This document shows, piece after piece, positions 1 through 64,000 of a stretch of 64,000 bases of DNA. The notes under the pieces are model-generated. The model did not search any database, had not been told where the DNA came from, and saw nothing but the letters and a program-made list of their open reading frames with translations. How positions within the stretch are numbered: position 1 is the stretch's first letter; every line of letters starts with the position of its first letter. The translations under genes and the position numbers were made by a program. Origin of the DNA: Asparagopsis taxiformis (taxonomy: Eukaryota > Rhodophyta > Florideophyceae > Bonnemaisoniales > Bonnemaisoniaceae); assembly GCA_030407315.1 (NCBI GenBank), contig JALQPE010001924.1:1-64000 (forward strand), in the 5' to 3' direction.

Positions 1-405
1 CCAGGGTCCATCGCCACTTGCTTCAAACACCTCACCTCTCTGCCTCCTCATCGATTCCACACTCTCCAATAACAACCTGAGCTCAATCGGGGCAGACAGC
101 CAACCCTCACCGATGCGATGACATCCGCGGGACGCTGCGCCAGATGATGCCCTTCGGCTCGGTCTTCGAAATCGTCAGGAAGAGACGGCATACGGTCGTC
201 GAAGAGGAGGTCGTCTTCAGAAGGAGAGTCACGAACGATGTAACCGTCTTCATCGACTTCCACTCCTTCCGGAACAGTGAATGTAATTGTCACTTCGCGG
301 ACCCCCTTGCTTTCGACTTGGCCCTCGTCTGCACCCTGTTTGTCTTCCTCGTCCGAAGCGGTATGGACAGATTCTTGGTTGGAGGGAGTCGCACCAGCAC
401 GTTGG
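1..405 (-). other. possible 3' continuation of the ParB-like gene
   Basis: No complete gene is visible here. Reading the minus strand, an acidic stretch rich in Asp and Glu (for example VEVDEDGYIVRDSPSEDD, about 290-200) continues open to about position 48. It begins in a different frame from the ParB-like frame that stops at 406. Between about 300 and 520 the plausible acidic coding signal moves through two other frames. This could be the real C-terminal tail of the neighbour reached through frameshifts or small introns, or a decayed tail. The window edge prevents a decision. Confidence 0.35.
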
Positions 406-1806
406 TTATCTTGGGGACAATCTCAACGGCAGAATCGGGGGAACGGGCGGAGTCTTCGTCAACCTCATCACCGGAAGCAGTGGCTTGTTGTTGATCGGTG
501 GGTTTATCAACAACGGCCTGCTCTCTTCCCCGGCGGATTGTTGTACCACAACCGGCTCTTCTTCCTCGAGGCGTGTGCTCCCCGTCGAGCGAAGTCGCTG
601 TGAACGGCGGCGGATGCCATGCGAAGCAGGCTCATGTTCGACATTCCGCTGCTTCTTGTGAGTGAGTCTCACATTGGCAGCAGAAGGGCGGCGTTTGCGT
701 CGAGCCTTAGTCTTCTTCTTCAATGTCGGATGAAAAAACTCTTTCAAGTTCGTTTCCAAATCCTGTAAACGCGTGGTTCTCCGTCGCATTCGAACCTCAC
801 TGCTCCGGTCGTCCCCTCTATACATTGCAATGGCATTGGTGAGATGCCATTGCAACTCCTTCGGCTGCTTAACCGACCCAATTGCCATCTCTGTGCTCAG
901 AAATGACTTGCGCATAATACTCTTTGGGCGCCCAAACGCAGCGTACAGAGAATTTGCTATTGCAGTCACGCGACGGACGTATGTATAAAAGTCGTTCACG
1001 TCAAAGCGTCCATCCGGACGTCCGCCATGAGCAGGGTTCAAGTACTCCGAAAGACCACGCAAGACGAAGACAAAGTTTTCTTCCAGCAACTCGCGCACTA
1101 TCTTGTGGTCCAGGTGCGTTATCCCAATCTCGTTGCGGCGCTCGGAATTGTTCAGCTCACGCAACACGTCGTCGAGAACAGGATGCTTCAGCGTTGCTAT
1201 AGCCAAACGCGTCCACCGCCGAGCCGTGTTCGTCGAATTCATCATCCCCATGAACTGCGCCTCGAACAATGTTCGGATGACATCAGACTCACGCAAGTCG
1301 CCAGCGTTTTCCACGTTGTTTGCAACAGCAATCGTACGGATGAACTGCTGGATGGACGACAAGATTCGAACCAGGGAGCGCTCCGTCAGTTGCGTCCCAG
1401 TCGTATGGTTCGACTCTGCACTCTTGTGGATGATCTCATGAGGCTGGAGATCACTGTCGTCCTTGCGGCGAAGGTAGTACACATCCAGAGGCTGAGTAAC
1501 CCAGCGCAAGCGGTTTGCCTCCTGTGGCAGCTTGGTTCTGTGCATACGGGTGAGGCGCGTGAAGTCATCCGCAATGCTATGCATAGCATTGAGACGATGC
1601 AGTCCGTCGATCACGGTCACGTTCGCATTGGCATGGAATTTGCCATTCTGGAACAGACGCGTGTCGGCGGACAAATGCGTGTTCTGCGACCTCAGCACCG
1701 TCACAGTGATACGCGAAGAGCTCACATACCCCACCGCCAACATATTGTTGCGCAGGTCCTCCACGTGGTCTTCTTTGACATCGCGAAGGGTCACGGCCGG
1801 TTCCAC
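406..1806 (-). CDS. ParB-like (ParB/sulfiredoxin fold) domain protein, main part
   Basis: This 466-codon frame has DGLHRLNA at about residues 67-74, resembling the D-G-x-H-R-x-x-A signature of ParB-type domains. A roughly 250-residue helical-looking region without recognised motifs follows, then a strongly basic stretch (KKKTKARRKRR, about 356-385) that could be a nuclear localisation signal. In prokaryotes and phages ParB-fold domains often bind DNA or nucleotides and are frequently paired with N4/N6 DNA methyltransferases; here a methyltransferase gene lies 2.4 kb away on the same strand. The frame opens with GTG and no ATG, so the start shown is only the upstream stop boundary. The true start is probably ATG at 2576 in the preceding frame, which overlaps this one by one base, implying a frameshift or a missed intron. 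Pseudogene status is possible. Confidence 0.5.
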   Translation of the reverse strand: MEPAVTLRDVKEDHVEDLRNNMLAVGYVSSSRITVTVLRSQNTHLSADTRLFQNGKFHANANVTVIDGLHRLNAMHSIADDFTRLTRMHRTKLPQEANRLRWVTQPLDVYYLRRKDDSDLQPHEIIHKSAESNHTTGTQLTERSLVRILSSIQQFIRTIAVANNVENAGDLRESDVIRTLFEAQFMGMMNSTNTARRWTRLAIATLKHPVLDDVLRELNNSERRNEIGITHLDHKIVRELLEENFVFVLRGLSEYLNPAHGGRPDGRFDVNDFYTYVRRVTAIANSLYAAFGRPKSIMRKSFLSTEMAIGSVKQPKELQWHLTNAIAMYRGDDRSSEVRMRRRTTRLQDLETNLKEFFHPTLKKKTKARRKRRPSAANVRLTHKKQRNVEHEPASHGIRRRSQRLRSTGSTRLEEEEPVVVQQSAGEESRPLLINPPINNKPLLPVMRLTKTPPVPPILPLRLSPR

Positions 1807-2576
1807 TAGCTGCTCACCAACACAGTCGCTCCTTCTCCGACGTAATCCGACGTCACAAACTTGGGCACCATAATTTGCGTCCCCTGCTGCTCACGAATGC
1901 TTTCCGCCACCTCCGTTCGTCGTCCACCTCGGTTACGTCCTGCGTAGTAGCTTCGGTGACGTTGGAGCGAGCAGGGTGCTTCGTGCCTCCACTGGAGGCT
2001 CTGGCAGAGCGAGCAGGGCGCTTCGTGCCTCCCGAAACCGGGACGGAGCGTGCTGGATGCTTCGTCACCCCCCGAACCAGTGATTTCGCCTGCTGGACCG
2101 GTACTGGGCATCCGTCCCGAGCTGGCCTGGTTCGTCGCTGCGTTGAAGTTTGACGCTGCAGCAGGGGTACGAATGTCGCTAGAGCCATCCTCCGCAGCGG
2201 GGCGCATCATCCGAGTATCCCAAGGGTAAAACGCCGCGGCGTATGCTCCACCCATCGTCTCCGGCGGTCCCTCGGCGCCATCAAACATGTACGGGAACGG
2301 GAGGTCCTTGAACTTGTCCTTAGTCGCAATGTTGCGCACGACGATATAGTCGGCCTCGTCGGTTTCCGGCAGCTTGTGGTTGTGCAGCGTGCGCGGAAGG
2401 CCAACATCGCCACCAGCAGTGCTCACCGAAGCCGTCCCAATATGCACAGCCGCACCGTCCACGTCCGCAAACAAGTCGACATCGACGCCGCGCTTGAGTC
2501 CGCGCGACTCCGCTGACGCGCTCACTTGATCGCCGCAAACCGTTGAAAACAAACTGCTGAAATGCGTATCCGCCAT
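1806..2576 (-). CDS. N-terminal part of the ParB-like gene, unknown domain
   Basis: The ATG at 2576 sits in a strong eukaryotic start context (ACAACCATGGC) and opens MADTHFSSLF. The frame runs 256 codons to a TAG at 1806-1808, exactly where the ParB-like frame opens, so the two probably belong to one gene. The middle contains a short tandem repeat (RHEAPCSL twice in this frame; GGTKHPARS three times in another frame, about 1950-2090), and coding signal appears to change frame across it. No family was recognised for the first 150 residues. It is either exon one of a spliced gene or the front of a frameshifted pseudogene; no convincing intron of normal length was seen at 1806. Confidence 0.45.
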   Translation of the reverse strand: MADTHFSSLFSTVCGDQVSASAESRGLKRGVDVDLFADVDGAAVHIGTASVSTAGGDVGLPRTLHNHKLPETDEADYIVVRNIATKDKFKDLPFPYMFDGAEGPPETMGGAYAAAFYPWDTRMMRPAAEDGSSDIRTPAAASNFNAATNQASSGRMPSTGPAGEITGSGGDEASSTLRPGFGRHEAPCSLCQSLQWRHEAPCSLQRHRSYYAGRNRGGRRTEVAESIREQQGTQIMVPKFVTSDYVGEGATVLVSS

Positions 2577-2918
2577 GGTTGTTGAGTTGGAAAGGAAAAG
2601 AGATGGTTGACGTTGACGTATTCGAGTGATGTGGATGGTATGTTTCACGTTAAGTTGAAGAATGGTCGTGAACGCCAATCGCTGGAAATAATAACACAAT
2701 ACAACCGAAATTTTGTTAGGTACACACCTATCGTGACCGCTGGAATGCAAGACAGGCAATCGAGATGTGAGTGTCCGTTCAGAACGGGCCCGAGTCGGGC
2801 TCTCGAAACCTGACGAGGTGGCGTGAAGCAGGCAGTGTCCTTGATGTGTAATGTGTTAAAATTACAGCTGTCAAGCTAGGCGGCTTTTGGGGCGGCTGCG
2901 AGCACCCCTTTATCCGGG

Positions 2919-4040
2919 GAACACCCTGATTTGAGTTAAAATTTGGGCTATTCTCAAAAACATGCACATGTGAACATGTTTTTGAGATGGGGGTGTGCCG
3001 TACGGCACAATCGACCCGCCCAAATCGTTGATTTTTGCAAGATTTTTTGTGCCCGAAATTTTAGAATTTCTGGGCTGGCCAGCAGTGCATCTGAGATGGA
3101 CATCCACCGGACGTCCATTTCAGGTTGGTCGTGTGCTGCCTACATCCACGCATTGCAGCAACTAAGCAGGCGGGTTCACTACTAATATAAAGTGCACGGA
3201 ATATGAGTAACGTGATGGGTGAGTAGTGTTTCTGTTGAGGGAGTAAGGCGGGACCATGATGAAACACGGAAGAAGATTTCTCCCTAGCATAACTTAGGCT
3301 TGAAGCCTGCAATCGGCCCATCTTCCGGCGCCATTTAGCCTCACAGTTAGTGCTTACAGAAGCCAGTGATGACCCCGCTCGGGGCGGCGGCCGGTTCCTG
3401 GGGCCGTTGTGGCCAAATTAGACACCCTGATTTGAATTAAAATTTGGGCTATTCTCAAAAACATGCACATGTGAACATGTTTTTGAAATGGGGGTGTGCC
3501 GTACGGCACAAACGACCCGCTGAAATCGTTGATTTTTTACAATTTTTTGTGCCCGAAATTTTAGAATTTCCGGGCTGGCCAGCAGTGCAATCGAGCTGGA
3601 CATCCACCGGACGTGCATTTCAGGTTGGTCGTGAGAGAGTGGGGTGGGACCATGATGGAACAAGGACCAAGACCTGTCCCTGGCGTATTGAGCCTGAAAT
3701 TGACCCTTTGTCAGACGCCATTTAGCCTTACAGTTAGTGCTTACAGAAGCCAGTGACAACCCCACTCGGGGCGGCGGTCGGTTCCTGGGGCCGTTGTGGC
3801 CAAATTAGACACCCTGATTTGAATTAAAATTTGGGCTATTCTCAAAAACATGCACATGTGAACATGTTTTTGAGATGGGGGTGTGCCGTACGGCACAATC
3901 GACCCGCTGAAATCGATGTTTTTTGCAATATTTTTTCTGCCCTGAATTGTAGAATTTCTGGGCTGGACAGCAATGCAACTGAGCTGGACATCCACCGGGC
4001 GTCCATTTCAACTTGGTCTTGTATTTTGCATCTGCACGCA
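2919..4040 (+). repeat. left arm: three tandem hairpin-rich units
   Basis: The units begin near 2919, 3421 and 3808 (the last step is 387 bp; the first unit is about 115 bp longer). Each holds a 12-base inverted repeat, CTCAAAAACATG with CATGTTTTTGAG, around a CACATGTG core. Next come the perfect palindrome GTGCCGTACGGCAC, AT-rich sequence, and a GAAATTTTAGAATTTC-type palindrome (altered in some units). Units two and three are joined by GGCCGTTGTGGCCAAATTAGACACCC. The arrangement resembles subterminal repeats of DNA transposons, where a transposase or silencing protein may bind, but no binding protein is identified. Confidence 0.75.
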
Positions 4041-4238
4041 TAACAGCAACCAAGCAGTCAGGTTCACTGCTCGGACGAAGTGCACCTAGAGTGTGAACGA
4101 TTGGTTTTTGACAGGCGAGTACTGCCGAATAGGTTTCACCCTGGACTAATGGTGGCTGGACATTCTGCATTATATGATATACTTCAACTCTGGAACGTAG
4201 CTTTATTTGTAGTCGAAATGAAAACATCTTTCGTGACC

Positions 4239-7200
4239 CTAATTCCATGCTCTAAACGCTGTCCCATAATGAACGTAGAGCTCCTGCCCCGGACGGATAT
4301 CGCGGATTGCACGTACTACAATGATCTTCGGATTTTCTAGGTCCTTCGCCTTGAGCTTCTTCCCCGTCGAACCGCTGCTGTAGTTCTCGACAAACTCGAC
4401 GTTGGCCATCCGCCTGGTGTCTTCCGCCGGAGTGTCCTCACCTCGCAAATACCGCGGGTCGTTGATGAACTGCGCCGAACAGAACGGAGCCGGAACAATC
4501 CAAATTGGATGCTCGATGTTTTCGTCGTCCTCCGCTGTTGCATACAGCTTGATAGCATACATCAAGAATGTTTCCTTCGTTATCGCCATGTGACCCTCTC
4601 CGTACGCGAACCTCATCGACTCCTTGCTCATATCAGAGTACACAACAGTTCCGTAGTATGCACATACTTCGTCACCAACATTAAATGTCTGTTCAGCGAA
4701 GAGCCCTCTTCCTGCATTTGGATGCTTAATCAGCGATGGTCGAACGCTCAATTTTTTCGCAACACAATCGTGTGCCCGCATCACGCGAGGGTTTTCAGTT
4801 TGCAACCAGCGGCGCAGGGAAGGTGGCCAATAATGTACCGGTTTCTCCATGTGCTCGCGCGACGCAATCGACTCTGGGCACAGCTGCCAGAGGTACTGCC
4901 GAATATATTTCGGGAACCTCTGGTACAGGGGAAGGCCAGGTGGGGGTTCGATGATCCTGCGTTCCCTCTGCGTACGCATCGTGACAGAGGGGGACGCCAA
5001 GAACTTCTCAGCACTCTGTTTCGCTTCTGTCGTGACCCTCATGTCAGTGTTGTTTGAAAGAATTACACGTGACATGACTGCACACAGCTTTGGAAGCGAT
5101 CGTACCACACACAATTTGTCCATGTCACTGCCGACGAAAACACGGTGCTCAGGCAAGCTCATAGCTGCTTTTCCCGTTGCGAAAGTGCCAGAGAATGGAT
5201 CGACAACAATATCACCAGGCTGTGAATGCTGGCTGATCAACTCCATCATGAGAGCGACGCTCTTCTGCTCTGCACGAACTCTGACCGTAGCACCGGTTGT
5301 GCTCCTTGTTCGCCACACCATCTCATTCGAATCGATGGCGGGCATATTGATGGTGACGTTGCACCACGCCGGGTACGTGCCGTCCATGTATCCGTGGTTC
5401 CTATAGGCCACCATCTCGCTTCCGGTCTTGAACGGAACACCTCGCTTCCAGAAGTGGATAGCGACCTCTGCCATGTTCATGCGTTGGTACCTCTTCCGCC
5501 CCGGCATTTGATAGAGGTGCCCAGGTAGTCGGACAAACAACAGAGGTACCTCGTCAACGAAGAAAACTGAATTCCGAACGACGTCCTCCTCCTCCTCGTC
5601 CTCCTCCTCATCCGCACTTTCTTCGCCACTGTGCTGCGATGCTTCGGAGTCCGAATTCATGGACGTAACCTCTTCTTCATCCGACCCGTCATCACTGGCA
5701 GCAGTATCGGTTGGGCCTTCTGACTGCGGTCCTTTGTACGTTTCCAAGTAATGGAACCATTCGTAGAACTGCAAAACCGAGCAGAACACGATGCCGTGGC
5801 CACCGGGGCGCAACAGCTCGTCAAACACTTCGATGCTAGCCTGCATATCTTCTGCAGTTAGCCTGTCGTACGAAGAGTTGGAATCGTTCCTCTTACGACG
5901 AACATTGTAGGGCGGATCAGTCAGAATGAGCTGAACGTTGCCCGTGATGGGCACGTGTTCTCGGCTCTCGTCGGCACTGACCAAATCTTCGAAAGGGACG
6001 TCGTACACCCGGCAATACTGACTCATTTTCGAAAGAAAGTCCTTTGCGAGAGCCTGCCCTTCACTTTCCTGCTCTTCTGTCGCATGGGGTGACGGTGACG
6101 GGGGAGACGGCCCTTGGGCAGTAAGACTGGTCCTCCCAGGTCCAAGTTGAAGCCTGGTTGTGTGTCTTGTCGACGGAACCAAACCTCTCCCTCCTGTGTT
6201 GCGACGAGTGGGAGTGTCATCAACCGGCTTGGGGACCTTTTCTGCGTCCGCGGCTTGTGGTGCCGGGCGGAGGACAGCCATAACGTCTTCGTCGAGGGTG
6301 TCAAAATACGCTGGCAGCTTGTCCGGATTTCCGCTTGAGAAGTATATTTCCAGTGCCCCCCAGCGGTCGGACTCCGGCCAGGTGTACAGGTCCGGGTTGA
6401 CGATAAGAAACTGCAACCGGTCGAAGAACTTCCTCACAAGGTCCCTAAATGCACTGTGCTGCGCACTGGTTCTTGTCTCTACTTTTCCACCATATCCATC
6501 AGGATGAGATAGGGGAGCTTTGTTGTGGTAGAGATCTAGCTTCTGCTCCATCGGTGCGAATAGACCTTCATCGAGCACGTCAAACCAATGCTCACTGCTG
6601 TCGAAAATGATGTACGGCGCCATCAACTCTTCGAAGCTGGAAAACTTTGCGGCGTAGGCCACATCGGTCCAAGCATGGTATAAAACTTGAACCACGTAAC
6701 AAGCTCGATTAGTGCTTTTCCGATGGGCTGGGACGCGTGCGGCTTCGTTCCCCTCTTCGGCCGCATCTCCTATTCGGCGACGCGGCAGGTTCTTGTTGTG
6801 ATTTCGGATGATAGACAACGCTTGGAAATACATCAATACCTCGAACGTTTCCGGTGGAGCAAGAACGAAGGCGCTTGGTTCCCCGCGCTGCGGCGCCTGT
6901 AGTGGCGAAGGAAGCATGTTACATCCAATAAGGAAGGTCTGCGGCACGATCCCAGAAAGGATGCAGTGCTCAACCCATTGCCCGATACGCTCATCCTGTC
7001 TTGAAAACTCGGCAATGGGTAATGCCAGACGAACAATCTGCTTGGCTCGCTCAACGTTCATCTCTGCCATGACGATTTCGGCAACATCCGCCTCGACTCC
7101 AGCATTCTTCGAACGACCGCTGAAGGACATGCTGAGTCGACCTTGCAGCGCCACAAATTGTTCTTCCGTGCCCTGCGCAACCCAAGCGCCAAGGTCCGCG

Positions 7201-7436
7201 TATGTGAAACCTCCCGGCTTGTCCGTCAAGTCTGCGAAACTTGAGTGGGCGAATAAATCCAGCAAGAGGCGGAGGAAGTCTTTGCCAGCGAGAGTAGTTT
7301 CGCGGGCGGCGCGACCTACGTTTCGACGTGTACCCATGTCACTAGAATCCTCCCAAGGGCTAGCGGGTTCGCGCAGAATTGGCACGGTTGCGTCGTCAAC
7401 GATCGGATTGCTGTTGCGCCTGCGCTTATTCGTCAT
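4239..7436 (-). CDS. DNA N6-adenine methyltransferase (beta class) fused to a SET domain
   Basis: The start chosen is ATG at 7436 (MTNKRRRNSN, a basic possible nuclear signal); the frame stays open another 86 codons upstream, but those look non-coding. The protein has 1065 residues. About 1-480 are unrecognised. DPPYN (motif IV) is near 507, an acidic low-complexity insert of Glu, Asp and Ser near 590-640, and DPFSGTFATG (motif I, S-adenosylmethionine binding) near 745. Motif IV preceding motif I marks the beta class, and DPPY suggests adenine-N6 methylation of DNA. Residues ~900-1060 form a SET domain: GRGLFA, an INDP...ANVEF segment and RDIRPGQELYVHYG. SET domains usually methylate protein lysines. 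The fusion therefore predicts one protein writing both a DNA and a protein mark in the nucleus. No internal stop or frameshift was seen. Confidence 0.8.
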   Translation of the reverse strand: MTNKRRRNSNPIVDDATVPILREPASPWEDSSDMGTRRNVGRAARETTLAGKDFLRLLLDLFAHSSFADLTDKPGGFTYADLGAWVAQGTEEQFVALQGRLSMSFSGRSKNAGVEADVAEIVMAEMNVERAKQIVRLALPIAEFSRQDERIGQWVEHCILSGIVPQTFLIGCNMLPSPLQAPQRGEPSAFVLAPPETFEVLMYFQALSIIRNHNKNLPRRRIGDAAEEGNEAARVPAHRKSTNRACYVVQVLYHAWTDVAYAAKFSSFEELMAPYIIFDSSEHWFDVLDEGLFAPMEQKLDLYHNKAPLSHPDGYGGKVETRTSAQHSAFRDLVRKFFDRLQFLIVNPDLYTWPESDRWGALEIYFSSGNPDKLPAYFDTLDEDVMAVLRPAPQAADAEKVPKPVDDTPTRRNTGGRGLVPSTRHTTRLQLGPGRTSLTAQGPSPPSPSPHATEEQESEGQALAKDFLSKMSQYCRVYDVPFEDLVSADESREHVPITGNVQLILTDPPYNVRRKRNDSNSSYDRLTAEDMQASIEVFDELLRPGGHGIVFCSVLQFYEWFHYLETYKGPQSEGPTDTAASDDGSDEEEVTSMNSDSEASQHSGEESADEEEDEEEEDVVRNSVFFVDEVPLLFVRLPGHLYQMPGRKRYQRMNMAEVAIHFWKRGVPFKTGSEMVAYRNHGYMDGTYPAWCNVTINMPAIDSNEMVWRTRSTTGATVRVRAEQKSVALMMELISQHSQPGDIVVDPFSGTFATGKAAMSLPEHRVFVGSDMDKLCVVRSLPKLCAVMSRVILSNNTDMRVTTEAKQSAEKFLASPSVTMRTQRERRIIEPPPGLPLYQRFPKYIRQYLWQLCPESIASREHMEKPVHYWPPSLRRWLQTENPRVMRAHDCVAKKLSVRPSLIKHPNAGRGLFAEQTFNVGDEVCAYYGTVVYSDMSKESMRFAYGEGHMAITKETFLMYAIKLYATAEDDENIEHPIWIVPAPFCSAQFINDPRYLRGEDTPAEDTRRMANVEFVENYSSGSTGKKLKAKDLENPKIIVVRAIRDIRPGQELYVHYGTAFRAWN

Positions 7437-7769
7437 AATGGAATGAGTGGAAAATTCGGTACAGGATGGCGACCGCTCGGCGAGACAGTCAAATTTGACG
7501 ACGTATCTCGTGACGTTTGCACTCTTTCGTGAGGAACACTGGTTGATATCGAACGGAACAGAGTATACGGGTACACAGCACTGGAAAGGTCTTGAAACCC
7601 GTAACCGGTGTAGGTAATAAGTTGTGACGGATACGTGGTAGAGAAAAAATTTTAAAAAGATTGTGATTCCCTGCCTTTGAGTGTTGTACTGCAAGGCCGC
7701 CAGTCACATAGGTTGACACAGGTGCCTCACGCTTACCAGGTGAGCGACATCCGGACGGCCACTGGACGT
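7437..7769. other. 5' flank of the methyltransferase-SET gene
   Basis: This holds the presumed promoter and 5' leader of the divergently placed methyltransferase gene. The same frame is open upstream to 7694 but lacks domain-like sequence. No definite TATA box was recognised. Confidence 0.4.
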
Positions 7770-7950
7770 GGGGATGTCCGACTCAGATGCATTGCTGGCC
7801 AGCCCAGAAATTCTACAATTTCGGGCAGAAAAAATATTGCAAAAAACATCGATTTCGGCGGTCGATTGTGCCGTACGGCACACCCCCATCTCAAAAACAT
7901 GTTCACATGTGCATGTTTTTGAGAATAGCCCAAATTTTAATTCAAAGCAG
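7770..7950 (-). repeat. inner inverted copy of the hairpin-rich unit
   Basis: This is a partial unit in reverse orientation to the left arm. It has the same GTGCCGTACGGCAC palindrome, the CATG hairpin and the AAATTTTAATTC end (7936-7945). With the inner left unit (from 3808) it forms a tighter inverted pair around the methyltransferase gene. Confidence 0.75.
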
Positions 7951-8219
7951 GATGCAGATATTCGTCTTCTACCATTGTCAGAACACATTCGTATAACCAC
8001 ATTTGGAGAACCTGAGCCCAGAGCTATCGGTTTTGGCGGGAGCTAAGCCATATCTCATATAATCAGTAACTACTTCCCGCCAGCTGAGTGGTGGAACCCC
8101 TGCTATTTCTACCAACGAGACATACGGGGTGTCAACTCGGCAATCGTATATGATTTGGGTGCTAAATTTATTCAAGAGACGAATGGGCTTCGAAAAGGAG
8201 CCCAACTACGTCTACTTGT
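7951..8219. other. spacer inside the element
   Basis: No gene, RNA or repeat was recognised in this short spacer. Confidence 0.3.
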
Positions 8220-8580
8220 GATCCATGGGTATAGGACTATTCTATTCTTCTCCAGGCTTCCACCGTAGCCGCCTCCTCCGCCTCCGTTAATGGAAAGAAT
8301 ATCCGAACCGCACCTCAACATGTTCTTCATGTGATCCATGGGTACTGACATCTCACATGCTCTCCAGGCTTCCACCGTAGCCGCCTCCTCCGCCTCCGTT
8401 AATGGCAACAATATCCAAACTGGACCTCTACATGTTTTTCTTGTGATCCATGGGTACTGACATCTCACATGTTCTCCAGGCTTCCTCCAAAGCCGCCACC
8501 TCCACCTCCGTTAATGGAAAGAATACCCGAACCGCAGGCTTCCTCCATAGCCGCCTCCACCTCCGTTAATGGCAAAAACA
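8220..8580. repeat. ~113 bp tandem repeat, about 3.5 copies, Gly-rich on the minus strand
   Basis: GATCCATGGGTA starts recur at 8220, 8333 and 8445 (spacing 113 and 112), and a shortened copy follows. Each contains CCTCCGCCTCCGTTAATGG. On the minus strand one frame reads INGGGGGGYGGSLE, so it may derive from a glycine-rich coding region, but no full gene is present. Confidence 0.75.
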
Positions 8581-9039
8581 TCTCACCGGGCTGAAAACGG
8601 ACGGACGACATTGGGTTCGTTCCGCTGCGTAGACGTTTAGAATCTTGTTAGAAAAAAGTAAACGAAAGAGAATGACATCTCATCTCTGTCGCAATATGTT
8701 CCATTTTCAAGTTCTCGGGTTCCACACCCATCAAGGCCTGGATCGAACCCTCTTCGATGGATAGGACAAATAGTGGAAGGCTTTTAAGCCTGTGACCAAG
8801 CGGCTATTGATTGGTTGGAGGAAGGAAATTACAGAGGAAATTTAGCTGAGTACGGTGCTCGCGATAGCTGTTAGGTTAAAGTCAAATATGTGTTTCGATT
8901 ATTTTTCGTACGAAAATGTCTTGCAAAAGACGATGCTTTGTCGTTCTCCTGGAGGGAGTCCGTTGCATTGCACTCAATTCGAGAGCATCGTCATGAAGGA
9001 GAGGATTCTTTCTGCTTGTTAGAATCGGTTTAGAGCACA
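8581..9039. other. unassigned spacer
   Basis: No gene or repeat recognised between the 113 bp array and the right arm. Short frames here look random. Confidence 0.3.
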
Positions 9040-9600
9040 TAGCTAATGCATTACTGGCCAGCCCAGAAATTGTAGAATTTCGGGCAGCAAAAATATTGTA
9101 AAAAACCTTGATTTGGGCGGCCGATTGTGCCGTACGGCACACCCCCATTTCAAAAACATGTTCACATGTGCATGTTTTTGAGAATAGCCCAAATTTTAAT
9201 TCAAATCAGGGTGTCTAATTTGGCCACAACGGCCCCAGGAACCGACCGCCGCCCCGAGCGGGGTCATCACTGGCTTCTGTAAGCACCAACTGTAAGGCTA
9301 AATGGCGTCTGACGAAGGGTCAATTTCAGGCTCAATACGCCAGGGACAGGTCTTGGTCCTTGTTCCATCATGGTCCCGCCCCGCTCTCTCACGACCAACC
9401 TGAAATGGACGTCCGGTGGATGTCCAGCTCGATTGCATTGCTGGCCAGCCCAGAAATTCTAAAATTTCGGGCACAAAAAAATATTGCAAAAAACATCGAT
9501 TTGGGCGGTCGATTGTGCCGTACGGCACACCCCCATCTCAAAAACATGTTCACATGTGCATGTTTTTGAGAATAGCCCAAATTTTAATTCAAATCAGGAC
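9040..9600 (-). repeat. right arm: tandem hairpin-rich units in inverted orientation
   Basis: One complete unit and one partial unit are present. The same CAAATCAGG end occurs at 9210 and 9598 (388 bp apart). They contain the GTGCCGTACGGCAC palindrome, the CATG hairpin and the GTTGTGGCC junction, all reversed relative to 2919-4040. Confidence 0.75.
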
Positions 9601-9659
9601 GTCTTCCGGACATAGGGGTGCTCGCGGCCTAGCTCGACAGCTGTAATTGTACCTCATTA

Positions 9660-9831
9660 AATACTGTTGATGACTGCCTACCGTATACAATCTGGGCTGT
9701 TGGCGTATTATCCGGTACTTGACCTGACCTGAACGTTCATCGCAGACCGTTGTGGTTACCGACACTATACAGCAATCTTTTTTGTATCTCGTGCAACTCA
9801 ATCGTTCCATCGCTTCCGGGAAAGCTTCATT
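9660..9831. other. 5' flank of the coiled-coil gene
   Basis: Presumed promoter and leader. CACTA occurs at about 9761, but no matching inverted TAGTG end was found near the transposase gene, so it is not called a terminus. Confidence 0.25.
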
Positions 9832-12117
9832 ATGCCGCCGCGTATTGCGAAGAAAGCTCCAAAGCCTCCGGGCCTCCAGAAAACCCGGTCAGCAGCTGCT
9901 GTATCGAGTGCCCGACAATCCCGTGCGAAGAAGCGGTCTGGGCCTACCGGCAGCATTGAACCGCGGTCCGGTAGTCGCAAGACGGACCGGCGCAGATCTG
10001 GGGATCCGCAGCGAGAAAGTGAGGAAGGAGGAACGGCGCGGAGAGAGATGGGGCTTGACCGAGGCAAGCGTGCTCGCAGGGACAGTGAACATCATGATGA
10101 TGACATGATAGTGGCTCAAAACATGTTGGAATTGCGGCAGAGTGCTATGGCAAAGGTAGTTCCTCCCGGGTTGGCAGATGCGGAGGTGCTGCAGACGGAG
10201 TCCCAGCCGGGGGCTTCCGACACACTGGAGGCTGTGACCCCCACTGCGCCAACTATGCCGAGTACATCAGCCCCAGCAGGTAATGCAGTCAGGGACCCGA
10301 GGATAGCGGCAAGGGATGTTGTTTCTGAGCAACGTTCACAGGATGCCAACTATCATCGGCGGTCAGGTGGTACTGAGGGGAGAGAGCAGCCGGAGTGCGG
10401 GCCTCGTCACAACAGAGTGTCATTGGTGCCAAATATGCGCGTAACGCCCCCGCGACGTCAGGCTATTGGCGATGGAGGACATCATATTCCCGATAGCGTG
10501 GGAGATGGGGGGACGGTGAGGGCAGAGAGGTTGCATCCGCCGGAATCCATCGATTTAATGGCGAGTCGCATCAATGCGCAGAAGAAGAAGATCGCGGAGC
10601 TGGAAAAAAAAGTGTTTAGCCAGGACATAGCAAACAAGGCGCTCACCACGGAGATTGTTGCGTTGGAGGCTAAGGTGAAGACTCTGCAGGCGGAAAATGC
10701 CAGCCTTACTGCAATTGCGAGAACAGGTAGAATCAGTGATCACGGTGGCGGTAAGTCGAAAATACAGAAAGCCATTCCTGTGAAATACCTTGGAGTTCTT
10801 AGGGCGGTTGAGGAAAACCTGACAAAGTGGTGCAAGAACGAGACTATGGAGCTGGACCCTATAGCGGAACAAACGCAGAGACGTTGGACTGGACGTACCA
10901 TCGAGGTAGAGCCGGTAGAAGGGGCACTTTGGAGCGAAAACGGTGTAGGATATATTGCTACCCCTCCGGGCTATATCATCAAGAATCTGCAGTGGTATAC
11001 ACCTTCGTACAGGGACGAGAGTGATCTGCTGAATGACTTGGTGCGACACGTACTGCGTCAAAGTCCGTGGTGTGATGTGTTTTCCGATGAGGAGCAGCGT
11101 GTGTGCTGTCAAGAGGCTGTGGCGGGGAGCAAGGAATTGAAAGTGAAGGTGACGCAGAAACTGTCCGACGTGATGAGTGCACGGAAGCGTAATGCGAGGG
11201 ACAGATTGTTCGGTTCGCTGGGGTACACGAAATTAATGTCTAGATGCACGATGCTGACGACGCGAGCTGAGATGGACGAGCGAGAGGAACAAAAGCGCGA
11301 AGCGTCTGAGAAGCTTTTGAAACGGGAAAGTAACGGTGATTTGGATATGGGGAGGTGGCGAACGGCACCGTTCTCAGAGCTGCGATACAGCAAAGGCTTG
11401 GTTCCTGACAGCTTCGAAATGGAAGTGAATGGTGATGCATGGTTTAACAACCGAGTAGCTGTGAATGTGCTGGACATCTTCAGGGGTTATTCGATACGAC
11501 CAGAACAAGTAATGGACATAGAGACGAGCATACTAACGCTGGCGCGCCTGGATGCTTGGCTAGTGACTACTGTGGAGTGTTTGGATGAACCGAAGGGGAA
11601 AGGAGGTGCACGGCAGAAGGAGTTTACAAGGCGGTACAGTCAATATGTGGGGGTAGCTTTTCAGCAATTAGTTGGTATGGTGGTGTACTGCATGTCTTGT
11701 CTCCAAGGCTCGCAAGCAAGGGAAGAAACGGACGTTGTCGAGAGCGAACAGCGGACTAGTGCACAGTCACGGCATGTGTTTGCAAGCCGTACTGTGACGA
11801 GAGAGGCTGTTGAAGTGTGGCAAAGCGGAGAGGGGTCTGGAATTGTTCATGTCGTTGATGATGTAAACCGCTGCTCATCACTTGTTCTAGTGTCCGAGGA
11901 TTGGATTCAATCGCATATTACGTCAAACCTCGGTGCTGTAATGGATTGTGTGATTGCGCAAGGACTAATTGGCGCAGAACTTTTCGTCGTTGACCCATAT
12001 GCTGGACACCTGACTGCAAACCTGAATGTCGAAATCAATGCCCCACAGTATGGGGGCATGGAGCGGCGCCATGCAGCCACTGCTGATAACGGTTTTGGCG
12101 TAATGGAGGATGGTTGA
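9832..12117 (+). CDS. unrecognised 761-residue protein with basic N-terminus and coiled coil
   Basis: I do not recognise a family. The start MPPRIAKKAPKPPG is followed by a ~110-residue basic, Arg/Lys/Ser-rich segment (possible nuclear or nucleic-acid-binding region) and a Pro/Ala/Ser-rich linker. A heptad-like coiled coil occupies about 243-298 (KKKIAELEKKV, TEIVALEAKVKTLQAENASL), and a longer mixed region runs to the C-terminus. It is uninterrupted, GC-balanced and ends 77 bp from the convergent transposase gene. That suggests a partner protein of the transposon, comparable in position to accessory proteins of CACTA elements, or an ordinary host gene. No enzymatic motif was seen. Confidence 0.65.
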   Translation: MPPRIAKKAPKPPGLQKTRSAAAVSSARQSRAKKRSGPTGSIEPRSGSRKTDRRRSGDPQRESEEGGTARREMGLDRGKRARRDSEHHDDDMIVAQNMLELRQSAMAKVVPPGLADAEVLQTESQPGASDTLEAVTPTAPTMPSTSAPAGNAVRDPRIAARDVVSEQRSQDANYHRRSGGTEGREQPECGPRHNRVSLVPNMRVTPPRRQAIGDGGHHIPDSVGDGGTVRAERLHPPESIDLMASRINAQKKKIAELEKKVFSQDIANKALTTEIVALEAKVKTLQAENASLTAIARTGRISDHGGGKSKIQKAIPVKYLGVLRAVEENLTKWCKNETMELDPIAEQTQRRWTGRTIEVEPVEGALWSENGVGYIATPPGYIIKNLQWYTPSYRDESDLLNDLVRHVLRQSPWCDVFSDEEQRVCCQEAVAGSKELKVKVTQKLSDVMSARKRNARDRLFGSLGYTKLMSRCTMLTTRAEMDEREEQKREASEKLLKRESNGDLDMGRWRTAPFSELRYSKGLVPDSFEMEVNGDAWFNNRVAVNVLDIFRGYSIRPEQVMDIETSILTLARLDAWLVTTVECLDEPKGKGGARQKEFTRRYSQYVGVAFQQLVGMVVYCMSCLQGSQAREETDVVESEQRTSAQSRHVFASRTVTREAVEVWQSGEGSGIVHVVDDVNRCSSLVLVSEDWIQSHITSNLGAVMDCVIAQGLIGAELFVVDPYAGHLTANLNVEINAPQYGGMERRHAATADNGFGVMEDG

Positions 12118-12194
12118 AATTAGTGCAGTAAATGTGACGTTGACTAGAAGGTTTATCATGTAGTACATTATCAATAGAGTGCTGCGATTTAGAT

Positions 12195-15100
12195 TTATTC
12201 TTCTTCATTATCATCTGTGAATTGGTAATCAGTGTTGGTGTAGAAGCGGTTGAGATAGAAACGGTGGTCCGACCAGTGCATTTGTTTCGTAAATGGCTTG
12301 ACTGGAAAGTTACTTCGTACGATGTGCACGGTGCCAGATATAGTAGATGCAGGAATGAGGTCAAACCAAGGACCACCTGCACTGTGGGATGCAGTGTCAT
12401 TGCTGTCAACGGATCCGTTGTCCGGGTCCCATGTGGACCACTTTAAACAAATGCACCCAAGTGATTTTTCCACAGCGGTTTTTGGGGCAAAGCAGGTCAT
12501 ATACTGAACGAAAGCGAGTTCTACAGGTTGAAACAGGTTTGGAGACTGCAGGCGTACCAGTGCCAGGACGCGCCCTACCCATATGGTTCTGTAGTCATCG
12601 GCAGTTCCGGAGATGACGACAAAGGAGTACTGCGATCTCTTTGCGGGGCCGAACGATGAAGTTGCAAAGACGCGCTGCTGCTTGTGCCTCGACACGTTTG
12701 TGGGGCGAAGCATGCCACTGTGCGGGTCAAAGTCGTCGGCATCTGGGACGTACCCTCCCATGACGTAGGCGGACTTTACCACGGTGACGGAAATGTCCAT
12801 GTCATGTATTGGAGGGCCTTCTGCCGTGGCGCGCAGTCTAGCGAGGGTGAGGAACGCTTGTGCAGCTGTGTCACCGAGTTGCTGGAATAGCGTTATGGTG
12901 CCAGACGGGAACGAGGAGTTGTGCAGCGGCAAAAGAGTGGCAGGATCGGGCTGTCCGTCGATATCTGCAACGAGGAGGGTTGCATCGGGCAGCAGGGAGG
13001 CAAAGTCGTGCAGTGCAACGGTGAATCCGTCGCGAACGAGTACTGCACCGTCTGTGGGCGATATCATGCGTGCGTTTCCCAATGTGTTCGATGGGGTATG
13101 ACCAGTTGGAGTGGCCAAGGAGAATTCCATGTGGCGAATAGTCTCTTCCATGGCTGTGGAGCGCCTTCGAGAGGTTTTCCTATAACTCTGTTTGAACAGA
13201 AGATGCGAGTGTTCGTAGGGGCCTGCATCAATGTGTTCCAGGGCGCCATATCTCTGCAAGTCACCGGGAAGATGGTCTAGAAGATGGAACTTGAAAGTTT
13301 TGAGACCTGTGGTGTGGAATGGGCCGAGGGTGGAGAGCATTGATTGTTTGAAATAGGAAATGGAGTTCTGGAGGCTTTCTAGTTCGGCGGCAGTCCAGTG
13401 CTTGATGCGACCGCGTTTCATGACCCATGCGACGAGGTCAGAGTATTGCGTGCAGATGGAAGTGAGGGGGGCTGTATCTACTTCGTCACAGCATGTGTCA
13501 ATGAATGCTGCGATGAAAGGGAACACCATGTCGACATGGTGATAGTCTTTGGCTGCGAGCATGCCGCGTATGCCGTCCTCCGTGAAGAGGCCGTTCAAAT
13601 TGGTGCCCTTCTCACCCTTGGAGAAGTCGACATGAAGACCGGTGATGTAGTAGTCGCGTTCGATAGCGGACAGAATGCTGTTTGAGCCGGCGAGGATGGA
13701 TTTTTTCACCTTCTTGAAGGTGCGAGGTGTCCCGGAATGGGAGGCAGTGGTGGTGGTGAGGTCTGGGGAGCTGAGGCGGTGGACAATGCACTGTTTGATG
13801 AGCTTTGAGATGCCGAGGTGGAGATTGTGCAGAGGCTCGAAGGAGAAAATGTTGTAGGGGTCTAGGGGACTGTTGGTGGGTAAAAGAGCGGTCGATTCGA
13901 GGACAGAGTGTTGTTCGAGGAGGGAGAGAGCTTCGAGCGGAGCAGTTGTATGCTCCTGAGCGCTCTCTTGGCGTGCAGAGCGTGTATCATCGAGGGAGCG
14001 GGGCTGGTGTGGCGCGGTGGATTCAAGTTGAGTGGCGGGGATGTAGCAGCGGTGGCAGGGATGTGTGGTGGTAGTGCTGTTGCGAGTGCATGAGAGCTCT
14101 TTGGCCTCTGGAAAGTCGCAGCAATAATTGGCTAGGATGGGAAAGCATTGGCGGGCAGTTGCAGTGGAGTCTGTGCAGGGGAACCCGGAAGAGAACGCGG
14201 TGGATAGGGACGAAAACACTTTTTCGAGTGCTTTATGAAGAATATCAATTTTGCGAGCGCGACTAGCAGAACTAGAGGTTGTCGGCATTTCATCACCGAA
14301 CAAGGCGTTGGACGAAGGGTTAACAATGTACGGAAGATACCCGACGATGGTGAGGCCGGTACGGATGCAGTGGCGACGGAGGGGGGCGGAGAAGTTGAGC
14401 AGTGTGACGTGTATGGGGTATGCGACGATTGCGGAGCTCTTGAGGCTTGTGCTGCTCTTGTCGGAGTACACTTGGAGGAGGCCGGCAAAGGAGGAAGCGG
14501 TGGGATCATTTTCCTCTGCCCATACGACCTGTGGATCTTCCGAGAGCTGCACGCGCTGTCTAGTAACCTGGTGCAGCGTTTTCGCGAATTCTGTGTGTAG
14601 GGGATGAGAAAATATTGCGGTGCCGTCTGGGGCGGTCTGTGGGGAGGGGTGGAAGAGAGTATTTTGGTCGTTAGCCAGTGCTAACTGCCTGCGGAGCATG
14701 TCGACTGGGTCGCGGAGGTACAGCTGTGCCGAGTACTTACCAGTTTTGTCTGGAATGATGTGGCTCTTGTAACCTTCGGTGCGGAAATGTGTTTCGACCA
14801 TGGAAGCGGTAACGTGGCGACATTCTTCTACGGTGCGAACGGCGCTGTTGAACTTTTCTAGGGAGAATGCGGGGTCTTGTAGGATGGTGATGACTTCGCT
14901 CACGCGGCCAGCGCCGGCCTTGTACTCGAGGGTTGTGAGACTGGCGGCGAGGGATTGCACGAGGAGGTCTGCGCGGGAGGGGGTTGAGGTTGGTGGCAGT
15001 GAAGCGTCACAGGGTGAGTCGCTGGAGGAAGCACGACCAGATTCTGGGTCTGGGGAGCTGGGTTGCGGGGAATCATGGTCGCCGTTTCGAGCAGGCTCAT

Positions 15101-15236
15101 GGGTGACGGCAGGGACACGAGCGTTGTTGAAATGTTGGGGAGAGGGGTTGAAACGGTAGCGACACGTTCGCTCATGCAGCGCGAGCGCATAAGCATCTAC
15201 GCAGTAGTAGAAGCACCCTTCATACTTGCATTCCAT
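12195..15236 (-). CDS. zinc-finger DDE-type transposase, CACTA/Plavaka-like
   Basis: The 1013-residue uninterrupted protein opens MECKYEGC. A C2HC finger (C3, C8, H21, C25) is followed by a Ser/Pro-rich linker. Later segments resemble the CACTA/TNP2/Plavaka transposase group: a DFPEAKELSC segment followed by a HPCHRC finger-like pair, then FEPLHNLHLGI, and near residue 660-700 FHLLDHL, RYGALEHIDAGPYEHSH and FKQSYRKTSRR. In the relatives I recall, the residue before P-x-H is usually Asp; here it is Glu. Transposases of this group cut and paste DNA between terminal inverted repeats. The frame being fully open suggests recent function. No CACTA-type termini were found around it, so the element limits are unknown; a domesticated gene is the alternative. 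Confidence 0.7.
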   Translation of the reverse strand: MECKYEGCFYYCVDAYALALHERTCRYRFNPSPQHFNNARVPAVTHEPARNGDHDSPQPSSPDPESGRASSSDSPCDASLPPTSTPSRADLLVQSLAASLTTLEYKAGAGRVSEVITILQDPAFSLEKFNSAVRTVEECRHVTASMVETHFRTEGYKSHIIPDKTGKYSAQLYLRDPVDMLRRQLALANDQNTLFHPSPQTAPDGTAIFSHPLHTEFAKTLHQVTRQRVQLSEDPQVVWAEENDPTASSFAGLLQVYSDKSSTSLKSSAIVAYPIHVTLLNFSAPLRRHCIRTGLTIVGYLPYIVNPSSNALFGDEMPTTSSSASRARKIDILHKALEKVFSSLSTAFSSGFPCTDSTATARQCFPILANYCCDFPEAKELSCTRNSTTTTHPCHRCYIPATQLESTAPHQPRSLDDTRSARQESAQEHTTAPLEALSLLEQHSVLESTALLPTNSPLDPYNIFSFEPLHNLHLGISKLIKQCIVHRLSSPDLTTTTASHSGTPRTFKKVKKSILAGSNSILSAIERDYYITGLHVDFSKGEKGTNLNGLFTEDGIRGMLAAKDYHHVDMVFPFIAAFIDTCCDEVDTAPLTSICTQYSDLVAWVMKRGRIKHWTAAELESLQNSISYFKQSMLSTLGPFHTTGLKTFKFHLLDHLPGDLQRYGALEHIDAGPYEHSHLLFKQSYRKTSRRRSTAMEETIRHMEFSLATPTGHTPSNTLGNARMISPTDGAVLVRDGFTVALHDFASLLPDATLLVADIDGQPDPATLLPLHNSSFPSGTITLFQQLGDTAAQAFLTLARLRATAEGPPIHDMDISVTVVKSAYVMGGYVPDADDFDPHSGMLRPTNVSRHKQQRVFATSSFGPAKRSQYSFVVISGTADDYRTIWVGRVLALVRLQSPNLFQPVELAFVQYMTCFAPKTAVEKSLGCICLKWSTWDPDNGSVDSNDTASHSAGGPWFDLIPASTISGTVHIVRSNFPVKPFTKQMHWSDHRFYLNRFYTNTDYQFTDDNEEE

Positions 15237-15836
15237 GTCGAGTTTTGACGCAAAAGGGAGGATTGCGAGCTGAACAGGGGAGACTGTGCCGTCCAGATGC
15301 GACCAATTTTATTTTTGTGGTGCTTTCGAGACTTGGAATGTAACGTGTTCGTTCGTAGTTTTTGGGTAGTAGTTTTGTGCTCACTCCAGCTGACATCCCA
15401 ACGGTGGAATTTAACCGAGAGTTCAATCATTTCCAACTGTTACATCACATTGCGTGCTGGCAACGTGTGCATGGAAGGACGAACGACTGCCCTGGGAGAT
15501 GAATTTTCAATTAATTCATTTGTAATAATAAACTTTTTTATTTCCAAACTTCGTGGAATCTGAATGTGCTTTACAGCGGATATGCCACAGATCATGTAAG
15601 GAAAGCAAATGGATTCTCATATATATGATTATATGTTTATATTCGTTGTTCTCGATCCGGATCTCTTTGTTCGGGGAATCAGAGACCATGGCTTGGGCCA
15701 TACTCAATCTCACTGCCGGCGATGATTTCGAGTATGCACAGCAAGACTTAAGCGGACGCAGAAAGCTGTCCGGTCGACGCCGCAGGCTCCACTCCGCCCT
15801 CATCACCGACTGATCTTCTTTGACCGACTTTGCTTT
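15237..15836. other. 5' region of the transposase gene and a small reading frame
   Basis: This contains the transposase 5' flank. A 41-codon plus-strand frame at 15688-15813 starts at an ATG in good context (GACCATGGC; MAWAILNLTAGDDFEYAQ) and ends ALITD. It has no recognised family and may be a fragment. The rest is AT-rich without a gene. Confidence 0.35.
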
Positions 15837-15874
15837 GTACGTGCGCGAATCTTGATCAAGATTCGCGCACGTAC
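15837..15874. repeat. 38 bp perfect palindrome
   Basis: The arms GTACGTGCGCGAATCTTGA and its exact complement meet with no spacer at 15855/15856. It could extrude as a cruciform or fold as a hairpin in RNA. No element end was identified at this point. Confidence 0.9.
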
Positions 15875-15879
15875 CTTCG

Positions 15880-16960
15880 TTCCATCCTCTACCCTCGAGG
15901 GTATGCGTTGAGGGAAGCGTGGGTTTTGAGTCTGACTATTTCCGTTGATGCGATATTTTTCATGGGAAGCCTGTTGACTGATGGTGTGTATTGAGCGGAG
16001 GATGGAAGAGAGGTACGTGAAGTTTTGAAAGTATGCTGTGAGGGAAGGTTGATTTTGAGTCTGACTGTTGTGGTTGATTCCGATGTTGTGTAGATGATGC
16101 AGGAATGTTGATGACGGAAGGTAAGTTTCATTGAGTGCCAAGATGTGCTTTGCGAAGATATGGACTGCTGACTATGATTATTGTTAATTGCAAGGTTTTT
16201 GGATCATGGTTTGTATTGTGTGTAGGATGGATGAGAGGTACATTTGCGAGTTCTCAGGGTATGTAGCGAGGGAAACGTTGGTTTTCAATCTGACTGTTGC
16301 GATTGAATCCGATGTTGCGTAGGTGATGGAGGAATAGTGATGACGGAAGGTAAGTCACATTGGGCGCCCAGACCGGTTGTGCGAAGATGCGGAATGCTGA
16401 CTACTTTTCTTGGCTACACGATTACGTGATTTATGGTTTTTATTGTGTGCAGGATGGAACAGGTAAAGTAAGTGTGCGAGTTTTGAAAGTAAGCAGCGAG
16501 GGAAGGTTGGTTTTGAGTCTGACTATTTCCGTTGATGCGATATTTTTCATTGGAAGCCTATTGAGTCATGGTGTGTATTGTGTGGAGCGAAGGTAAGTGT
16601 GCGAGTTTTGAAAGTATGCTGTGATGGAAGGTTGGTTTTGAGTCTGACTGTTGTGGTTGATTCCGATGTTGTGTAGATGATGCAGGAATGTTGATGACAG
16701 AAGGTAAGTTTTACTGAGCACCAAGACTTGTTTTGCGAAGATATGGACTGCTGACTTTGATTATTCATTGCAAGGTTTTTGGATCATGGTTTGTATTTTG
16801 TGTAGGATGGATGATTCAGTCATCCTCTCGGAGAGGTAAGTAAGGGAGTTTCTAGGATATCTGTCGTGGTAAGCGTTGCTTTTGAGTCTGACTGTTGTGG
16901 TTGATTCTGATGTTGTGTATGTGATGCAGGAGTGGTGAAGCAGGAACGGCAGGACTGAAG
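15880..16960. repeat. degenerate ~230 bp tandem repeats
   Basis: The phrase TTTTGAGTCTGACT recurs near 15925, 16052, 16507, 16634 and 16882, with a divergent form at 16275. Longer matches such as GCGAAGATATGGACTGCTGACT (near 16155 and 16734) and GATCATGGTTTGTATT are shared. No open gene; the frames on either strand merely reflect the repeat. Confidence 0.65.
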
Positions 16961-17279
16961 GAGAGTGAAGAAGGGATGTAGGAAGATGGGGAATGAAGCT
17001 GTGAGGTGTTTCTGGTATGTGTATATTTTGGGCATACGATAGAAGTGAGAGTGCGTTTCAAGTGGTGTAAGATTTTGCTGACCATGTTCGTGTTTGATGT
17101 CTTGATGATTTAATGGGCTGGGGTGGTGTCGAGGAAAGCGGGGATGGTATTGGGAAGGAGCGTATTTTTTGTAATCTAGGTCGTGAGGGTTCTTGCAGTA
17201 TGTGCGGATGGTGGTGCATGGCGTTCGGATGGTAGGGAGAACGCGATAGTGAGGGAGATGGGTGATCGACGATATGCTG
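16961..17279. other. unassigned spacer
   Basis: No gene or clear repeat seen. Confidence 0.3.
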
Positions 17280-17400
17280 ACAGGTATTTTGTATTCTGGC
17301 TGGATACGTATTTCCTATTCTAACCGGGTATTTATTTCCTATTCTAACCGGGTATTTATTTCCTATTCTGACCAGATATGTATTCCCTATTCTAGAGAGA
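17280..17400. repeat. ~24 bp tandem repeat, about four copies
   Basis: TATTTATTTCCTATTCTAAC-type units repeat. On the minus strand they read as an eight-residue motif (RIGNKYPV), which has no recognised function. Confidence 0.7.
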
Positions 17401-17518
17401 CGTATTGTATACGAGCAGTTTCCTAAATGAGAGAATAAAATACGGTCCGATATGGGCCCTGAATTTACCATCCGCTGTAATTTCTTCCCTCCCGGTTTTC
17501 GCTGATATATTGTATACT

Positions 17519-17950
17519 GGATGTCGGGTCCTAGTATTCCGCCATATGTACTAGAGAAAGTGGATGTCGGGTCCTAGTATTCCGCCATATGTACTAGAGA
17601 AAGTGGATGTCGGGTCCTAGTATTCCGCCAAATGTACTAGAGAAAGTGGATGTCGGGTCCTAGTATTCCGCCAAACGTACTAGAGAAAGTGGATGTCGGG
17701 TCCTAGTATTCCGCCATATGTACTAGAGAAAGTGGATGTCGGGTCCTAGTATTCCGCCATATGTACTAGAGAAAGTGGATGTCGGGTCCTAGTATTCCGC
17801 CATATGTACTAGAGAAAGTGGATGTCGGGTCCTAGTATTCCGCCAAACGTACTAGAGAAAGTGGATGTCGGGTCCTAGTATTCCGCCATATGTACTAGAG
17901 AAAGTGGATGTCGGGCCCTAGTATTCCGCCATATGTACTAGAGAAAGTGG
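17519..17950. repeat. 43 bp tandem array, ten copies
   Basis: ATGTCGGG starts at 17521, 17564, 17607 and so on every 43 bases to 17908. Copies differ at one or two positions (CATATG, AAATG or AAACG before TACTAGAG). The array runs directly into a diverged inverted pair of TGGACGTCCGC/GCGGACGTTC sequences (17949-18060), which occupy the place where the recombinase C-terminus would be expected. Confidence 0.9.
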
Positions 17951-18036
17951 ACGTCCGCATCCAAAAAATTTTTATTTTTTTTTGGACGCGGACGTTCATT
18001 TGTTCTAGTAAATCTCGGGGCCGACTAGGACCCGTA

Positions 18037-18952
18037 CTAGAGAGACTGGACGTCCGCGTCCACTTCCGAAAACACAGACGTTCTTCCGGCCTTATCAAAT
18101 TTTTTGTCTACTGTACAGAACATGTACCCGGGCCTGTTTCCACGTATACCCAGCCAAGATAGAAGGGCCATGAATGGATCAGCGACGACAGCGCTTCGCA
18201 TTCCAGAGTTTCCGGGCCACTCCTCCAGCCTATACTCTCGGGGCTTCGTAGAGTTTTTAATTGACTCAGTAATTGTAAGTAGCACACTCCCTGTACCTGT
18301 ATGGACCGGATCTATAGTTACATGCGATACTTTGAACTTTCGAACCTCATCATACCTGAGGCCCAGATTCAGTCCTACTATCATGATTGCGTGTAGCAGT
18401 ATATCTCGCATATCTATCTCTGATCCACAGCCCAACCAGAATCGAGACGCGTGTGCGCACACTAGACCCATTATAAGAGGCCTTGCCCTTACCTTAGCTG
18501 TATCAGATTGTGACAAGTGTACTCTATGCGATGCTCGTAGCTTCTTGATATCCTCATTTCCTATCAGAGGGTTCCCACTTGCTGAACCTTTGCTCATACT
18601 CATACTCCACGGCCCACGGTGACCTGCTTCTTCGTATACGACTCGTAATCCTTGCACGAGAGCCCCTACAGATTCATCCGTCAGAGCGTCAGGCTTCCCT
18701 ATCCTGCAATACGTAGATATTAATTTAGAACTATTTTGGATGAATCAATTGTCACTCTCCCTGGGTCTTCTGATCCAATTTTCTCGGTAAACTCCTTCAG
18801 TAGCTTTGCAGCTAGGTTTTTGTTCTTGATAGACGACTTGGAAGACGCAATTCCGATGAGGCCGTTTCCGGTAGTAAATTGGTAACTGAAACTTCTTGAA
18901 ATCTGCTACTAGCAGATGCATTTCCACTCCCTATTATATTCATAGATTCCAT
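18037..18952 (-). pseudogene. truncated tyrosine recombinase, Crypton-like
   Basis: The main frame (18037 to about 18705) has GLNLGLRYDEVRKFKVSHV, which fits the first catalytic Arg box of tyrosine recombinases (G-L-R-x-x-E). Later it has LLSWLGIRGNRPGYMF, matching the L-x-x-x-G-x-x-x-G-Y-L-F region of Crypton-type enzymes. Upstream, coding signal continues in shifted frames (KNKNLAAKLLKEFTEK near 18800; a possible start MESMNI at 18952), so at least two frame breaks are present. The downstream HxxR box and catalytic Tyr are missing: the frame enters the flanking repeat DNA and stops. Such enzymes integrate and excise DNA by strand exchange; this copy should be inactive. Confidence 0.6.
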
Positions 18953-20378
18953 TGCAATAAAGAAGAGAGTTGAACCCACATTCAAATGTTTGTAGTAGTG
19001 AAATTGCTGATTGAGCCAAGTGCTCGGGTTGTGTACAAATTTCTGATAGAAGATCCCTCTTTAGCTCTACTCCAGTACCCCTTTTTTATCATATGCTTCC
19101 ATCCATTCATAGATCTAGACAATTCCATACCAAAATGAACGCAAACTAAACCAAGATTTCTAGAAGGTTACATTTTTCCCATTGCTAGTTCTTACTGATG
19201 GATAGTATACAAAGTAATTGCGGATAGTTCACAGCAACCGGCATTCTACATTCAAAGCTCTAGAAAATTTACATTCTATCGTACTCAGTCCGTAAGTTCT
19301 ACCATTTCATCATTTATTGTATGTTTGGATGAATGAATAGTCGTTAGGCTTGACGGTGCGAAATGCCTTGATAATGACCCTACTAATATTATACCATTTT
19401 CGCACCCTTTGTCGCACCTTCCTACCCTAATTTTTGAATAATTTGATGTGGTAACGTTGCAGAGCCCATATTCGCACCCCCTTTTTCTCGGTCATCATTG
19501 GCTACGAAAACATATTTTTTATATTTTAGGGTATCCCTACAGTATCCCTCCTTACAGTATCAGTTGCAGATTTCGATGTGGCGATGGACTCGATTTCTTC
19601 TTTTGCGTTTTTCTCAGTGAAGATGGAGAGCTAGAACCCCTTTCTTAGTGCCTTCAAGAGGGTCAATAAAAAACTGGTGCTACAACGTATTATTGTATGC
19701 ATTTCTGGGACAATATGACCTACTGTGATAGATGGTGCTACTAGAGAAAATGTGCCATTGCGTGATGTACATTGCAGCTTGTTTAGCTCTCCAATTAGCA
19801 CTGTGCTACACTTAGACAAATTTGCTTACAGTATCAGCCCCACAGGATCCCCCATTGTGCTTCACTTGTGGCGGCCAATTTTTAGTTACCCGAAGTTATC
19901 ATACGTTGGCCAATAGCCATTCAGTTCGTGAATAACCCTAAATTACATACTAGTTTCCGTAATTGTCCCAGACTAATTTATTTCATTGCTGTAGCTCGGG
20001 ATGCATTGCTGTATGTTTGGCCCTAGTAGAACACCTTTTCTACTTACCTTAAGTTATCATATTTGGGTTGATCGCAATTACAATTTTATACTGGGCGAAG
20101 AAATTGAACTAAACTAAATTACATTGGTGCTGCCGTGCATATTCGCTGGAGCGACGCACTAATGCACCGGTACAATTTTATCTAAACTTTCCTTTTTTCT
20201 ATTTTCCACTAAAAACCTAATTTATAGCATTGCTGTCGGCTCGCCGGCGGCGGGTGCGAGAAATCTACTGTCACGCTGCAGCGGTGGGTGTTCACACCGT
20301 CCAAAATGCACCCTCCGCGACTGCGTGACAGCTTTACTAACTTAACTTTATTTTTGTTGCGGTGCGAGTTTCAGGTAA
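18953..20378. other. gene-poor AT-rich stretch
   Basis: I see no supported gene, RNA or mobile-element feature across this 1.4 kb. Frames are short and compositionally random. Confidence 0.5.
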
Positions 20379-20520
20379 TGTCATGAGTTGAGTCGATTCA
20401 CTGCGTCGAACCGTGCTCACGTGTTTATTGTCCTTGTGATGGCTTCGTCGTCGAGCTTAAATACTAATCTATACGTGTACTGTAATTGTGTATGTGTAAT
20501 GTATGTATGATCATCCGACA
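20379..20520 (-). mobile_element. solo LTR related to the 22886-28071 Copia element
   Basis: Read on the minus strand it starts TGTCGGATGATCATAC, has ATTACAGTACAC and AGTATTTAAGCTCG, and ends CTCATGACA, matching the 132 bp Copia LTRs in order with scattered differences. The TATTTAA in the shared core is a candidate TATA box. Flanking five-mers (GGTAA and CCGAA) do not match, so it is an old copy or a recombination product. Confidence 0.75.
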
Positions 20521-22039
20521 CCGAAATCACAAAAAATGGTGAAACCACTTGATTGTCGCCAGGTTGTCGGAAACAGGGTGTGGGACTTGTCCCGTATGAT
20601 GCAGTGAAGGGTCGTGAAGGGATGCCTCTCAGGAGGACAGAAAGGACGCAAGAGAAGGGTCGTGTGCAGATGACGCTCGCGAGCGTGAATGGTTATTCTG
20701 CAAATAATCAGCCGCGCAGAGCCGCGTCGCCAACCCGCTCGCAGCGGTGGCGTGGCAGAGTAATTGTCGCCCAAGGGGGAATGGGCGCGTGCCGCCTTTC
20801 ATTGGCACCGGGCCCGATGGCTTGCGCTGGATCCTCCCGCGTAATTGCAAAGTGTATTCGTTAAGCGCGCTTAGTTGCACAGGTGTACGTGAGGGCCGAT
20901 CCGTCCATTACAGTGGCGCACGTGTACGATATACCCGGCCGTTTCTATTAGTTTACACGTAGCAGCATAGCAGCCTACTCTGTAAGGCCTCTGGGCCGCA
21001 TAAACACACCCAAAAGGTCTATTGGACGCCGGACCAGGACCATTGGTCCTGGTCCGGTCCCGGCAGTCTCGTTGACCATTTAAGGTCAATGGACTGACCA
21101 CTAAGGCACAATAAAGGCAGATCGTTTCGGTTCCAAATCATTCGACCGTGGTCGTTTAACTTACAACTAAACGGCGGCGGCAATTCATTCACAGGATATC
21201 AGCCGCTCCGTTTCTATCTCCTATTGGGGACCGCTCGCCTTCGTCCCCAATTGCCCACCGCGAGCCTCCTCCGGCGGGAGTGCACGTGGATTCCCCTACG
21301 GCATTTCTTCTCCACGGTAGTGGACCACCTTCCCGCTTCTTTCAACACCGCCAGGCGACCGGGAGTGGCCTTCCGCCCACCAGTACAAGGCTACCGACTG
21401 GGAGCGATGTTGGTTCGGCCCCCCAGCCGGTCAACCGAGCCAACGCCTGTGTGCTTCTCAATCGGTCTCGACTGCAGCCGCCGGCGGTATCACAGTTGTG
21501 GAATACGCTGTGTGAACAGGTACGCGTGGAGGCGACCACAATTCCCCGTGGGGATCCATCGCGCTAAGTGCCTAGTTAACCCTTGAGTGGGTTGAGGACG
21601 GCTACAGCCGATAGATCCCTCCGGTAGTTTAGATCCAGCCCTCCCGGACCCCGCTCTACCACCCGCTACCGGGTTGGGAGACAGGTGTCCGGGCTCCGAG
21701 GGATCGATCCACCCGACACCGCTCTCGGGCTACCAGGATCGCACGAGGCATCCGCCTAGTGGAATCGGCGCTCTCACTCGTGAGTTCTAAGCCTTATCCC
21801 TATCTACGAACCCTCCTTGGAGGTACAATCTATCTAAAAGGGCTAAGGGCTAAGGTCCCACAGGATTCTAGACGGATCGTCTGTGTGGCCTTACAACCCA
21901 CACTAAGGCAGGCGATTCGTCTCTGCTCTACCACACTCTAGCCGAGCCTGACAATCGCGACAGGAGGGCTCGAACATCTCGCGGTGGCCCGCCGATTCGG
22001 CTTACAGCCAAGGCTGCCAATTGTCGAATCGACCAATCC
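20521..22039. other. unassigned block with hairpins; no gene
   Basis: No gene is supported. A 25-base hairpin (GGACCAGGACCA, one-base centre, exact complement) lies at 21031-21055, and TTGACC/GGTCAA arms flank ATTTAA just after it. Around 21680-21730, GACAGGTGTCC and CCACCCGACA resemble phrases in the LTRs at 50773 and 54569, so part may be a diverged LTR. Confidence 0.4.
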
Positions 22040-22885
22040 AGTGCACTACACAAAGCCATCCCCCTCCCCGATTGCCTCTGAGCTTCTCTCCACGACTGAC
22101 TGGAATCCAAACCACTCAACACATGTAAATACGACTTACAGCCTCATCAGATCCCTGTGATATCTCGCTGACTGTACACGCCCAGACATCTCATTCATAG
22201 TAGGCATACTGGGCCGCTATTCTCACAACCCTACCACTTATCATTGGCTGGCTGCATTGCGCGTCCTGCGACACCTCCGCGGCTCGCCCAACACTGGCGT
22301 AACATATAATCGCCATTTCTACCACTCCCTTATGGCATTCTCAGACTCGGACCACGCTGCATGCCCTGACACCCGTCGTTCGACAACAGGCAGCCTAGTT
22401 TTCTATAATGGGTCTCCTGTCGCGTGGCAGTCAAAACGTCAACGCACAGGGTCGCCATCGACTCACGCGGCTGAATATGTCGCGACGTTCCACTCGACCC
22501 AACAAATGTAAGCGGTTCCAACTTCTTTTATGAGACCCGCGACCTTGCCCGCGCACCAATTCCCCTGTACATCGACAAACGCCGCCGCAAATGTCACCGC
22601 CAAAGCCTCTTACCGACACCAAGGCGCGCCATATCGACATCAAGTACCACTGGCTCAAAGAGCAAGTACAAAAAGGGCTCATTGCACCGCAGCGTATCTC
22701 CTCTACTGACAATCCCGCTGATCTCTTAACGAAGGCGCTGAAACCGACTCAATTCACTCTCGAACTACCTTTACTCCGCCCACGGCGCGCGGCGACTGAC
22801 AAGTAACTTTTCTTTTACGCACCGTGGCCACTTCGCTGCTTGACAAATAACTCTATACTTACAGCCACTTACTGCACTTATCCAG
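22040..22885 (+). mobile_element. old Copia element tail (late RT, RNase H), 5' part
   Basis: Fragments read SPIASELL, YLADCTRPDISF, SDSDHAACPDTRRST, GSPVAWQSKRQ, AAEYVA and KARHIDIKYHWLKEQV, the end of a Copia reverse transcriptase and its RNase H. Several stops and frame changes (for example a TGA before YLADC) show it is dead. It is cut at 22885 by the younger Copia element and resumes at 28072. Confidence 0.85.
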
Positions 22886-23017
22886 TGTCGGATGATCATA
22901 CAACTATTACACCTTTTACGCATTACAGTACACACTTAGAACAGTATTTAAGCTCGGCGACGACGCCATTCGCATGAACTAAAGATGTATCGATCTCATT
23001 CATCCTCATGATCAACA
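22886..23017 (+). repeat. 5' LTR
   Basis: 132 bp, TG...CA ends. TATTTAA at 22945-22951 is a possible TATA box, conserved in the solo LTR at 20379-20520. Confidence 0.95.
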
Positions 23018-23034
23018 GGTTATGAGCCCAGACG
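23018..23034 (+). promoter_or_regulatory. primer binding site, half-tRNA type
   Basis: GGTTATGAGCCCAGACG follows the LTR directly. Its complement contains CTCATAACC, the anticodon loop and stem of methionine (probably initiator) tRNA, not the tRNA 3' end. Drosophila copia and yeast Ty5 are known to prime from such an internal tRNA fragment. Confidence 0.7.
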
Positions 23035-23404
23035 CTGACTAGCCCCACAACTATTCCCCTCCCACCCATCTCCAGAACGCGGCGACACCTTACCGACACC
23101 ATACCGATCCCAACCAACCCCACCGCACGCGACATTCGTCGCCAACGATATTCTCAGCAAAGACAACGACAGCTCGAACTCCAATCTCTTTCCTCTGAAC
23201 AATCAAGCCAACACCTTATCGAATCCCCAATTTCCCTTCGCCCCAAACCATTCTCCATGTCTCATCCTACCAAACTCATCAACAACAAAACAAATTCCCG
23301 ATTTCCATGTCCCCGTCCTTACCCGAACCAACCTCATACAATGGTGCCACACCATAGACAACCACGCCACACTACACGATCTAACCAATTATGTCACAGG
23401 TCCC

Positions 23405-24271
23405 ATGCCCACTGCTCCCACAGACCCACAGGAACGACAAGATCACAAGCGAAAAATGGCACTAGCCAGCCTCTTGGTATTACCAAACATATCACAAGAC
23501 ATCATCTCCACTTTGAGTCCCACAATACTCAACAGTCCCACCCCCACCCTATACAACCACATCAAGGACAAACTATCCACAGTACCACCACAACAATCAG
23601 AAGCCAGTCTTCGAAGGAGAGCGGAACAACTTAAACACAACGCAGCGGACAACATACAGACATACATAGACCGACACTCGGAGCTCCGCAACATTATGCT
23701 ACAATCGGCTTTCCCTAACATTGACGACGAGCAAACAACCGTCCAATTCGTTCTCAACGGGTTGTATCACATCCCACAGTGGGCACCGCTACTACAGAAT
23801 CTGGCAAACTTTCACAACTTCCATGAAGGCAGAAGACCCAGCCTAGACCTAGTCTTCAGTATGCTCCTTGAACATGAGCAAGCAAGCCCATCCCTCCCTA
23901 TTCCAGAACGCCCATCTAACCCATCACCAACCCCAATCCACCTCCACAGTCCCTCTCAACCTCCTCTTACACCAATGCCTCACCCATATCATCAAACCAT
24001 GTACCACCAACCAGTTCGCAACTACCCACCACCATACAAATTCCGAAATCCAGGCACACCTACTCCAATCAATATCAACAACCCCATCCCACCTCCTCCA
24101 GGTCATCAAGGCACATGGTGCACTCTACATGGCTCTCCAACACACAGAACCGAGCATTGCATCACAAGACAAAAATTACTGAGACAACAATATGCTCCAT
24201 TAGGAATTCGTCACAGAGCTCAAGCAACACTCACACCGCACCACACTACCCATACCCGCCATTCCCAATAG
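23405..24271 (+). CDS. gag: Copia gag
   Basis: 288 codons from the first ATG. The frame is open further upstream and gag-like (NLIQWCHTIDN), so the true start is earlier and unclear. The capsid-like region is followed by a Pro-rich tail and a variant zinc knuckle (CTLHGSPTHRTEHC, spacing CX2HX4HX4C). Gag packages the element RNA into virus-like particles in the cytoplasm. It overlaps the following frame by about 150 bases, which could reflect programmed frameshifting or decay. Confidence 0.85.
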   Translation: MPTAPTDPQERQDHKRKMALASLLVLPNISQDIISTLSPTILNSPTPTLYNHIKDKLSTVPPQQSEASLRRRAEQLKHNAADNIQTYIDRHSELRNIMLQSAFPNIDDEQTTVQFVLNGLYHIPQWAPLLQNLANFHNFHEGRRPSLDLVFSMLLEHEQASPSLPIPERPSNPSPTPIHLHSPSQPPLTPMPHPYHQTMYHQPVRNYPPPYKFRNPGTPTPININNPIPPPPGHQGTWCTLHGSPTHRTEHCITRQKLLRQQYAPLGIRHRAQATLTPHHTTHTRHSQ

Positions 24272-26097
24272 CCCCAGATACAAGTCAAAATCACCCCACT
24301 GAGCATCCACCATCCCCACCTGAGATCTACCAACTACCTCAGACACCTCAACCATCTATACCCCAGCACTCACCATCAGAGACTCATTCCTCAAGCACAA
24401 TAAATACTCCATCTTCCTCGTCCTATATCTTAGACTCTGGCGCGACTCCTACACACCTTCAACATGCTCAAGAAACAATGCACTCACTACACACACACAC
24501 ATTGACTGCTTCCGGACAGCTAGAACCCATCACCCACAGTGGACCGGCGACTATACCACTGACCAACAATACATCACTCGATGTCAACTACGCAGTCACG
24601 ATGCCCAATGCGGAATTCAACTGGTATCAGTCAGCCAAGTCGCGGACACACACGATGTCCTCTTCCAACAAAAACGCAGCCTACATTACTCAAAAACAGC
24701 CACCCCCTCCTGATAATATCACAATTGCCAAAGCTACCAAACAAAACAACCTTTATGTGTTGCCGACAAGAGGACACAAACGGAAACGTAATTCGCCCGT
24801 GAAACATACCCAAAAAGTACAACCGGTGATGCGAACATGCTTTGGAGCACGCACACAGCCCCCAACTAACACTGGAACCACGAACAAGACCACACACCAA
24901 AACATCCCCAAAGCGTCCACAACAAACACAACGATAGATTACATCACGAAACCAACGCCCGCCTACCATCCAGGCACCACCACTCCAAAACCATTCCAGC
25001 TAGGCAAAAGAAAAATTCTGCGCACAGAACACACAAAAGCGCATCAACCACCATCAGAACAACGACCACCCATCAAAAAACAGCAGCCCACCCGAGTTGC
25101 AATCCCAGGCTACAACACAACAATCAATCGATCCACACAAAAACCAATACATCAAGAAAATCCCCAACAAATTATACGCACTCAACGCATCATCCAGCCA
25201 AAACAGAAATCACAATCACCATCGACGAACCACCAGAAAATACAAACACTGATCACGCCACATAACACCATATCAGACCAAATCCGAAATCTCCCTCCAA
25301 ACACAAAACACATTGAACCATACATACGAGACTATCATAACTGGCACATTCGCCTCGGCCACTTACACCCGACACGAATCCACCAGCTTGCCAAACAAGA
25401 CCTTGTCGAAGGACTGCCACTCACCCTGAAACAACCCCCTCCCAAAATCACATGCACAGGATGTGCGCTCGGAAAACAAACTACAGCGCCATTCCACAGC
25501 AAGCAACGAAATGCCCCGCTGTGTGCACACCTTCACACAGATGTTTGCGGTCCCTTCCCCACACCATCTATACGCCAACACAGATATTTTGCAACGTTTC
25601 TCGATGAACACAGCAGATTTCTACATATCAAATTAGCACCTAAAAAGAACCAGGCAGCAGCACACATACAACAACACATATCATGGTTACACACCACAAC
25701 ACCACATCGCGTAACAGACATCACGATGGACAACGCAAAAGAGTATACAACCAAGGAACTAACTCAGTTCTATGAAGCCGAACACATACGAACACACCCA
25801 ACCATCCCATACACACCACAAGAGAATTCATTGGCTGAAAGGGTGAACAGGACACTCACAGACACTGTCCGAGCCATGTTGTTCACCTCCCAACTCCAGA
25901 ATGCCTCTGGGATTATGCACTTCAGGCGGCAGTTGATCATCATAACCATGCACCTCATTCTGCACATGGCCTACCACCAATTACACTATGGACAGGACAG
26001 ACACCTAATATCTCCACTTTCCTCCCATTTGGACAGTACGGCTACGTCACCAATAGGAAACCCGGCAATAAGATGCAACCGAAAGCTACTATCATGA
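24115..26097 (+). pseudogene. pol: Copia pol: protease and integrase, frame-damaged
   Basis: The protease active-site motif DSGAT is at 24433. The integrase has the HHCC finger (RLGHLHPTRIH, then CTGCALGKQ) and the D-D-E triad in HTDVCGPF, TMDNAKEY and PQENSLAERVNRTL (about 25345-25870). Between about 24620 and 24690 the protease-linker coding signal runs in another frame. After about 25900 the integrase tail continues in another frame (ECLWDYALQ), so the last ~60 codons here are spurious. Integrase would insert the cDNA; these breaks should prevent a full polyprotein. Confidence 0.9.
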
Positions 26098-27026
26098 GAT
26101 ATATAGGCCGTATCGACACTCGACACTATCAGGTATATGATCCTGCCACAAACGCAATATCAAGCTGCCGCACACCCGATTTCAGGATATATGAACCCCA
26201 CAAAGATCCAATCGCGACAACACAACATTCGCAAATTGAACACCGAGCCCACCAAACCACCATGATCACACCTCCAATACCAATCACCTCACCGAAAACA
26301 CTAAGTGAAGCGCGGAATGCACCAGATGCAATCGAATGGGAACGCTCCTGGAACCATGAACTCGATACCCTGGAAGCACGGGGTACCATCACATACATAC
26401 CTAAACAACAAGTACCTCCCGGCACCAAACTCATACCGGTCAAAATCATTCTCAAGACGAAAACAGATTCTAATGGAATACCAATATCACGCAAAACAAG
26501 ATGCAACCTCCGCGGCGATTTACAGCGCCCACACGAACATTTTGACCCAGACTCCATATCGTCGCCAGTTGCAGACCGTGACGCGATAAGACTATCACTG
26601 GCATTGGCCGCAGCACATGGGTATGAGGCCTCCCATTGGGACCTCGAATCAGCATTCCTCCATGAATCCTTCGATGACGAAACTGACCCCAACAAATTCC
26701 TGTACATCCATCAACCGATACGATTTGACGGTACCCTCAAGTATCCTGGTATGATAGGCAAGCTAACGGGCAATATGTATGGCTCCCGGCAAGCATGCAA
26801 AATATTCACAACCGGACTAAGCGAACATCTTAAACTACAACAATTCACAAGACTCACAAGTGAGAGCTGCACCTATCATCTCACTGACCCCAAAGATACA
26901 ACCCAGTTTGTCTACTTTGTAGTCACTGTGGATGATTTTCTGGTTATTACAAACAACCCGCAACTACGAGACAAAGCCAAGAACCACATTCAAACCAAAT
27001 ACAATTTAAAGACTTGGGGCCGGTGA
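26073..27026 (+). pseudogene. pol: Copia pol: reverse transcriptase, frame-damaged
   Basis: Motifs run in order: WERSWNHELDTLEA, RCNLRGDLQRP, HWDLESAFLHE and the catalytic TVDDFLV. The frame closes at 27026 after KTWGR, while the sequence goes on one frame over as LGPVTHILGWKV, so a one-base shift lies near 27015. Enzyme role: copies element RNA into DNA. Confidence 0.9.
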
Positions 27027-27890
27027 CACACATCTTAGGATGGAAGGTGGACAGAGATGTCACAGGGATACGAATATCACAACCTGCCTACATTACAAGC
27101 CTGCTCAAGAAATACAAGCTAACAGATGCCAAAACGGCGACCTCTCCAATTGCATCGGAACTGCTCACACCGGACTCAGAACATTCAAAACCCCTCGACA
27201 CATCGTAGCACAACTACCACGCACTCATTGGCAGTATAAGATATCTGGCAGACTCCACCAGGCCAGATATATCTTTCATCACAGGATATCTAGGCCGATT
27301 CTCCCAAGAACCCACGACACACCACTGGAAGTCTGCCCTCCGTGTACTGCGCTACCTTAAAGCAACTATAAAAACGGGCATACATTACAAAGTTGGACTC
27401 ACAGAAACCCTCCAATCGCATTCAGATAGCGACTATGCTGCATGCACAGAAACAAGAAGATCAACATCCGGAACCTACATCACATACAATACAGCACCGA
27501 TTGCATGGCAATCTAAGAGGCAGAGATTCATAGCCACCAGTACTTGGGCGGCAGAGTATGTCGCAGCATTCCACACTGCGCAACACACCTTTTGTCTCCG
27601 CAACCTCCTAAATGACCTCCGACACCCAGAATCCAAACCAACAAAACTATACATGGACAACACCGGAGCTATAACCACAGCTAACACGTCGCATCCCACA
27701 CCCAAATCTAAACATATTGATATCAAATATCACTATCTGAAGGAACTCATCAACCGCCAAATGATACAAATTGAGTACATTCCGACGAACAAAAACAACG
27801 CAGATATAATGACCAAAGCCTTCAAACCAGCACAGTTCCAACAAAAACTCCAATTACTACAGCTCTCGCAGTCTGCGGCGTGCGGCGACT
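27014..27890 (+). pseudogene. pol: Copia pol: end of RT and RNase H
   Basis: Continues through an in-frame TAG at 27206-27208 (between PLDTS and YHALIGSIRYLADS). RNase H follows: SDSDYAACTETRRST, IAWQSKRQRF, AAEYVAAFH, LYMDNTGA and KHIDIKYHYLKEL. It removes RNA from the RNA-DNA hybrid in the Copia cycle. Confidence 0.85.
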
Positions 27891-27939
27891 GTCGGATGAT
27901 CAAAACATCTCCACCCCGCAGCCAGCTCAAGCCTACATC

Positions 27940-28071
27940 TGTCGGATGATCATACAACTATTACACCTTTTACGCATTACAGTACACACTTAGAACAGTA
28001 TTTAAGCTCGGCGACGACGCCATTCGCATGAACTAAAGATGTATCGATCTCATTCATCCTCATGATCAACA
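27940..28071 (+). repeat. 3' LTR
   Basis: Reads identically to the 5' LTR. A 13-base copy of its first bases (TGTCGGATGATCA) also occurs at 27890-27902. Confidence 0.95.
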
Positions 28072-28210
28072 TCCAGTACTTAGTCGTTCGCCGTCGCTCC
28101 ACTCCTTCAATAAACAGCCAAGGAACTCGGATCTCTTCACACCCGCTCTTTCGATTCCATACCTGTCTCTGCTGGATTAATTCTACACCACAGCTGTCCA
28201 GGTCGGACAC
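28072..28210 (+). mobile_element. resumed end of the old Copia copy, probably LTR
   Basis: Starting with the duplicated TCCAG, this joins 22885 if the young element is removed. It contains AATAAA (possible polyadenylation signal) and ends near GGTCGGACA. LTR identity is inferred from position only. Confidence 0.45.
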
Positions 28211-28846
28211 GTGCCAATGGCGAGCGATACAATGGATAGATATACTGTAATGGTGAGGCCTACTACTGTAAACTGGTTCAGTTTAGTTCAATGTGGCACA
28301 GCGATTGCGGCGCACAGCTTCATAGCCGTATGTCGATGACCATTCACAGATCATGAAGCGCGCCTCGTCGACACAAATCGCTGTCGCGACCAACGCGTCG
28401 TATCTCTTCCGTTCAATTGTCCATGTCTGTTGCTTGATGACATGCAATCACATCATTTGAATCCGCACTTGGGGTATGACACACCTCCAACTGTGTACAG
28501 GTGGTGGTCGCACTATAGATGTACAGCTGTAGAATGAAGCACGCATTCGTTGTGCATTGGGGAGGATGGAACTGTGATGCGATGCACCCTCAATTATCGT
28601 CCATCTGCACGCATGGCCATGTCCACGCGCATGCAAGTGCCCATGCCTATGCCTATGCCTATGCACGTGCACGCTCCATCAAGGTCGACGTGGACAATCG
28701 CGTCTGCGCTGCGCTGCGCTGCAATATGCCGCGCCGCGTTTCACGACGGCCTCGCATATAGACCGGAAGGTGTCCCGAGCGTCACTACTTCCCGTTCCGT
28801 GCGATAGTTTGTTAAATCCGTTTCGTTTAGTCTGGTGCACAGAAGC
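28211..28846. other. 5' flank of the giant Sel1 gene, with a short microsatellite
   Basis: No gene seen. An ATGCCT tandem (about 28641-28665) lies in a CATG-rich tract. The presumed promoter of the next gene is here. Confidence 0.4.
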
Positions 28847-31800
28847 ATGTACAGTGCTGCGAGAGCGCTTGAAGAGGGGAGCGGTGGTGTTGCGAAAGAT
28901 GTTGCGGGTGCAGTAGAACTGTACGAGCGGTGCGTTGCGGAGGAGGAGAACTATGATGCGATGCACAGACTGGGGAGGATATTGGGGCGTGGGGCGGATG
29001 GAGTGGATAGAGACAGGGGACGAGCGATAGCGTTTCTGGAGAGGGCTGTAGAAGAGAATGGGAACTGCGGTGCGATGTTTGAGCTTGGGCGACTATTAGG
29101 TGAGTGTGATTGTGGAGATGAAGTGGAGATGGATGTATATCGTGGAGTAGCATTACTGGAGAGAGCTATCAGGGAGGGGAATCATGTGGGGGCCATGGTG
29201 CATCTTGGATGGATGCTAGAAGAAGATACAAGAGGGGTCGAGCAAGATGTATGTCGTGCGGTAGGGTTATACGAGCGAGCGATAGAAGAAAGGAATCATT
29301 GCGGAGCGATGTACAATCTCGGAATGATATTGCGAGATGGTGCGGATGGTGTTGCGAGAGACATCGACCGTACAGTGTCGCTACTCGAGAGAGCGATAGC
29401 AGAAGGAGAAGATAGTGATGCAATGAATGATCTGGGATTGTTGTTCCAGTATGATATTGAAGGAGTAGAACAAGATTTACAGCGAGCAGTATCGTTATAT
29501 GAGCAAGCGATCGAGAAGGATGAGAACGTTTATGCGATGTGTAATCTGGCGATGGTACTACGAAAGGGCGGAGATGGAGTCGAGAAAGATGTGTGTCGTG
29601 CAGTATCGTTATACGAGCGAGCGATAGAAGAAGGAAATCATTGCGAAGCGATGTATTGCCTCGGAATGATATTGAAAAATGGTGCGGATGGTGTTGCGAG
29701 AGACATCGACCGTACAGTGTCGCTACTCGAGAGAGCGATAGCAGAAGGAGAAGATAGTGATGCAATGAATGATCTGGGATTGTTGTTCCAGTATGATATT
29801 GAAGGAGTAGAACAAGATTTACAGCGAGCAGTATCGTTATATGAGCGAGCGATCGAGAAGGATGGGAACGTTCATGCGATGTACAATCTGGCGATGGTAC
29901 TAGAAGAAGGGGGAGATGGAGTCGAGAAAGATGTGTGTCGTGCGGTATCGTTATACGAGCGAGCGATAGAAGAAGGGAATCATTGCGGAGCGATGTACCA
30001 TCTAGGATTGATACTAGAAGATGGAGCGGATGGTGTCGCGAGAGACATCGACAGTGCAGTGTCGCTATTTGAGAGAGCGATAGCAGAAGGAGAAGATAGT
30101 CGTGCAATGAACTCACTGGGATGGTTGTTCCAGTATGATACTGAAGGAGTAGAACAAGATTTACAGCGAGCAGTATCGTTATATGAGCGAGCGATCGAGA
30201 AGGATGGGAACGTTTATGCGATGTACAATCTGGCGATGGTACTAGAAGAAGGGGGAGATGGAGTCGAGAAGGATGTGTGTCGTGCAGTATCGTTATACGA
30301 GCGAGCGATAGAAGAAGGAAATCATTGCGAAGCGATGTACTATCTCGGAATGATATTGAAAAATGGTGCGGATGGTGTCGCGAGAGATATCGACCGTGCA
30401 GTGTCGCTACTCGAGAGAGCGATAGCAGAAGGAGAAGATAGTGATGCAATGTATGAACTGGGAGTGTTGTTCCATTCTGATGCTGAAGGAGTTGAACAAG
30501 ATTTACAGCGAGCAGTATCGTTATATGAGCAAGCGATCGAGAAGGATGAGAACGTTTATGCGATGTGTAATCTGGCGATGGTACTACGAAAGGGCGGAGA
30601 TGGAGTCGAGAAAGATGTGTGTCGTGCGGTATCGTTATACGAGCGAGCGATAGAAGAAGGAAATCATTGCGAAGCGATGTACTATCTCGGAATGATATTG
30701 AAAAATGGTGCGGATGGTGTCGCGAGAGATATCGACCGTGCAGTGTCGCTACTCGAGAGAGCGATAGCAGAAGGAGAAGATAGTGATGCAATGTATGAAC
30801 TGGGAGTGTTGTTCCATTCTGATGCTGAAGGAGTTGAACAAGATTTACAGCGAGCAGTATCGTTATATGAGCAAGCGATCGAGAAGGATGAGAACGTTTA
30901 TGCGATGTGTAATCTGGCGATGGTACTACGAAAGGGCGGAGATGGAGTCGAGAAAGATGTGTGTCGTGCGGTATCGTTATACGAGCGAGCGATAGAAGAA
31001 GGGAATCATTGCGGAGCGATGTACTATCTCGGAATGATATTGGAAGATGGAGCGGATGGTGTCGCGAGAGACATCGACAGTGCAGTGTCGCTATTTGAGA
31101 GAGCGATAGCAGAAGGAGAAGATAGTGATGCAATGTATGAACTGGGATTGTTGTTCCAGTATGATACTGAAGGAGTTGAACAAGATTTACAGCGAGCAGT
31201 ATCGTTATATGAGCGAGCGATCGAGAAGGATGGGAACGTTTATGCGATGTACAATCTGGCGATGGTACTAGAAGAAGGGGGAGATGGAGTCGAGAAGGAT
31301 GTGTGTCGTGCAGTATCGTTATACGAGCGAGCGATAGAAGAAGGGAATCATTGCGGAGCGATGTACTATCTCGGAATGATATTGGAAGATGGAGCGGATG
31401 GTGTCGCGAGAGACATCGACAGTGCAGTGTCGCTATTTGAGAGAGCGATAGCAGAAGGAGAAGATAGTCGTGCAATGAACTCACTGGGATGGTTGTTCCA
31501 GTATGATACTGAAGGAGTAGAACAAGATTTACAGCGAGCAGTATCGTTATATGAGCGAGCGATCGAGAAGGATGGGAACGTTTATGCGATGTACAATCTG
31601 GCGATGGTACTAGAAGAAGGGGGAGATGGAGTCGAGAAGGATGTGTGTCGTGCAGTATCGTTATACGAGCGAGCGATAGAAGAAGGGAATCATTGCGGAG
31701 CGATGTGCATTCTCGGAATGATATTGACAAATGGTGCGGATGGTGTTGAGAGAGACATCGACCGTACAGTGTCGCTACTCGAGAGAGCGATAGCAGAAGG

Positions 31801-34153
31801 AGAAGATAGTGATGCAATGAATGATCTGGGATTATTGTTCCAGGTTGATACTGAAGGAGTTGAACAAGATTTACAGCGAGCAGTATCGTTATATGAGCAA
31901 GCGATCGAGAAGGATGAGAACGTTTATGCGATGTGTAATCTGGCGATGATACTACGGAATGGCGGAGATGGAGTCGAGAAGGATGTATGTCGTGCAGTGT
32001 CGTTATACGAGCGAGCGATAGAAGAAGGGAATGTTTTCGAAGCGATGTACAATCTCGGGAGAATATTGCAAGATGGTGCGGATGGTGTTGAGAGAGACAT
32101 CGACCGTGCAGTGTCGCTACTCGAGAGAGCGATGGCAGAAGGAGAAGATAGTCGTGCAATGAATGATCTGGGATTGTTGTTCCAGTATGATACTGAAGGA
32201 GTTGAACAAGATTTACAGCGAGCAGTATCGTTATATGAGCAAGCGATCGAGAAGGATGCGAACGTTTATGCGATGTGTAATCTGGCGATAGTACTACGAG
32301 AAGGTGGAGATGGAGTCGAGAAAGATGTATGTCGTGCAGTATCGTTATACGAGCGAGCGATAGAAGAAGGGAATCATTGCGGAGCGATGTGCATTCTCGG
32401 AATGATATTGACAAATGGTGCGGATGGTGTCGCGAGAGACATCGACCGTGCAGTGTCGCTATTCGAGAGGGCGATAGCAGAAGGAGAAGATAGTGATGCA
32501 ATGAACTCACTGGGATGGTTGTTCCAGTATGATACTGAAGGAGTTGAACAAGATTTACAGCGAGCAGTATCGTTATATGAGCGAGCGATCGAGAAGGATG
32601 GGAACGTTTATGCGATGTACAATCTGGCGATGGTACTAGAAGAAGGGGGAGATGGAGTCGAGAAGGATGTGTGTCGTGCAGTATCGTTATACGAGCGAGC
32701 GATAGAAGAAGGGAATCATTGCGGAGCGATGTGCATTCTCGGAATGATATTGACAAATGGTGCGGATGGTGTTGAGAGAGACATCGACCGTGCAGTGTCG
32801 CTACTCGAGAGAGCGATGGCAGAAGGAGAAGATAGTCGTGCAATGAACTCACTGGGATGGTTGTTCCAGTATGATACTGAAGGAGTTGAACAAGATTTAC
32901 AGCGAGCAGTATCGTTATATGAGCGAGCGATCGAGAAGGATGGGAACGTTTATGCGATGTACAATCTGGCGATGGTACTAGAAGAAGGGGGAGATGGAGT
33001 CGAGAAGGATGTGTGTCGTGCAGTATCGTTATACGAGCGAGCGATAGAAGAAGGGAATCATTGCGGAGCGATGTACTATCTCGGAATGATATTGGAAGAT
33101 GGAGCGGATGGTGTCGCGAGAGACATCGACAGTGCAGTGTCGCTATTTGAGAGAGCGATGGCAGAAGGAGAAGATAGTCGTGCAATGAATGATCTGGGAT
33201 TGTTGTTCCAGTATGATACTGAAGGAGTTGAACAAGATTTACAGCGAGCAGTATCGTTATATGAGCGAGCGATCGAGAAGGATGGGAACGTTTATGCGAT
33301 GTACAATCTGGCGATCACACTAGAAGAAGGCGGAGATGGAGTCGAGAAGGATGTGTGTCGTGCAGTATCGTTATACGAGCGAGCGATAGAAGAAGGGAAT
33401 GTTTGCGAAGCGATGTACTATCTCGGAATGATATTGCGAGATGGAGCGGATGGTGTCGAGCGAGACATCGACCGTGCAGTGTCGCTATTTGAGAGGGCGA
33501 TAACAGAAGGAGAAGATAGTGATGCAATGTATGAACTGGGACGATTATTTCAGTTTGACACTGAAGGAGTTGAACAAGATCTACAGCGAGCAGTATCGTT
33601 ATATGAGCAAGCGATCGAGGATGATGCAAATTGTGACGCAATGTACAACCTGGTAACTATACTGCAGGATGGGGGACATGGTGTCGAGAAGGATGTTTGT
33701 CGTGCAGCGGCATTGTTGCAGCGTGCCATCGATGAATGGGATAATTGTCGGGCCATGGTTGAGCTCGGAGAGATGCTGGAGCGTGGCTCCGGGGTAGACA
33801 GAGACATCCGTCGCGCCATCAAGCTATACGAGCGAGCCATCGAGGAGGAAAGTAATGCTCGTGCAATGATGAATTTGGCATCCCTCCTGGCAAAGGGTGG
33901 TGATGGTTTCGAACAAGATGCAATCCGTGCAGTGGCACTATATGAGCGAGTTGTGGATGAGTATGACAATCCGTACGCCGAGGTGTATCTTGGAAGAATT
34001 CTAGCGTACGGGGCGCGCGGTGTAGAAGCAGATAGAGGTCGGGCTGAAAGACTATTGCGCAGGTGTGCAGAGCGGAATCTAGAGGGGGATGTGGATGTGG
34101 TCAAGGAGCTTGCCGAGTTGGTGATATCAGTGAAAACTAGCACGGAGGAGTGA
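28847..34153 (+). CDS. giant Sel1-repeat protein, 1768 residues
   Basis: The start is placed at ATG 28847 (MYSAARALEEG), because the paralogues start MYAAAKALEQG; the frame opens 12 bases earlier at a GTG. The protein is almost wholly Sel1-like repeats of about 38 residues (near 46), with the form AVSLYERAIEEG-x5-AM-x2-LG-x4-DGADGVARD. Sel1 repeats are alpha-alpha solenoids related to TPR that act as protein-binding scaffolds, for example in ER-associated degradation and signalling. No signal peptide, membrane segment or catalytic domain is visible, so a soluble scaffold is inferred. The centre is built of 342 bp super-repeats; the ends are more diverged. No stop or frameshift over 5.3 kb implies selection on the frame. 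Confidence 0.85.
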   Translation: MYSAARALEEGSGGVAKDVAGAVELYERCVAEEENYDAMHRLGRILGRGADGVDRDRGRAIAFLERAVEENGNCGAMFELGRLLGECDCGDEVEMDVYRGVALLERAIREGNHVGAMVHLGWMLEEDTRGVEQDVCRAVGLYERAIEERNHCGAMYNLGMILRDGADGVARDIDRTVSLLERAIAEGEDSDAMNDLGLLFQYDIEGVEQDLQRAVSLYEQAIEKDENVYAMCNLAMVLRKGGDGVEKDVCRAVSLYERAIEEGNHCEAMYCLGMILKNGADGVARDIDRTVSLLERAIAEGEDSDAMNDLGLLFQYDIEGVEQDLQRAVSLYERAIEKDGNVHAMYNLAMVLEEGGDGVEKDVCRAVSLYERAIEEGNHCGAMYHLGLILEDGADGVARDIDSAVSLFERAIAEGEDSRAMNSLGWLFQYDTEGVEQDLQRAVSLYERAIEKDGNVYAMYNLAMVLEEGGDGVEKDVCRAVSLYERAIEEGNHCEAMYYLGMILKNGADGVARDIDRAVSLLERAIAEGEDSDAMYELGVLFHSDAEGVEQDLQRAVSLYEQAIEKDENVYAMCNLAMVLRKGGDGVEKDVCRAVSLYERAIEEGNHCEAMYYLGMILKNGADGVARDIDRAVSLLERAIAEGEDSDAMYELGVLFHSDAEGVEQDLQRAVSLYEQAIEKDENVYAMCNLAMVLRKGGDGVEKDVCRAVSLYERAIEEGNHCGAMYYLGMILEDGADGVARDIDSAVSLFERAIAEGEDSDAMYELGLLFQYDTEGVEQDLQRAVSLYERAIEKDGNVYAMYNLAMVLEEGGDGVEKDVCRAVSLYERAIEEGNHCGAMYYLGMILEDGADGVARDIDSAVSLFERAIAEGEDSRAMNSLGWLFQYDTEGVEQDLQRAVSLYERAIEKDGNVYAMYNLAMVLEEGGDGVEKDVCRAVSLYERAIEEGNHCGAMCILGMILTNGADGVERDIDRTVSLLERAIAEGEDSDAMNDLGLLFQVDTEGVEQDLQRAVSLYEQAIEKDENVYAMCNLAMILRNGGDGVEKDVCRAVSLYERAIEEGNVFEAMYNLGRILQDGADGVERDIDRAVSLLERAMAEGEDSRAMNDLGLLFQYDTEGVEQDLQRAVSLYEQAIEKDANVYAMCNLAIVLREGGDGVEKDVCRAVSLYERAIEEGNHCGAMCILGMILTNGADGVARDIDRAVSLFERAIAEGEDSDAMNSLGWLFQYDTEGVEQDLQRAVSLYERAIEKDGNVYAMYNLAMVLEEGGDGVEKDVCRAVSLYERAIEEGNHCGAMCILGMILTNGADGVERDIDRAVSLLERAMAEGEDSRAMNSLGWLFQYDTEGVEQDLQRAVSLYERAIEKDGNVYAMYNLAMVLEEGGDGVEKDVCRAVSLYERAIEEGNHCGAMYYLGMILEDGADGVARDIDSAVSLFERAMAEGEDSRAMNDLGLLFQYDTEGVEQDLQRAVSLYERAIEKDGNVYAMYNLAITLEEGGDGVEKDVCRAVSLYERAIEEGNVCEAMYYLGMILRDGADGVERDIDRAVSLFERAITEGEDSDAMYELGRLFQFDTEGVEQDLQRAVSLYEQAIEDDANCDAMYNLVTILQDGGHGVEKDVCRAAALLQRAIDEWDNCRAMVELGEMLERGSGVDRDIRRAIKLYERAIEEESNARAMMNLASLLAKGGDGFEQDAIRAVALYERVVDEYDNPYAEVYLGRILAYGARGVEADRGRAERLLRRCAERNLEGDVDVVKELAELVISVKTSTEE
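29340..33700 (+). repeat. thirteen 342 bp super-repeats in the Sel1 gene
   Basis: GATAGT anchors occur at 29411, 29753, 30095, 30437, 30779, 31121, 31463, 31805, 32147, 32489, 32831, 33173 and 33515, each exactly 342 bases apart. Each unit encodes three Sel1 repeats (114 residues). The units anchored at 30437 and 30779 are nearly the same. Confidence 0.95.
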
Positions 34154-34777
34154 GGTGATGTTGAGTAATATGAATATAGCAGAGCTCTGGAAGTGTAAAA
34201 CTAAATCAATTTGAAACGTTGTTGGTGGTGATGTGACGCAATTTGTGTAGTTTAGATGTGTGGACAATGGGCTACATGTTTATCTAGCGGGGTGTAGGAC
34301 GGGAGGAGGAGGGTATAGGCGATGGAGCGATGGGAAAGTTTGAGAGAGTGGTGAAGACGTTGTGTCGTGTTGATTTGAAACAGCCGAGAAACTTTGAGTT
34401 TCATGTTTAGCGGACGACTGTACGAAATCAGGTTTCGGTATGAGAACACTGTCCGATGAGGACTGTTTCACTTGCAGGCAGCAACGGAATATGAGAGTTC
34501 TGGAAAAGCATCTATATTTAGTCGGCCAGTCCACGGCGTGGCGTCTTCTGCCGACCACAGCGAGAAACTCGTTTTGCCACTTGTTACTCTGCTGTCCAAC
34601 TCGGCATCCATGAAGTCACATCTCGCCGCACGAGGATCCCATGGTGCATCCAACTTTGATAAACTACAACGTCATGATGTTTGTTTGCTGTCCCATTTTG
34701 CATCTAACGTCGACGTGAACATACCCGGCACATACATTAGTGCTGCCATTTCCGCCGAGAAGCGGCCAACCGTTTTG
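34154..34777. other. intergenic, 5' flank of the first 279-residue gene
   Basis: No supported gene. The end resembles the flanks of the sister genes (GAGAAGCG near 34758, also near 39434 and 44111). Confidence 0.4.
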
Positions 34778-34800
34778 CCCCCTCCTTACGTTATTCTACC

Positions 34801-35640
34801 ATGTACGCTGCCGCGAAGGCGCTTGAACAAGGGACCAGCCAGGCTGGAAAAGATGTTGCCGCTGCAGTCCAACTATACGAGCGGTGCATTGCGGAAGAGA
34901 ACAACTATGAGGCGATGTACAGACTGGGGAGGATATTGAGTCGTGGAGCGGAGGGAGTCGAGAGAGACGGGGGAAGAGCGATGGGGATACTGGAGAGGGC
35001 TGTGGAAGAAGGCAGTAACTGCGATGCGATGTATGAACTAGGTCGTTTGATGGAAGTCGGTGACGAGGCCTTCGAGCGAGATGTGCGACGTGCCGTGTCG
35101 TTGTACGAGCGAGCGATCGAGAGGGACGGCAACTGTAGTGCAATGAATGACCTAGGATTGATACTGCTCTACGGCGAAGTTGGTGTGGAGCAGGACGAGC
35201 TTCGAGCAGCTGAGTTATTTGAACGAGCAATCGCCGAGGGAAATAATTGTCACGCTATGGTGCATCTCGGATGGATGCTGGAGGGAGATATGGGTATCGA
35301 TAGAGACATCACACGCGCTATTATGCTCTACGAACGAGCCATTGAAATCGGAAATGATCATCAGGCGATGATGAAATTGGCTTCAGTGCTTATCGATGAG
35401 GTTGCGGATGTCGAACAAGACGCTGCTCGGGCTGTGTCGCTGTATGACAGAGTAGTGAGAGAGGATATCCACGCGGATGTAGTGCTCAACCTCGCGAGAA
35501 TTATGGTGTATGGCGCACCTGGTGTTGAAGCGGATTTCTTGCGAGCTGAAAGACTTTATCAGATTTGTTGCGACGAGAAGATGGATTCGGATGTGATTGA
35601 TGATCTCGCAGGCTTGTTGGTGTCAAGTAAACTGGAGTAG
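34801..35640 (+). CDS. Sel1-repeat protein, 279 residues, copy 1
   Basis: Starts MYAAAKALEQGTSQ at an ATG in ACC context and has about seven Sel1 repeats (for example AVSLYERAIERDGNCSAMNDLGLILLYG). It ends AGLLVSSKLE, an ending shared with the 547-residue paralogue. It is a short, probably cytosolic scaffold without other domains. The first 243 bases of the block (34778-35020) are shared with the other two genes of the family in this window; beyond that it differs from the 547-residue gene, placing a crossover or conversion limit near 35020. Confidence 0.8.
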   Translation: MYAAAKALEQGTSQAGKDVAAAVQLYERCIAEENNYEAMYRLGRILSRGAEGVERDGGRAMGILERAVEEGSNCDAMYELGRLMEVGDEAFERDVRRAVSLYERAIERDGNCSAMNDLGLILLYGEVGVEQDELRAAELFERAIAEGNNCHAMVHLGWMLEGDMGIDRDITRAIMLYERAIEIGNDHQAMMKLASVLIDEVADVEQDAARAVSLYDRVVREDIHADVVLNLARIMVYGAPGVEADFLRAERLYQICCDEKMDSDVIDDLAGLLVSSKLE

Positions 35641-36837
35641 ATTGTTGTCACACCTACTATTCCCGTTACGAATGGTGAGAAATATTTCGTGCTCAGATTT
35701 CCATCGTCGTTCAGTATCCACCAGCGCTACACCATCATCATCTCCCGCTGTTCAACTCTGGGTCGTATCTCTTGTTCGAGGAGTGCACCGCTCATTTTCC
35801 ACTGTGCATTTTCGCCACATTTCAGTCTGCTCTGGACAATGAAGCGACGGTTTGAAGGTAGCACATCGATTACGTCGCAGACAGGGAAGATATTCCATTT
35901 TTTCGCACTGCTCGGGTGAAAGGCTACATCGTTGCGTTCTTCGAGCTTTCATACGAGAGACTGTCGCATAGTCAGTGCTGGCTTCGGAAATGTCACCTAT
36001 AAAATGGTGCACTGTGTTGTTCGTTGAAGCCTGAACAATGGTTGTGGCAGTCAAGCGGGCTTGGAAATGGGTCAGGAAATCACTGTATTTTTTGATCAGA
36101 TAGAGTACTGATGAATTTGATCACGATTTCTTCTCTCCAATTCTGCGCCGCAGACAGATAACGTAGCCTCCGAAATGATTCTTCCCCGCACAACACCAAC
36201 ATCTCGGTTTATCGAGCACTGCATCCTTCCGTTTTATTCCTTCGATGTTTAATTCAAACACCGAAGATGCAGAGCAGCGAGGCTCGAGGCACAGCATGTC
36301 TATTGACAAAATTGTCGACTTGCTCTGAAATAACCAGAGGTAAGAACATATCACACCAATTGTTCGCGCGAAACATATCCGAGGTACTGAAAGCTGGATG
36401 CAAGGGTCCGTTTCCAAAAAAAGTCTACTGTGTTGTGCAGCGTGTGAATCACAACGACTGTTGTTCGCAAGTTTATGACTTTGGATCAAGCAAGCATACA
36501 ACTGCATGCTACTGTTGGAGTGTCCTCATACGTACACATTGTTGACCAACAGCAGCTCACAAGGATCTGAATCGATTCGGCTCAGCGCGTCACCGGGAGA
36601 AGCAATTATGTTTATGCTTCTCCACTGTCCATTGCATGAGTCATGACGCATCCCAGCCAAGAGCATGCATGGAGTGAAAGCTCCAGCGAGCGGCAGACGA
36701 TGCACGCCTCTGAATGGATCCAACGTGAAACGAACGTTTTTTCGCTACTTGCGTAGATACTACTGCACCATGAAAGTTTGCAATGCCTCACTGTAATCAT
36801 CTGCCGAGAAGCGCTCGTTGAGAAACATTTATCCACT
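35641..36837. other. spacer within duplication unit 1
   Basis: No supported gene. Part (about 36250-36560) resembles 46290-46560, upstream of another Sel1 copy, so it is probably an old paralogous 5' region. Confidence 0.5.
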
Positions 36838-37450
36838 CTACCGTCAGCATTCAGTACCTCGTTCGCTGCTGCAAAGGCCCTCGGGAACGGGCTCCAGGGG
36901 TTGGGAGAGATGTTGCAGCTACAGCCAAGTGTGTGTGAGATGTGTTGTGGAGGAGAATAGCAACTATGATGCGATGGCGAATGTGGATATGGTTCTGAGC
37001 GACAATGCGCTTGGTGTAGAAAAGGATATTAATGGTGGTGTGGGCTTGTTGGAGAGAACTATTGTGGGAGGGTATTGGTTTGCTGTATGTATTCTTGATA
37101 TACATGCAAGTTGTCGAGGGGGCAGAAAGATACATGCAACGTGGTACGTAGATGTATGAGCGAGCGATTGAGGGAGAGGGTTGATACGGAATGTATAATC
37201 TATATTCGGTATTGTGCGATGACGGAGGTATCTGTTGGATAAAGTAATCCGTGCGGCCAATGACTGATGCAATGGTCAGCCTTGGCTTTATGCTAACCAA
37301 TGATGCAGTGGGCGTTGGAAGGGATGTTTGTCGCGCTGTTTGGGCGAACGATGGACAAATCCAAAAATTGTGCTGTAGTGTTCAGCCTTTCGCTGGGATG
37401 CTTGCTAGACTTCGGCACCGATGACGTTGGAGTGAGCGATCGGGAAGGAA
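36838..37450 (+). pseudogene. degraded Sel1 gene relic, copy 1
   Basis: Pieces in changing frames read FAAAKALGNGLQG, EENSNYDAMANVDMVLSD, GVEKDINGGVGLLERTI and DAMVSLGFMLTNDAVGVGRDVCRAVW, the family pattern. At least two frame changes and stops; not translatable as one protein. Confidence 0.75.
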
Positions 37451-37807
37451 TGGGACTGTTGTGCAACGGACAAACTAGCGATAATACTTGTGTCTGGTTC
37501 ATCACATACTGTTATGACGCACTTAGCTGGAGTGCCGTGGGGAACCCTCGTCAGGGGTCGGCTATAATTTCTGTATTGCGTAGCGATGAACTTCAAGACG
37601 AAATAATGAAATCTGAACTAAAGCGAGCCTTGGCAGAACATTATATTTGCCCACATCACCGCGACAAGACTAAATTCCCTTCATCCCCAGGTTTTTCACC
37701 ATCATCATCATCATTCAAAGAAACGTTTACACTACTCTACTTATTCCTTGAAATACAACATCAACAAAGCAACACAACTCATGCAAAACAAACTTTCATC
37801 ACACAGA
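37451..37807. other. 3' flank of the secreted-protein gene
   Basis: No supported gene; low-complexity CATCATCATCAT occurs near 37703. The stop of the minus-strand gene is at 37808. Confidence 0.4.
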
Positions 37808-38326
37808 TCACGGATCAGGTGCCATAACAACCACACACATATTCTCGCTCCTCGGCACACCAGTTCTGGTTTCCAGGACGGTGCTCTCATCCTCCGAAAG
37901 AATCTGGAAATTACGGAAGAAAATGCGAAGACAGCCACCCGTTCTCTCCATATTCAGCATCTCCGCTGTAAAAGGCAAATGACCCAACGCCGATCCTGGT
38001 GAATTTGGGATCGGCACCGGTCTGATAAACGTATTGGTAACCGAAAATTCGGTGACCGGTCTCTCCCGTCCTCCGACGAGCACCACAGAAATGACACCCA
38101 TTCTGAATATACGACCGATGCGTTCATCGCCCTTGGACACAATCCTCGGCGTCAACGGCGTGTTAGGCTCGCCGGGGGAGAAACGGAACACCGAGCCGTC
38201 CGTGCCCTCAAACATCAAATTGCATCTACGAGCCGCCCGACGGCAGGCCCCAGGTTGTGCGGTGACGACTGGAAGAAGTAGAACACATGCTACAACGAGC
38301 ACTACGCAACGACTGGTGAATTTCAT
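37808..38326 (-). CDS. putative secreted 172-residue protein, copy 1
   Basis: The start is placed at the internal ATG 38326 (MKFTSRCVVLVVACVLLL), which gives a classic signal peptide: a short basic start, a hydrophobic core and a likely cut after VVTAQ. The frame is open 35 codons upstream, but those lack signal features. The mature part has two Cys close together (CRRAARRC), two later (GGCLRIFF; ENMC), a Pro-rich loop and beta-like segments. No family is recognised. It is on the opposite strand to the Sel1 genes and is duplicated with them. Extracellular or cell-wall location is inferred only from the signal peptide. Confidence 0.65.
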   Translation of the reverse strand: MKFTSRCVVLVVACVLLLPVVTAQPGACRRAARRCNLMFEGTDGSVFRFSPGEPNTPLTPRIVSKGDERIGRIFRMGVISVVLVGGRERPVTEFSVTNTFIRPVPIPNSPGSALGHLPFTAEMLNMERTGGCLRIFFRNFQILSEDESTVLETRTGVPRSENMCVVVMAPDP

Positions 38327-39454
38327 AGCTGATACTGCACTTGTTCGTGGAGTCTGCCCAGGAAACTTGCGCTGTTGCGCATGATATACACAACGGATAT
38401 GCGCCGAACCGGCATGTCTGAGATGCCGCACGCTATTCGGAAGCTATCATCGATGATTGCTAACTTCTCGTGTGGTTTGTGCGTAGAACGCGCAATTGCC
38501 AGGTGGCGTTAGCGCACGCATATACCGGTTGCAGCGACGGCGCGAGCAGCGGTCTGGAAACCATCGACGTGCAATACGGTTGGATACGCGTAAATCGCAC
38601 ATGCGCAAGCTGGAAGTCGGGCGTGATTCAGCAATAGCCGCAGCGGTGAGCTGAGTCATGCATGACGAGAGTTGCGGACGTGTGGAGCGGACGTCTCGTC
38701 ACACGTCTAGGGTTTGTAGGGGTTTCGACGGACGAGGACGCAAGCTGGCCCCCGTTACAAAGCATGTGCGACTGAAGGCGGCTTGCAGCCGTTAGCGGTA
38801 TATTGCGCGAGATGGGCCGCGTTTTATGATCACAGGTGGCGTCATGGACTTTGATCGCTTGTTCTCATCGCGAGGAGGGACGCTTCGGGTCGCATGGGAC
38901 TCTTCGCGCTGGTGCGTTGCATTGAGGTGGATTCATGGGCGCGTTTGGCAGATGGCGCCCTGCCAGCTTGCGGTGTGTGTAACTGGATGGTGTATAATGG
39001 TCGCGTCGGGGAGGGATATCGGATGTCCGGAAGGTGTGTGGAGGTGAAGATGATCTGTGGCGGGCGATCGTCGCGGCTCGGTCGGGCTTGGCATGTCGCG
39101 TTAACATTTTGGGGTGGTGCTCATTATGCGAAATATTTTGATGTTTTGTGAAAAATTTCAATTTTGCAATTTGGAGATATTGCTGTGTTGTATCTTGTTA
39201 CACAGCGGTTCAATTGGCCATTGATACCTTTGTATCATCCTCCGTCTACGGCAACACAAGACTTCATTTCCTCGCCTTTCAGTTGTCCAGCACAGCATCC
39301 GTGATGACTCACCCCCGTTCATTCGTCCATTCCATCGAGCAACTCAACCTAATGAGCTGTGACATCAACCTCAGTGGCCGATGTACTACATGGTATCTCA
39401 CATCGACGTGAATCCTTCAACTTCGTCAACGCTGAGAAGCGCCTGTTTGTTTTA
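38327..39454. other. intergenic, unit 1
   Basis: No gene supported. It holds the 5' flanks of the secreted-protein gene and of the next Sel1 gene. Confidence 0.4.
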
Positions 39455-39477
39455 CCCCCTCCTTACGTTATTCTACC

Positions 39478-40317
39478 ATGTACGCTGCCGCGAAGGCGCT
39501 TGAACAAGGGACCAGCCAGGCTGGAAAAGATGTTGCCGCTGCAGTCCAACTATACGAGCGGTGCATTGCGGAAGAGAACAACTATGAGGCGATGTACAGA
39601 CTGGGGAGGATATTGAGTCGTGGAGCGGAGGGAGTCGAGAGAGACGGGGGAAGAGCGATGGGGATACTGGAGAGGGCTGTGGAAGAAGGCAGTAACTGCG
39701 ATGCGATGTATGAACTAGGTCGTTTGATGGAAGTCGGTGACGAGGCCTTCGAGCGAGATGTGCGACGTGCCGTGTCGTTGTACGAGCGAGCGATCGAGAG
39801 GGACGGCAACTGTAGTGCAATGAATGACCTAGGATTGATACTGCTCTACGGCGAAGTTGGTGTGGAGCAGGACGAGCTTCGAGCAGCTGAGTTATTTGAA
39901 CGAGCAATCGCCGAGGGAAATAATTGTCACGCTATGGTGCATCTCGGATGGATGCTGGAGGGAGATATGGGTATCGATAGAGACATCACACGCGCTATTA
40001 TGCTCTACGAACGAGCCATTGAAATCGGAAATGATCATCAGGCGATGATGAAATTGGCTTCAGTGCTTATCGATGAGGTTGCGGATGTCGAACAAGACGC
40101 TGCTCGGGCTGTGTCGCTGTATGACAGAGTAGTGAGAGAGGATATCCACGCGGATGTAGTGCTCAACCTCGCGAGAATTATGGTGTATGGCGCACCTGGT
40201 GTTGAAGCGGATTTCTTGCGAGCTGAAAGACTTTATCAGATTTGTTGCGACGAGAAGATGGATTCGGATGTGATTGATGATCTCGCAGGCTTGTTGGTGT
40301 CAAGTAAACTGGAGTAG
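39478..40317 (+). CDS. Sel1-repeat protein, 279 residues, copy 2
   Basis: The translated sequence is the same as that of copy 1. Its upstream flank matches the flank of the 547-residue gene rather than that of copy 1, as expected if unequal crossing-over joined the promoter of the downstream gene to this coding region. Both copies may be expressed under different promoters. Confidence 0.8.
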   Translation: MYAAAKALEQGTSQAGKDVAAAVQLYERCIAEENNYEAMYRLGRILSRGAEGVERDGGRAMGILERAVEEGSNCDAMYELGRLMEVGDEAFERDVRRAVSLYERAIERDGNCSAMNDLGLILLYGEVGVEQDELRAAELFERAIAEGNNCHAMVHLGWMLEGDMGIDRDITRAIMLYERAIEIGNDHQAMMKLASVLIDEVADVEQDAARAVSLYDRVVREDIHADVVLNLARIMVYGAPGVEADFLRAERLYQICCDEKMDSDVIDDLAGLLVSSKLE

Positions 40318-41514
40318 ATTGTTGTCACACCTACTATTCCCGTTACGAATGGTGAGAAATATTTCGTGCTCAGATTTCCATCGTCGTTCAGTATCCACCA
40401 GCGCTACACCATCATCATCTCCCGCTGTTCAACTCTGGGTCGTATCTCTTGTTCGAGGAGTGCACCGCTCATTTTCCACTGTGCATTTTCGCCACATTTC
40501 AGTCTGCTCTGGACAATGAAGCGACGGTTTGAAGGTAGCACATCGATTACGTCGCAGACAGGGAAGATATTCCATTTTTTCGCACTGCTCGGGTGAAAGG
40601 CTACATCGTTGCGTTCTTCGAGCTTTCATACGAGAGACTGTCGCATAGTCAGTGCTGGCTTCGGAAATGTCACCTATAAAATGGTGCACTGTGTTGTTCG
40701 TTGAAGCCTGAACAATGGTTGTGGCAGTCAAGCGGGCTTGGAAATGGGTCAGGAAATCACTGTATTTTTTGATCAGATAGAGTACTGATGAATTTGATCA
40801 CGATTTCTTCTCTCCAATTCTGCGCCGCAGACAGATAACGTAGCCTCCGAAATGATTCTTCCCCGCACAACACCAACATCTCGGTTTATCGAGCACTGCA
40901 TCCTTCCGTTTTATTCCTTCGATGTTTAATTCAAACACCGAAGATGCAGAGCAGCGAGGCTCGAGGCACAGCATGTCTATTGACAAAATTGTCGACTTGC
41001 TCTGAAATAACCAGAGGTAAGAACATATCACACCAATTGTTCGCGCGAAACATATCCGAGGTACTGAAAGCTGGATGCAAGGGTCCGTTTCCAAAAAAAG
41101 TCTACTGTGTTGTGCAGCGTGTGAATCACAACGACTGTTGTTCGCAAGTTTATGACTTTGGATCAAGCAAGCATACAACTGCATGCTACTGTTGGAGTGT
41201 CCTCATACGTACACATTGTTGACCAACAGCAGCTCACAAGGATCTGAATCGATTCGGCTCAGCGCGTCACCGGGAGAAGCAATTATGTTTATGCTTCTCC
41301 ACTGTCCATTGCATGAGTCATGACGCATCCCAGCCAAGAGCATGCATGGAGTGAAAGCTCCAGCGAGCGGCAGACGATGCACGCCTCTGAATGGATCCAA
41401 CGTGAAACGAACGTTTTTTCGCTACTTGCGTAGATACTACTGCACCATGAAAGTTTGCAATGCCTCACTGTAATCATCTGCCGAGAAGCGCTCGTTGAGA
41501 AACATTTATCCACT
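40318..41514. other. spacer within duplication unit 2
   Basis: Copy of 35641-36837; no supported gene. Confidence 0.5.
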
Positions 41515-42127
41515 CTACCGTCAGCATTCAGTACCTCGTTCGCTGCTGCAAAGGCCCTCGGGAACGGGCTCCAGGGGTTGGGAGAGATGTTGCAGCTACA
41601 GCCAAGTGTGTGTGAGATGTGTTGTGGAGGAGAATAGCAACTATGATGCGATGGCGAATGTGGATATGGTTCTGAGCGACAATGCGCTTGGTGTAGAAAA
41701 GGATATTAATGGTGGTGTGGGCTTGTTGGAGAGAACTATTGTGGGAGGGTATTGGTTTGCTGTATGTATTCTTGATATACATGCAAGTTGTCGAGGGGGC
41801 AGAAAGATACATGCAACGTGGTACGTAGATGTATGAGCGAGCGATTGAGGGAGAGGGTTGATACGGAATGTATAATCTATATTCGGTATTGTGCGATGAC
41901 GGAGGTATCTGTTGGATAAAGTAATCCGTGCGGCCAATGACTGATGCAATGGTCAGCCTTGGCTTTATGCTAACCAATGATGCAGTGGGCGTTGGAAGGG
42001 ATGTTTGTCGCGCTGTTTGGGCGAACGATGGACAAATCCAAAAATTGTGCTGTAGTGTTCAGCCTTTCGCTGGGATGCTTGCTAGACTTCGGCACCGATG
42101 ACGTTGGAGTGAGCGATCGGGAAGGAA
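41515..42127 (+). pseudogene. degraded Sel1 gene relic, copy 2
   Basis: Same as the relic at 36838-37450, with the same frame breaks, so decay preceded the duplication. Confidence 0.75.
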
Positions 42128-42484
42128 TGGGACTGTTGTGCAACGGACAAACTAGCGATAATACTTGTGTCTGGTTCATCACATACTGTTATGACGCACT
42201 TAGCTGGAGTGCCGTGGGGAACCCTCGTCAGGGGTCGGCTATAATTTCTGTATTGCGTAGCGATGAACTTCAAGACGAAATAATGAAATCTGAACTAAAG
42301 CGAGCCTTGGCAGAACATTATATTTGCCCACATCACCGCGACAAGACTAAATTCCCTTCATCCCCAGGTTTTTCACCATCATCATCATCATTCAAAGAAA
42401 CGTTTACACTACTCTACTTATTCCTTGAAATACAACATCAACAAAGCAACACAACTCATGCAAAACAAACTTTCATCACACAGA
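42128..42484. other. 3' flank, unit 2
   Basis: Copy of 37451-37807; nothing supported. Confidence 0.4.
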
Positions 42485-43003
42485 TCACGGATCAGGTGCC
42501 ATAACAACCACACACATATTCTCGCTCCTCGGCACACCAGTTCTGGTTTCCAGGACGGTGCTCTCATCCTCCGAAAGAATCTGGAAATTACGGAAGAAAA
42601 TGCGAAGACAGCCACCCGTTCTCTCCATATTCAGCATCTCCGCTGTAAAAGGCAAATGACCCAACGCCGATCCTGGTGAATTTGGGATCGGCACCGGTCT
42701 GATAAACGTATTGGTAACCGAAAATTCGGTGACCGGTCTCTCCCGTCCTCCGACGAGCACCACAGAAATGACACCCATTCTGAATATACGACCGATGCGT
42801 TCATCGCCCTTGGACACAATCCTCGGCGTCAACGGCGTGTTAGGCTCGCCGGGGGAGAAACGGAACACCGAGCCGTCCGTGCCCTCAAACATCAAATTGC
42901 ATCTACGAGCCGCCCGACGGCAGGCCCCAGGTTGTGCGGTGACGACTGGAAGAAGTAGAACACATGCTACAACGAGCACTACGCAACGACTGGTGAATTT
43001 CAT
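42485..43003 (-). CDS. putative secreted 172-residue protein, copy 2
   Basis: Translated sequence identical to copy 1 (start MKFTSRC at 43003). Same signal peptide and cysteines. Confidence 0.65.
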   Translation of the reverse strand: MKFTSRCVVLVVACVLLLPVVTAQPGACRRAARRCNLMFEGTDGSVFRFSPGEPNTPLTPRIVSKGDERIGRIFRMGVISVVLVGGRERPVTEFSVTNTFIRPVPIPNSPGSALGHLPFTAEMLNMERTGGCLRIFFRNFQILSEDESTVLETRTGVPRSENMCVVVMAPDP

Positions 43004-44131
43004 AGCTGATACTGCACTTGTTCGTGGAGTCTGCCCAGGAAACTTGCGCTGTTGCGCATGATATACACAACGGATATGCGCCGAACCGGCATGTCTGAGA
43101 TGCCGCACGCTATTCGGAAGCTATCATCGATGATTGCTAACTTCTCGTGTGGTTTGTGCGTAGAACGCGCAATTGCCAGGTGGCGTTAGCGCACGCATAT
43201 ACCGGTTGCAGCGACGGCGCGAGCAGCGGTCTGGAAACCATCGACGTGCAATACGGTTGGATACGCGTAAATCGCACATGCGCAAGCTGGAAGTCGGGCG
43301 TGATTCAGCAATAGCCGCAGCGGTGAGCTGAGTCATGCATGACGAGAGTTGCGGACGTGTGGAGCGGACGTCTCGTCACACGTCTAGGGTTTGTAGGGGT
43401 TTCGACGGACGAGGACGCAAGCTGGCCCCCGTTACAAAGCATGTGCGACTGAAGGCGGCTTGCAGCCGTTAGCGGTATATTGCGCGAGATGGGCCGCGTT
43501 TTATGATCACAGGTGGCGTCATGGACTTTGATCGCTTGTTCTCATCGCGAGGAGGGACGCTTCGGGTCGCATGGGACTCTTCGCGCTGGTGCGTTGCATT
43601 GAGGTGGATTCATGGGCGCGTTTGGCAGATGGCGCCCTGCCAGCTTGCGGTGTGTGTAACTGGATGGTGTATAATGGTCGCGTCGGGGAGGGATATCGGA
43701 TGTCCGGAAGGTGTGTGGAGGTGAAGATGATCTGTGGCGGGCGATCGTCGCGGCTCGGTCGGGCTTGGCATGTCGCGTTAACATTTTGGGGTGGTGCTCA
43801 TTATGCGAAATATTTTGATGTTTTGTGAAAAATTTCAATTTTGCAATTTGGAGATATTGCTGTGTTGTATCTTGTTACACAGCGGTTCAATTGGCCATTG
43901 ATACCTTTGTATCATCCTCCGTCTACGGCAACACAAGACTTCATTTCCTCGCCTTTCAGTTGTCCAGCACAGCATCCGTGATGACTCACCCCCGTTCATT
44001 CGTCCATTCCATCGAGCAACTCAACCTAATGAGCTGTGACATCAACCTCAGTGGCCGATGTACTACATGGTATCTCACATCGACGTGAATCCTTCAACTT
44101 CGTCAACGCTGAGAAGCGCCTGTTTGTTTTA
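43004..44131. other. intergenic, unit 2
   Basis: Copy of 38327-39454; contains the 5' flank of the 547-residue Sel1 gene. No gene supported. Confidence 0.4.
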
Positions 44132-44154
44132 CCCCCTCCTTACGTTATTCTACC

Positions 44155-45798
44155 ATGTACGCTGCCGCGAAGGCGCTTGAACAAGGGACCAGCCAGGCTG
44201 GAAAAGATGTTGCCGCTGCAGTCCAACTATACGAGCGGTGCATTGCGGAAGAGAACAACTATGAGGCGATGTACAGACTGGGGAGGATATTGAGTCGTGG
44301 AGCGGAGGGAGTCGAGAGAGACGGGGGAAGAGCGATGGGGATACTGGAGAGGGCTGTGGAAGAAGGCAGTAACTCCGATGCGATGTTTGAGCTCGCCCGA
44401 CTTTTACATGGCTTAGATTCCGAATCCGGTGTCGAGAAAGATGTCCCCCGTGCTGTAACATTGTATGAGAGCGCTATTAATGAAGGGAATCACGTCTACG
44501 CAATGGTGAATCTTGGATTGATACTGGAAGATGGCGATGATGGTGTCGAACGCGACATATGTCGTGCTGTAACCTTATATGAACGAGCGATAAACGAAGA
44601 CAATGATTACGTTGCGATGTATAATCTTGGAAAGATATTGAGAGCTGGAGATGACGATGTTGAAAGAGATGTAAATCGAGCAATGTTGCTGTTCGAGAGA
44701 GTGATTGCAGAACAAGAAGAAGATTGGGATGCAATGTATCAGCTAGCATGCCTGCTAGATGCAGATATCGAGGATACCGAACAAAATGCTCGCCGTGCCG
44801 TATCGTTGTATGAGCAAACGATCAAGAAGGGCACCCACTATGGTGCGATGATCAATCTGGCGCGGAGATTACGCGATGGCGCAGATGGCGTCGAAAGAGA
44901 TGAGCTCCGTGCTGTAAAACTACTAGAAACAGTTATCGAAGAAGACAATGACTGCGATGCAATGGTGAATCTTGGCTGCATGCTAGAAGATGGTTCAGGA
45001 GGTGTCGAGAGGGATGTACGTCGTGCGATGGCGTTATACGAACGAGCAATCAAGGAAGGCAATGATTGCAACGCAATGTATAATCTAGCAAGCTTACTAG
45101 AGGTCGGTGCGCCTGGCGTCGAGAGGGATATTCATCGCGCATTCGCGTTATACGAAAGAGCAATCTCGGAAGGGGAGGATTTTGATGCGATGTATGATCT
45201 GGGATGCATGTTAACAAACGGCACTGACGGCGTTGAACGAGATGTGCAACGCGCTGTGGCATTATTCGAGCAAGCAATCGAAAAGGGTAGTCATTATAGC
45301 GCCATGAATGATCTAGGCGTCGAACTACTCAACGGCGGAGATGGTATACAACAAGACGAGCGTCGAGCAGCAGAGTTATTCGAAAGAGCAATTGAAGAGG
45401 GAAATAATTACACAGCGATGACCAACCTCGCATGGATGCTAGAGGGCGGCATGCGTATTGACAGAGATATCAATCGGGCAATTGAGCTGTACGAACGAGC
45501 TATCGAGGGGAACAATTACCGAGCTATGGTGAAATTAGCATCAGTTCTCGTCGAGGAGGCAGCTGATGTCAAACAGGATATCCCTCGCGCCATTTCGCTG
45601 TATGAGAGAGTGGTCGACGAGAGCATCCAGGCAGACGCAGTGTTGAACCTGGCAAGAATTCTGGTGTATGGAGCGCCTGGTGTTGATGCCGATTTCATAC
45701 GAGCTCAAAGATTGTATCAGATTTGTTGCGACGAAAAGATGGATGCGGATGTGATTGATGACCTCGCGGGCTTGTTGGTGTCGAGTAAACTAGAATAG
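44155..45798 (+). CDS. Sel1-repeat protein, 547 residues
   Basis: Starts exactly as the 279-residue copies (MYAAAKALEQG) and diverges from them at 44375. It has about 14 Sel1 repeats that are far more diverged from each other than those of the giant gene, so it is not recently expanded. The C-terminal ~100 residues again resemble the 279-residue proteins (RLYQICCDEKMDADVIDDLAGLL). No signal peptide or other domain. Probable soluble scaffold. Confidence 0.85.
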   Translation: MYAAAKALEQGTSQAGKDVAAAVQLYERCIAEENNYEAMYRLGRILSRGAEGVERDGGRAMGILERAVEEGSNSDAMFELARLLHGLDSESGVEKDVPRAVTLYESAINEGNHVYAMVNLGLILEDGDDGVERDICRAVTLYERAINEDNDYVAMYNLGKILRAGDDDVERDVNRAMLLFERVIAEQEEDWDAMYQLACLLDADIEDTEQNARRAVSLYEQTIKKGTHYGAMINLARRLRDGADGVERDELRAVKLLETVIEEDNDCDAMVNLGCMLEDGSGGVERDVRRAMALYERAIKEGNDCNAMYNLASLLEVGAPGVERDIHRAFALYERAISEGEDFDAMYDLGCMLTNGTDGVERDVQRAVALFEQAIEKGSHYSAMNDLGVELLNGGDGIQQDERRAAELFERAIEEGNNYTAMTNLAWMLEGGMRIDRDINRAIELYERAIEGNNYRAMVKLASVLVEEAADVKQDIPRAISLYERVVDESIQADAVLNLARILVYGAPGVDADFIRAQRLYQICCDEKMDADVIDDLAGLLVSSKLE

Positions 45799-46768
45799 AC
45801 TTGTTATGTTGAGACATGGGATTGGATGCTCTCATTCTGTAACAATTTTATGTGTAAAGCGGACATGCGTCGAATGACGATGAAGAAATTGTAGCTCAAC
45901 TGCATGCTGAATCTGTCGAAGTCTCATCTAGAACGATTTAGCTCATTTCGATGGATAGATGCAGGAAACGTGATAGATTACATTGACAACTTTGCGCCGT
46001 ACGACACCATACACCGAGTCGTGGTCATCAAGCGGGCATCATGTCTACAGTGTTTACGAACCTGTTCAGCATACCAGACAAGTCACGGTGAGGATTTAGT
46101 TGTACTCTGATCAGAAATATACGTGCGAGAATACATTCTCCAAATCTTTCTCGCAGTAGAATAAATTCCAAATATCGCTTTACGTCTCCGAGTGCCCAAT
46201 CCTAGGTTCGCCAAAGCATCGAATTGTTTGTCATGGCTCGCGTAGCCAAAATCACAGCGCATCGGACTTGAAATACTTCGTGGCCATTGGTAACGTTGTC
46301 GTCCCGCTCAGAAACGACAGCGGCAATAGCGCATCCTAGTAAGCATCTGTGCGAAACAAATGCAACGCACCGAAAGCTAGAAGCGAGGCATCATGCCAAA
46401 CAAGTTGTCGGTCCACTATATTATGCCGTTGGTGCACTAAAAACAGTGCATCGCTGTGGTAAGGTTTCGGTTTTTGAAGCAGGCAAGCATACAATTGTAT
46501 TGTTGGAATACCCTCAAAGATTACACCTCTTTGACAAACTACAACCAACAATGATCTCGCTTGATTCTGCTCCGCTTGTTAGACCACCACATCAGTGCTA
46601 GACATTCATAGTATAGCGTTCCATTGAGCAGTCGGTGGTTCAAATCTGCAACTAGCGTTTTCTTTTTTGACGCAAACTCTGTCCCACAACGCAAAAGTTT
46701 CGGTGGCATCCCTGCTACTCTTCCTTCCGAAAAGCACTCATTCACGCTTCATCCCCCCCCCATTTACA
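45799..46768. other. spacer between Sel1 genes
   Basis: No gene supported. 46290-46560 resembles 36250-36560, suggesting an ancient duplicated 5' region. Confidence 0.45.
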
Positions 46769-48187
46769 ATGGTGTACACTGCCGTGAAGGCCCTTGAAAA
46801 TGGGGCCCCAGGCGTTGAAAGAGATGATGCAGCTGCAGCAAAAGTGTACGAGAGATGCATCGCGGAGGAGGGCAACAACTATGACGCGATGTACAGATGG
46901 GGAAGGATATTGGGTCATGGGGTGGAAGGTGTCCAGATAGATAATGTGCGTTCCATCGAGCTATTGGGGAGGGCTTTCGAAGGAGGAATTGAGGGTGCAA
47001 TGCGTGATCTGGCTTTGCCATTGCAAGGAATAGCTTTGGATTATGGGGTTGACAACGACATCAACGATGTCTTGGGCTTGTGCGAAAAGGCGATAAGCGA
47101 AAGAAACAATATCGATGCAATGGTGAATGTGGGTATAATTCTAATGCATGGTGCGGGTGGTTTCGAAAGGGATGTAAATCGTGCTGTATCGTTGTTTGAG
47201 AGAGCGATCGAGAAGGGTGCGATGTACAATCTGGCGATAGTTCTAGAGGGAGGCGTAGATGGTATCGAGAAAGATATATAACGTGTAGTACCATTACTGG
47301 AGAGAGCCATCGATGAAGAGAATGTTTGTTGGGCTATGACTAGGCTTGGAGAAATTCTATCAAGTGGAACAAGTGGTGTTGAACGGGATGTATATCGAGC
47401 AGTAGCGTTATACGAGCGAGCGGTAGAGGACGGTAATGATTGCGATGCGATGTATTATCTCGGAATGGTATTGAAAGATGGTGCAGATGGTGTCGAGAGA
47501 GACATCGACCGTGCAGTGTCACTATTCTAGAGAGCGATTGTAGAAGGAGAAGATTGTGATGCTATGTTTGAAATGACACTGTTGTTCCAGTTCGATACTA
47601 AAGGGGTTGAACGAGATTTACGGCGTGCGGTATCGTTATATGAGCAAGCGATCGAGAACGGTGCAAACGTTTATGCGATGAGCAATCTAGGGGCGATTCT
47701 ATGAGACGGTGGGAATGGGATGGAAAGAGATGGGTGTCGCGCAGCAGAGCTGTTCGAAAGAGTCATCAACGAGAGTAACAGCAGTGAAGCGATGAACGAA
47801 CTTGGCGTGATGCTAGATGGCGATTTTGGTACCCATAGAGATATCAATCGTGCCATTTCACTTTACGAGCGAGCAATCGAAGAAGGCAATAATCACAACG
47901 CAATGATGAACTTTGCACGGTTGCTGGTACAAGGCGGGGATGATTTTGAGCAAAATGCAGCACGTGCTGTTTCGTTGTATGAAAGAGTGATCAAGGAGAG
48001 AAATAACGCATATGCAGTGTTCAACCTTACCAGGATTCTGACATACGGGGCACCTGGTGTCAAAGTGGATTTGGCACGGGCTCAGAGATTATATCAGAAG
48101 TGTCTCGACGAGGATATGGACAAGGAATTAATTGATAATCTTGCAGACTTGTTACAAGAATGTAGATTGAAAGAGTTTGGTTGTTGA
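46769..48187 (+). pseudogene. Sel1-repeat pseudogene with three in-frame stops
   Basis: The start MVYTAVKALENGAPG at 46769 aligns with the family start. One frame can be followed for 472 codons to the natural end, interrupted only by TAA (47279-47281), TAG (47528-47530) and TGA (47702-47704). The repeat pattern continues on each side, for example IDRAVSLF, stop, RAIVEGED. At the TAG the paralogues have GAG (Glu), and at the TGA they have CGA (Arg), so single substitutions explain those two. No frameshift. It probably lost function recently; stop readthrough of three different codons is unlikely. Confidence 0.8.
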
Positions 48188-48512
48188 TGAATGGGAGATA
48201 GAGTATTGTACGGATTATGCACAATAGCGTAATGTTGCATGGTACGATACTGATACGCTGGAAAGATGTATGTATGCGTCAATTTCTCTACCGATACGTA
48301 TAGATTCAGTCAACAACGTATCATCGTTGAGAAGGGAAGTGACGACTTGCTCATGTTGTGTACATCTTTGTTAACTCTACGAGTTGAGACCTACGGGGGA
48401 GCGTTTGTCGTCGAACACTTCAGCAACATTCCGAGGAACGGTGATTCGAGAGCTCGAGATCATGTGAAATGGAAACAAAAAAATGATTTATTCTGACGAA
48501 AGATTATATTTC
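48188..48512. other. 3' flank of the Sel1 pseudogene
   Basis: No feature seen; host sequence up to the Copia insertion. Confidence 0.4.
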
Positions 48513-48517
48513 ATATT

Positions 48518-48681
48518 TGTTAAGTGAATCAGTACCTTCCGTCGTCCAGACAGGTAAGGTATGTTTGTATTTATACTATTTGGTCTATGTTACGTGTAAA
48601 CGTGTATACATTTGATGGTCCTTGATGTTGTATTGGCGCGCAGTGGCATTGTGTTGTTTAGAAGTTTGATGGTCCTTGACA
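48518..48681 (-). repeat. 3' LTR with a 54 bp insertion
   Basis: Same as the 5' LTR except for about 54 extra bases after TTTGATGGTCCTTGA. The extra stretch ends with a second copy of those 15 bases. Confidence 0.85.
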
Positions 48682-48690
48682 CTCCCCCTT
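48682..48690 (-). promoter_or_regulatory. polypurine tract
   Basis: On the minus strand AAGGGGGAG immediately precedes the LTR, the expected primer for plus-strand DNA synthesis. Confidence 0.7.
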
Positions 48691-50352
48691 GGCACTGTGT
48701 GCCAATGCATCCGGGGTTTGCGTGAAAGGTAGAATATATAGTTGTTCCCTTAGACAGTTCAGGCGTAGTCTGTTGAGGGGTTTGGTTAGTAGGTCAGCGA
48801 GCATGCTTTGTGTACCAGTATGGCGTAGGTCGACATGGCCTTCCCGGACAGCCTCTTGGATGTGGTGGTATTTGATGTCGGTGTATTTACTGCACTTGGT
48901 AGGGCCCGTCTGGGAGGCAATCTTATACGCGCTGAGGTTGTCCACATATATAATTGGTTTAGGCTGTGTGTGTGGCAGGGGTAGTTCGGCGAGGAGACGT
49001 TGGAGCCAGAGCGTTGTGTGTGTGGCCTCGGAGCAGGCTTTGTATTCCGCATCACAGGTTGATGTTGAGACAGTCTTTTGGCGTGTGGATGTCCATGCTA
49101 GGGGGGAGTTATTTAAGAGAGTGACAGTGCCAGTTATGGATCGGCGGGTGGTTGGATCGTTTGCATAGTCAGAGTCGGAGTATGTGTTGAGTTGTAGATG
49201 TGCATTTTGGTCTGTGCGGGAGAAGAGTATGCCTGTGTTCTGTGTGTGCTTCAGGTGTTTAATTAGCTGTTTTAGGTGATTCCAGTGTCTGGTAGTTGGT
49301 TGGGTGGCGGAGCGTGCTAGGGTGCTGACTGCAAATGCAATGTATGGTAGCGTTCTGTCGGCAATGCATCTTGCTATGCCTAGAGCTTTTCGGAAGGGGG
49401 CTCCAATTGATTTATACTCGGTTTCTCCCTCCATTATGGGGTGTAGTATTGCTCCATCGGAGAACATAGATGGGGAAGGGATGCATTCGACCATGTTGGT
49501 TTCGATGAGAAGGTTTTGTATAGTATGGGACTGTGATATGTGTATACCATTGGGCAGGTTTGTAATTCGCCAGTTCAGGTATTGTGTGGGTTTCCCTAGG
49601 CGTTTAGTGTTGTATTTGAGGGATAGTATGTGGTACAGGTTGTCTAGGTGGCATTGGTGGGTGCTTACAACCAGGAAGTCATCGAAAGTGACTGTGATGA
49701 GGGTGTAACCAGGTTCATGAGATTGAAAGAAGAGGCAAGGGTCAGATGTAGTTGGTGTATACCCGTGTGATTTCAGGTGGGAAGTCAAGTGGGATGTGTA
49801 GGTGTGTCCAGCTTGTTTTGTGCCATATATGTTTCCTCTCAGTAACCCAACGAAACCTGGATGTTTCAATGTACCATCGAACGATGGGGGTTGGTGAACA
49901 TATACTGGTTCGGAGTGTTCGAATTTCTCGTGGAGAAAAGCGGCAGATATATCAAGGTGTTCAGAGAGGAGGTCATATTGAGCCGCAAGGGATAGGAGGA
50001 GTCGCACAGATGCTTTGTCCGCTGTGTATGTGGTCGTTTTGGTTGGGTCATAGTGGGTATCCTCCTCCATGAGATCACCACGTGTTGTGCAGCGTACTTT
50101 TCTGGCGTTTATGTTACCATCATGATCTTTTTTGTAGGTGAAGGTGATTTTGAGTGGCAGGATTCTTGTACCTGGTGGTATATGCGTGCGGGGGATCCAT
50201 TGGATGGTTCCGTGTGTTTCCAATTGCGTAATTTCAGAATCGTAGGCAATTCTCCATAGGTCTGAGTCAGCCATTGTGTGGGCTTCCTTGAGGTGACGGG
50301 GTCCGGTTAGGGGTGGAGGTTGGATGCGGGTGAAGTGTTGATGGAGAAGCAT
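48690..50352 (-). pseudogene. pol: Copia RT and RNase H (second element)
   Basis: A long open frame with RT motifs RCTTRGDL, HLDISAAFLHE and TFDDFLVV (F-D-D-D-like catalytic pair preserved as DD), then RNase H motifs SDSDYANDPTTRRS, LAWTSTRQK, AEYKACSEA, IYVDNLSA and KYTDIKYHHIQE. It stops inside the LTR at 48658. It is separated from the integrase tail by a frameshift near 50350, so it is not joined to an intact polyprotein. Confidence 0.9.
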
Positions 50353-50767
50353 AGTTTGTTGTTCACTACCGGATCTGTTGCGGGGGCGTATTCCCGGAAG
50401 TTGGGTATTCTAGTTTTTTCTTCTCGTCCATTTTGGAGGTTAAGGACGATGATGTGCGCCTCATCAATGCCAGTAAGGTAACGGCATGGGAATGATAGTG
50501 GTTGTAGTTTTAGTTTGGGGGCGGTGACCGTGCATGTGCCAAGTTGTCCGAATGCAAATAGGTCAGGTGTTCTTGGTGGTCTACCATAAAACGCGGTGAA
50601 CCGAGTGGTTTGGATGGTATCATGGAAGGTGTGGTTGTAGTGGTAGTTGGCATCATGTAGCGCATACTCCCAGAATTGTTCTGGGAGGTTACTATGGGAG
50701 AGATTCGCGCGGGTGGTATCCATGAGTGTGCGGTTGAGACGTTCTGCAATGCTGTTTTCTTGAGGAG
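50307..50767 (-). pseudogene. pol: Copia integrase, C-terminal piece
   Basis: Contains QENSIAERLNRTLMDT (catalytic Glu) and the WEYALHDANYHYNH region. It is cut off from the N-terminal piece by the LTR at 50773-51455. Confidence 0.85.
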
Positions 50768-50772
50768 TGTGG

Positions 50773-51455
50773 TGTAGCAGGTAGAAAATCCGCTAGAGCG
50801 GCAAACCACCCGACAGGTGTCCCGAGCCTCGGTAGAGGAAGCGGTAGAGCAGATGAACCTTATAGGTACCCGGCGGGTAGTCTCGTGAGAGAGAAGGGAT
50901 CGCTACCCGGAGGGGGTTGTGCGATTATAGCGCTCACGCGAGATGCGTATTAATGGAGCAAGATGACGTAATCCGTCGAGCTGTTGGCTAACCCTAAGGT
51001 TTTCCCGGAGAGGGGTTGAACAATAGGTATGCGAACACTGTTCCAGTGGGTCGTAATTCCACTTGAGTTTACGTTACTCTAGAAACCGTGCCTACTGGCT
51101 ATTCCAGTGGCGTATTTATACTAAGTCTACTGTAAGCTAGGGTTAGTGGTTAGGAATAAATATCCAGTTAGTGACCAATCAGAACCCAATTACTGGCGCT
51201 CGCCTACCCGCGAGGTCATTGCCAATAGGCTTACATTGTAATGTACAGCTGATCAGCCTAAGTTAAAATTTGCCCCTTGTGGGGTCTTGGCCGGGGCCGA
51301 TAGGCCCGGGTGGGGTTATTTGTCAGCCTTAGCTGGTCCTAAGTATAGGAAACACGCCAGTTGGCTGGTGCCTTCTGATTGGCACATCCCGTAAGTGGGT
51401 ACCCAATAGGGAAGCGACACGGCTCGATCAGCGAGGACCGCCAGGCGGTACGACA
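50773..51455 (+). mobile_element. solo LTR inserted in the Copia integrase
   Basis: 683 bp, starting TGTAGCAGG and ending TACGACA, with target-site duplication TGTGG at 50768-50772 and 51456-51460. Removing it and one TGTGG restores the continuity of the integrase region, so it is a later insertion that then lost its interior by LTR recombination. Orientation is not determinable from the ends. The parent family (possibly Gypsy) is not identified. Confidence 0.85.
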
Positions 51456-51921
51456 TGTGGGGTGTTGTGGTTATTAGTTGGATTCCTCGTCGAGCATATT
51501 CGTGTTGCATAAATGTGGACGTGTATTCTTTGGAGTTGTTGGTGCGGAAGAATTGTGGGAAGTGGCCAGTGGCTGTTTTGATCTGTTCGAAGATTTCGAG
51601 AATATGAGAGGTTATTTCAGAACGCTTCTTGAGGAATACAACGACGAAGAATCGTGAACGGGTGTCCACGAATGTGGCTGCATAGAAGTTTCCTTTAGTG
51701 GAGGGGGTGCTGAGTGGTCCACAAATGTCGGAGCTGATATGGCGTCTGACCTGATGGTTGTGAGTGGAGGAGTAATGTGGAGCGCGGATTTGTTTACCTT
51801 CGGCGAAGGTACTGCAGGTCATTGGGTTGATTTGAAGGTCTTTTGGAATGGACATTCCGGGGAGGAGTTGTTTGCGGAACATTATCCGCATTTTGTTTGG
51901 GCTAATGTGGCCAAGTTTCAA
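51456..51921 (-). pseudogene. pol: Copia integrase, N-terminal piece, with damaged catalytic sites
   Basis: Has KLGHISPNKM and the zinc-finger end CSTFAEGKQ, where the second Cys of the usual C-x-x-C is Phe. SSDICGPL gives the first catalytic Asp; at the second position the usual Asp is Asn (TNNSKEY). Both changes should abolish integration even without the LTR insertion. Confidence 0.85.
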
Positions 51922-52273
51922 GTGCAGAGAGTTGTTTCTATTTCTTGCATGCTCGGTGTATTATGTGGGGAAGGTGATGGGTTCAGGAGGGATATAATTG
52001 GTCTCGTTAGCGGCCTATAGCTGTCTGGAATGAGTGTAGATAGTGGCTTATCTCCCCCTGAATATTGAGGGGCAGGAACAGTTGGTAGGGGTGTATGTGG
52101 GAGGGATGAGCTGGAAGCAGTGGTGCATGGACGCTTGGGTGAATAGTCAGCATCATGGAGAGGGGTTGGGGGGTCATCGGGGATGGTAGATGCGTTGGAC
52201 AGTGTGGATAGGGCGTTTATGGGTATTAGAGTAGTGTCGATTTGGTATAAGCCATTTTTGAATGTGGCACGTG
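51922..52273 (-). pseudogene. Copia protease-integrase linker, decayed
   Basis: Low-identity linker; no intact domain, several stops. Confidence 0.5.
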
Positions 52274-52693
52274 CTACGATCGTTCTGGTTTTGGATTAGT
52301 TGTGTTATTGAGCACGTATGCATCGGAAGCCTGGAAGAGAACACTGCCGTGTTTTCTAGCCAGTGTGTGTACCGATACCAGGTTCTGGTTGAGTTGGGGA
52401 GAGGCGACAGCATCCGGTATTGACAAGACTCCATGGCTCGTGGGTATGAGGACTTCACCTGAGTGAGTGATGTCAATTTTCTGGGAGGCAGTGTGGGATT
52501 CGGTCGGGATTAGAGTTGGTTTCATTTGTGGTGATGGCTCTGAGAGATGTGTGGGGTGTGCGCCGCTGTCGAGGTAATACGTACCGTGATGGTCATGCGG
52601 GTCATGGGGGTTTGTTTGGTGTTGGGATGGGAGGGGTGATTGTAGGAGAGCATATTCCTCAGAGGGTATGGTGACAGTAGACTTGCTATGCAT
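52274..52693 (-). pseudogene. pol: Copia protease (second element)
   Basis: YYLDSGAHPTHLS holds the aspartic protease motif; it is followed by the LNQNLVSVHTLA segment typical after Copia proteases. It would mature Gag-Pol. Confidence 0.85.
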
Positions 52694-52713
52694 GTGATCC
52701 TGTTGGTGGGTTT

Positions 52714-52953
52714 TCAGTGTTGCTGGAGTGTAGCGTCGGATTTTGAGTTGTGCTCGGCATTCGTTATCTCCATGGGTTGGTGTGCCGTGAAAGTTGCACC
52801 AGGGTCCATTGTAGGAAGGGGGTTTGTTCTGGCGAGAGCGTTGTCTGCCAGTGGTTGTGTGTTTTGATGCAAAGTGGTGCTGTTGGGGGTACGTTTTGAA
52901 TGCGTTGGGAGGGTAATTGTGGCGTTAGTAATGTGTCTCAAGTCGATTGGCAA
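52714..52953 (-). pseudogene. gag: Copia gag C-terminal region with zinc knuckle
   Basis: In a frame shifted from the recognisable gag body, the region about 52740-52805 reads CNFHGTPTHGDNEC, the same CX2HX4HX4C variant knuckle as the other element. Confidence 0.75.
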
Positions 52954-53614
52954 AGTCTTGAATGGAAGTTGGTGGTGCTTGTTCCATGATGGTAGCTAGG
53001 AGGCCATATTGAGGGTTGTCTATTATTCCGTTAATCATGAAGTGAATTGTAGTCGCTTCCTTTTCAATGTTTGGGAATCCGGCATTCATCATCCTGGTAC
53101 GGAGGGATTCATGGGCTTCGATATATTGCGAAGGGTCATCTCCAGGATGTAGTTTGATGAGTCTGGCTGCCGTGAGTAGGGACGTGTGACTTGTGGCGTT
53201 TTTGTTGTTGACATGGTGACGCACCGCATTGATGATATCGAATGGTGTAGCGTCTAACGAGCCACGGGGAAGTTTTGCAAGGGTGTCCATTGGGATGCTG
53301 CGGTGAAGGAGAGATATTAATTTAGTTTGTTTCAGACTCTCACTCTGTGCAAGTGAAGGGTCTGTGGGCTGTGGTGGGTTGCCCGTAATGTGATTTGTCG
53401 CACCTATAAGCTCAGCATTAGTTTTGAGAGCACTGAACCAGAGATCGTAGTGGTTTGTGTCAAGTAGTGGTTGGTGAAGATCGGAGAGAGATGTCATCAT
53501 TGTGGTGTTGTATTGGTGGTAGTGCTGTGGTGGAGAAGAGGTTTGTGGGGAGGGGAGTGTAGGTGTTGGGTTCGGGTTGGGTGGACGGTCGGTCGATGGG
53601 TAGTTTCGTGTCAT
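52925..53614 (-). CDS. gag: Copia gag (second element)
   Basis: 229 codons. It begins in a Pro-rich segment and has the Copia capsid pattern (LLDTNHYDLWFSALK, SLLTAARLIKLHPGDDPSQYIE, FMINGIIDNPQYG). The start is uncertain: MTRNYP is the first ATG in this frame, but gag-like sequence may begin earlier. It forms the particle that encloses the RNA. Confidence 0.8.
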   Translation of the reverse strand: MTRNYPSTDRPPNPNPTPTLPSPQTSSPPQHYHQYNTTMMTSLSDLHQPLLDTNHYDLWFSALKTNAELIGATNHITGNPPQPTDPSLAQSESLKQTKLISLLHRSIPMDTLAKLPRGSLDATPFDIINAVRHHVNNKNATSHTSLLTAARLIKLHPGDDPSQYIEAHESLRTRMMNAGFPNIEKEATTIHFMINGIIDNPQYGLLATIMEQAPPTSIQDFANRLETHY

Positions 53615-53862
53615 GAAAGAGGCTGTAGGGGTACGACGGAGATTGTAGGGGAGGTCGGATCGGTGTGATCGCTTCGCCAGGGTGGTTGTGGCTTGTTGGG
53701 GAGGGGAGAGTGGTAGGGTATAATTTGTAGCGGCAGAGGCTAGAGTATTGTCGGCGGCGGTGGCCGGTGGGTAGGCAGCGGGAATTGCTGGCAGTTGGGC
53801 AGCGACAAGGGCTGGTGGAGGATGTGGAGAGGGCGGGAAGGAGTGAAATGCGCAGTGATAGA

Positions 53863-53879
53863 CGTCTGGGCCTATAACC
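53863..53879 (-). promoter_or_regulatory. primer binding site, half-tRNA type (second element)
   Basis: GGTTATAGGCCCAGACG on the minus strand adjoins the 5' LTR. It differs by two bases from the site of the first Copia element and lies in the same place. Confidence 0.65.
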
Positions 53880-53989
53880 TGTTAAGTGAATCAGTACCTT
53901 CCGTCGTCCAGACAGGTAAGGTATGTTTATATTTATACTATTTGGTCTATGTTGCGTGTAAACGTGTATACATTTGATGGTCCTTGACA
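53880..53989 (-). repeat. 5' LTR (second element)
   Basis: 110 bp, TG...CA, flanked by ATATT. Confidence 0.95.
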
Positions 53990-53994
53990 ATATT

Positions 53995-54568
53995 GTCGTC
54001 ACAGGCTGTCTTCAAGTGTGACGCCGCAATTCCAATGGCGGACCCAGCCACCATGACGACGGAAAAGCGCACGGGGGATACAAACGCTGCGCTGATTGGC
54101 TTACAATAAACTTACAAGATACTACTGTTCAGTAGGTGTGAGAAGGCCACGTAAGGTGGAGTGGAACACCCGACCCAGGCCAAGATACTCCTTCAAGTCT
54201 AGTCTTTTAATTGTTCTTACTTTTCTCCACTTTATTTCCATTCTTCAAACCGAGAGGAAAGTGTACAAAGTAGCAGGCGAGAAGCACGAAGTAGCAGGCG
54301 AGAAGCACGAAGTAGCAGGCGAGAAGCACGAAGTAGCAGGCGAGAAGCACGAAGTAGCAGGCGAGAAGCACGGCGGAGGCTATACCTTCGACGTGCTCTA
54401 GGCGAATTACAGTCTTACAAAAAGTCAACTACTGTCAGTATGGCAGCAAATGACCCAAACATGTTTATACATATTTCCAATATTTTTCATAACAATCAAA
54501 AAAGTCGAGATCTTCACTAATTCAATTTGGGGAGACGTTCAATGTTTGTCGTATAGCACCGTCCTTTC
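53995..54568. other. spacer with a 21 bp minisatellite
   Basis: Five perfect copies of a 21-base unit (AGTAGCAGGCGAGAAGCACGA, period 21) lie at about 54270-54371. They are in frame as KHEVAGE within a 101-codon plus-strand frame (54096-54401) that I do not take as a proven gene. Otherwise nothing. Confidence 0.6.
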
Positions 54569-55254
54569 TGTAGCAGGTAGAAAATCCACTAGAGCGGCAA
54601 ACCACCCGACAGGTGTCCCGAGTCTCGGTAGAGGAGATGGTAGAGCAGATGAACCTTATAACGTACCCAGCAGGTAATCTCGTATGAGAGAAGGTATAGC
54701 TACCCGTAGGGGGTTGTGCGATTATAGCGCTCACGCGAGGTGCGTATTAATGGAGCAAAGTGACGTAACCCGTCGAGCTGTTGGCTAACCCTAAGGTTTT
54801 CCCGGAGAGGGGTTGAACAATAGGTATGCGAACACTGTTCCAGTGGGTCGTAATTCCACTTGAGTTTACGTTACTCTAGAAACCATGCCTACTGGCTATT
54901 CCAGTGGCGTATTTATACTAAGTCTACTGTAAGCTAGGGTTAGTGGTTAGGAATAAATATCCAGTTATTGACCAAACAGAGCCCAGTTAAAGGCACTCGC
55001 CTACCCGCGAGGTTATTGCCAGTTAGGCTTACATTGTAATGTACAGCTGATTAGATTAAGTTAGAAATTTGTCCCTTGTGGGGTCTTGGCCGGGGCCGAT
55101 AGGCCCGAGTAGGGTATTTACAGCCTTGCTCTAGTCCCAATTACAGGAAACACGCCCAGTTGGCTGGTGCCTTATGATTGGCACATCCCTTAAGTGGGTA
55201 CCTAATAGGGAAGCGACACGGCTCAGTATGAGAGGAACGCCAGGGGGTACGACA
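54569..55254 (+). mobile_element. second copy of the 683 bp LTR family
   Basis: Starts TGTAGCAGG and ends TACGACA and follows 50773-51455 closely over its whole length, with scattered substitutions. Flanking five-mers (CTTTC and GAATT) differ, so no target duplication remains. Confidence 0.85.
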
Positions 55255-55315
55255 GAATTGGGTAAAGTGCCCAAAATTTGAGGTGAAACACCCAGCTGTA
55301 AGCGCTCGGCCGAGT

Positions 55316-55810
55316 GGCATTGCACTACACCCACCCCCGCCGCACTTACACATTGGCAACATTGCGTGCACATCTCCGCACACCACATCCCGCCGCACTT
55401 GTACATTGTTAACATTGTGTGCACATCACCGCACACCCCACCCCGCCACACTTGCACATTGTCAACGTTGTGTGCACATCACAAGTATTGTGTGCAACTC
55501 GCTGCGTATCTCACTGCACCTGCACGTTATTGAAATTGTGTGCACATCACTGCACACCCCACCCTACCTCACCTGCACATTGTTGAAATTGTGTGCACAT
55601 CACCGCACACCCCATCCCGCCGCACCTGTAGGTTGTTAGAATTGTATGCACATACTGCACACCTTACTGCACCTGGAAGTTAACACTGTGTGCACATCAC
55701 CGCATACCTACCGCACCTGGACGTTGGCAACATTGTGTGCACATCACAAGCATTGTGTGCAAATCATCGCGCATCTCACTGCACCTGGACGTTGGTAACA
55801 TTGTGTGTGT
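55316..55810 (+). repeat. degenerate ~55 bp minisatellite, sense orientation
   Basis: Repeats of CACCGCACACCCCACC, GCACCTGCAC and TTGTGTGCACATCAC with varying spacing. Confidence 0.8.
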
Positions 55811-56607
55811 GGCGCTACTTAAGTTAGTCGATAGCGTCTATGCGAACGCGCGCGCGTTTGTTTAAGTCCGCATGCATCAGTGTGAGTTAGTTAGTAAGCG
55901 AGCGTACGTGTGGCGTTTTGATTACGTGTCACGGAGCGTCGATGCGTGCGCGTGCACGTTGCCGCGAAACCGCAGATCCGGTGCCACATGCAGCTATTTC
56001 TACGAATTTCCCCTTATTTCCCCTTTTTGAGTTTTTTATGACGAAAGTCTTTTTCCCAAATATTTCCCTTTTTACATGCGAGCGCACGGCCGCCGGCCGG
56101 CCGCACAAGGACAACCTGTCCTGAGTAATTAGCTACTAATGGTTGTCCTGCTTCGCACCTTACCAATAAACAGTCAGCATCTTCGCAGCTACGAGTTAAG
56201 CGTCTAGCGCGTCGCGAGGACCGATTGCGTTGAGACGTTGCGTGCGGATTGCTCACGATCGCCGACGTATGTGCGCGCGCGCCGCGTATACTGACTGTCG
56301 AACTGCGTCGCACCGCAATACCGCACGTTGCGTCGCACGCCACTAGGCCAGGGATTTACGACCCCTGTGTGGATCGCGTTGTGCTCGAGTTTACTCGGTG
56401 ATCTCCCCCTGGGATCACGGCTTGCGCTGGCCCGCGAATACCGAGTTGTGATCGATCCCTGCGCGTTCCGCCGTTGTACCACCCGATCGCCACCGCGACC
56501 GAGCGACGCGCGAAAGGCAAGTTCACTAGCGCGATCCGGTTCACCTCGCCCTGACACGGCAAGCGATTCTAGAACTCCCTTAGCGACCGCCATCCCGGCT
56601 GGTCCTA
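55811..56607. other. spacer, GC-rich, no gene
   Basis: No supported gene; contains alternating CG/GT tracts such as GCGCGCGC near 56275. Confidence 0.4.
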
Positions 56608-56770
56608 CAGTGTGCACATCACCGCACACCCAAACGCACCTGCACGCTGCTGATATTCTGTTCACATCACAAGAATTGTGTGCAACTCGTCGCGCATCGC
56701 ACTGCACCTGCACGCTGCTGATATTGTGTACATATCACAGCTACTGTGTGCACGTTGCGGCATCATCTGC
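56608..56770 (+). repeat. minisatellite, inner left block
   Basis: GCACCTGCACGCTGCTGATATT-type units; the same phrase is mirrored at 59806-60085. Confidence 0.8.
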
Positions 56771-56849
56771 ACGTTGGTAAAACAGCTTCAAAGACTGTTT
56801 CTATACTGGTTGCCCATAGCTGGCGTTCGCATGCCACTTGTTCCCTGTG

Positions 56850-58930
56850 TTTCTAATGGGTGTTGAGCTGGTTATGAATGAAACTACTGATAGCGACTGC
56901 AACGCAGCGAACAAAGGCGAAGCTGCAAATCCGAAACTGAAGTATCATGACATGTTCAATGGAGAATTCCCTTCGGCGCAAGAGGTACTTTTCCTACTCA
57001 CAGGGCTATATTCTGTTCCATTGGAATTGTTTCGTGGAAGAATAGAAGAGCTATTCAATGGGGAAGCATACACTATTGAGGAAGCATAAACTATTGATGA
57101 TAATGTTTTAATGCTCTCGTGCAGTTTGGTATTGAGAGAACAGTTTCGCTGACATGTGCCCAGAACTTATTTCTATGGAGATTTTCCAAACAGAGCTAGC
57201 ACTGAGCACACATTGCAGAGACTGTCGGAAACAGGAGATGATAAGCGAAATACCGAAGAAGATATACTTCTGTGGCGACATAGACAATGTAGAAAACCGT
57301 GAATCTGTACTAAAAGACTGGCAATTGTCTAATCACATTGCTGCATCTTTTTTGCAGTGGCCAATCGAGTGCATTCTTGCGAGTTGGCATTCTAGGGATA
57401 CACTGGATAGCATTGTGGAGTTTAGCACAGCAGCAGAGTGCAAACATGAAGAAGTGCGATTTCTCTGGATAATACGAGAGTGTGATGGCTATGTTTACAT
57501 CTCCAATTAAGTGAGGCCATCATCTTCAGCATGGATATGTTCTCAGCAGGGAAAGATTGCAAATGAGTCCTCCGTGCTCGGAGAACATCCAGTGAAAAGG
57601 ATGCGAATGTCAAAAAAGAGCAGACCTGCGGTGGATCAGTGAACTTTTCTTATGGGAAAAATCGGAGACTGAAGATCAATGTTTCGCACCAGTATTGTCA
57701 CTAGGTACCCAAACAAGTGCCAGTGATGACACAAGAAGTTCGCGAAACGGTTATAGAAATAGTCAAATCCGACCTGTCGCCTTTACAAATTTCAAAGCAG
57801 CTCCGATCTAAATTCACTCAACCGTACAAGTACATGCATGTGTGCAACATTTAGTCAGAACAGATCAGTTCCTATTTCCGTACTTGTTCGGATCTGTTGC
57901 AGTCTGCAGTACAGTATGTTTCTGAAGCAGAGAATGTTTCTCTAATTCTTCAACAAACATCACCGTTTTCTCTTGGTTTGACAACTTCACTGGACAAGAG
58001 AGTCTGTTCTATAATGAAAGTATTGGATGTTTTTATTGATTCCACGTATAAAACGAACTCGGGTAAACTGGAACTTTTTGCAATAGTCGGTTCAGTACTA
58101 GGAACTGGCTTTCCAATAGCATATCTGCTGCTGGAAGGGGCTAGTGGAGACGCTGTCAAAACTCGTCAAGAACAATCCTGGCATTTCTACACGCTGTTTG
58201 GCGAGATATACGTCAGCTATCTCCATAATTTTTCTTTAATGATAAGGATTTGGGGCAGATCAATGCTGTTAAGGCCACGTTTTCTTTATCTCCCTCTATC
58301 TGCCTCTGGCATATGAAAAGTGCAACTAAGCGAAAGCTGAATGCTCTCTGCAAGTCAGGTGCAGTCTCCTTACGAGAGTAGGAACGTGCATTATAGCAAA
58401 TGGTAACCAAACATTACAATCTGCACCCTTTGGTCAGACCAGGTTATGATCTTCAAAACGGGCTGAACATTTTTGTGCAAGAAATTTGGAGCTTTCTTAA
58501 TGAAGAAACAGACAGAGATATGGCTTTGTATTTGATGCAAAACTGGTACACGGCAGAGATGTTCATATTATGGGGGAGGATGAAAAATTCGAAAATTCCT
58601 ATTGCTAAAACCACAATGATGGTAGAAGCACACTTGTCAGTTTTGAAAAGAGTATATCTGGTCCCGTACAATCGTCCAAGATGTGACTTCCTCGTTTAAA
58701 TTCTATCCAAAAATGTTTTGCCCAAATTTGTCGCTGATTTCGAGATGCTGATGTCTGGAAAAAAGACACCAGCATGGTGGCGCCATTTCACATATAAATG
58801 GAAACGCTCTGTGTCGCAATCTATATCTAGAAGCTATTCTAAGAACAGAATTGCAAGGGTTTGCGGATGTGACAGTTTTATTTTCAGCCGTTCTTGCTTT
58901 GAAAGCATCTCACAAACAATCTGACCTGTC
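56850..58930 (+). pseudogene. MULE-like transposase, decayed
   Basis: Pieces in order: an N-terminal segment (KYHDMFNGEFPSAQEVLF), a Cys-containing segment, a helix-turn-helix-like piece (SDLSPLQISKQLRSKF), the DDE core start DVFIDSTYKTN with VGSVLGTGFPIAYLLLEG, and later EAHLSVLKRVYLVPYNRPRCDFLV, then TPAWWRHFTYKWKRS. A CGCDSFIFSRSCFE stretch resembles a damaged SWIM zinc motif. In-frame stops (about 57852 and 58699) and at least two frame shifts show it is dead. MULE transposases cut and paste elements with long inverted ends, and inverted arrays do flank this gene. Confidence 0.7.
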
Positions 58931-59805
58931 CTCAGTTTCGAGACGTCTTGCGCAGCCGCTCTCATCCATTTCTAGGAATTGAGGGCCGAGGGAACTGCTT
59001 TCCAGCAGTATTTACCGACGAAGGGAGATTTCATGTTCCAAATATGCCCATCACCGTACTGAAATGCTCACTCTTTCCCTTCCCGCCATATCAAATGCTC
59101 AATCCAGTGCGAATGAATCGACTCAGTGCAGCTCAGGTATGAATAAAATGTTAAACCGCGCGGATAGGCTGAAAAAATTCTTACTTGGGGGATCAGTCAT
59201 GTCGACGAGCTGGCTGCAAACGTCTCTGGACAGGAGCAGATCAGCCATCTGTACAGGAATATGCTTGTGCGATTCAATTTGTATTATGAAAGGGTTACCG
59301 AAAACGAAAACACACGTAGTTTCCCACGTACATGGGACAATGTGGACGTTGTGTACATGCCATGAATAGTGCAGAGCATTCGAGTGAGTATATTTACCAC
59401 TTCTCTGTGCAATAAAGCGACATCTATTGTATTCTTCCTTAGACAACTCACGAAACCCAGAAATCGGTTATGTAGAATGCCCATTTCCCTATGTACATCC
59501 GCTGAATGAAGCCTTGCTCCAATTCCGTCATAATCCCACCGCTACCGCTAATCCCAGTTGCGATTTGATAATCATTCAAACTCCACACTAAACCTTCAAA
59601 TGTAGATGCCAGCCAGGACACAAGAACAGATGTTGTGCTTCCTATACAAGTGATGGGCAGGAAATAGAGGTGCAGTGAGAGGCAACGAAACTTCTAAACT
59701 GCAAACGGTACTAGCAGTGTGATCCACTACAATTGACTCAGAACGTCGAATATCTGAGAACAGATATTGTGTAGAGGATATTAACAACGCCCAAATCCCA
59801 TTGCA
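58931..59805. other. 3' part of the MULE-like element
   Basis: Possible last remnants of transposase-like coding (NRADRLKKFLLGG near 59150) but no supportable domain. The rest is spacer up to the right-hand array. Confidence 0.35.
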
Positions 59806-60085
59806 CCTGCAGGTGTAATGGGATGTGGGGTGTGCAGTGATGTGCACAAAATGTTTCCAATGTGCAAGAGCGGCGGGGTGGGGTGTGCGGTGATATGAAC
59901 AGAATATCAACAGCGTGCAGGTGTGGTGGGGTGTACGGTGATGCGCATACAATGTTTGCAGCTTGCAGGTGCGGTGGGGTGCGAGGTGATATGAGTATAA
60001 TATCAGAAGCGTGCAGGTGCGGTGGGGCGTGTGGTGATGTCAGCAAAACATCAGCAGGGTGCAGGTGCGGTGAGGTGCGCAGTGT
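59806..60085 (-). repeat. minisatellite, right block, inverted
   Basis: GGTGCAGGTGTGGTGGGG/GTGCAGGTGCGGTGGGG units, reverse complement of the arrays at 55316-55810 and 56608-56770. Confidence 0.8.
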
Positions 60086-60400
60086 GTGAACAGAATGTTC
60101 GCGCGGACAATCGAGGTGCGGTGGGGTTTGGTGAGAGGCGGCGATACTGCGAAAGGGATTGCGTTTCAGTGCCTGGCTTCCACTGGACCTTATCGTTCCG
60201 ACTGCATTACAGTGCTCCGCCGCCGCCGGTCCAGTCGTGATTGTCGCGACCCGTCAGGTCAACCCAGTCCGAAGCGTGACTACACCCCTGCCAGAAACTT
60301 ATGATAATTTTCTATCATTTCACTCTCTGGGTCGGGAGGATAAGTTCCAGTGGATAGTTGATAGAGGATGATAGGAGGTGGTGGAAGACTAGAACCTAAA
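60086..60400. other. spacer
   Basis: No feature supported. Confidence 0.3.
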
Positions 60401-60760
60401 TCATCGGCTGAGAGAAAGAATTGATGGAAGATTTGTCATACGGTTCGGCGAGGGGTGGGCACGGTTGTCCACACCGTAGGTAATGCGACCTGGTCAAGAT
60501 TGGGGAATCCTGAATAGATCCCGCTCCACCCAATTCTGGATTTATCGCCGCCGCCGGTGTGTACTGTAATGATAGCAATGTAATCAAATGAGGACATGCA
60601 ATGAACCTCAACAAAAATTTTAGAACATAAACAACCGGCTGAGAGAGTTGAGAAATTGGATATTTGTCATACGGTTCTTCCGGGGTGGGTGACACAGTCA
60701 CCGGGTGGGGCAGTGACGATAAATATAAACAGATCGGGATTTGGGCGTGATCAGGATTTT
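60401..60760. repeat. two imperfect direct repeats
   Basis: CGGCTGAGAGA and TTTGTCATACGGTTC occur in two blocks about 220 bases apart, each followed by a GGGGTGGG stretch. Function unknown. Confidence 0.6.
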
Positions 60761-60989
60761 CCCCGCCCATCGGTGTTCAACACTGTAGTTAAATAGTTCA
60801 GTGAGCGGTGCTGCGAGCCACTGTGCACCTGTGCATTCCCCAGCCTTGATCAAGCGCGCCACCGCTGCTTTGGTCTGCTGTTTCTAATGTTTCTAGTAAT
60901 CTTCCGCGCCCGTACGCTCCACCGCTCCCAAAGTACGATCGGATGTCTGTATTGAGTTTTGTTTGCTTTGTTCTGAACCACAACGCTCC

Positions 60990-61330
60990 CTGTTACCACA
61001 CCGCGCATTAGGCTGCTGCCACACCACTGCTGTTGTTCACTTTCGCGTTACCACAACTGACTATTGTTTTCGTCAATTGCTGTTACGGCTGCCACACCTA
61101 ACCTCTATCGTCATCACTTGTTGTTACGTATGCTACGATAGGCTGCTGTTGCCGTCACATGTTACGGAGAATACGACTTGCTCCTGTTTTTGTGCATTGC
61201 TTTTACGGCTGCCACACGTTACTGTTGTTGTCTTTCCTTGCTTTTACGAGAACCACGACACGCTGCTATTGTTTTCGTACTTATTACAGCTGCTACGACT
61301 CGTTTATGTTCTCAATTGATACTGCTGTCA
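60990..61330. repeat. degenerate ~65 bp repeats
   Basis: TTACGGCTGCCACAC and related CTGCTGTTGTT, ATTGCTTTTACG phrases recur; no gene. Confidence 0.55.
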
Positions 61331-61539
61331 AAAACTCGCCTCTCTTGTTTCCGTATTGGTTCGGACCAGCCCCCTCTCCTCACGCAACATAATTCACATC
61401 TGTCCAGCCGCTCTATCCAAACGCAACGTTACTGTGATATTCATTGTTTTTCCTGCTGCGTCACTGAACTGTTGTAAACAGAGTTTGTGTGCATGACTCT
61501 CTGGAGGATATTAGTAGATATCTAAATTGTTCTGATTAG

Positions 61540-61565
61540 CATTGAAGCTCTCGAGAGCCTCAATG
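61540..61565. repeat. 26 bp near-perfect palindrome
   Basis: CATTGA and TCAATG arms around GCTCTCGAGAGC with one mismatched pair. Confidence 0.85.
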
Positions 61566-61566
61566 C

Positions 61567-61610
61567 TACGCCCATCTTCTGAAACAGATCTGTTTCAGAA
61601 GATGGGCGTA
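61567..61610. repeat. 44 bp perfect palindrome
   Basis: Arms TACGCCCATCTTCTGAAACA... meet at AGA|TCT without spacer. Confidence 0.9.
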
Positions 61611-61639
61611 TGCATCAACTCAAAGTCTACTGTGAGTAG

Positions 61640-62560
61640 CAGATAGGAGCTGCTTGAAAATGCGAAACTTGCATACCATGATATATTTAGTGGAGAGTTT
61701 CCACCGGTTGAAGATATCATCTTCTATTTTGTGGAGTTCTGTGGAGTGCACGGTTCTGATCTAGGAGCGAAAGTAGACGAAATGTGTAATGGTGTACACT
61801 TCGTTGCGGATGAAAGCCTATTATGGGCAATTTACAAATATGCCGTTGAAAGCACAGTATCAATCACCAAAAACAAAGCATAGGCTTCCTCACATTAGAG
61901 CTTTCTATCAGTACACACTGAAATCAATGCAGAGGAACTGCAATAGTGAGTGAAATTCCCAAGAAAGTATACTATTGTATTGACTTGGATGGTTAGGAGA
62001 GTCCCGAGAGATCACTACATGAATGACATTCTACCAATATTGGTAGTAAAACATTCTACCAATATTGGTAGAATGTAATTTATTCACATGAACATCTGCA
62101 ATATGATATCATATTGCAGCTGTTCATGTTCAGTTTCCAGTTGAATGCGTATACTCGAGCTGGATTTCATGCTCATTATTCAACTTATCCACGGAGTTTC
62201 GTTCCTCTAATGAAATAAATGATGCAGAAAGAAGCCTTTTATCATTGATAAAGGCCATAGAAAGCTATGAATATGTGATGGACAAAGTGAAAATGACTTC
62301 GTCCAGGTAGAAATGCAGTCAAATGAGAAAAGGAGTAGACAATGCACTTTCAAAGCGAGAAGGTGGTATGAAGAGGTTGAGAACTTCGAAGAAGGAGTAC
62401 AGCTGTGGAGGATCTGTGAATATTTTTTATGAAAGGCAGAGGAAGCTTAAAGTGAGTATTTCCCATGTACTATGTCATGAAAAGCCACATTCATAACTCG
62501 TGATGACTGATAATGTGCGGAATGAAATTATAAAGATACACTACTGTGTCTGAAATCGGG
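61640..62560 (+). pseudogene. second MULE-like N-terminal relic, palindrome-rich
   Basis: AYHDIFSGEFPPVEDIIFYF and LLWAIYKYAVEST match the N-terminal segment at 56940-57089. Further on, the tract near 62400-62520 (CTGTGGAGGATCTGTGAATATTTTTTATG) follows the same order as 57623-57740. It is broken by stops and by short palindromes at 62031-62046, 62051-62076 and 62086-62129. No DDE core is present. Confidence 0.65.
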
Positions 62561-63770
62561 CCTGGGGCAGTACTGTACGGCAGTAAAATTTACTGCCTGA
62601 GGCAGTAAAATTTAGTACTGTAAAAATATAAATTAATGCCCTACTTGCCGGCAGTACAGTGCACTGCCCGGAGGCAGTGGCCATGTGCTGCCGACGGCAG
62701 TAGAAAGTACTGCCTGGATGTATGAGGTGAGGCAGTGGTGGGAGGCAGTGATAGTTGCTGGATTTAGATTGTCTTTCTGGCAGTGATTTGTGCTACATTG
62801 GCCTGTAAAATAAAGTAGTATATTGTGCTGACTTGGGCAGCACGGGGAGGGAGTAAAATATGCTGTCCAGGAATATGGCCCACGGCAGTACTATTTGGTG
62901 GCGTGGGATGCACCGTGTGGCAGTAGAAGCTAGTGTTTCCGGCAGCGTGCTGTGCTGGCTGCGGGCCCGAATGACGGCAGCACATTTTGCTATATTTAGG
63001 TAGTGCCCCGATGTACTGTATGATACTGCCTGCAGGTCATGGCAGAGGCAGAGAAATGTACTGTATTCTATTATTGGACAAAGCAGTAATTTCTGCTGCT
63101 GTGTGGTGCTGCTTTTTTTTGTACTTACAGGTAGTGACAAGTCTATGTTCTGGCAGTAGAGAATGCAGTGGAATATGATGACAGCAGACATGCTTCGAGG
63201 CTGTGTATTCTACTGCCTGTGGAAGCGAGTGGGGACAGTAAATTATGATGTCTGACGAAATGTGTGAAAGCAATGAAATGAGGTGCTGATAGTCTCTGGG
63301 AAAAGCTGCCTGATAGTATTGCTTTATGATACGAAAAGTGCTACCGTACCGTGCTACTTGCCGTGGTGGAAAGTGCTGCCGTGCTCTACTACTTGCGTAT
63401 GTGTAAATCACTGCCACGCTGTACTGCTCCAGGATATGTGAATTGCTGCCCCACAGCACTACAAAAAGTAGTAGATTTTGATGTATTATAGAGCTGTCCA
63501 GATCAGCGTAAAGTACTGTCTGAGAGTGTTGTACTCGACAGGGGCATAGGACAGTACCAGTTACTGCCTGTGGCAGTGCAGTGTACTACCTGGAAGTGCT
63601 ACCTGTGGCAGTACATTTCACTACCTGGAACTAGTGCTTGAGACAGTACAATTTACTGCCGGGAAGTCTATACTGAACCAGTAAATTGTAGTGCCTGGCG
63701 GTACTGACTCGGACAGAACGGGAAAGTAGTAGAATATGATGCCTAGGGTAATACTTTCTAGTGCCTACAA
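62560..63770. repeat. palindromic CAGTA/TACTG satellite-like tract
   Basis: Irregularly spaced GGCAGTA and TACTGCC motifs (for example GGCAGTAAAATTTACTGCC near 62579) fill this stretch at intervals of some 20-60 bases; no gene is supported on either strand. Confidence 0.7.
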
Positions 63771-64000
63771 TTGATGTTCAGGACGATAGAATCAGGTGGA
63801 AATGCCATTCCAGCCGCATGTTCAGGCATCTGGCTACGAAATGTCGGGCAGAATGGAGTATCTCTCTCGGTGGTCTTCATAGAAGTGTATAGGGATAACC
63901 AAGTGTGATCTAAAAGGATGTCAGAATTTTTATGTAGCAAGGACAACGATGCCTGAAGGATTGTTTCAGTTCTATCATTAGACTACACTACTCATAAAAT
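63771..64000. other. window end, no feature
   Basis: Nothing recognised. Confidence 0.3.

Follow-up and report, generated by a model that had tools for sequence, protein, structure and literature searches.

A conserved protein family predicted to join a beta-class DNA amino-methyltransferase to a SET domain, with one member encoded between inverted repeats

A single gene in the window (the whole 64,000-nucleotide stretch of DNA that was analyzed) joins a beta-class amino-methyltransferase to a C-terminal SET domain, and sequence comparison identifies this fusion as a conserved family. We propose, with a probability of about 0.45, that the gene encodes a bifunctional chromatin writer, in which the phage/bacterial-type methyltransferase would act on DNA, most likely at N6 of adenine, and the SET domain would modify a lysine on a protein close by, with histones as the likeliest substrate. 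Both enzyme families use AdoMet as cofactor, one with DNA bases and the other with lysine as target. The N-terminal helical domain would probably serve in targeting or assembly. With the two enzymes tethered, every binding event could mark DNA and protein at one place, and the two marks would thus be coupled. Enzyme activity, target base, target lysine, and nuclear action are predictions from the sequence. The parts are known; what appears to be new is that a single conserved protein combines them, along with an N-terminal domain for which no kin were found. No methyltransferase-SET fusion was reported in the titles or abstract openings among the matches listed from the open-licence literature, which most subscription journals lie outside.

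The gene occupies 1065 open codons, compared with a longest open frame of at most 245 codons in 60 mononucleotide shuffles of the window. The preliminary description had claimed one uninterrupted frame of 1065 residues, containing a beta-class methyltransferase with DPPYN ahead of DPFSGTFATG and a C-terminal SET domain, and all of this was confirmed (Table 1); the family assignments and the single-polypeptide architecture are supported by Pfam and are conserved in 14 homologs. A profile search with PF01555 (N6_N4_Mtase) and PF00856 (SET), which had been suggested as a check, placed both matches above the curated cutoffs (57 versus 26.7 bits and 29.5 versus 22.4 bits, respectively), and the Pfam scan of the frame gave zero further matches above cutoff. 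Pre-SET and post-SET domains and a chromodomain were not found in the protein by Pfam at E 1, nor was a TET/JBP match. Motif IV precedes motif I, which is the permuted order of the beta-class amino-methyltransferases, and the closest entries in a PDB sequence search were the adenine-specific methyltransferase DpnA (E 5e-8) followed by CcrM (E 0.0026). The SET part matched the SET fold. One element of the earlier account needs correction: the acidic insert (39% D+E) had been taken to part the two enzymes, but its position is within the methyltransferase, after motif IV and before motif I, and it is a conserved linker that separates the enzymes. The segment holding the insert ranges from 10 to 59 residues across the 15 alignment rows (the window's copy, P0001, plus the 14 homologs). 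The N-terminal helical domain, which is missing from P0008 and P0009, yielded a confident predicted structure (pTM 0.80), and a search for structural relatives of this model found none. A transposase or DNA-binding fold was considered for this domain and gave no match, although absence from the match lists leaves such a family possible.

Table 1. Positions of the fusion gene, its domains and motifs, and the neighboring repeats in the window.
Feature	Positions	Strand	Basis or detail
Methyltransferase-SET fusion gene	4239..7436	-	ATG at 7436 to TAG at 4239; 1065 codons without internal stop; Pfam; 14 homologs
N-terminal helical domain, residues 35-395	6252..7334	-	No Pfam match and no structural match
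PF01555 N6_N4_Mtase, residues 501-774	5115..5936	-	Pfam E 3.4e-15; PHROG phrog_67 E 8.1e-17
Motif IV DPPYN, residues 507-511	5904..5918	-	Translation and alignment
Acidic low-complexity insert within the methyltransferase, residues about 565-624	5565..5744	-	Alignment
Motif I DPFSGTFATG (AdoMet-binding loop), residues 746-755	5172..5201	-	D-x-F-x-G-T in 15/15 rows
Conserved inter-enzyme linker (PPGLPxxQ...P block), residues about 790-890	4767..5069	-	Alignment
PF00856 SET domain, residues 909-1058	4263..4712	-	Pfam E 1e-6
Left modular inverted repeats	2849..4085		Outermost 2849-3133 pairs with 9390-9659 at 86.7%
Right modular inverted repeats	9046..9659		9047-9604 pairs with 3420-3977 at 93%
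Further incomplete copy of the flanking repeat, upstream of the fusion gene's ATG	7772..7954		Repeat comparison

The homologs are 14 in number, and 13 of them share only 26-37% identity with the window's protein. A whole-length protein search, which scored only the 7,994 candidates with the most shared words, returned seven proteins, namely P0002 (98% identical) and P0003-P0008 (28-33%). When the methyltransferase-SET part of P0003 was used as the query, 12 rows were obtained, of which seven were new (P0009-P0015). The contigs that encode P0002, P0004, P0010, and P0012 span 11-28 kb. A search with an alignment as query returned only P0002; its words were drawn from the poorly conserved first 500 residues, and absence from that search is uninformative. 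Because 14 separate database proteins align over the methyltransferase-SET part, the fusion is not a chimeric product of this assembly. The precomputed Pfam column listed both domains in 11 of the 14 homologs and only PF01555 in P0005, P0007, and P0013; P0005 stops short of the last SET motif. Scanning the 15 rows with Pfam at E 0.01 or better revealed PF01555 in all 15 and PF00856 in 14. Across the rows 43 columns are invariant, 29 of them in the methyltransferase part and the other 14 in the linker plus SET domain, a count in which the N-terminal domain could not score since two rows lack the N-terminus. With the P0001/P0002 pair omitted, mean pairwise identity was 26% for residues 35-395 (77 pairs), 40% for residues 475-790 (104 pairs), and 36% for residues 830-1065 (104 pairs). 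Methyltransferase distances correlated with SET distances (r 0.91, p 5e-5, for 14 rows with P0002 omitted), as they did when P0002, P0005, P0008, and P0009 were all left out (r 0.72, p 5e-5). Separate trees of the two domains were weakly resolved, and we therefore claim no formal congruence.

The preliminary description had named an alignment with lost S-adenosylmethionine-binding or catalytic residues as a finding that would count against it, and the outcome was mixed. These residues are largely intact in the window's copy, which retains DPPY in motif IV, EQK in motif X, DPFSGT in motif I, and the SET residues GxG (as GRG), YYG, and C-terminal Tyr (Tyr 1057); apart from changes common to the whole family, its catalytic positions hold typical residues, with HYG where DYG is commonest. 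Across the family, by comparison, several motifs have been altered. Motif IV reads DPPY in 10 rows (P0001, P0002, P0003, and P0009-P0015) and DPPF in P0008, so that DPP[YF] is kept in 11 of 15; the four rows that depart from it are P0004 (DPPQ), P0006 (APPQ), P0007 (DPPL), and P0005 (YPPY). In the tree these four pair with the DPPY rows P0012, P0014, P0015, and P0010, respectively, the P0004-P0012 pairing being the weakest (85/92). Since each deviant row has a DPPY sister, the family ancestor probably had DPPY and lost it several times, and for the same reason some lineages seem able to dispense with the DNA activity. Motif I conforms to D-x-F-x-G-T-[FLY] in all 15 rows, with the second Gly of FxGxG replaced by F, L, or Y. 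The SET motif NHxC is likewise absent throughout, being replaced by an ND-type motif in 14 rows (INDPR in the window's copy) and by NC in P0015. GxG is present in 13 rows, the first Gly being missing in P0011 and P0012; YYG is found in 14 rows, with FYG in P0013; and the C-terminal Tyr (ELxxxYG) is kept in all 14 rows that extend that far. A DPPY motif instead of SPPY leans toward adenine as the target base. The PF01555 domain has repeatedly evolved 6mA or 4mC specificity according to the available text of PMC8885841, so the domain itself does not reveal which of the two bases is targeted.

These motif data bear on an alternative in which one domain works and the other is a binding module, for example an enzymatic SET domain with a methyltransferase fold that only binds DNA, or the reverse. 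We consider this unlikely, but it is a serious contender: the losses of DPP[YF] fall on terminal branches, and the missing NHxC, the broken GxG, and the lost second Gly of FxGxG all speak for it. Against it, the window's copy keeps the set of residues listed above, and the second Gly varies likewise in viral-contig methyltransferases (GSA, GSC). Moreover, PR-type SET enzymes such as PRDM9 are active without NHxC. The notion that misassembly or chance read-through joined two genes found no supporting point, and in view of thirteen proteins with the same domain order at such low identity, together with the length of the frame relative to the shuffles, it is so improbable that it can practically be neglected.

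The repeats flanking the gene are modular and partly tandem. A 14-base palindrome, GTGCCGTACGGCAC, occurs at positions 2995, 3496, 3883, 7868, 9127, and 9515 and nowhere else in the window; three copies lie on each side of the coding part of the fusion gene, in repeat modules in which a near-palindrome of ∼36 bases is also present. Inverted repeats that bracket the gene suggest, but do not prove, a mobile element. The gene may instead be a resident, non-mobile chromatin gene of the host, flanked by insertions of an unrelated repeat family, and we regard this as quite possible, at somewhat under even odds; it concerns mobility only and is compatible with a dual writer. Consistent with a resident gene, no transposase was found inside the repeats (by Pfam on the fusion frame, the N-terminal domain having no structural match), the repeat ends showed no convincing target-site duplication (words shared near them reached at most six bases, about the chance expectation), no second copy of the gene occurs in the 64-kb window, and the repeats have the modular, partly tandem makeup just described. 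Pointing the other way, the outermost left and right repeats pair as termini (at 86.7%, for a pair that is itself modular and whose ends are not fixed by a second copy), the P0002 cluster comprises 13 member sequences that could be copies or strains, and the surroundings are rich in transposons, with frames of a Plavaka transposase and of two Copia-type elements. The idea that the fusion gene lies within a Plavaka element was rejected, since no convincing inverted termini were found.

Returning to the dual writer, we favor by analogy a pair of activities that would render the surrounding chromatin permissive, perhaps to the benefit of a mobile element; a silencing role fits the sequence equally. 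More tentatively, and by analogy with transposon-borne TET/JBP genes, the gene may ride on an element of roughly 6.8 kb bounded by the inverted repeats and mark its own DNA to stay expressed. The most far-reaching version, in which a widespread selfish or ex-selfish eukaryotic gene family is a true dual writer that places 6mA and a histone-lysine mark in the same encounter, is guided by a new kind of domain, and imposes permissive chromatin on its element, strikes us as rather doubtful.

We also weighed whether the gene might belong to an endogenous eukaryotic virus that took both enzyme domains from phage or bacteria, which we judge improbable. The methyltransferase domain is indeed phage-like, its PHROGs match being phrog_67, and the family methyltransferase profile matched 80 of 2,800 ORFs from 78 IMG/VR loci that had been preselected by shared motifs. 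In addition, stand-alone SET genes whose ND-type motif is similar occur on two IMG/VR contigs. No viral contig with the fusion was found, however: the 78 loci, drawn from 597 pattern matches, had their reported matches in the methyltransferase, and a search with the SET part gave two loci from 146 pattern matches, both with stand-alone SETs (short-pattern scans, which can miss relatives). No capsid or packaging family was detected by Pfam in 11 frames of the window. The family SET profiles scored the best MLL-type chain at 28.9 bits (6-row profile) and three viral-contig SETs at 28-31 bits (15-row profile), about equal values that favor neither origin for the SET domain. A prokaryotic home for the fusion was sought by scanning genome contigs with P0001, and the 23 pattern matches included zero relatives; the SET alignment gave one weak match, in a Spirochaetes MAG, among 128 pattern matches (both short-pattern scans, which can miss relatives). 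PADLOC matches of P0001, P0003, and P0010 (best 25 of each) were almost all to restriction-modification or orphan methyltransferase models. The stand-alone viral SET genes are small, with the ND-type motif in the NHxC place; they lie at 4379-5002 and 4989-5636 (+), side by side, on L079 and at 4989-5615 (+) on L080, and by eye these contigs also have terminase-like and PhoH-like genes.

Several known systems resemble parts of this protein. It shares with the beta-class N6/N4 amino-methyltransferases (PF01555; DpnA, CcrM, and phage phrog_67) the domain, permuted motif order, DPPY, motif X with QK, and D-x-F-x-G loop, but it lacks the second Gly of FxGxG, holds an internal acidic insert, and has a SET and an N-terminal domain attached. 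With SET lysine methyltransferases (EZH2, SET8, MLL1, SET7/9, and PR-type PRDM9) it shares the fold match, GxG, YxG, and C-terminal Tyr; it differs in its ND-type motif in place of NHxC, in having no pre-SET or post-SET match, and in the attached DNA methyltransferase. The nearest parallel in architecture is N4CMT of bdelloid rotifers, a eukaryotic protein that joins a bacterial/phage-type PF01555 domain to a chromatin domain, in its case a chromodomain, beside amplified SETDB1, and for which the available text of PMC8885841 reports no eukaryotic homologs. Whereas that chromodomain reads a histone mark, the SET domain of the fusion would write one. Transposons also carry chromatin modifiers, including TET/JBP genes in fungal KDZ/Plavaka and other elements, interpreted as an escape from silencing, and SET genes in oomycete HarbingerS and MuDR (PMC12730594, available text). 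The fusion gene resembles these in being a chromatin-modifying gene in a transposon-rich, inverted-repeat setting, but no transposase was found within its repeats, it would encode two writers in a single polypeptide, and it has no TET/JBP match. Adenine methylation of eukaryotic DNA, as proposed for the fusion, is shared with the AMT1/MT-A70 writers (PMC12695648) and with fungal MetB, which has the bacterial-type N6 domain PF02384 (PMC13297926); those enzymes belong to other methyltransferase families, and in the available text of PMC12695648 the link to H3K4me3 is one of co-location, not fusion.

If the dual-writer reading is true, the family would represent a non-MT-A70 6mA system that connects DNA marking to histone marking directly and physically. 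To our knowledge, the known couplings of DNA methylation to histone methylation depend on reader domains (chromodomain, MBD, PHD) or on separate complexes. A conserved polypeptide with both writers would make such coupling testable by single-domain mutants, and it would widen the known eukaryotic occurrence of bacterial-type PF01555 enzymes past rotifers. Among 18 species profiled, robust 6mA was seen only in those with the MT-A70 enzyme AMT1 (PMC12695648, available text), a result that lends no support to another eukaryotic 6mA writer. The same text locates 6mA between H3K4me3 nucleosomes and leaves open how the two marks depend on each other, a dependence for which a tethered writer pair would provide a clean system.

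The window as a whole looks like transposon-rich eukaryotic DNA, and Rfam and tRNA scans of it found nothing. The Plavaka transposase frame (12195-15236 (-); PF18759, E 1.9e-24) faces a frame of 761 residues at 9832-12117 (+) that has only weak coiled-coil-type matches; Plavaka termini were not found. The frames of the two Copia-type elements lie outside the flanking repeats of the fusion gene. Left of the inverted repeats are two frames, 406-1806 (-) and 1806-2576 (-); the former had seemed ParB-like by eye (VIDGLHRLNAM), an assignment dropped when no match appeared in Pfam (E 10), PHROGs (E 1), or PDB (E 5). Sel1-like frames at 34801-35640, 39478-40317, and 44155-45798 (+) point to a tandem unit of about 4,677 bases: the translations of the first two are identical at that offset, and the longer third frame starts alike. 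Upstream of these, 28835-34153 (+) is a frame of 1,772 residues whose 44 Sel1 stretches fall in a 342-base tandem array; the opposite strand has a frame of 1,338 residues. A further tandem repeat, of ten 43-base copies with 97% matches, occupies positions 17518-17955.
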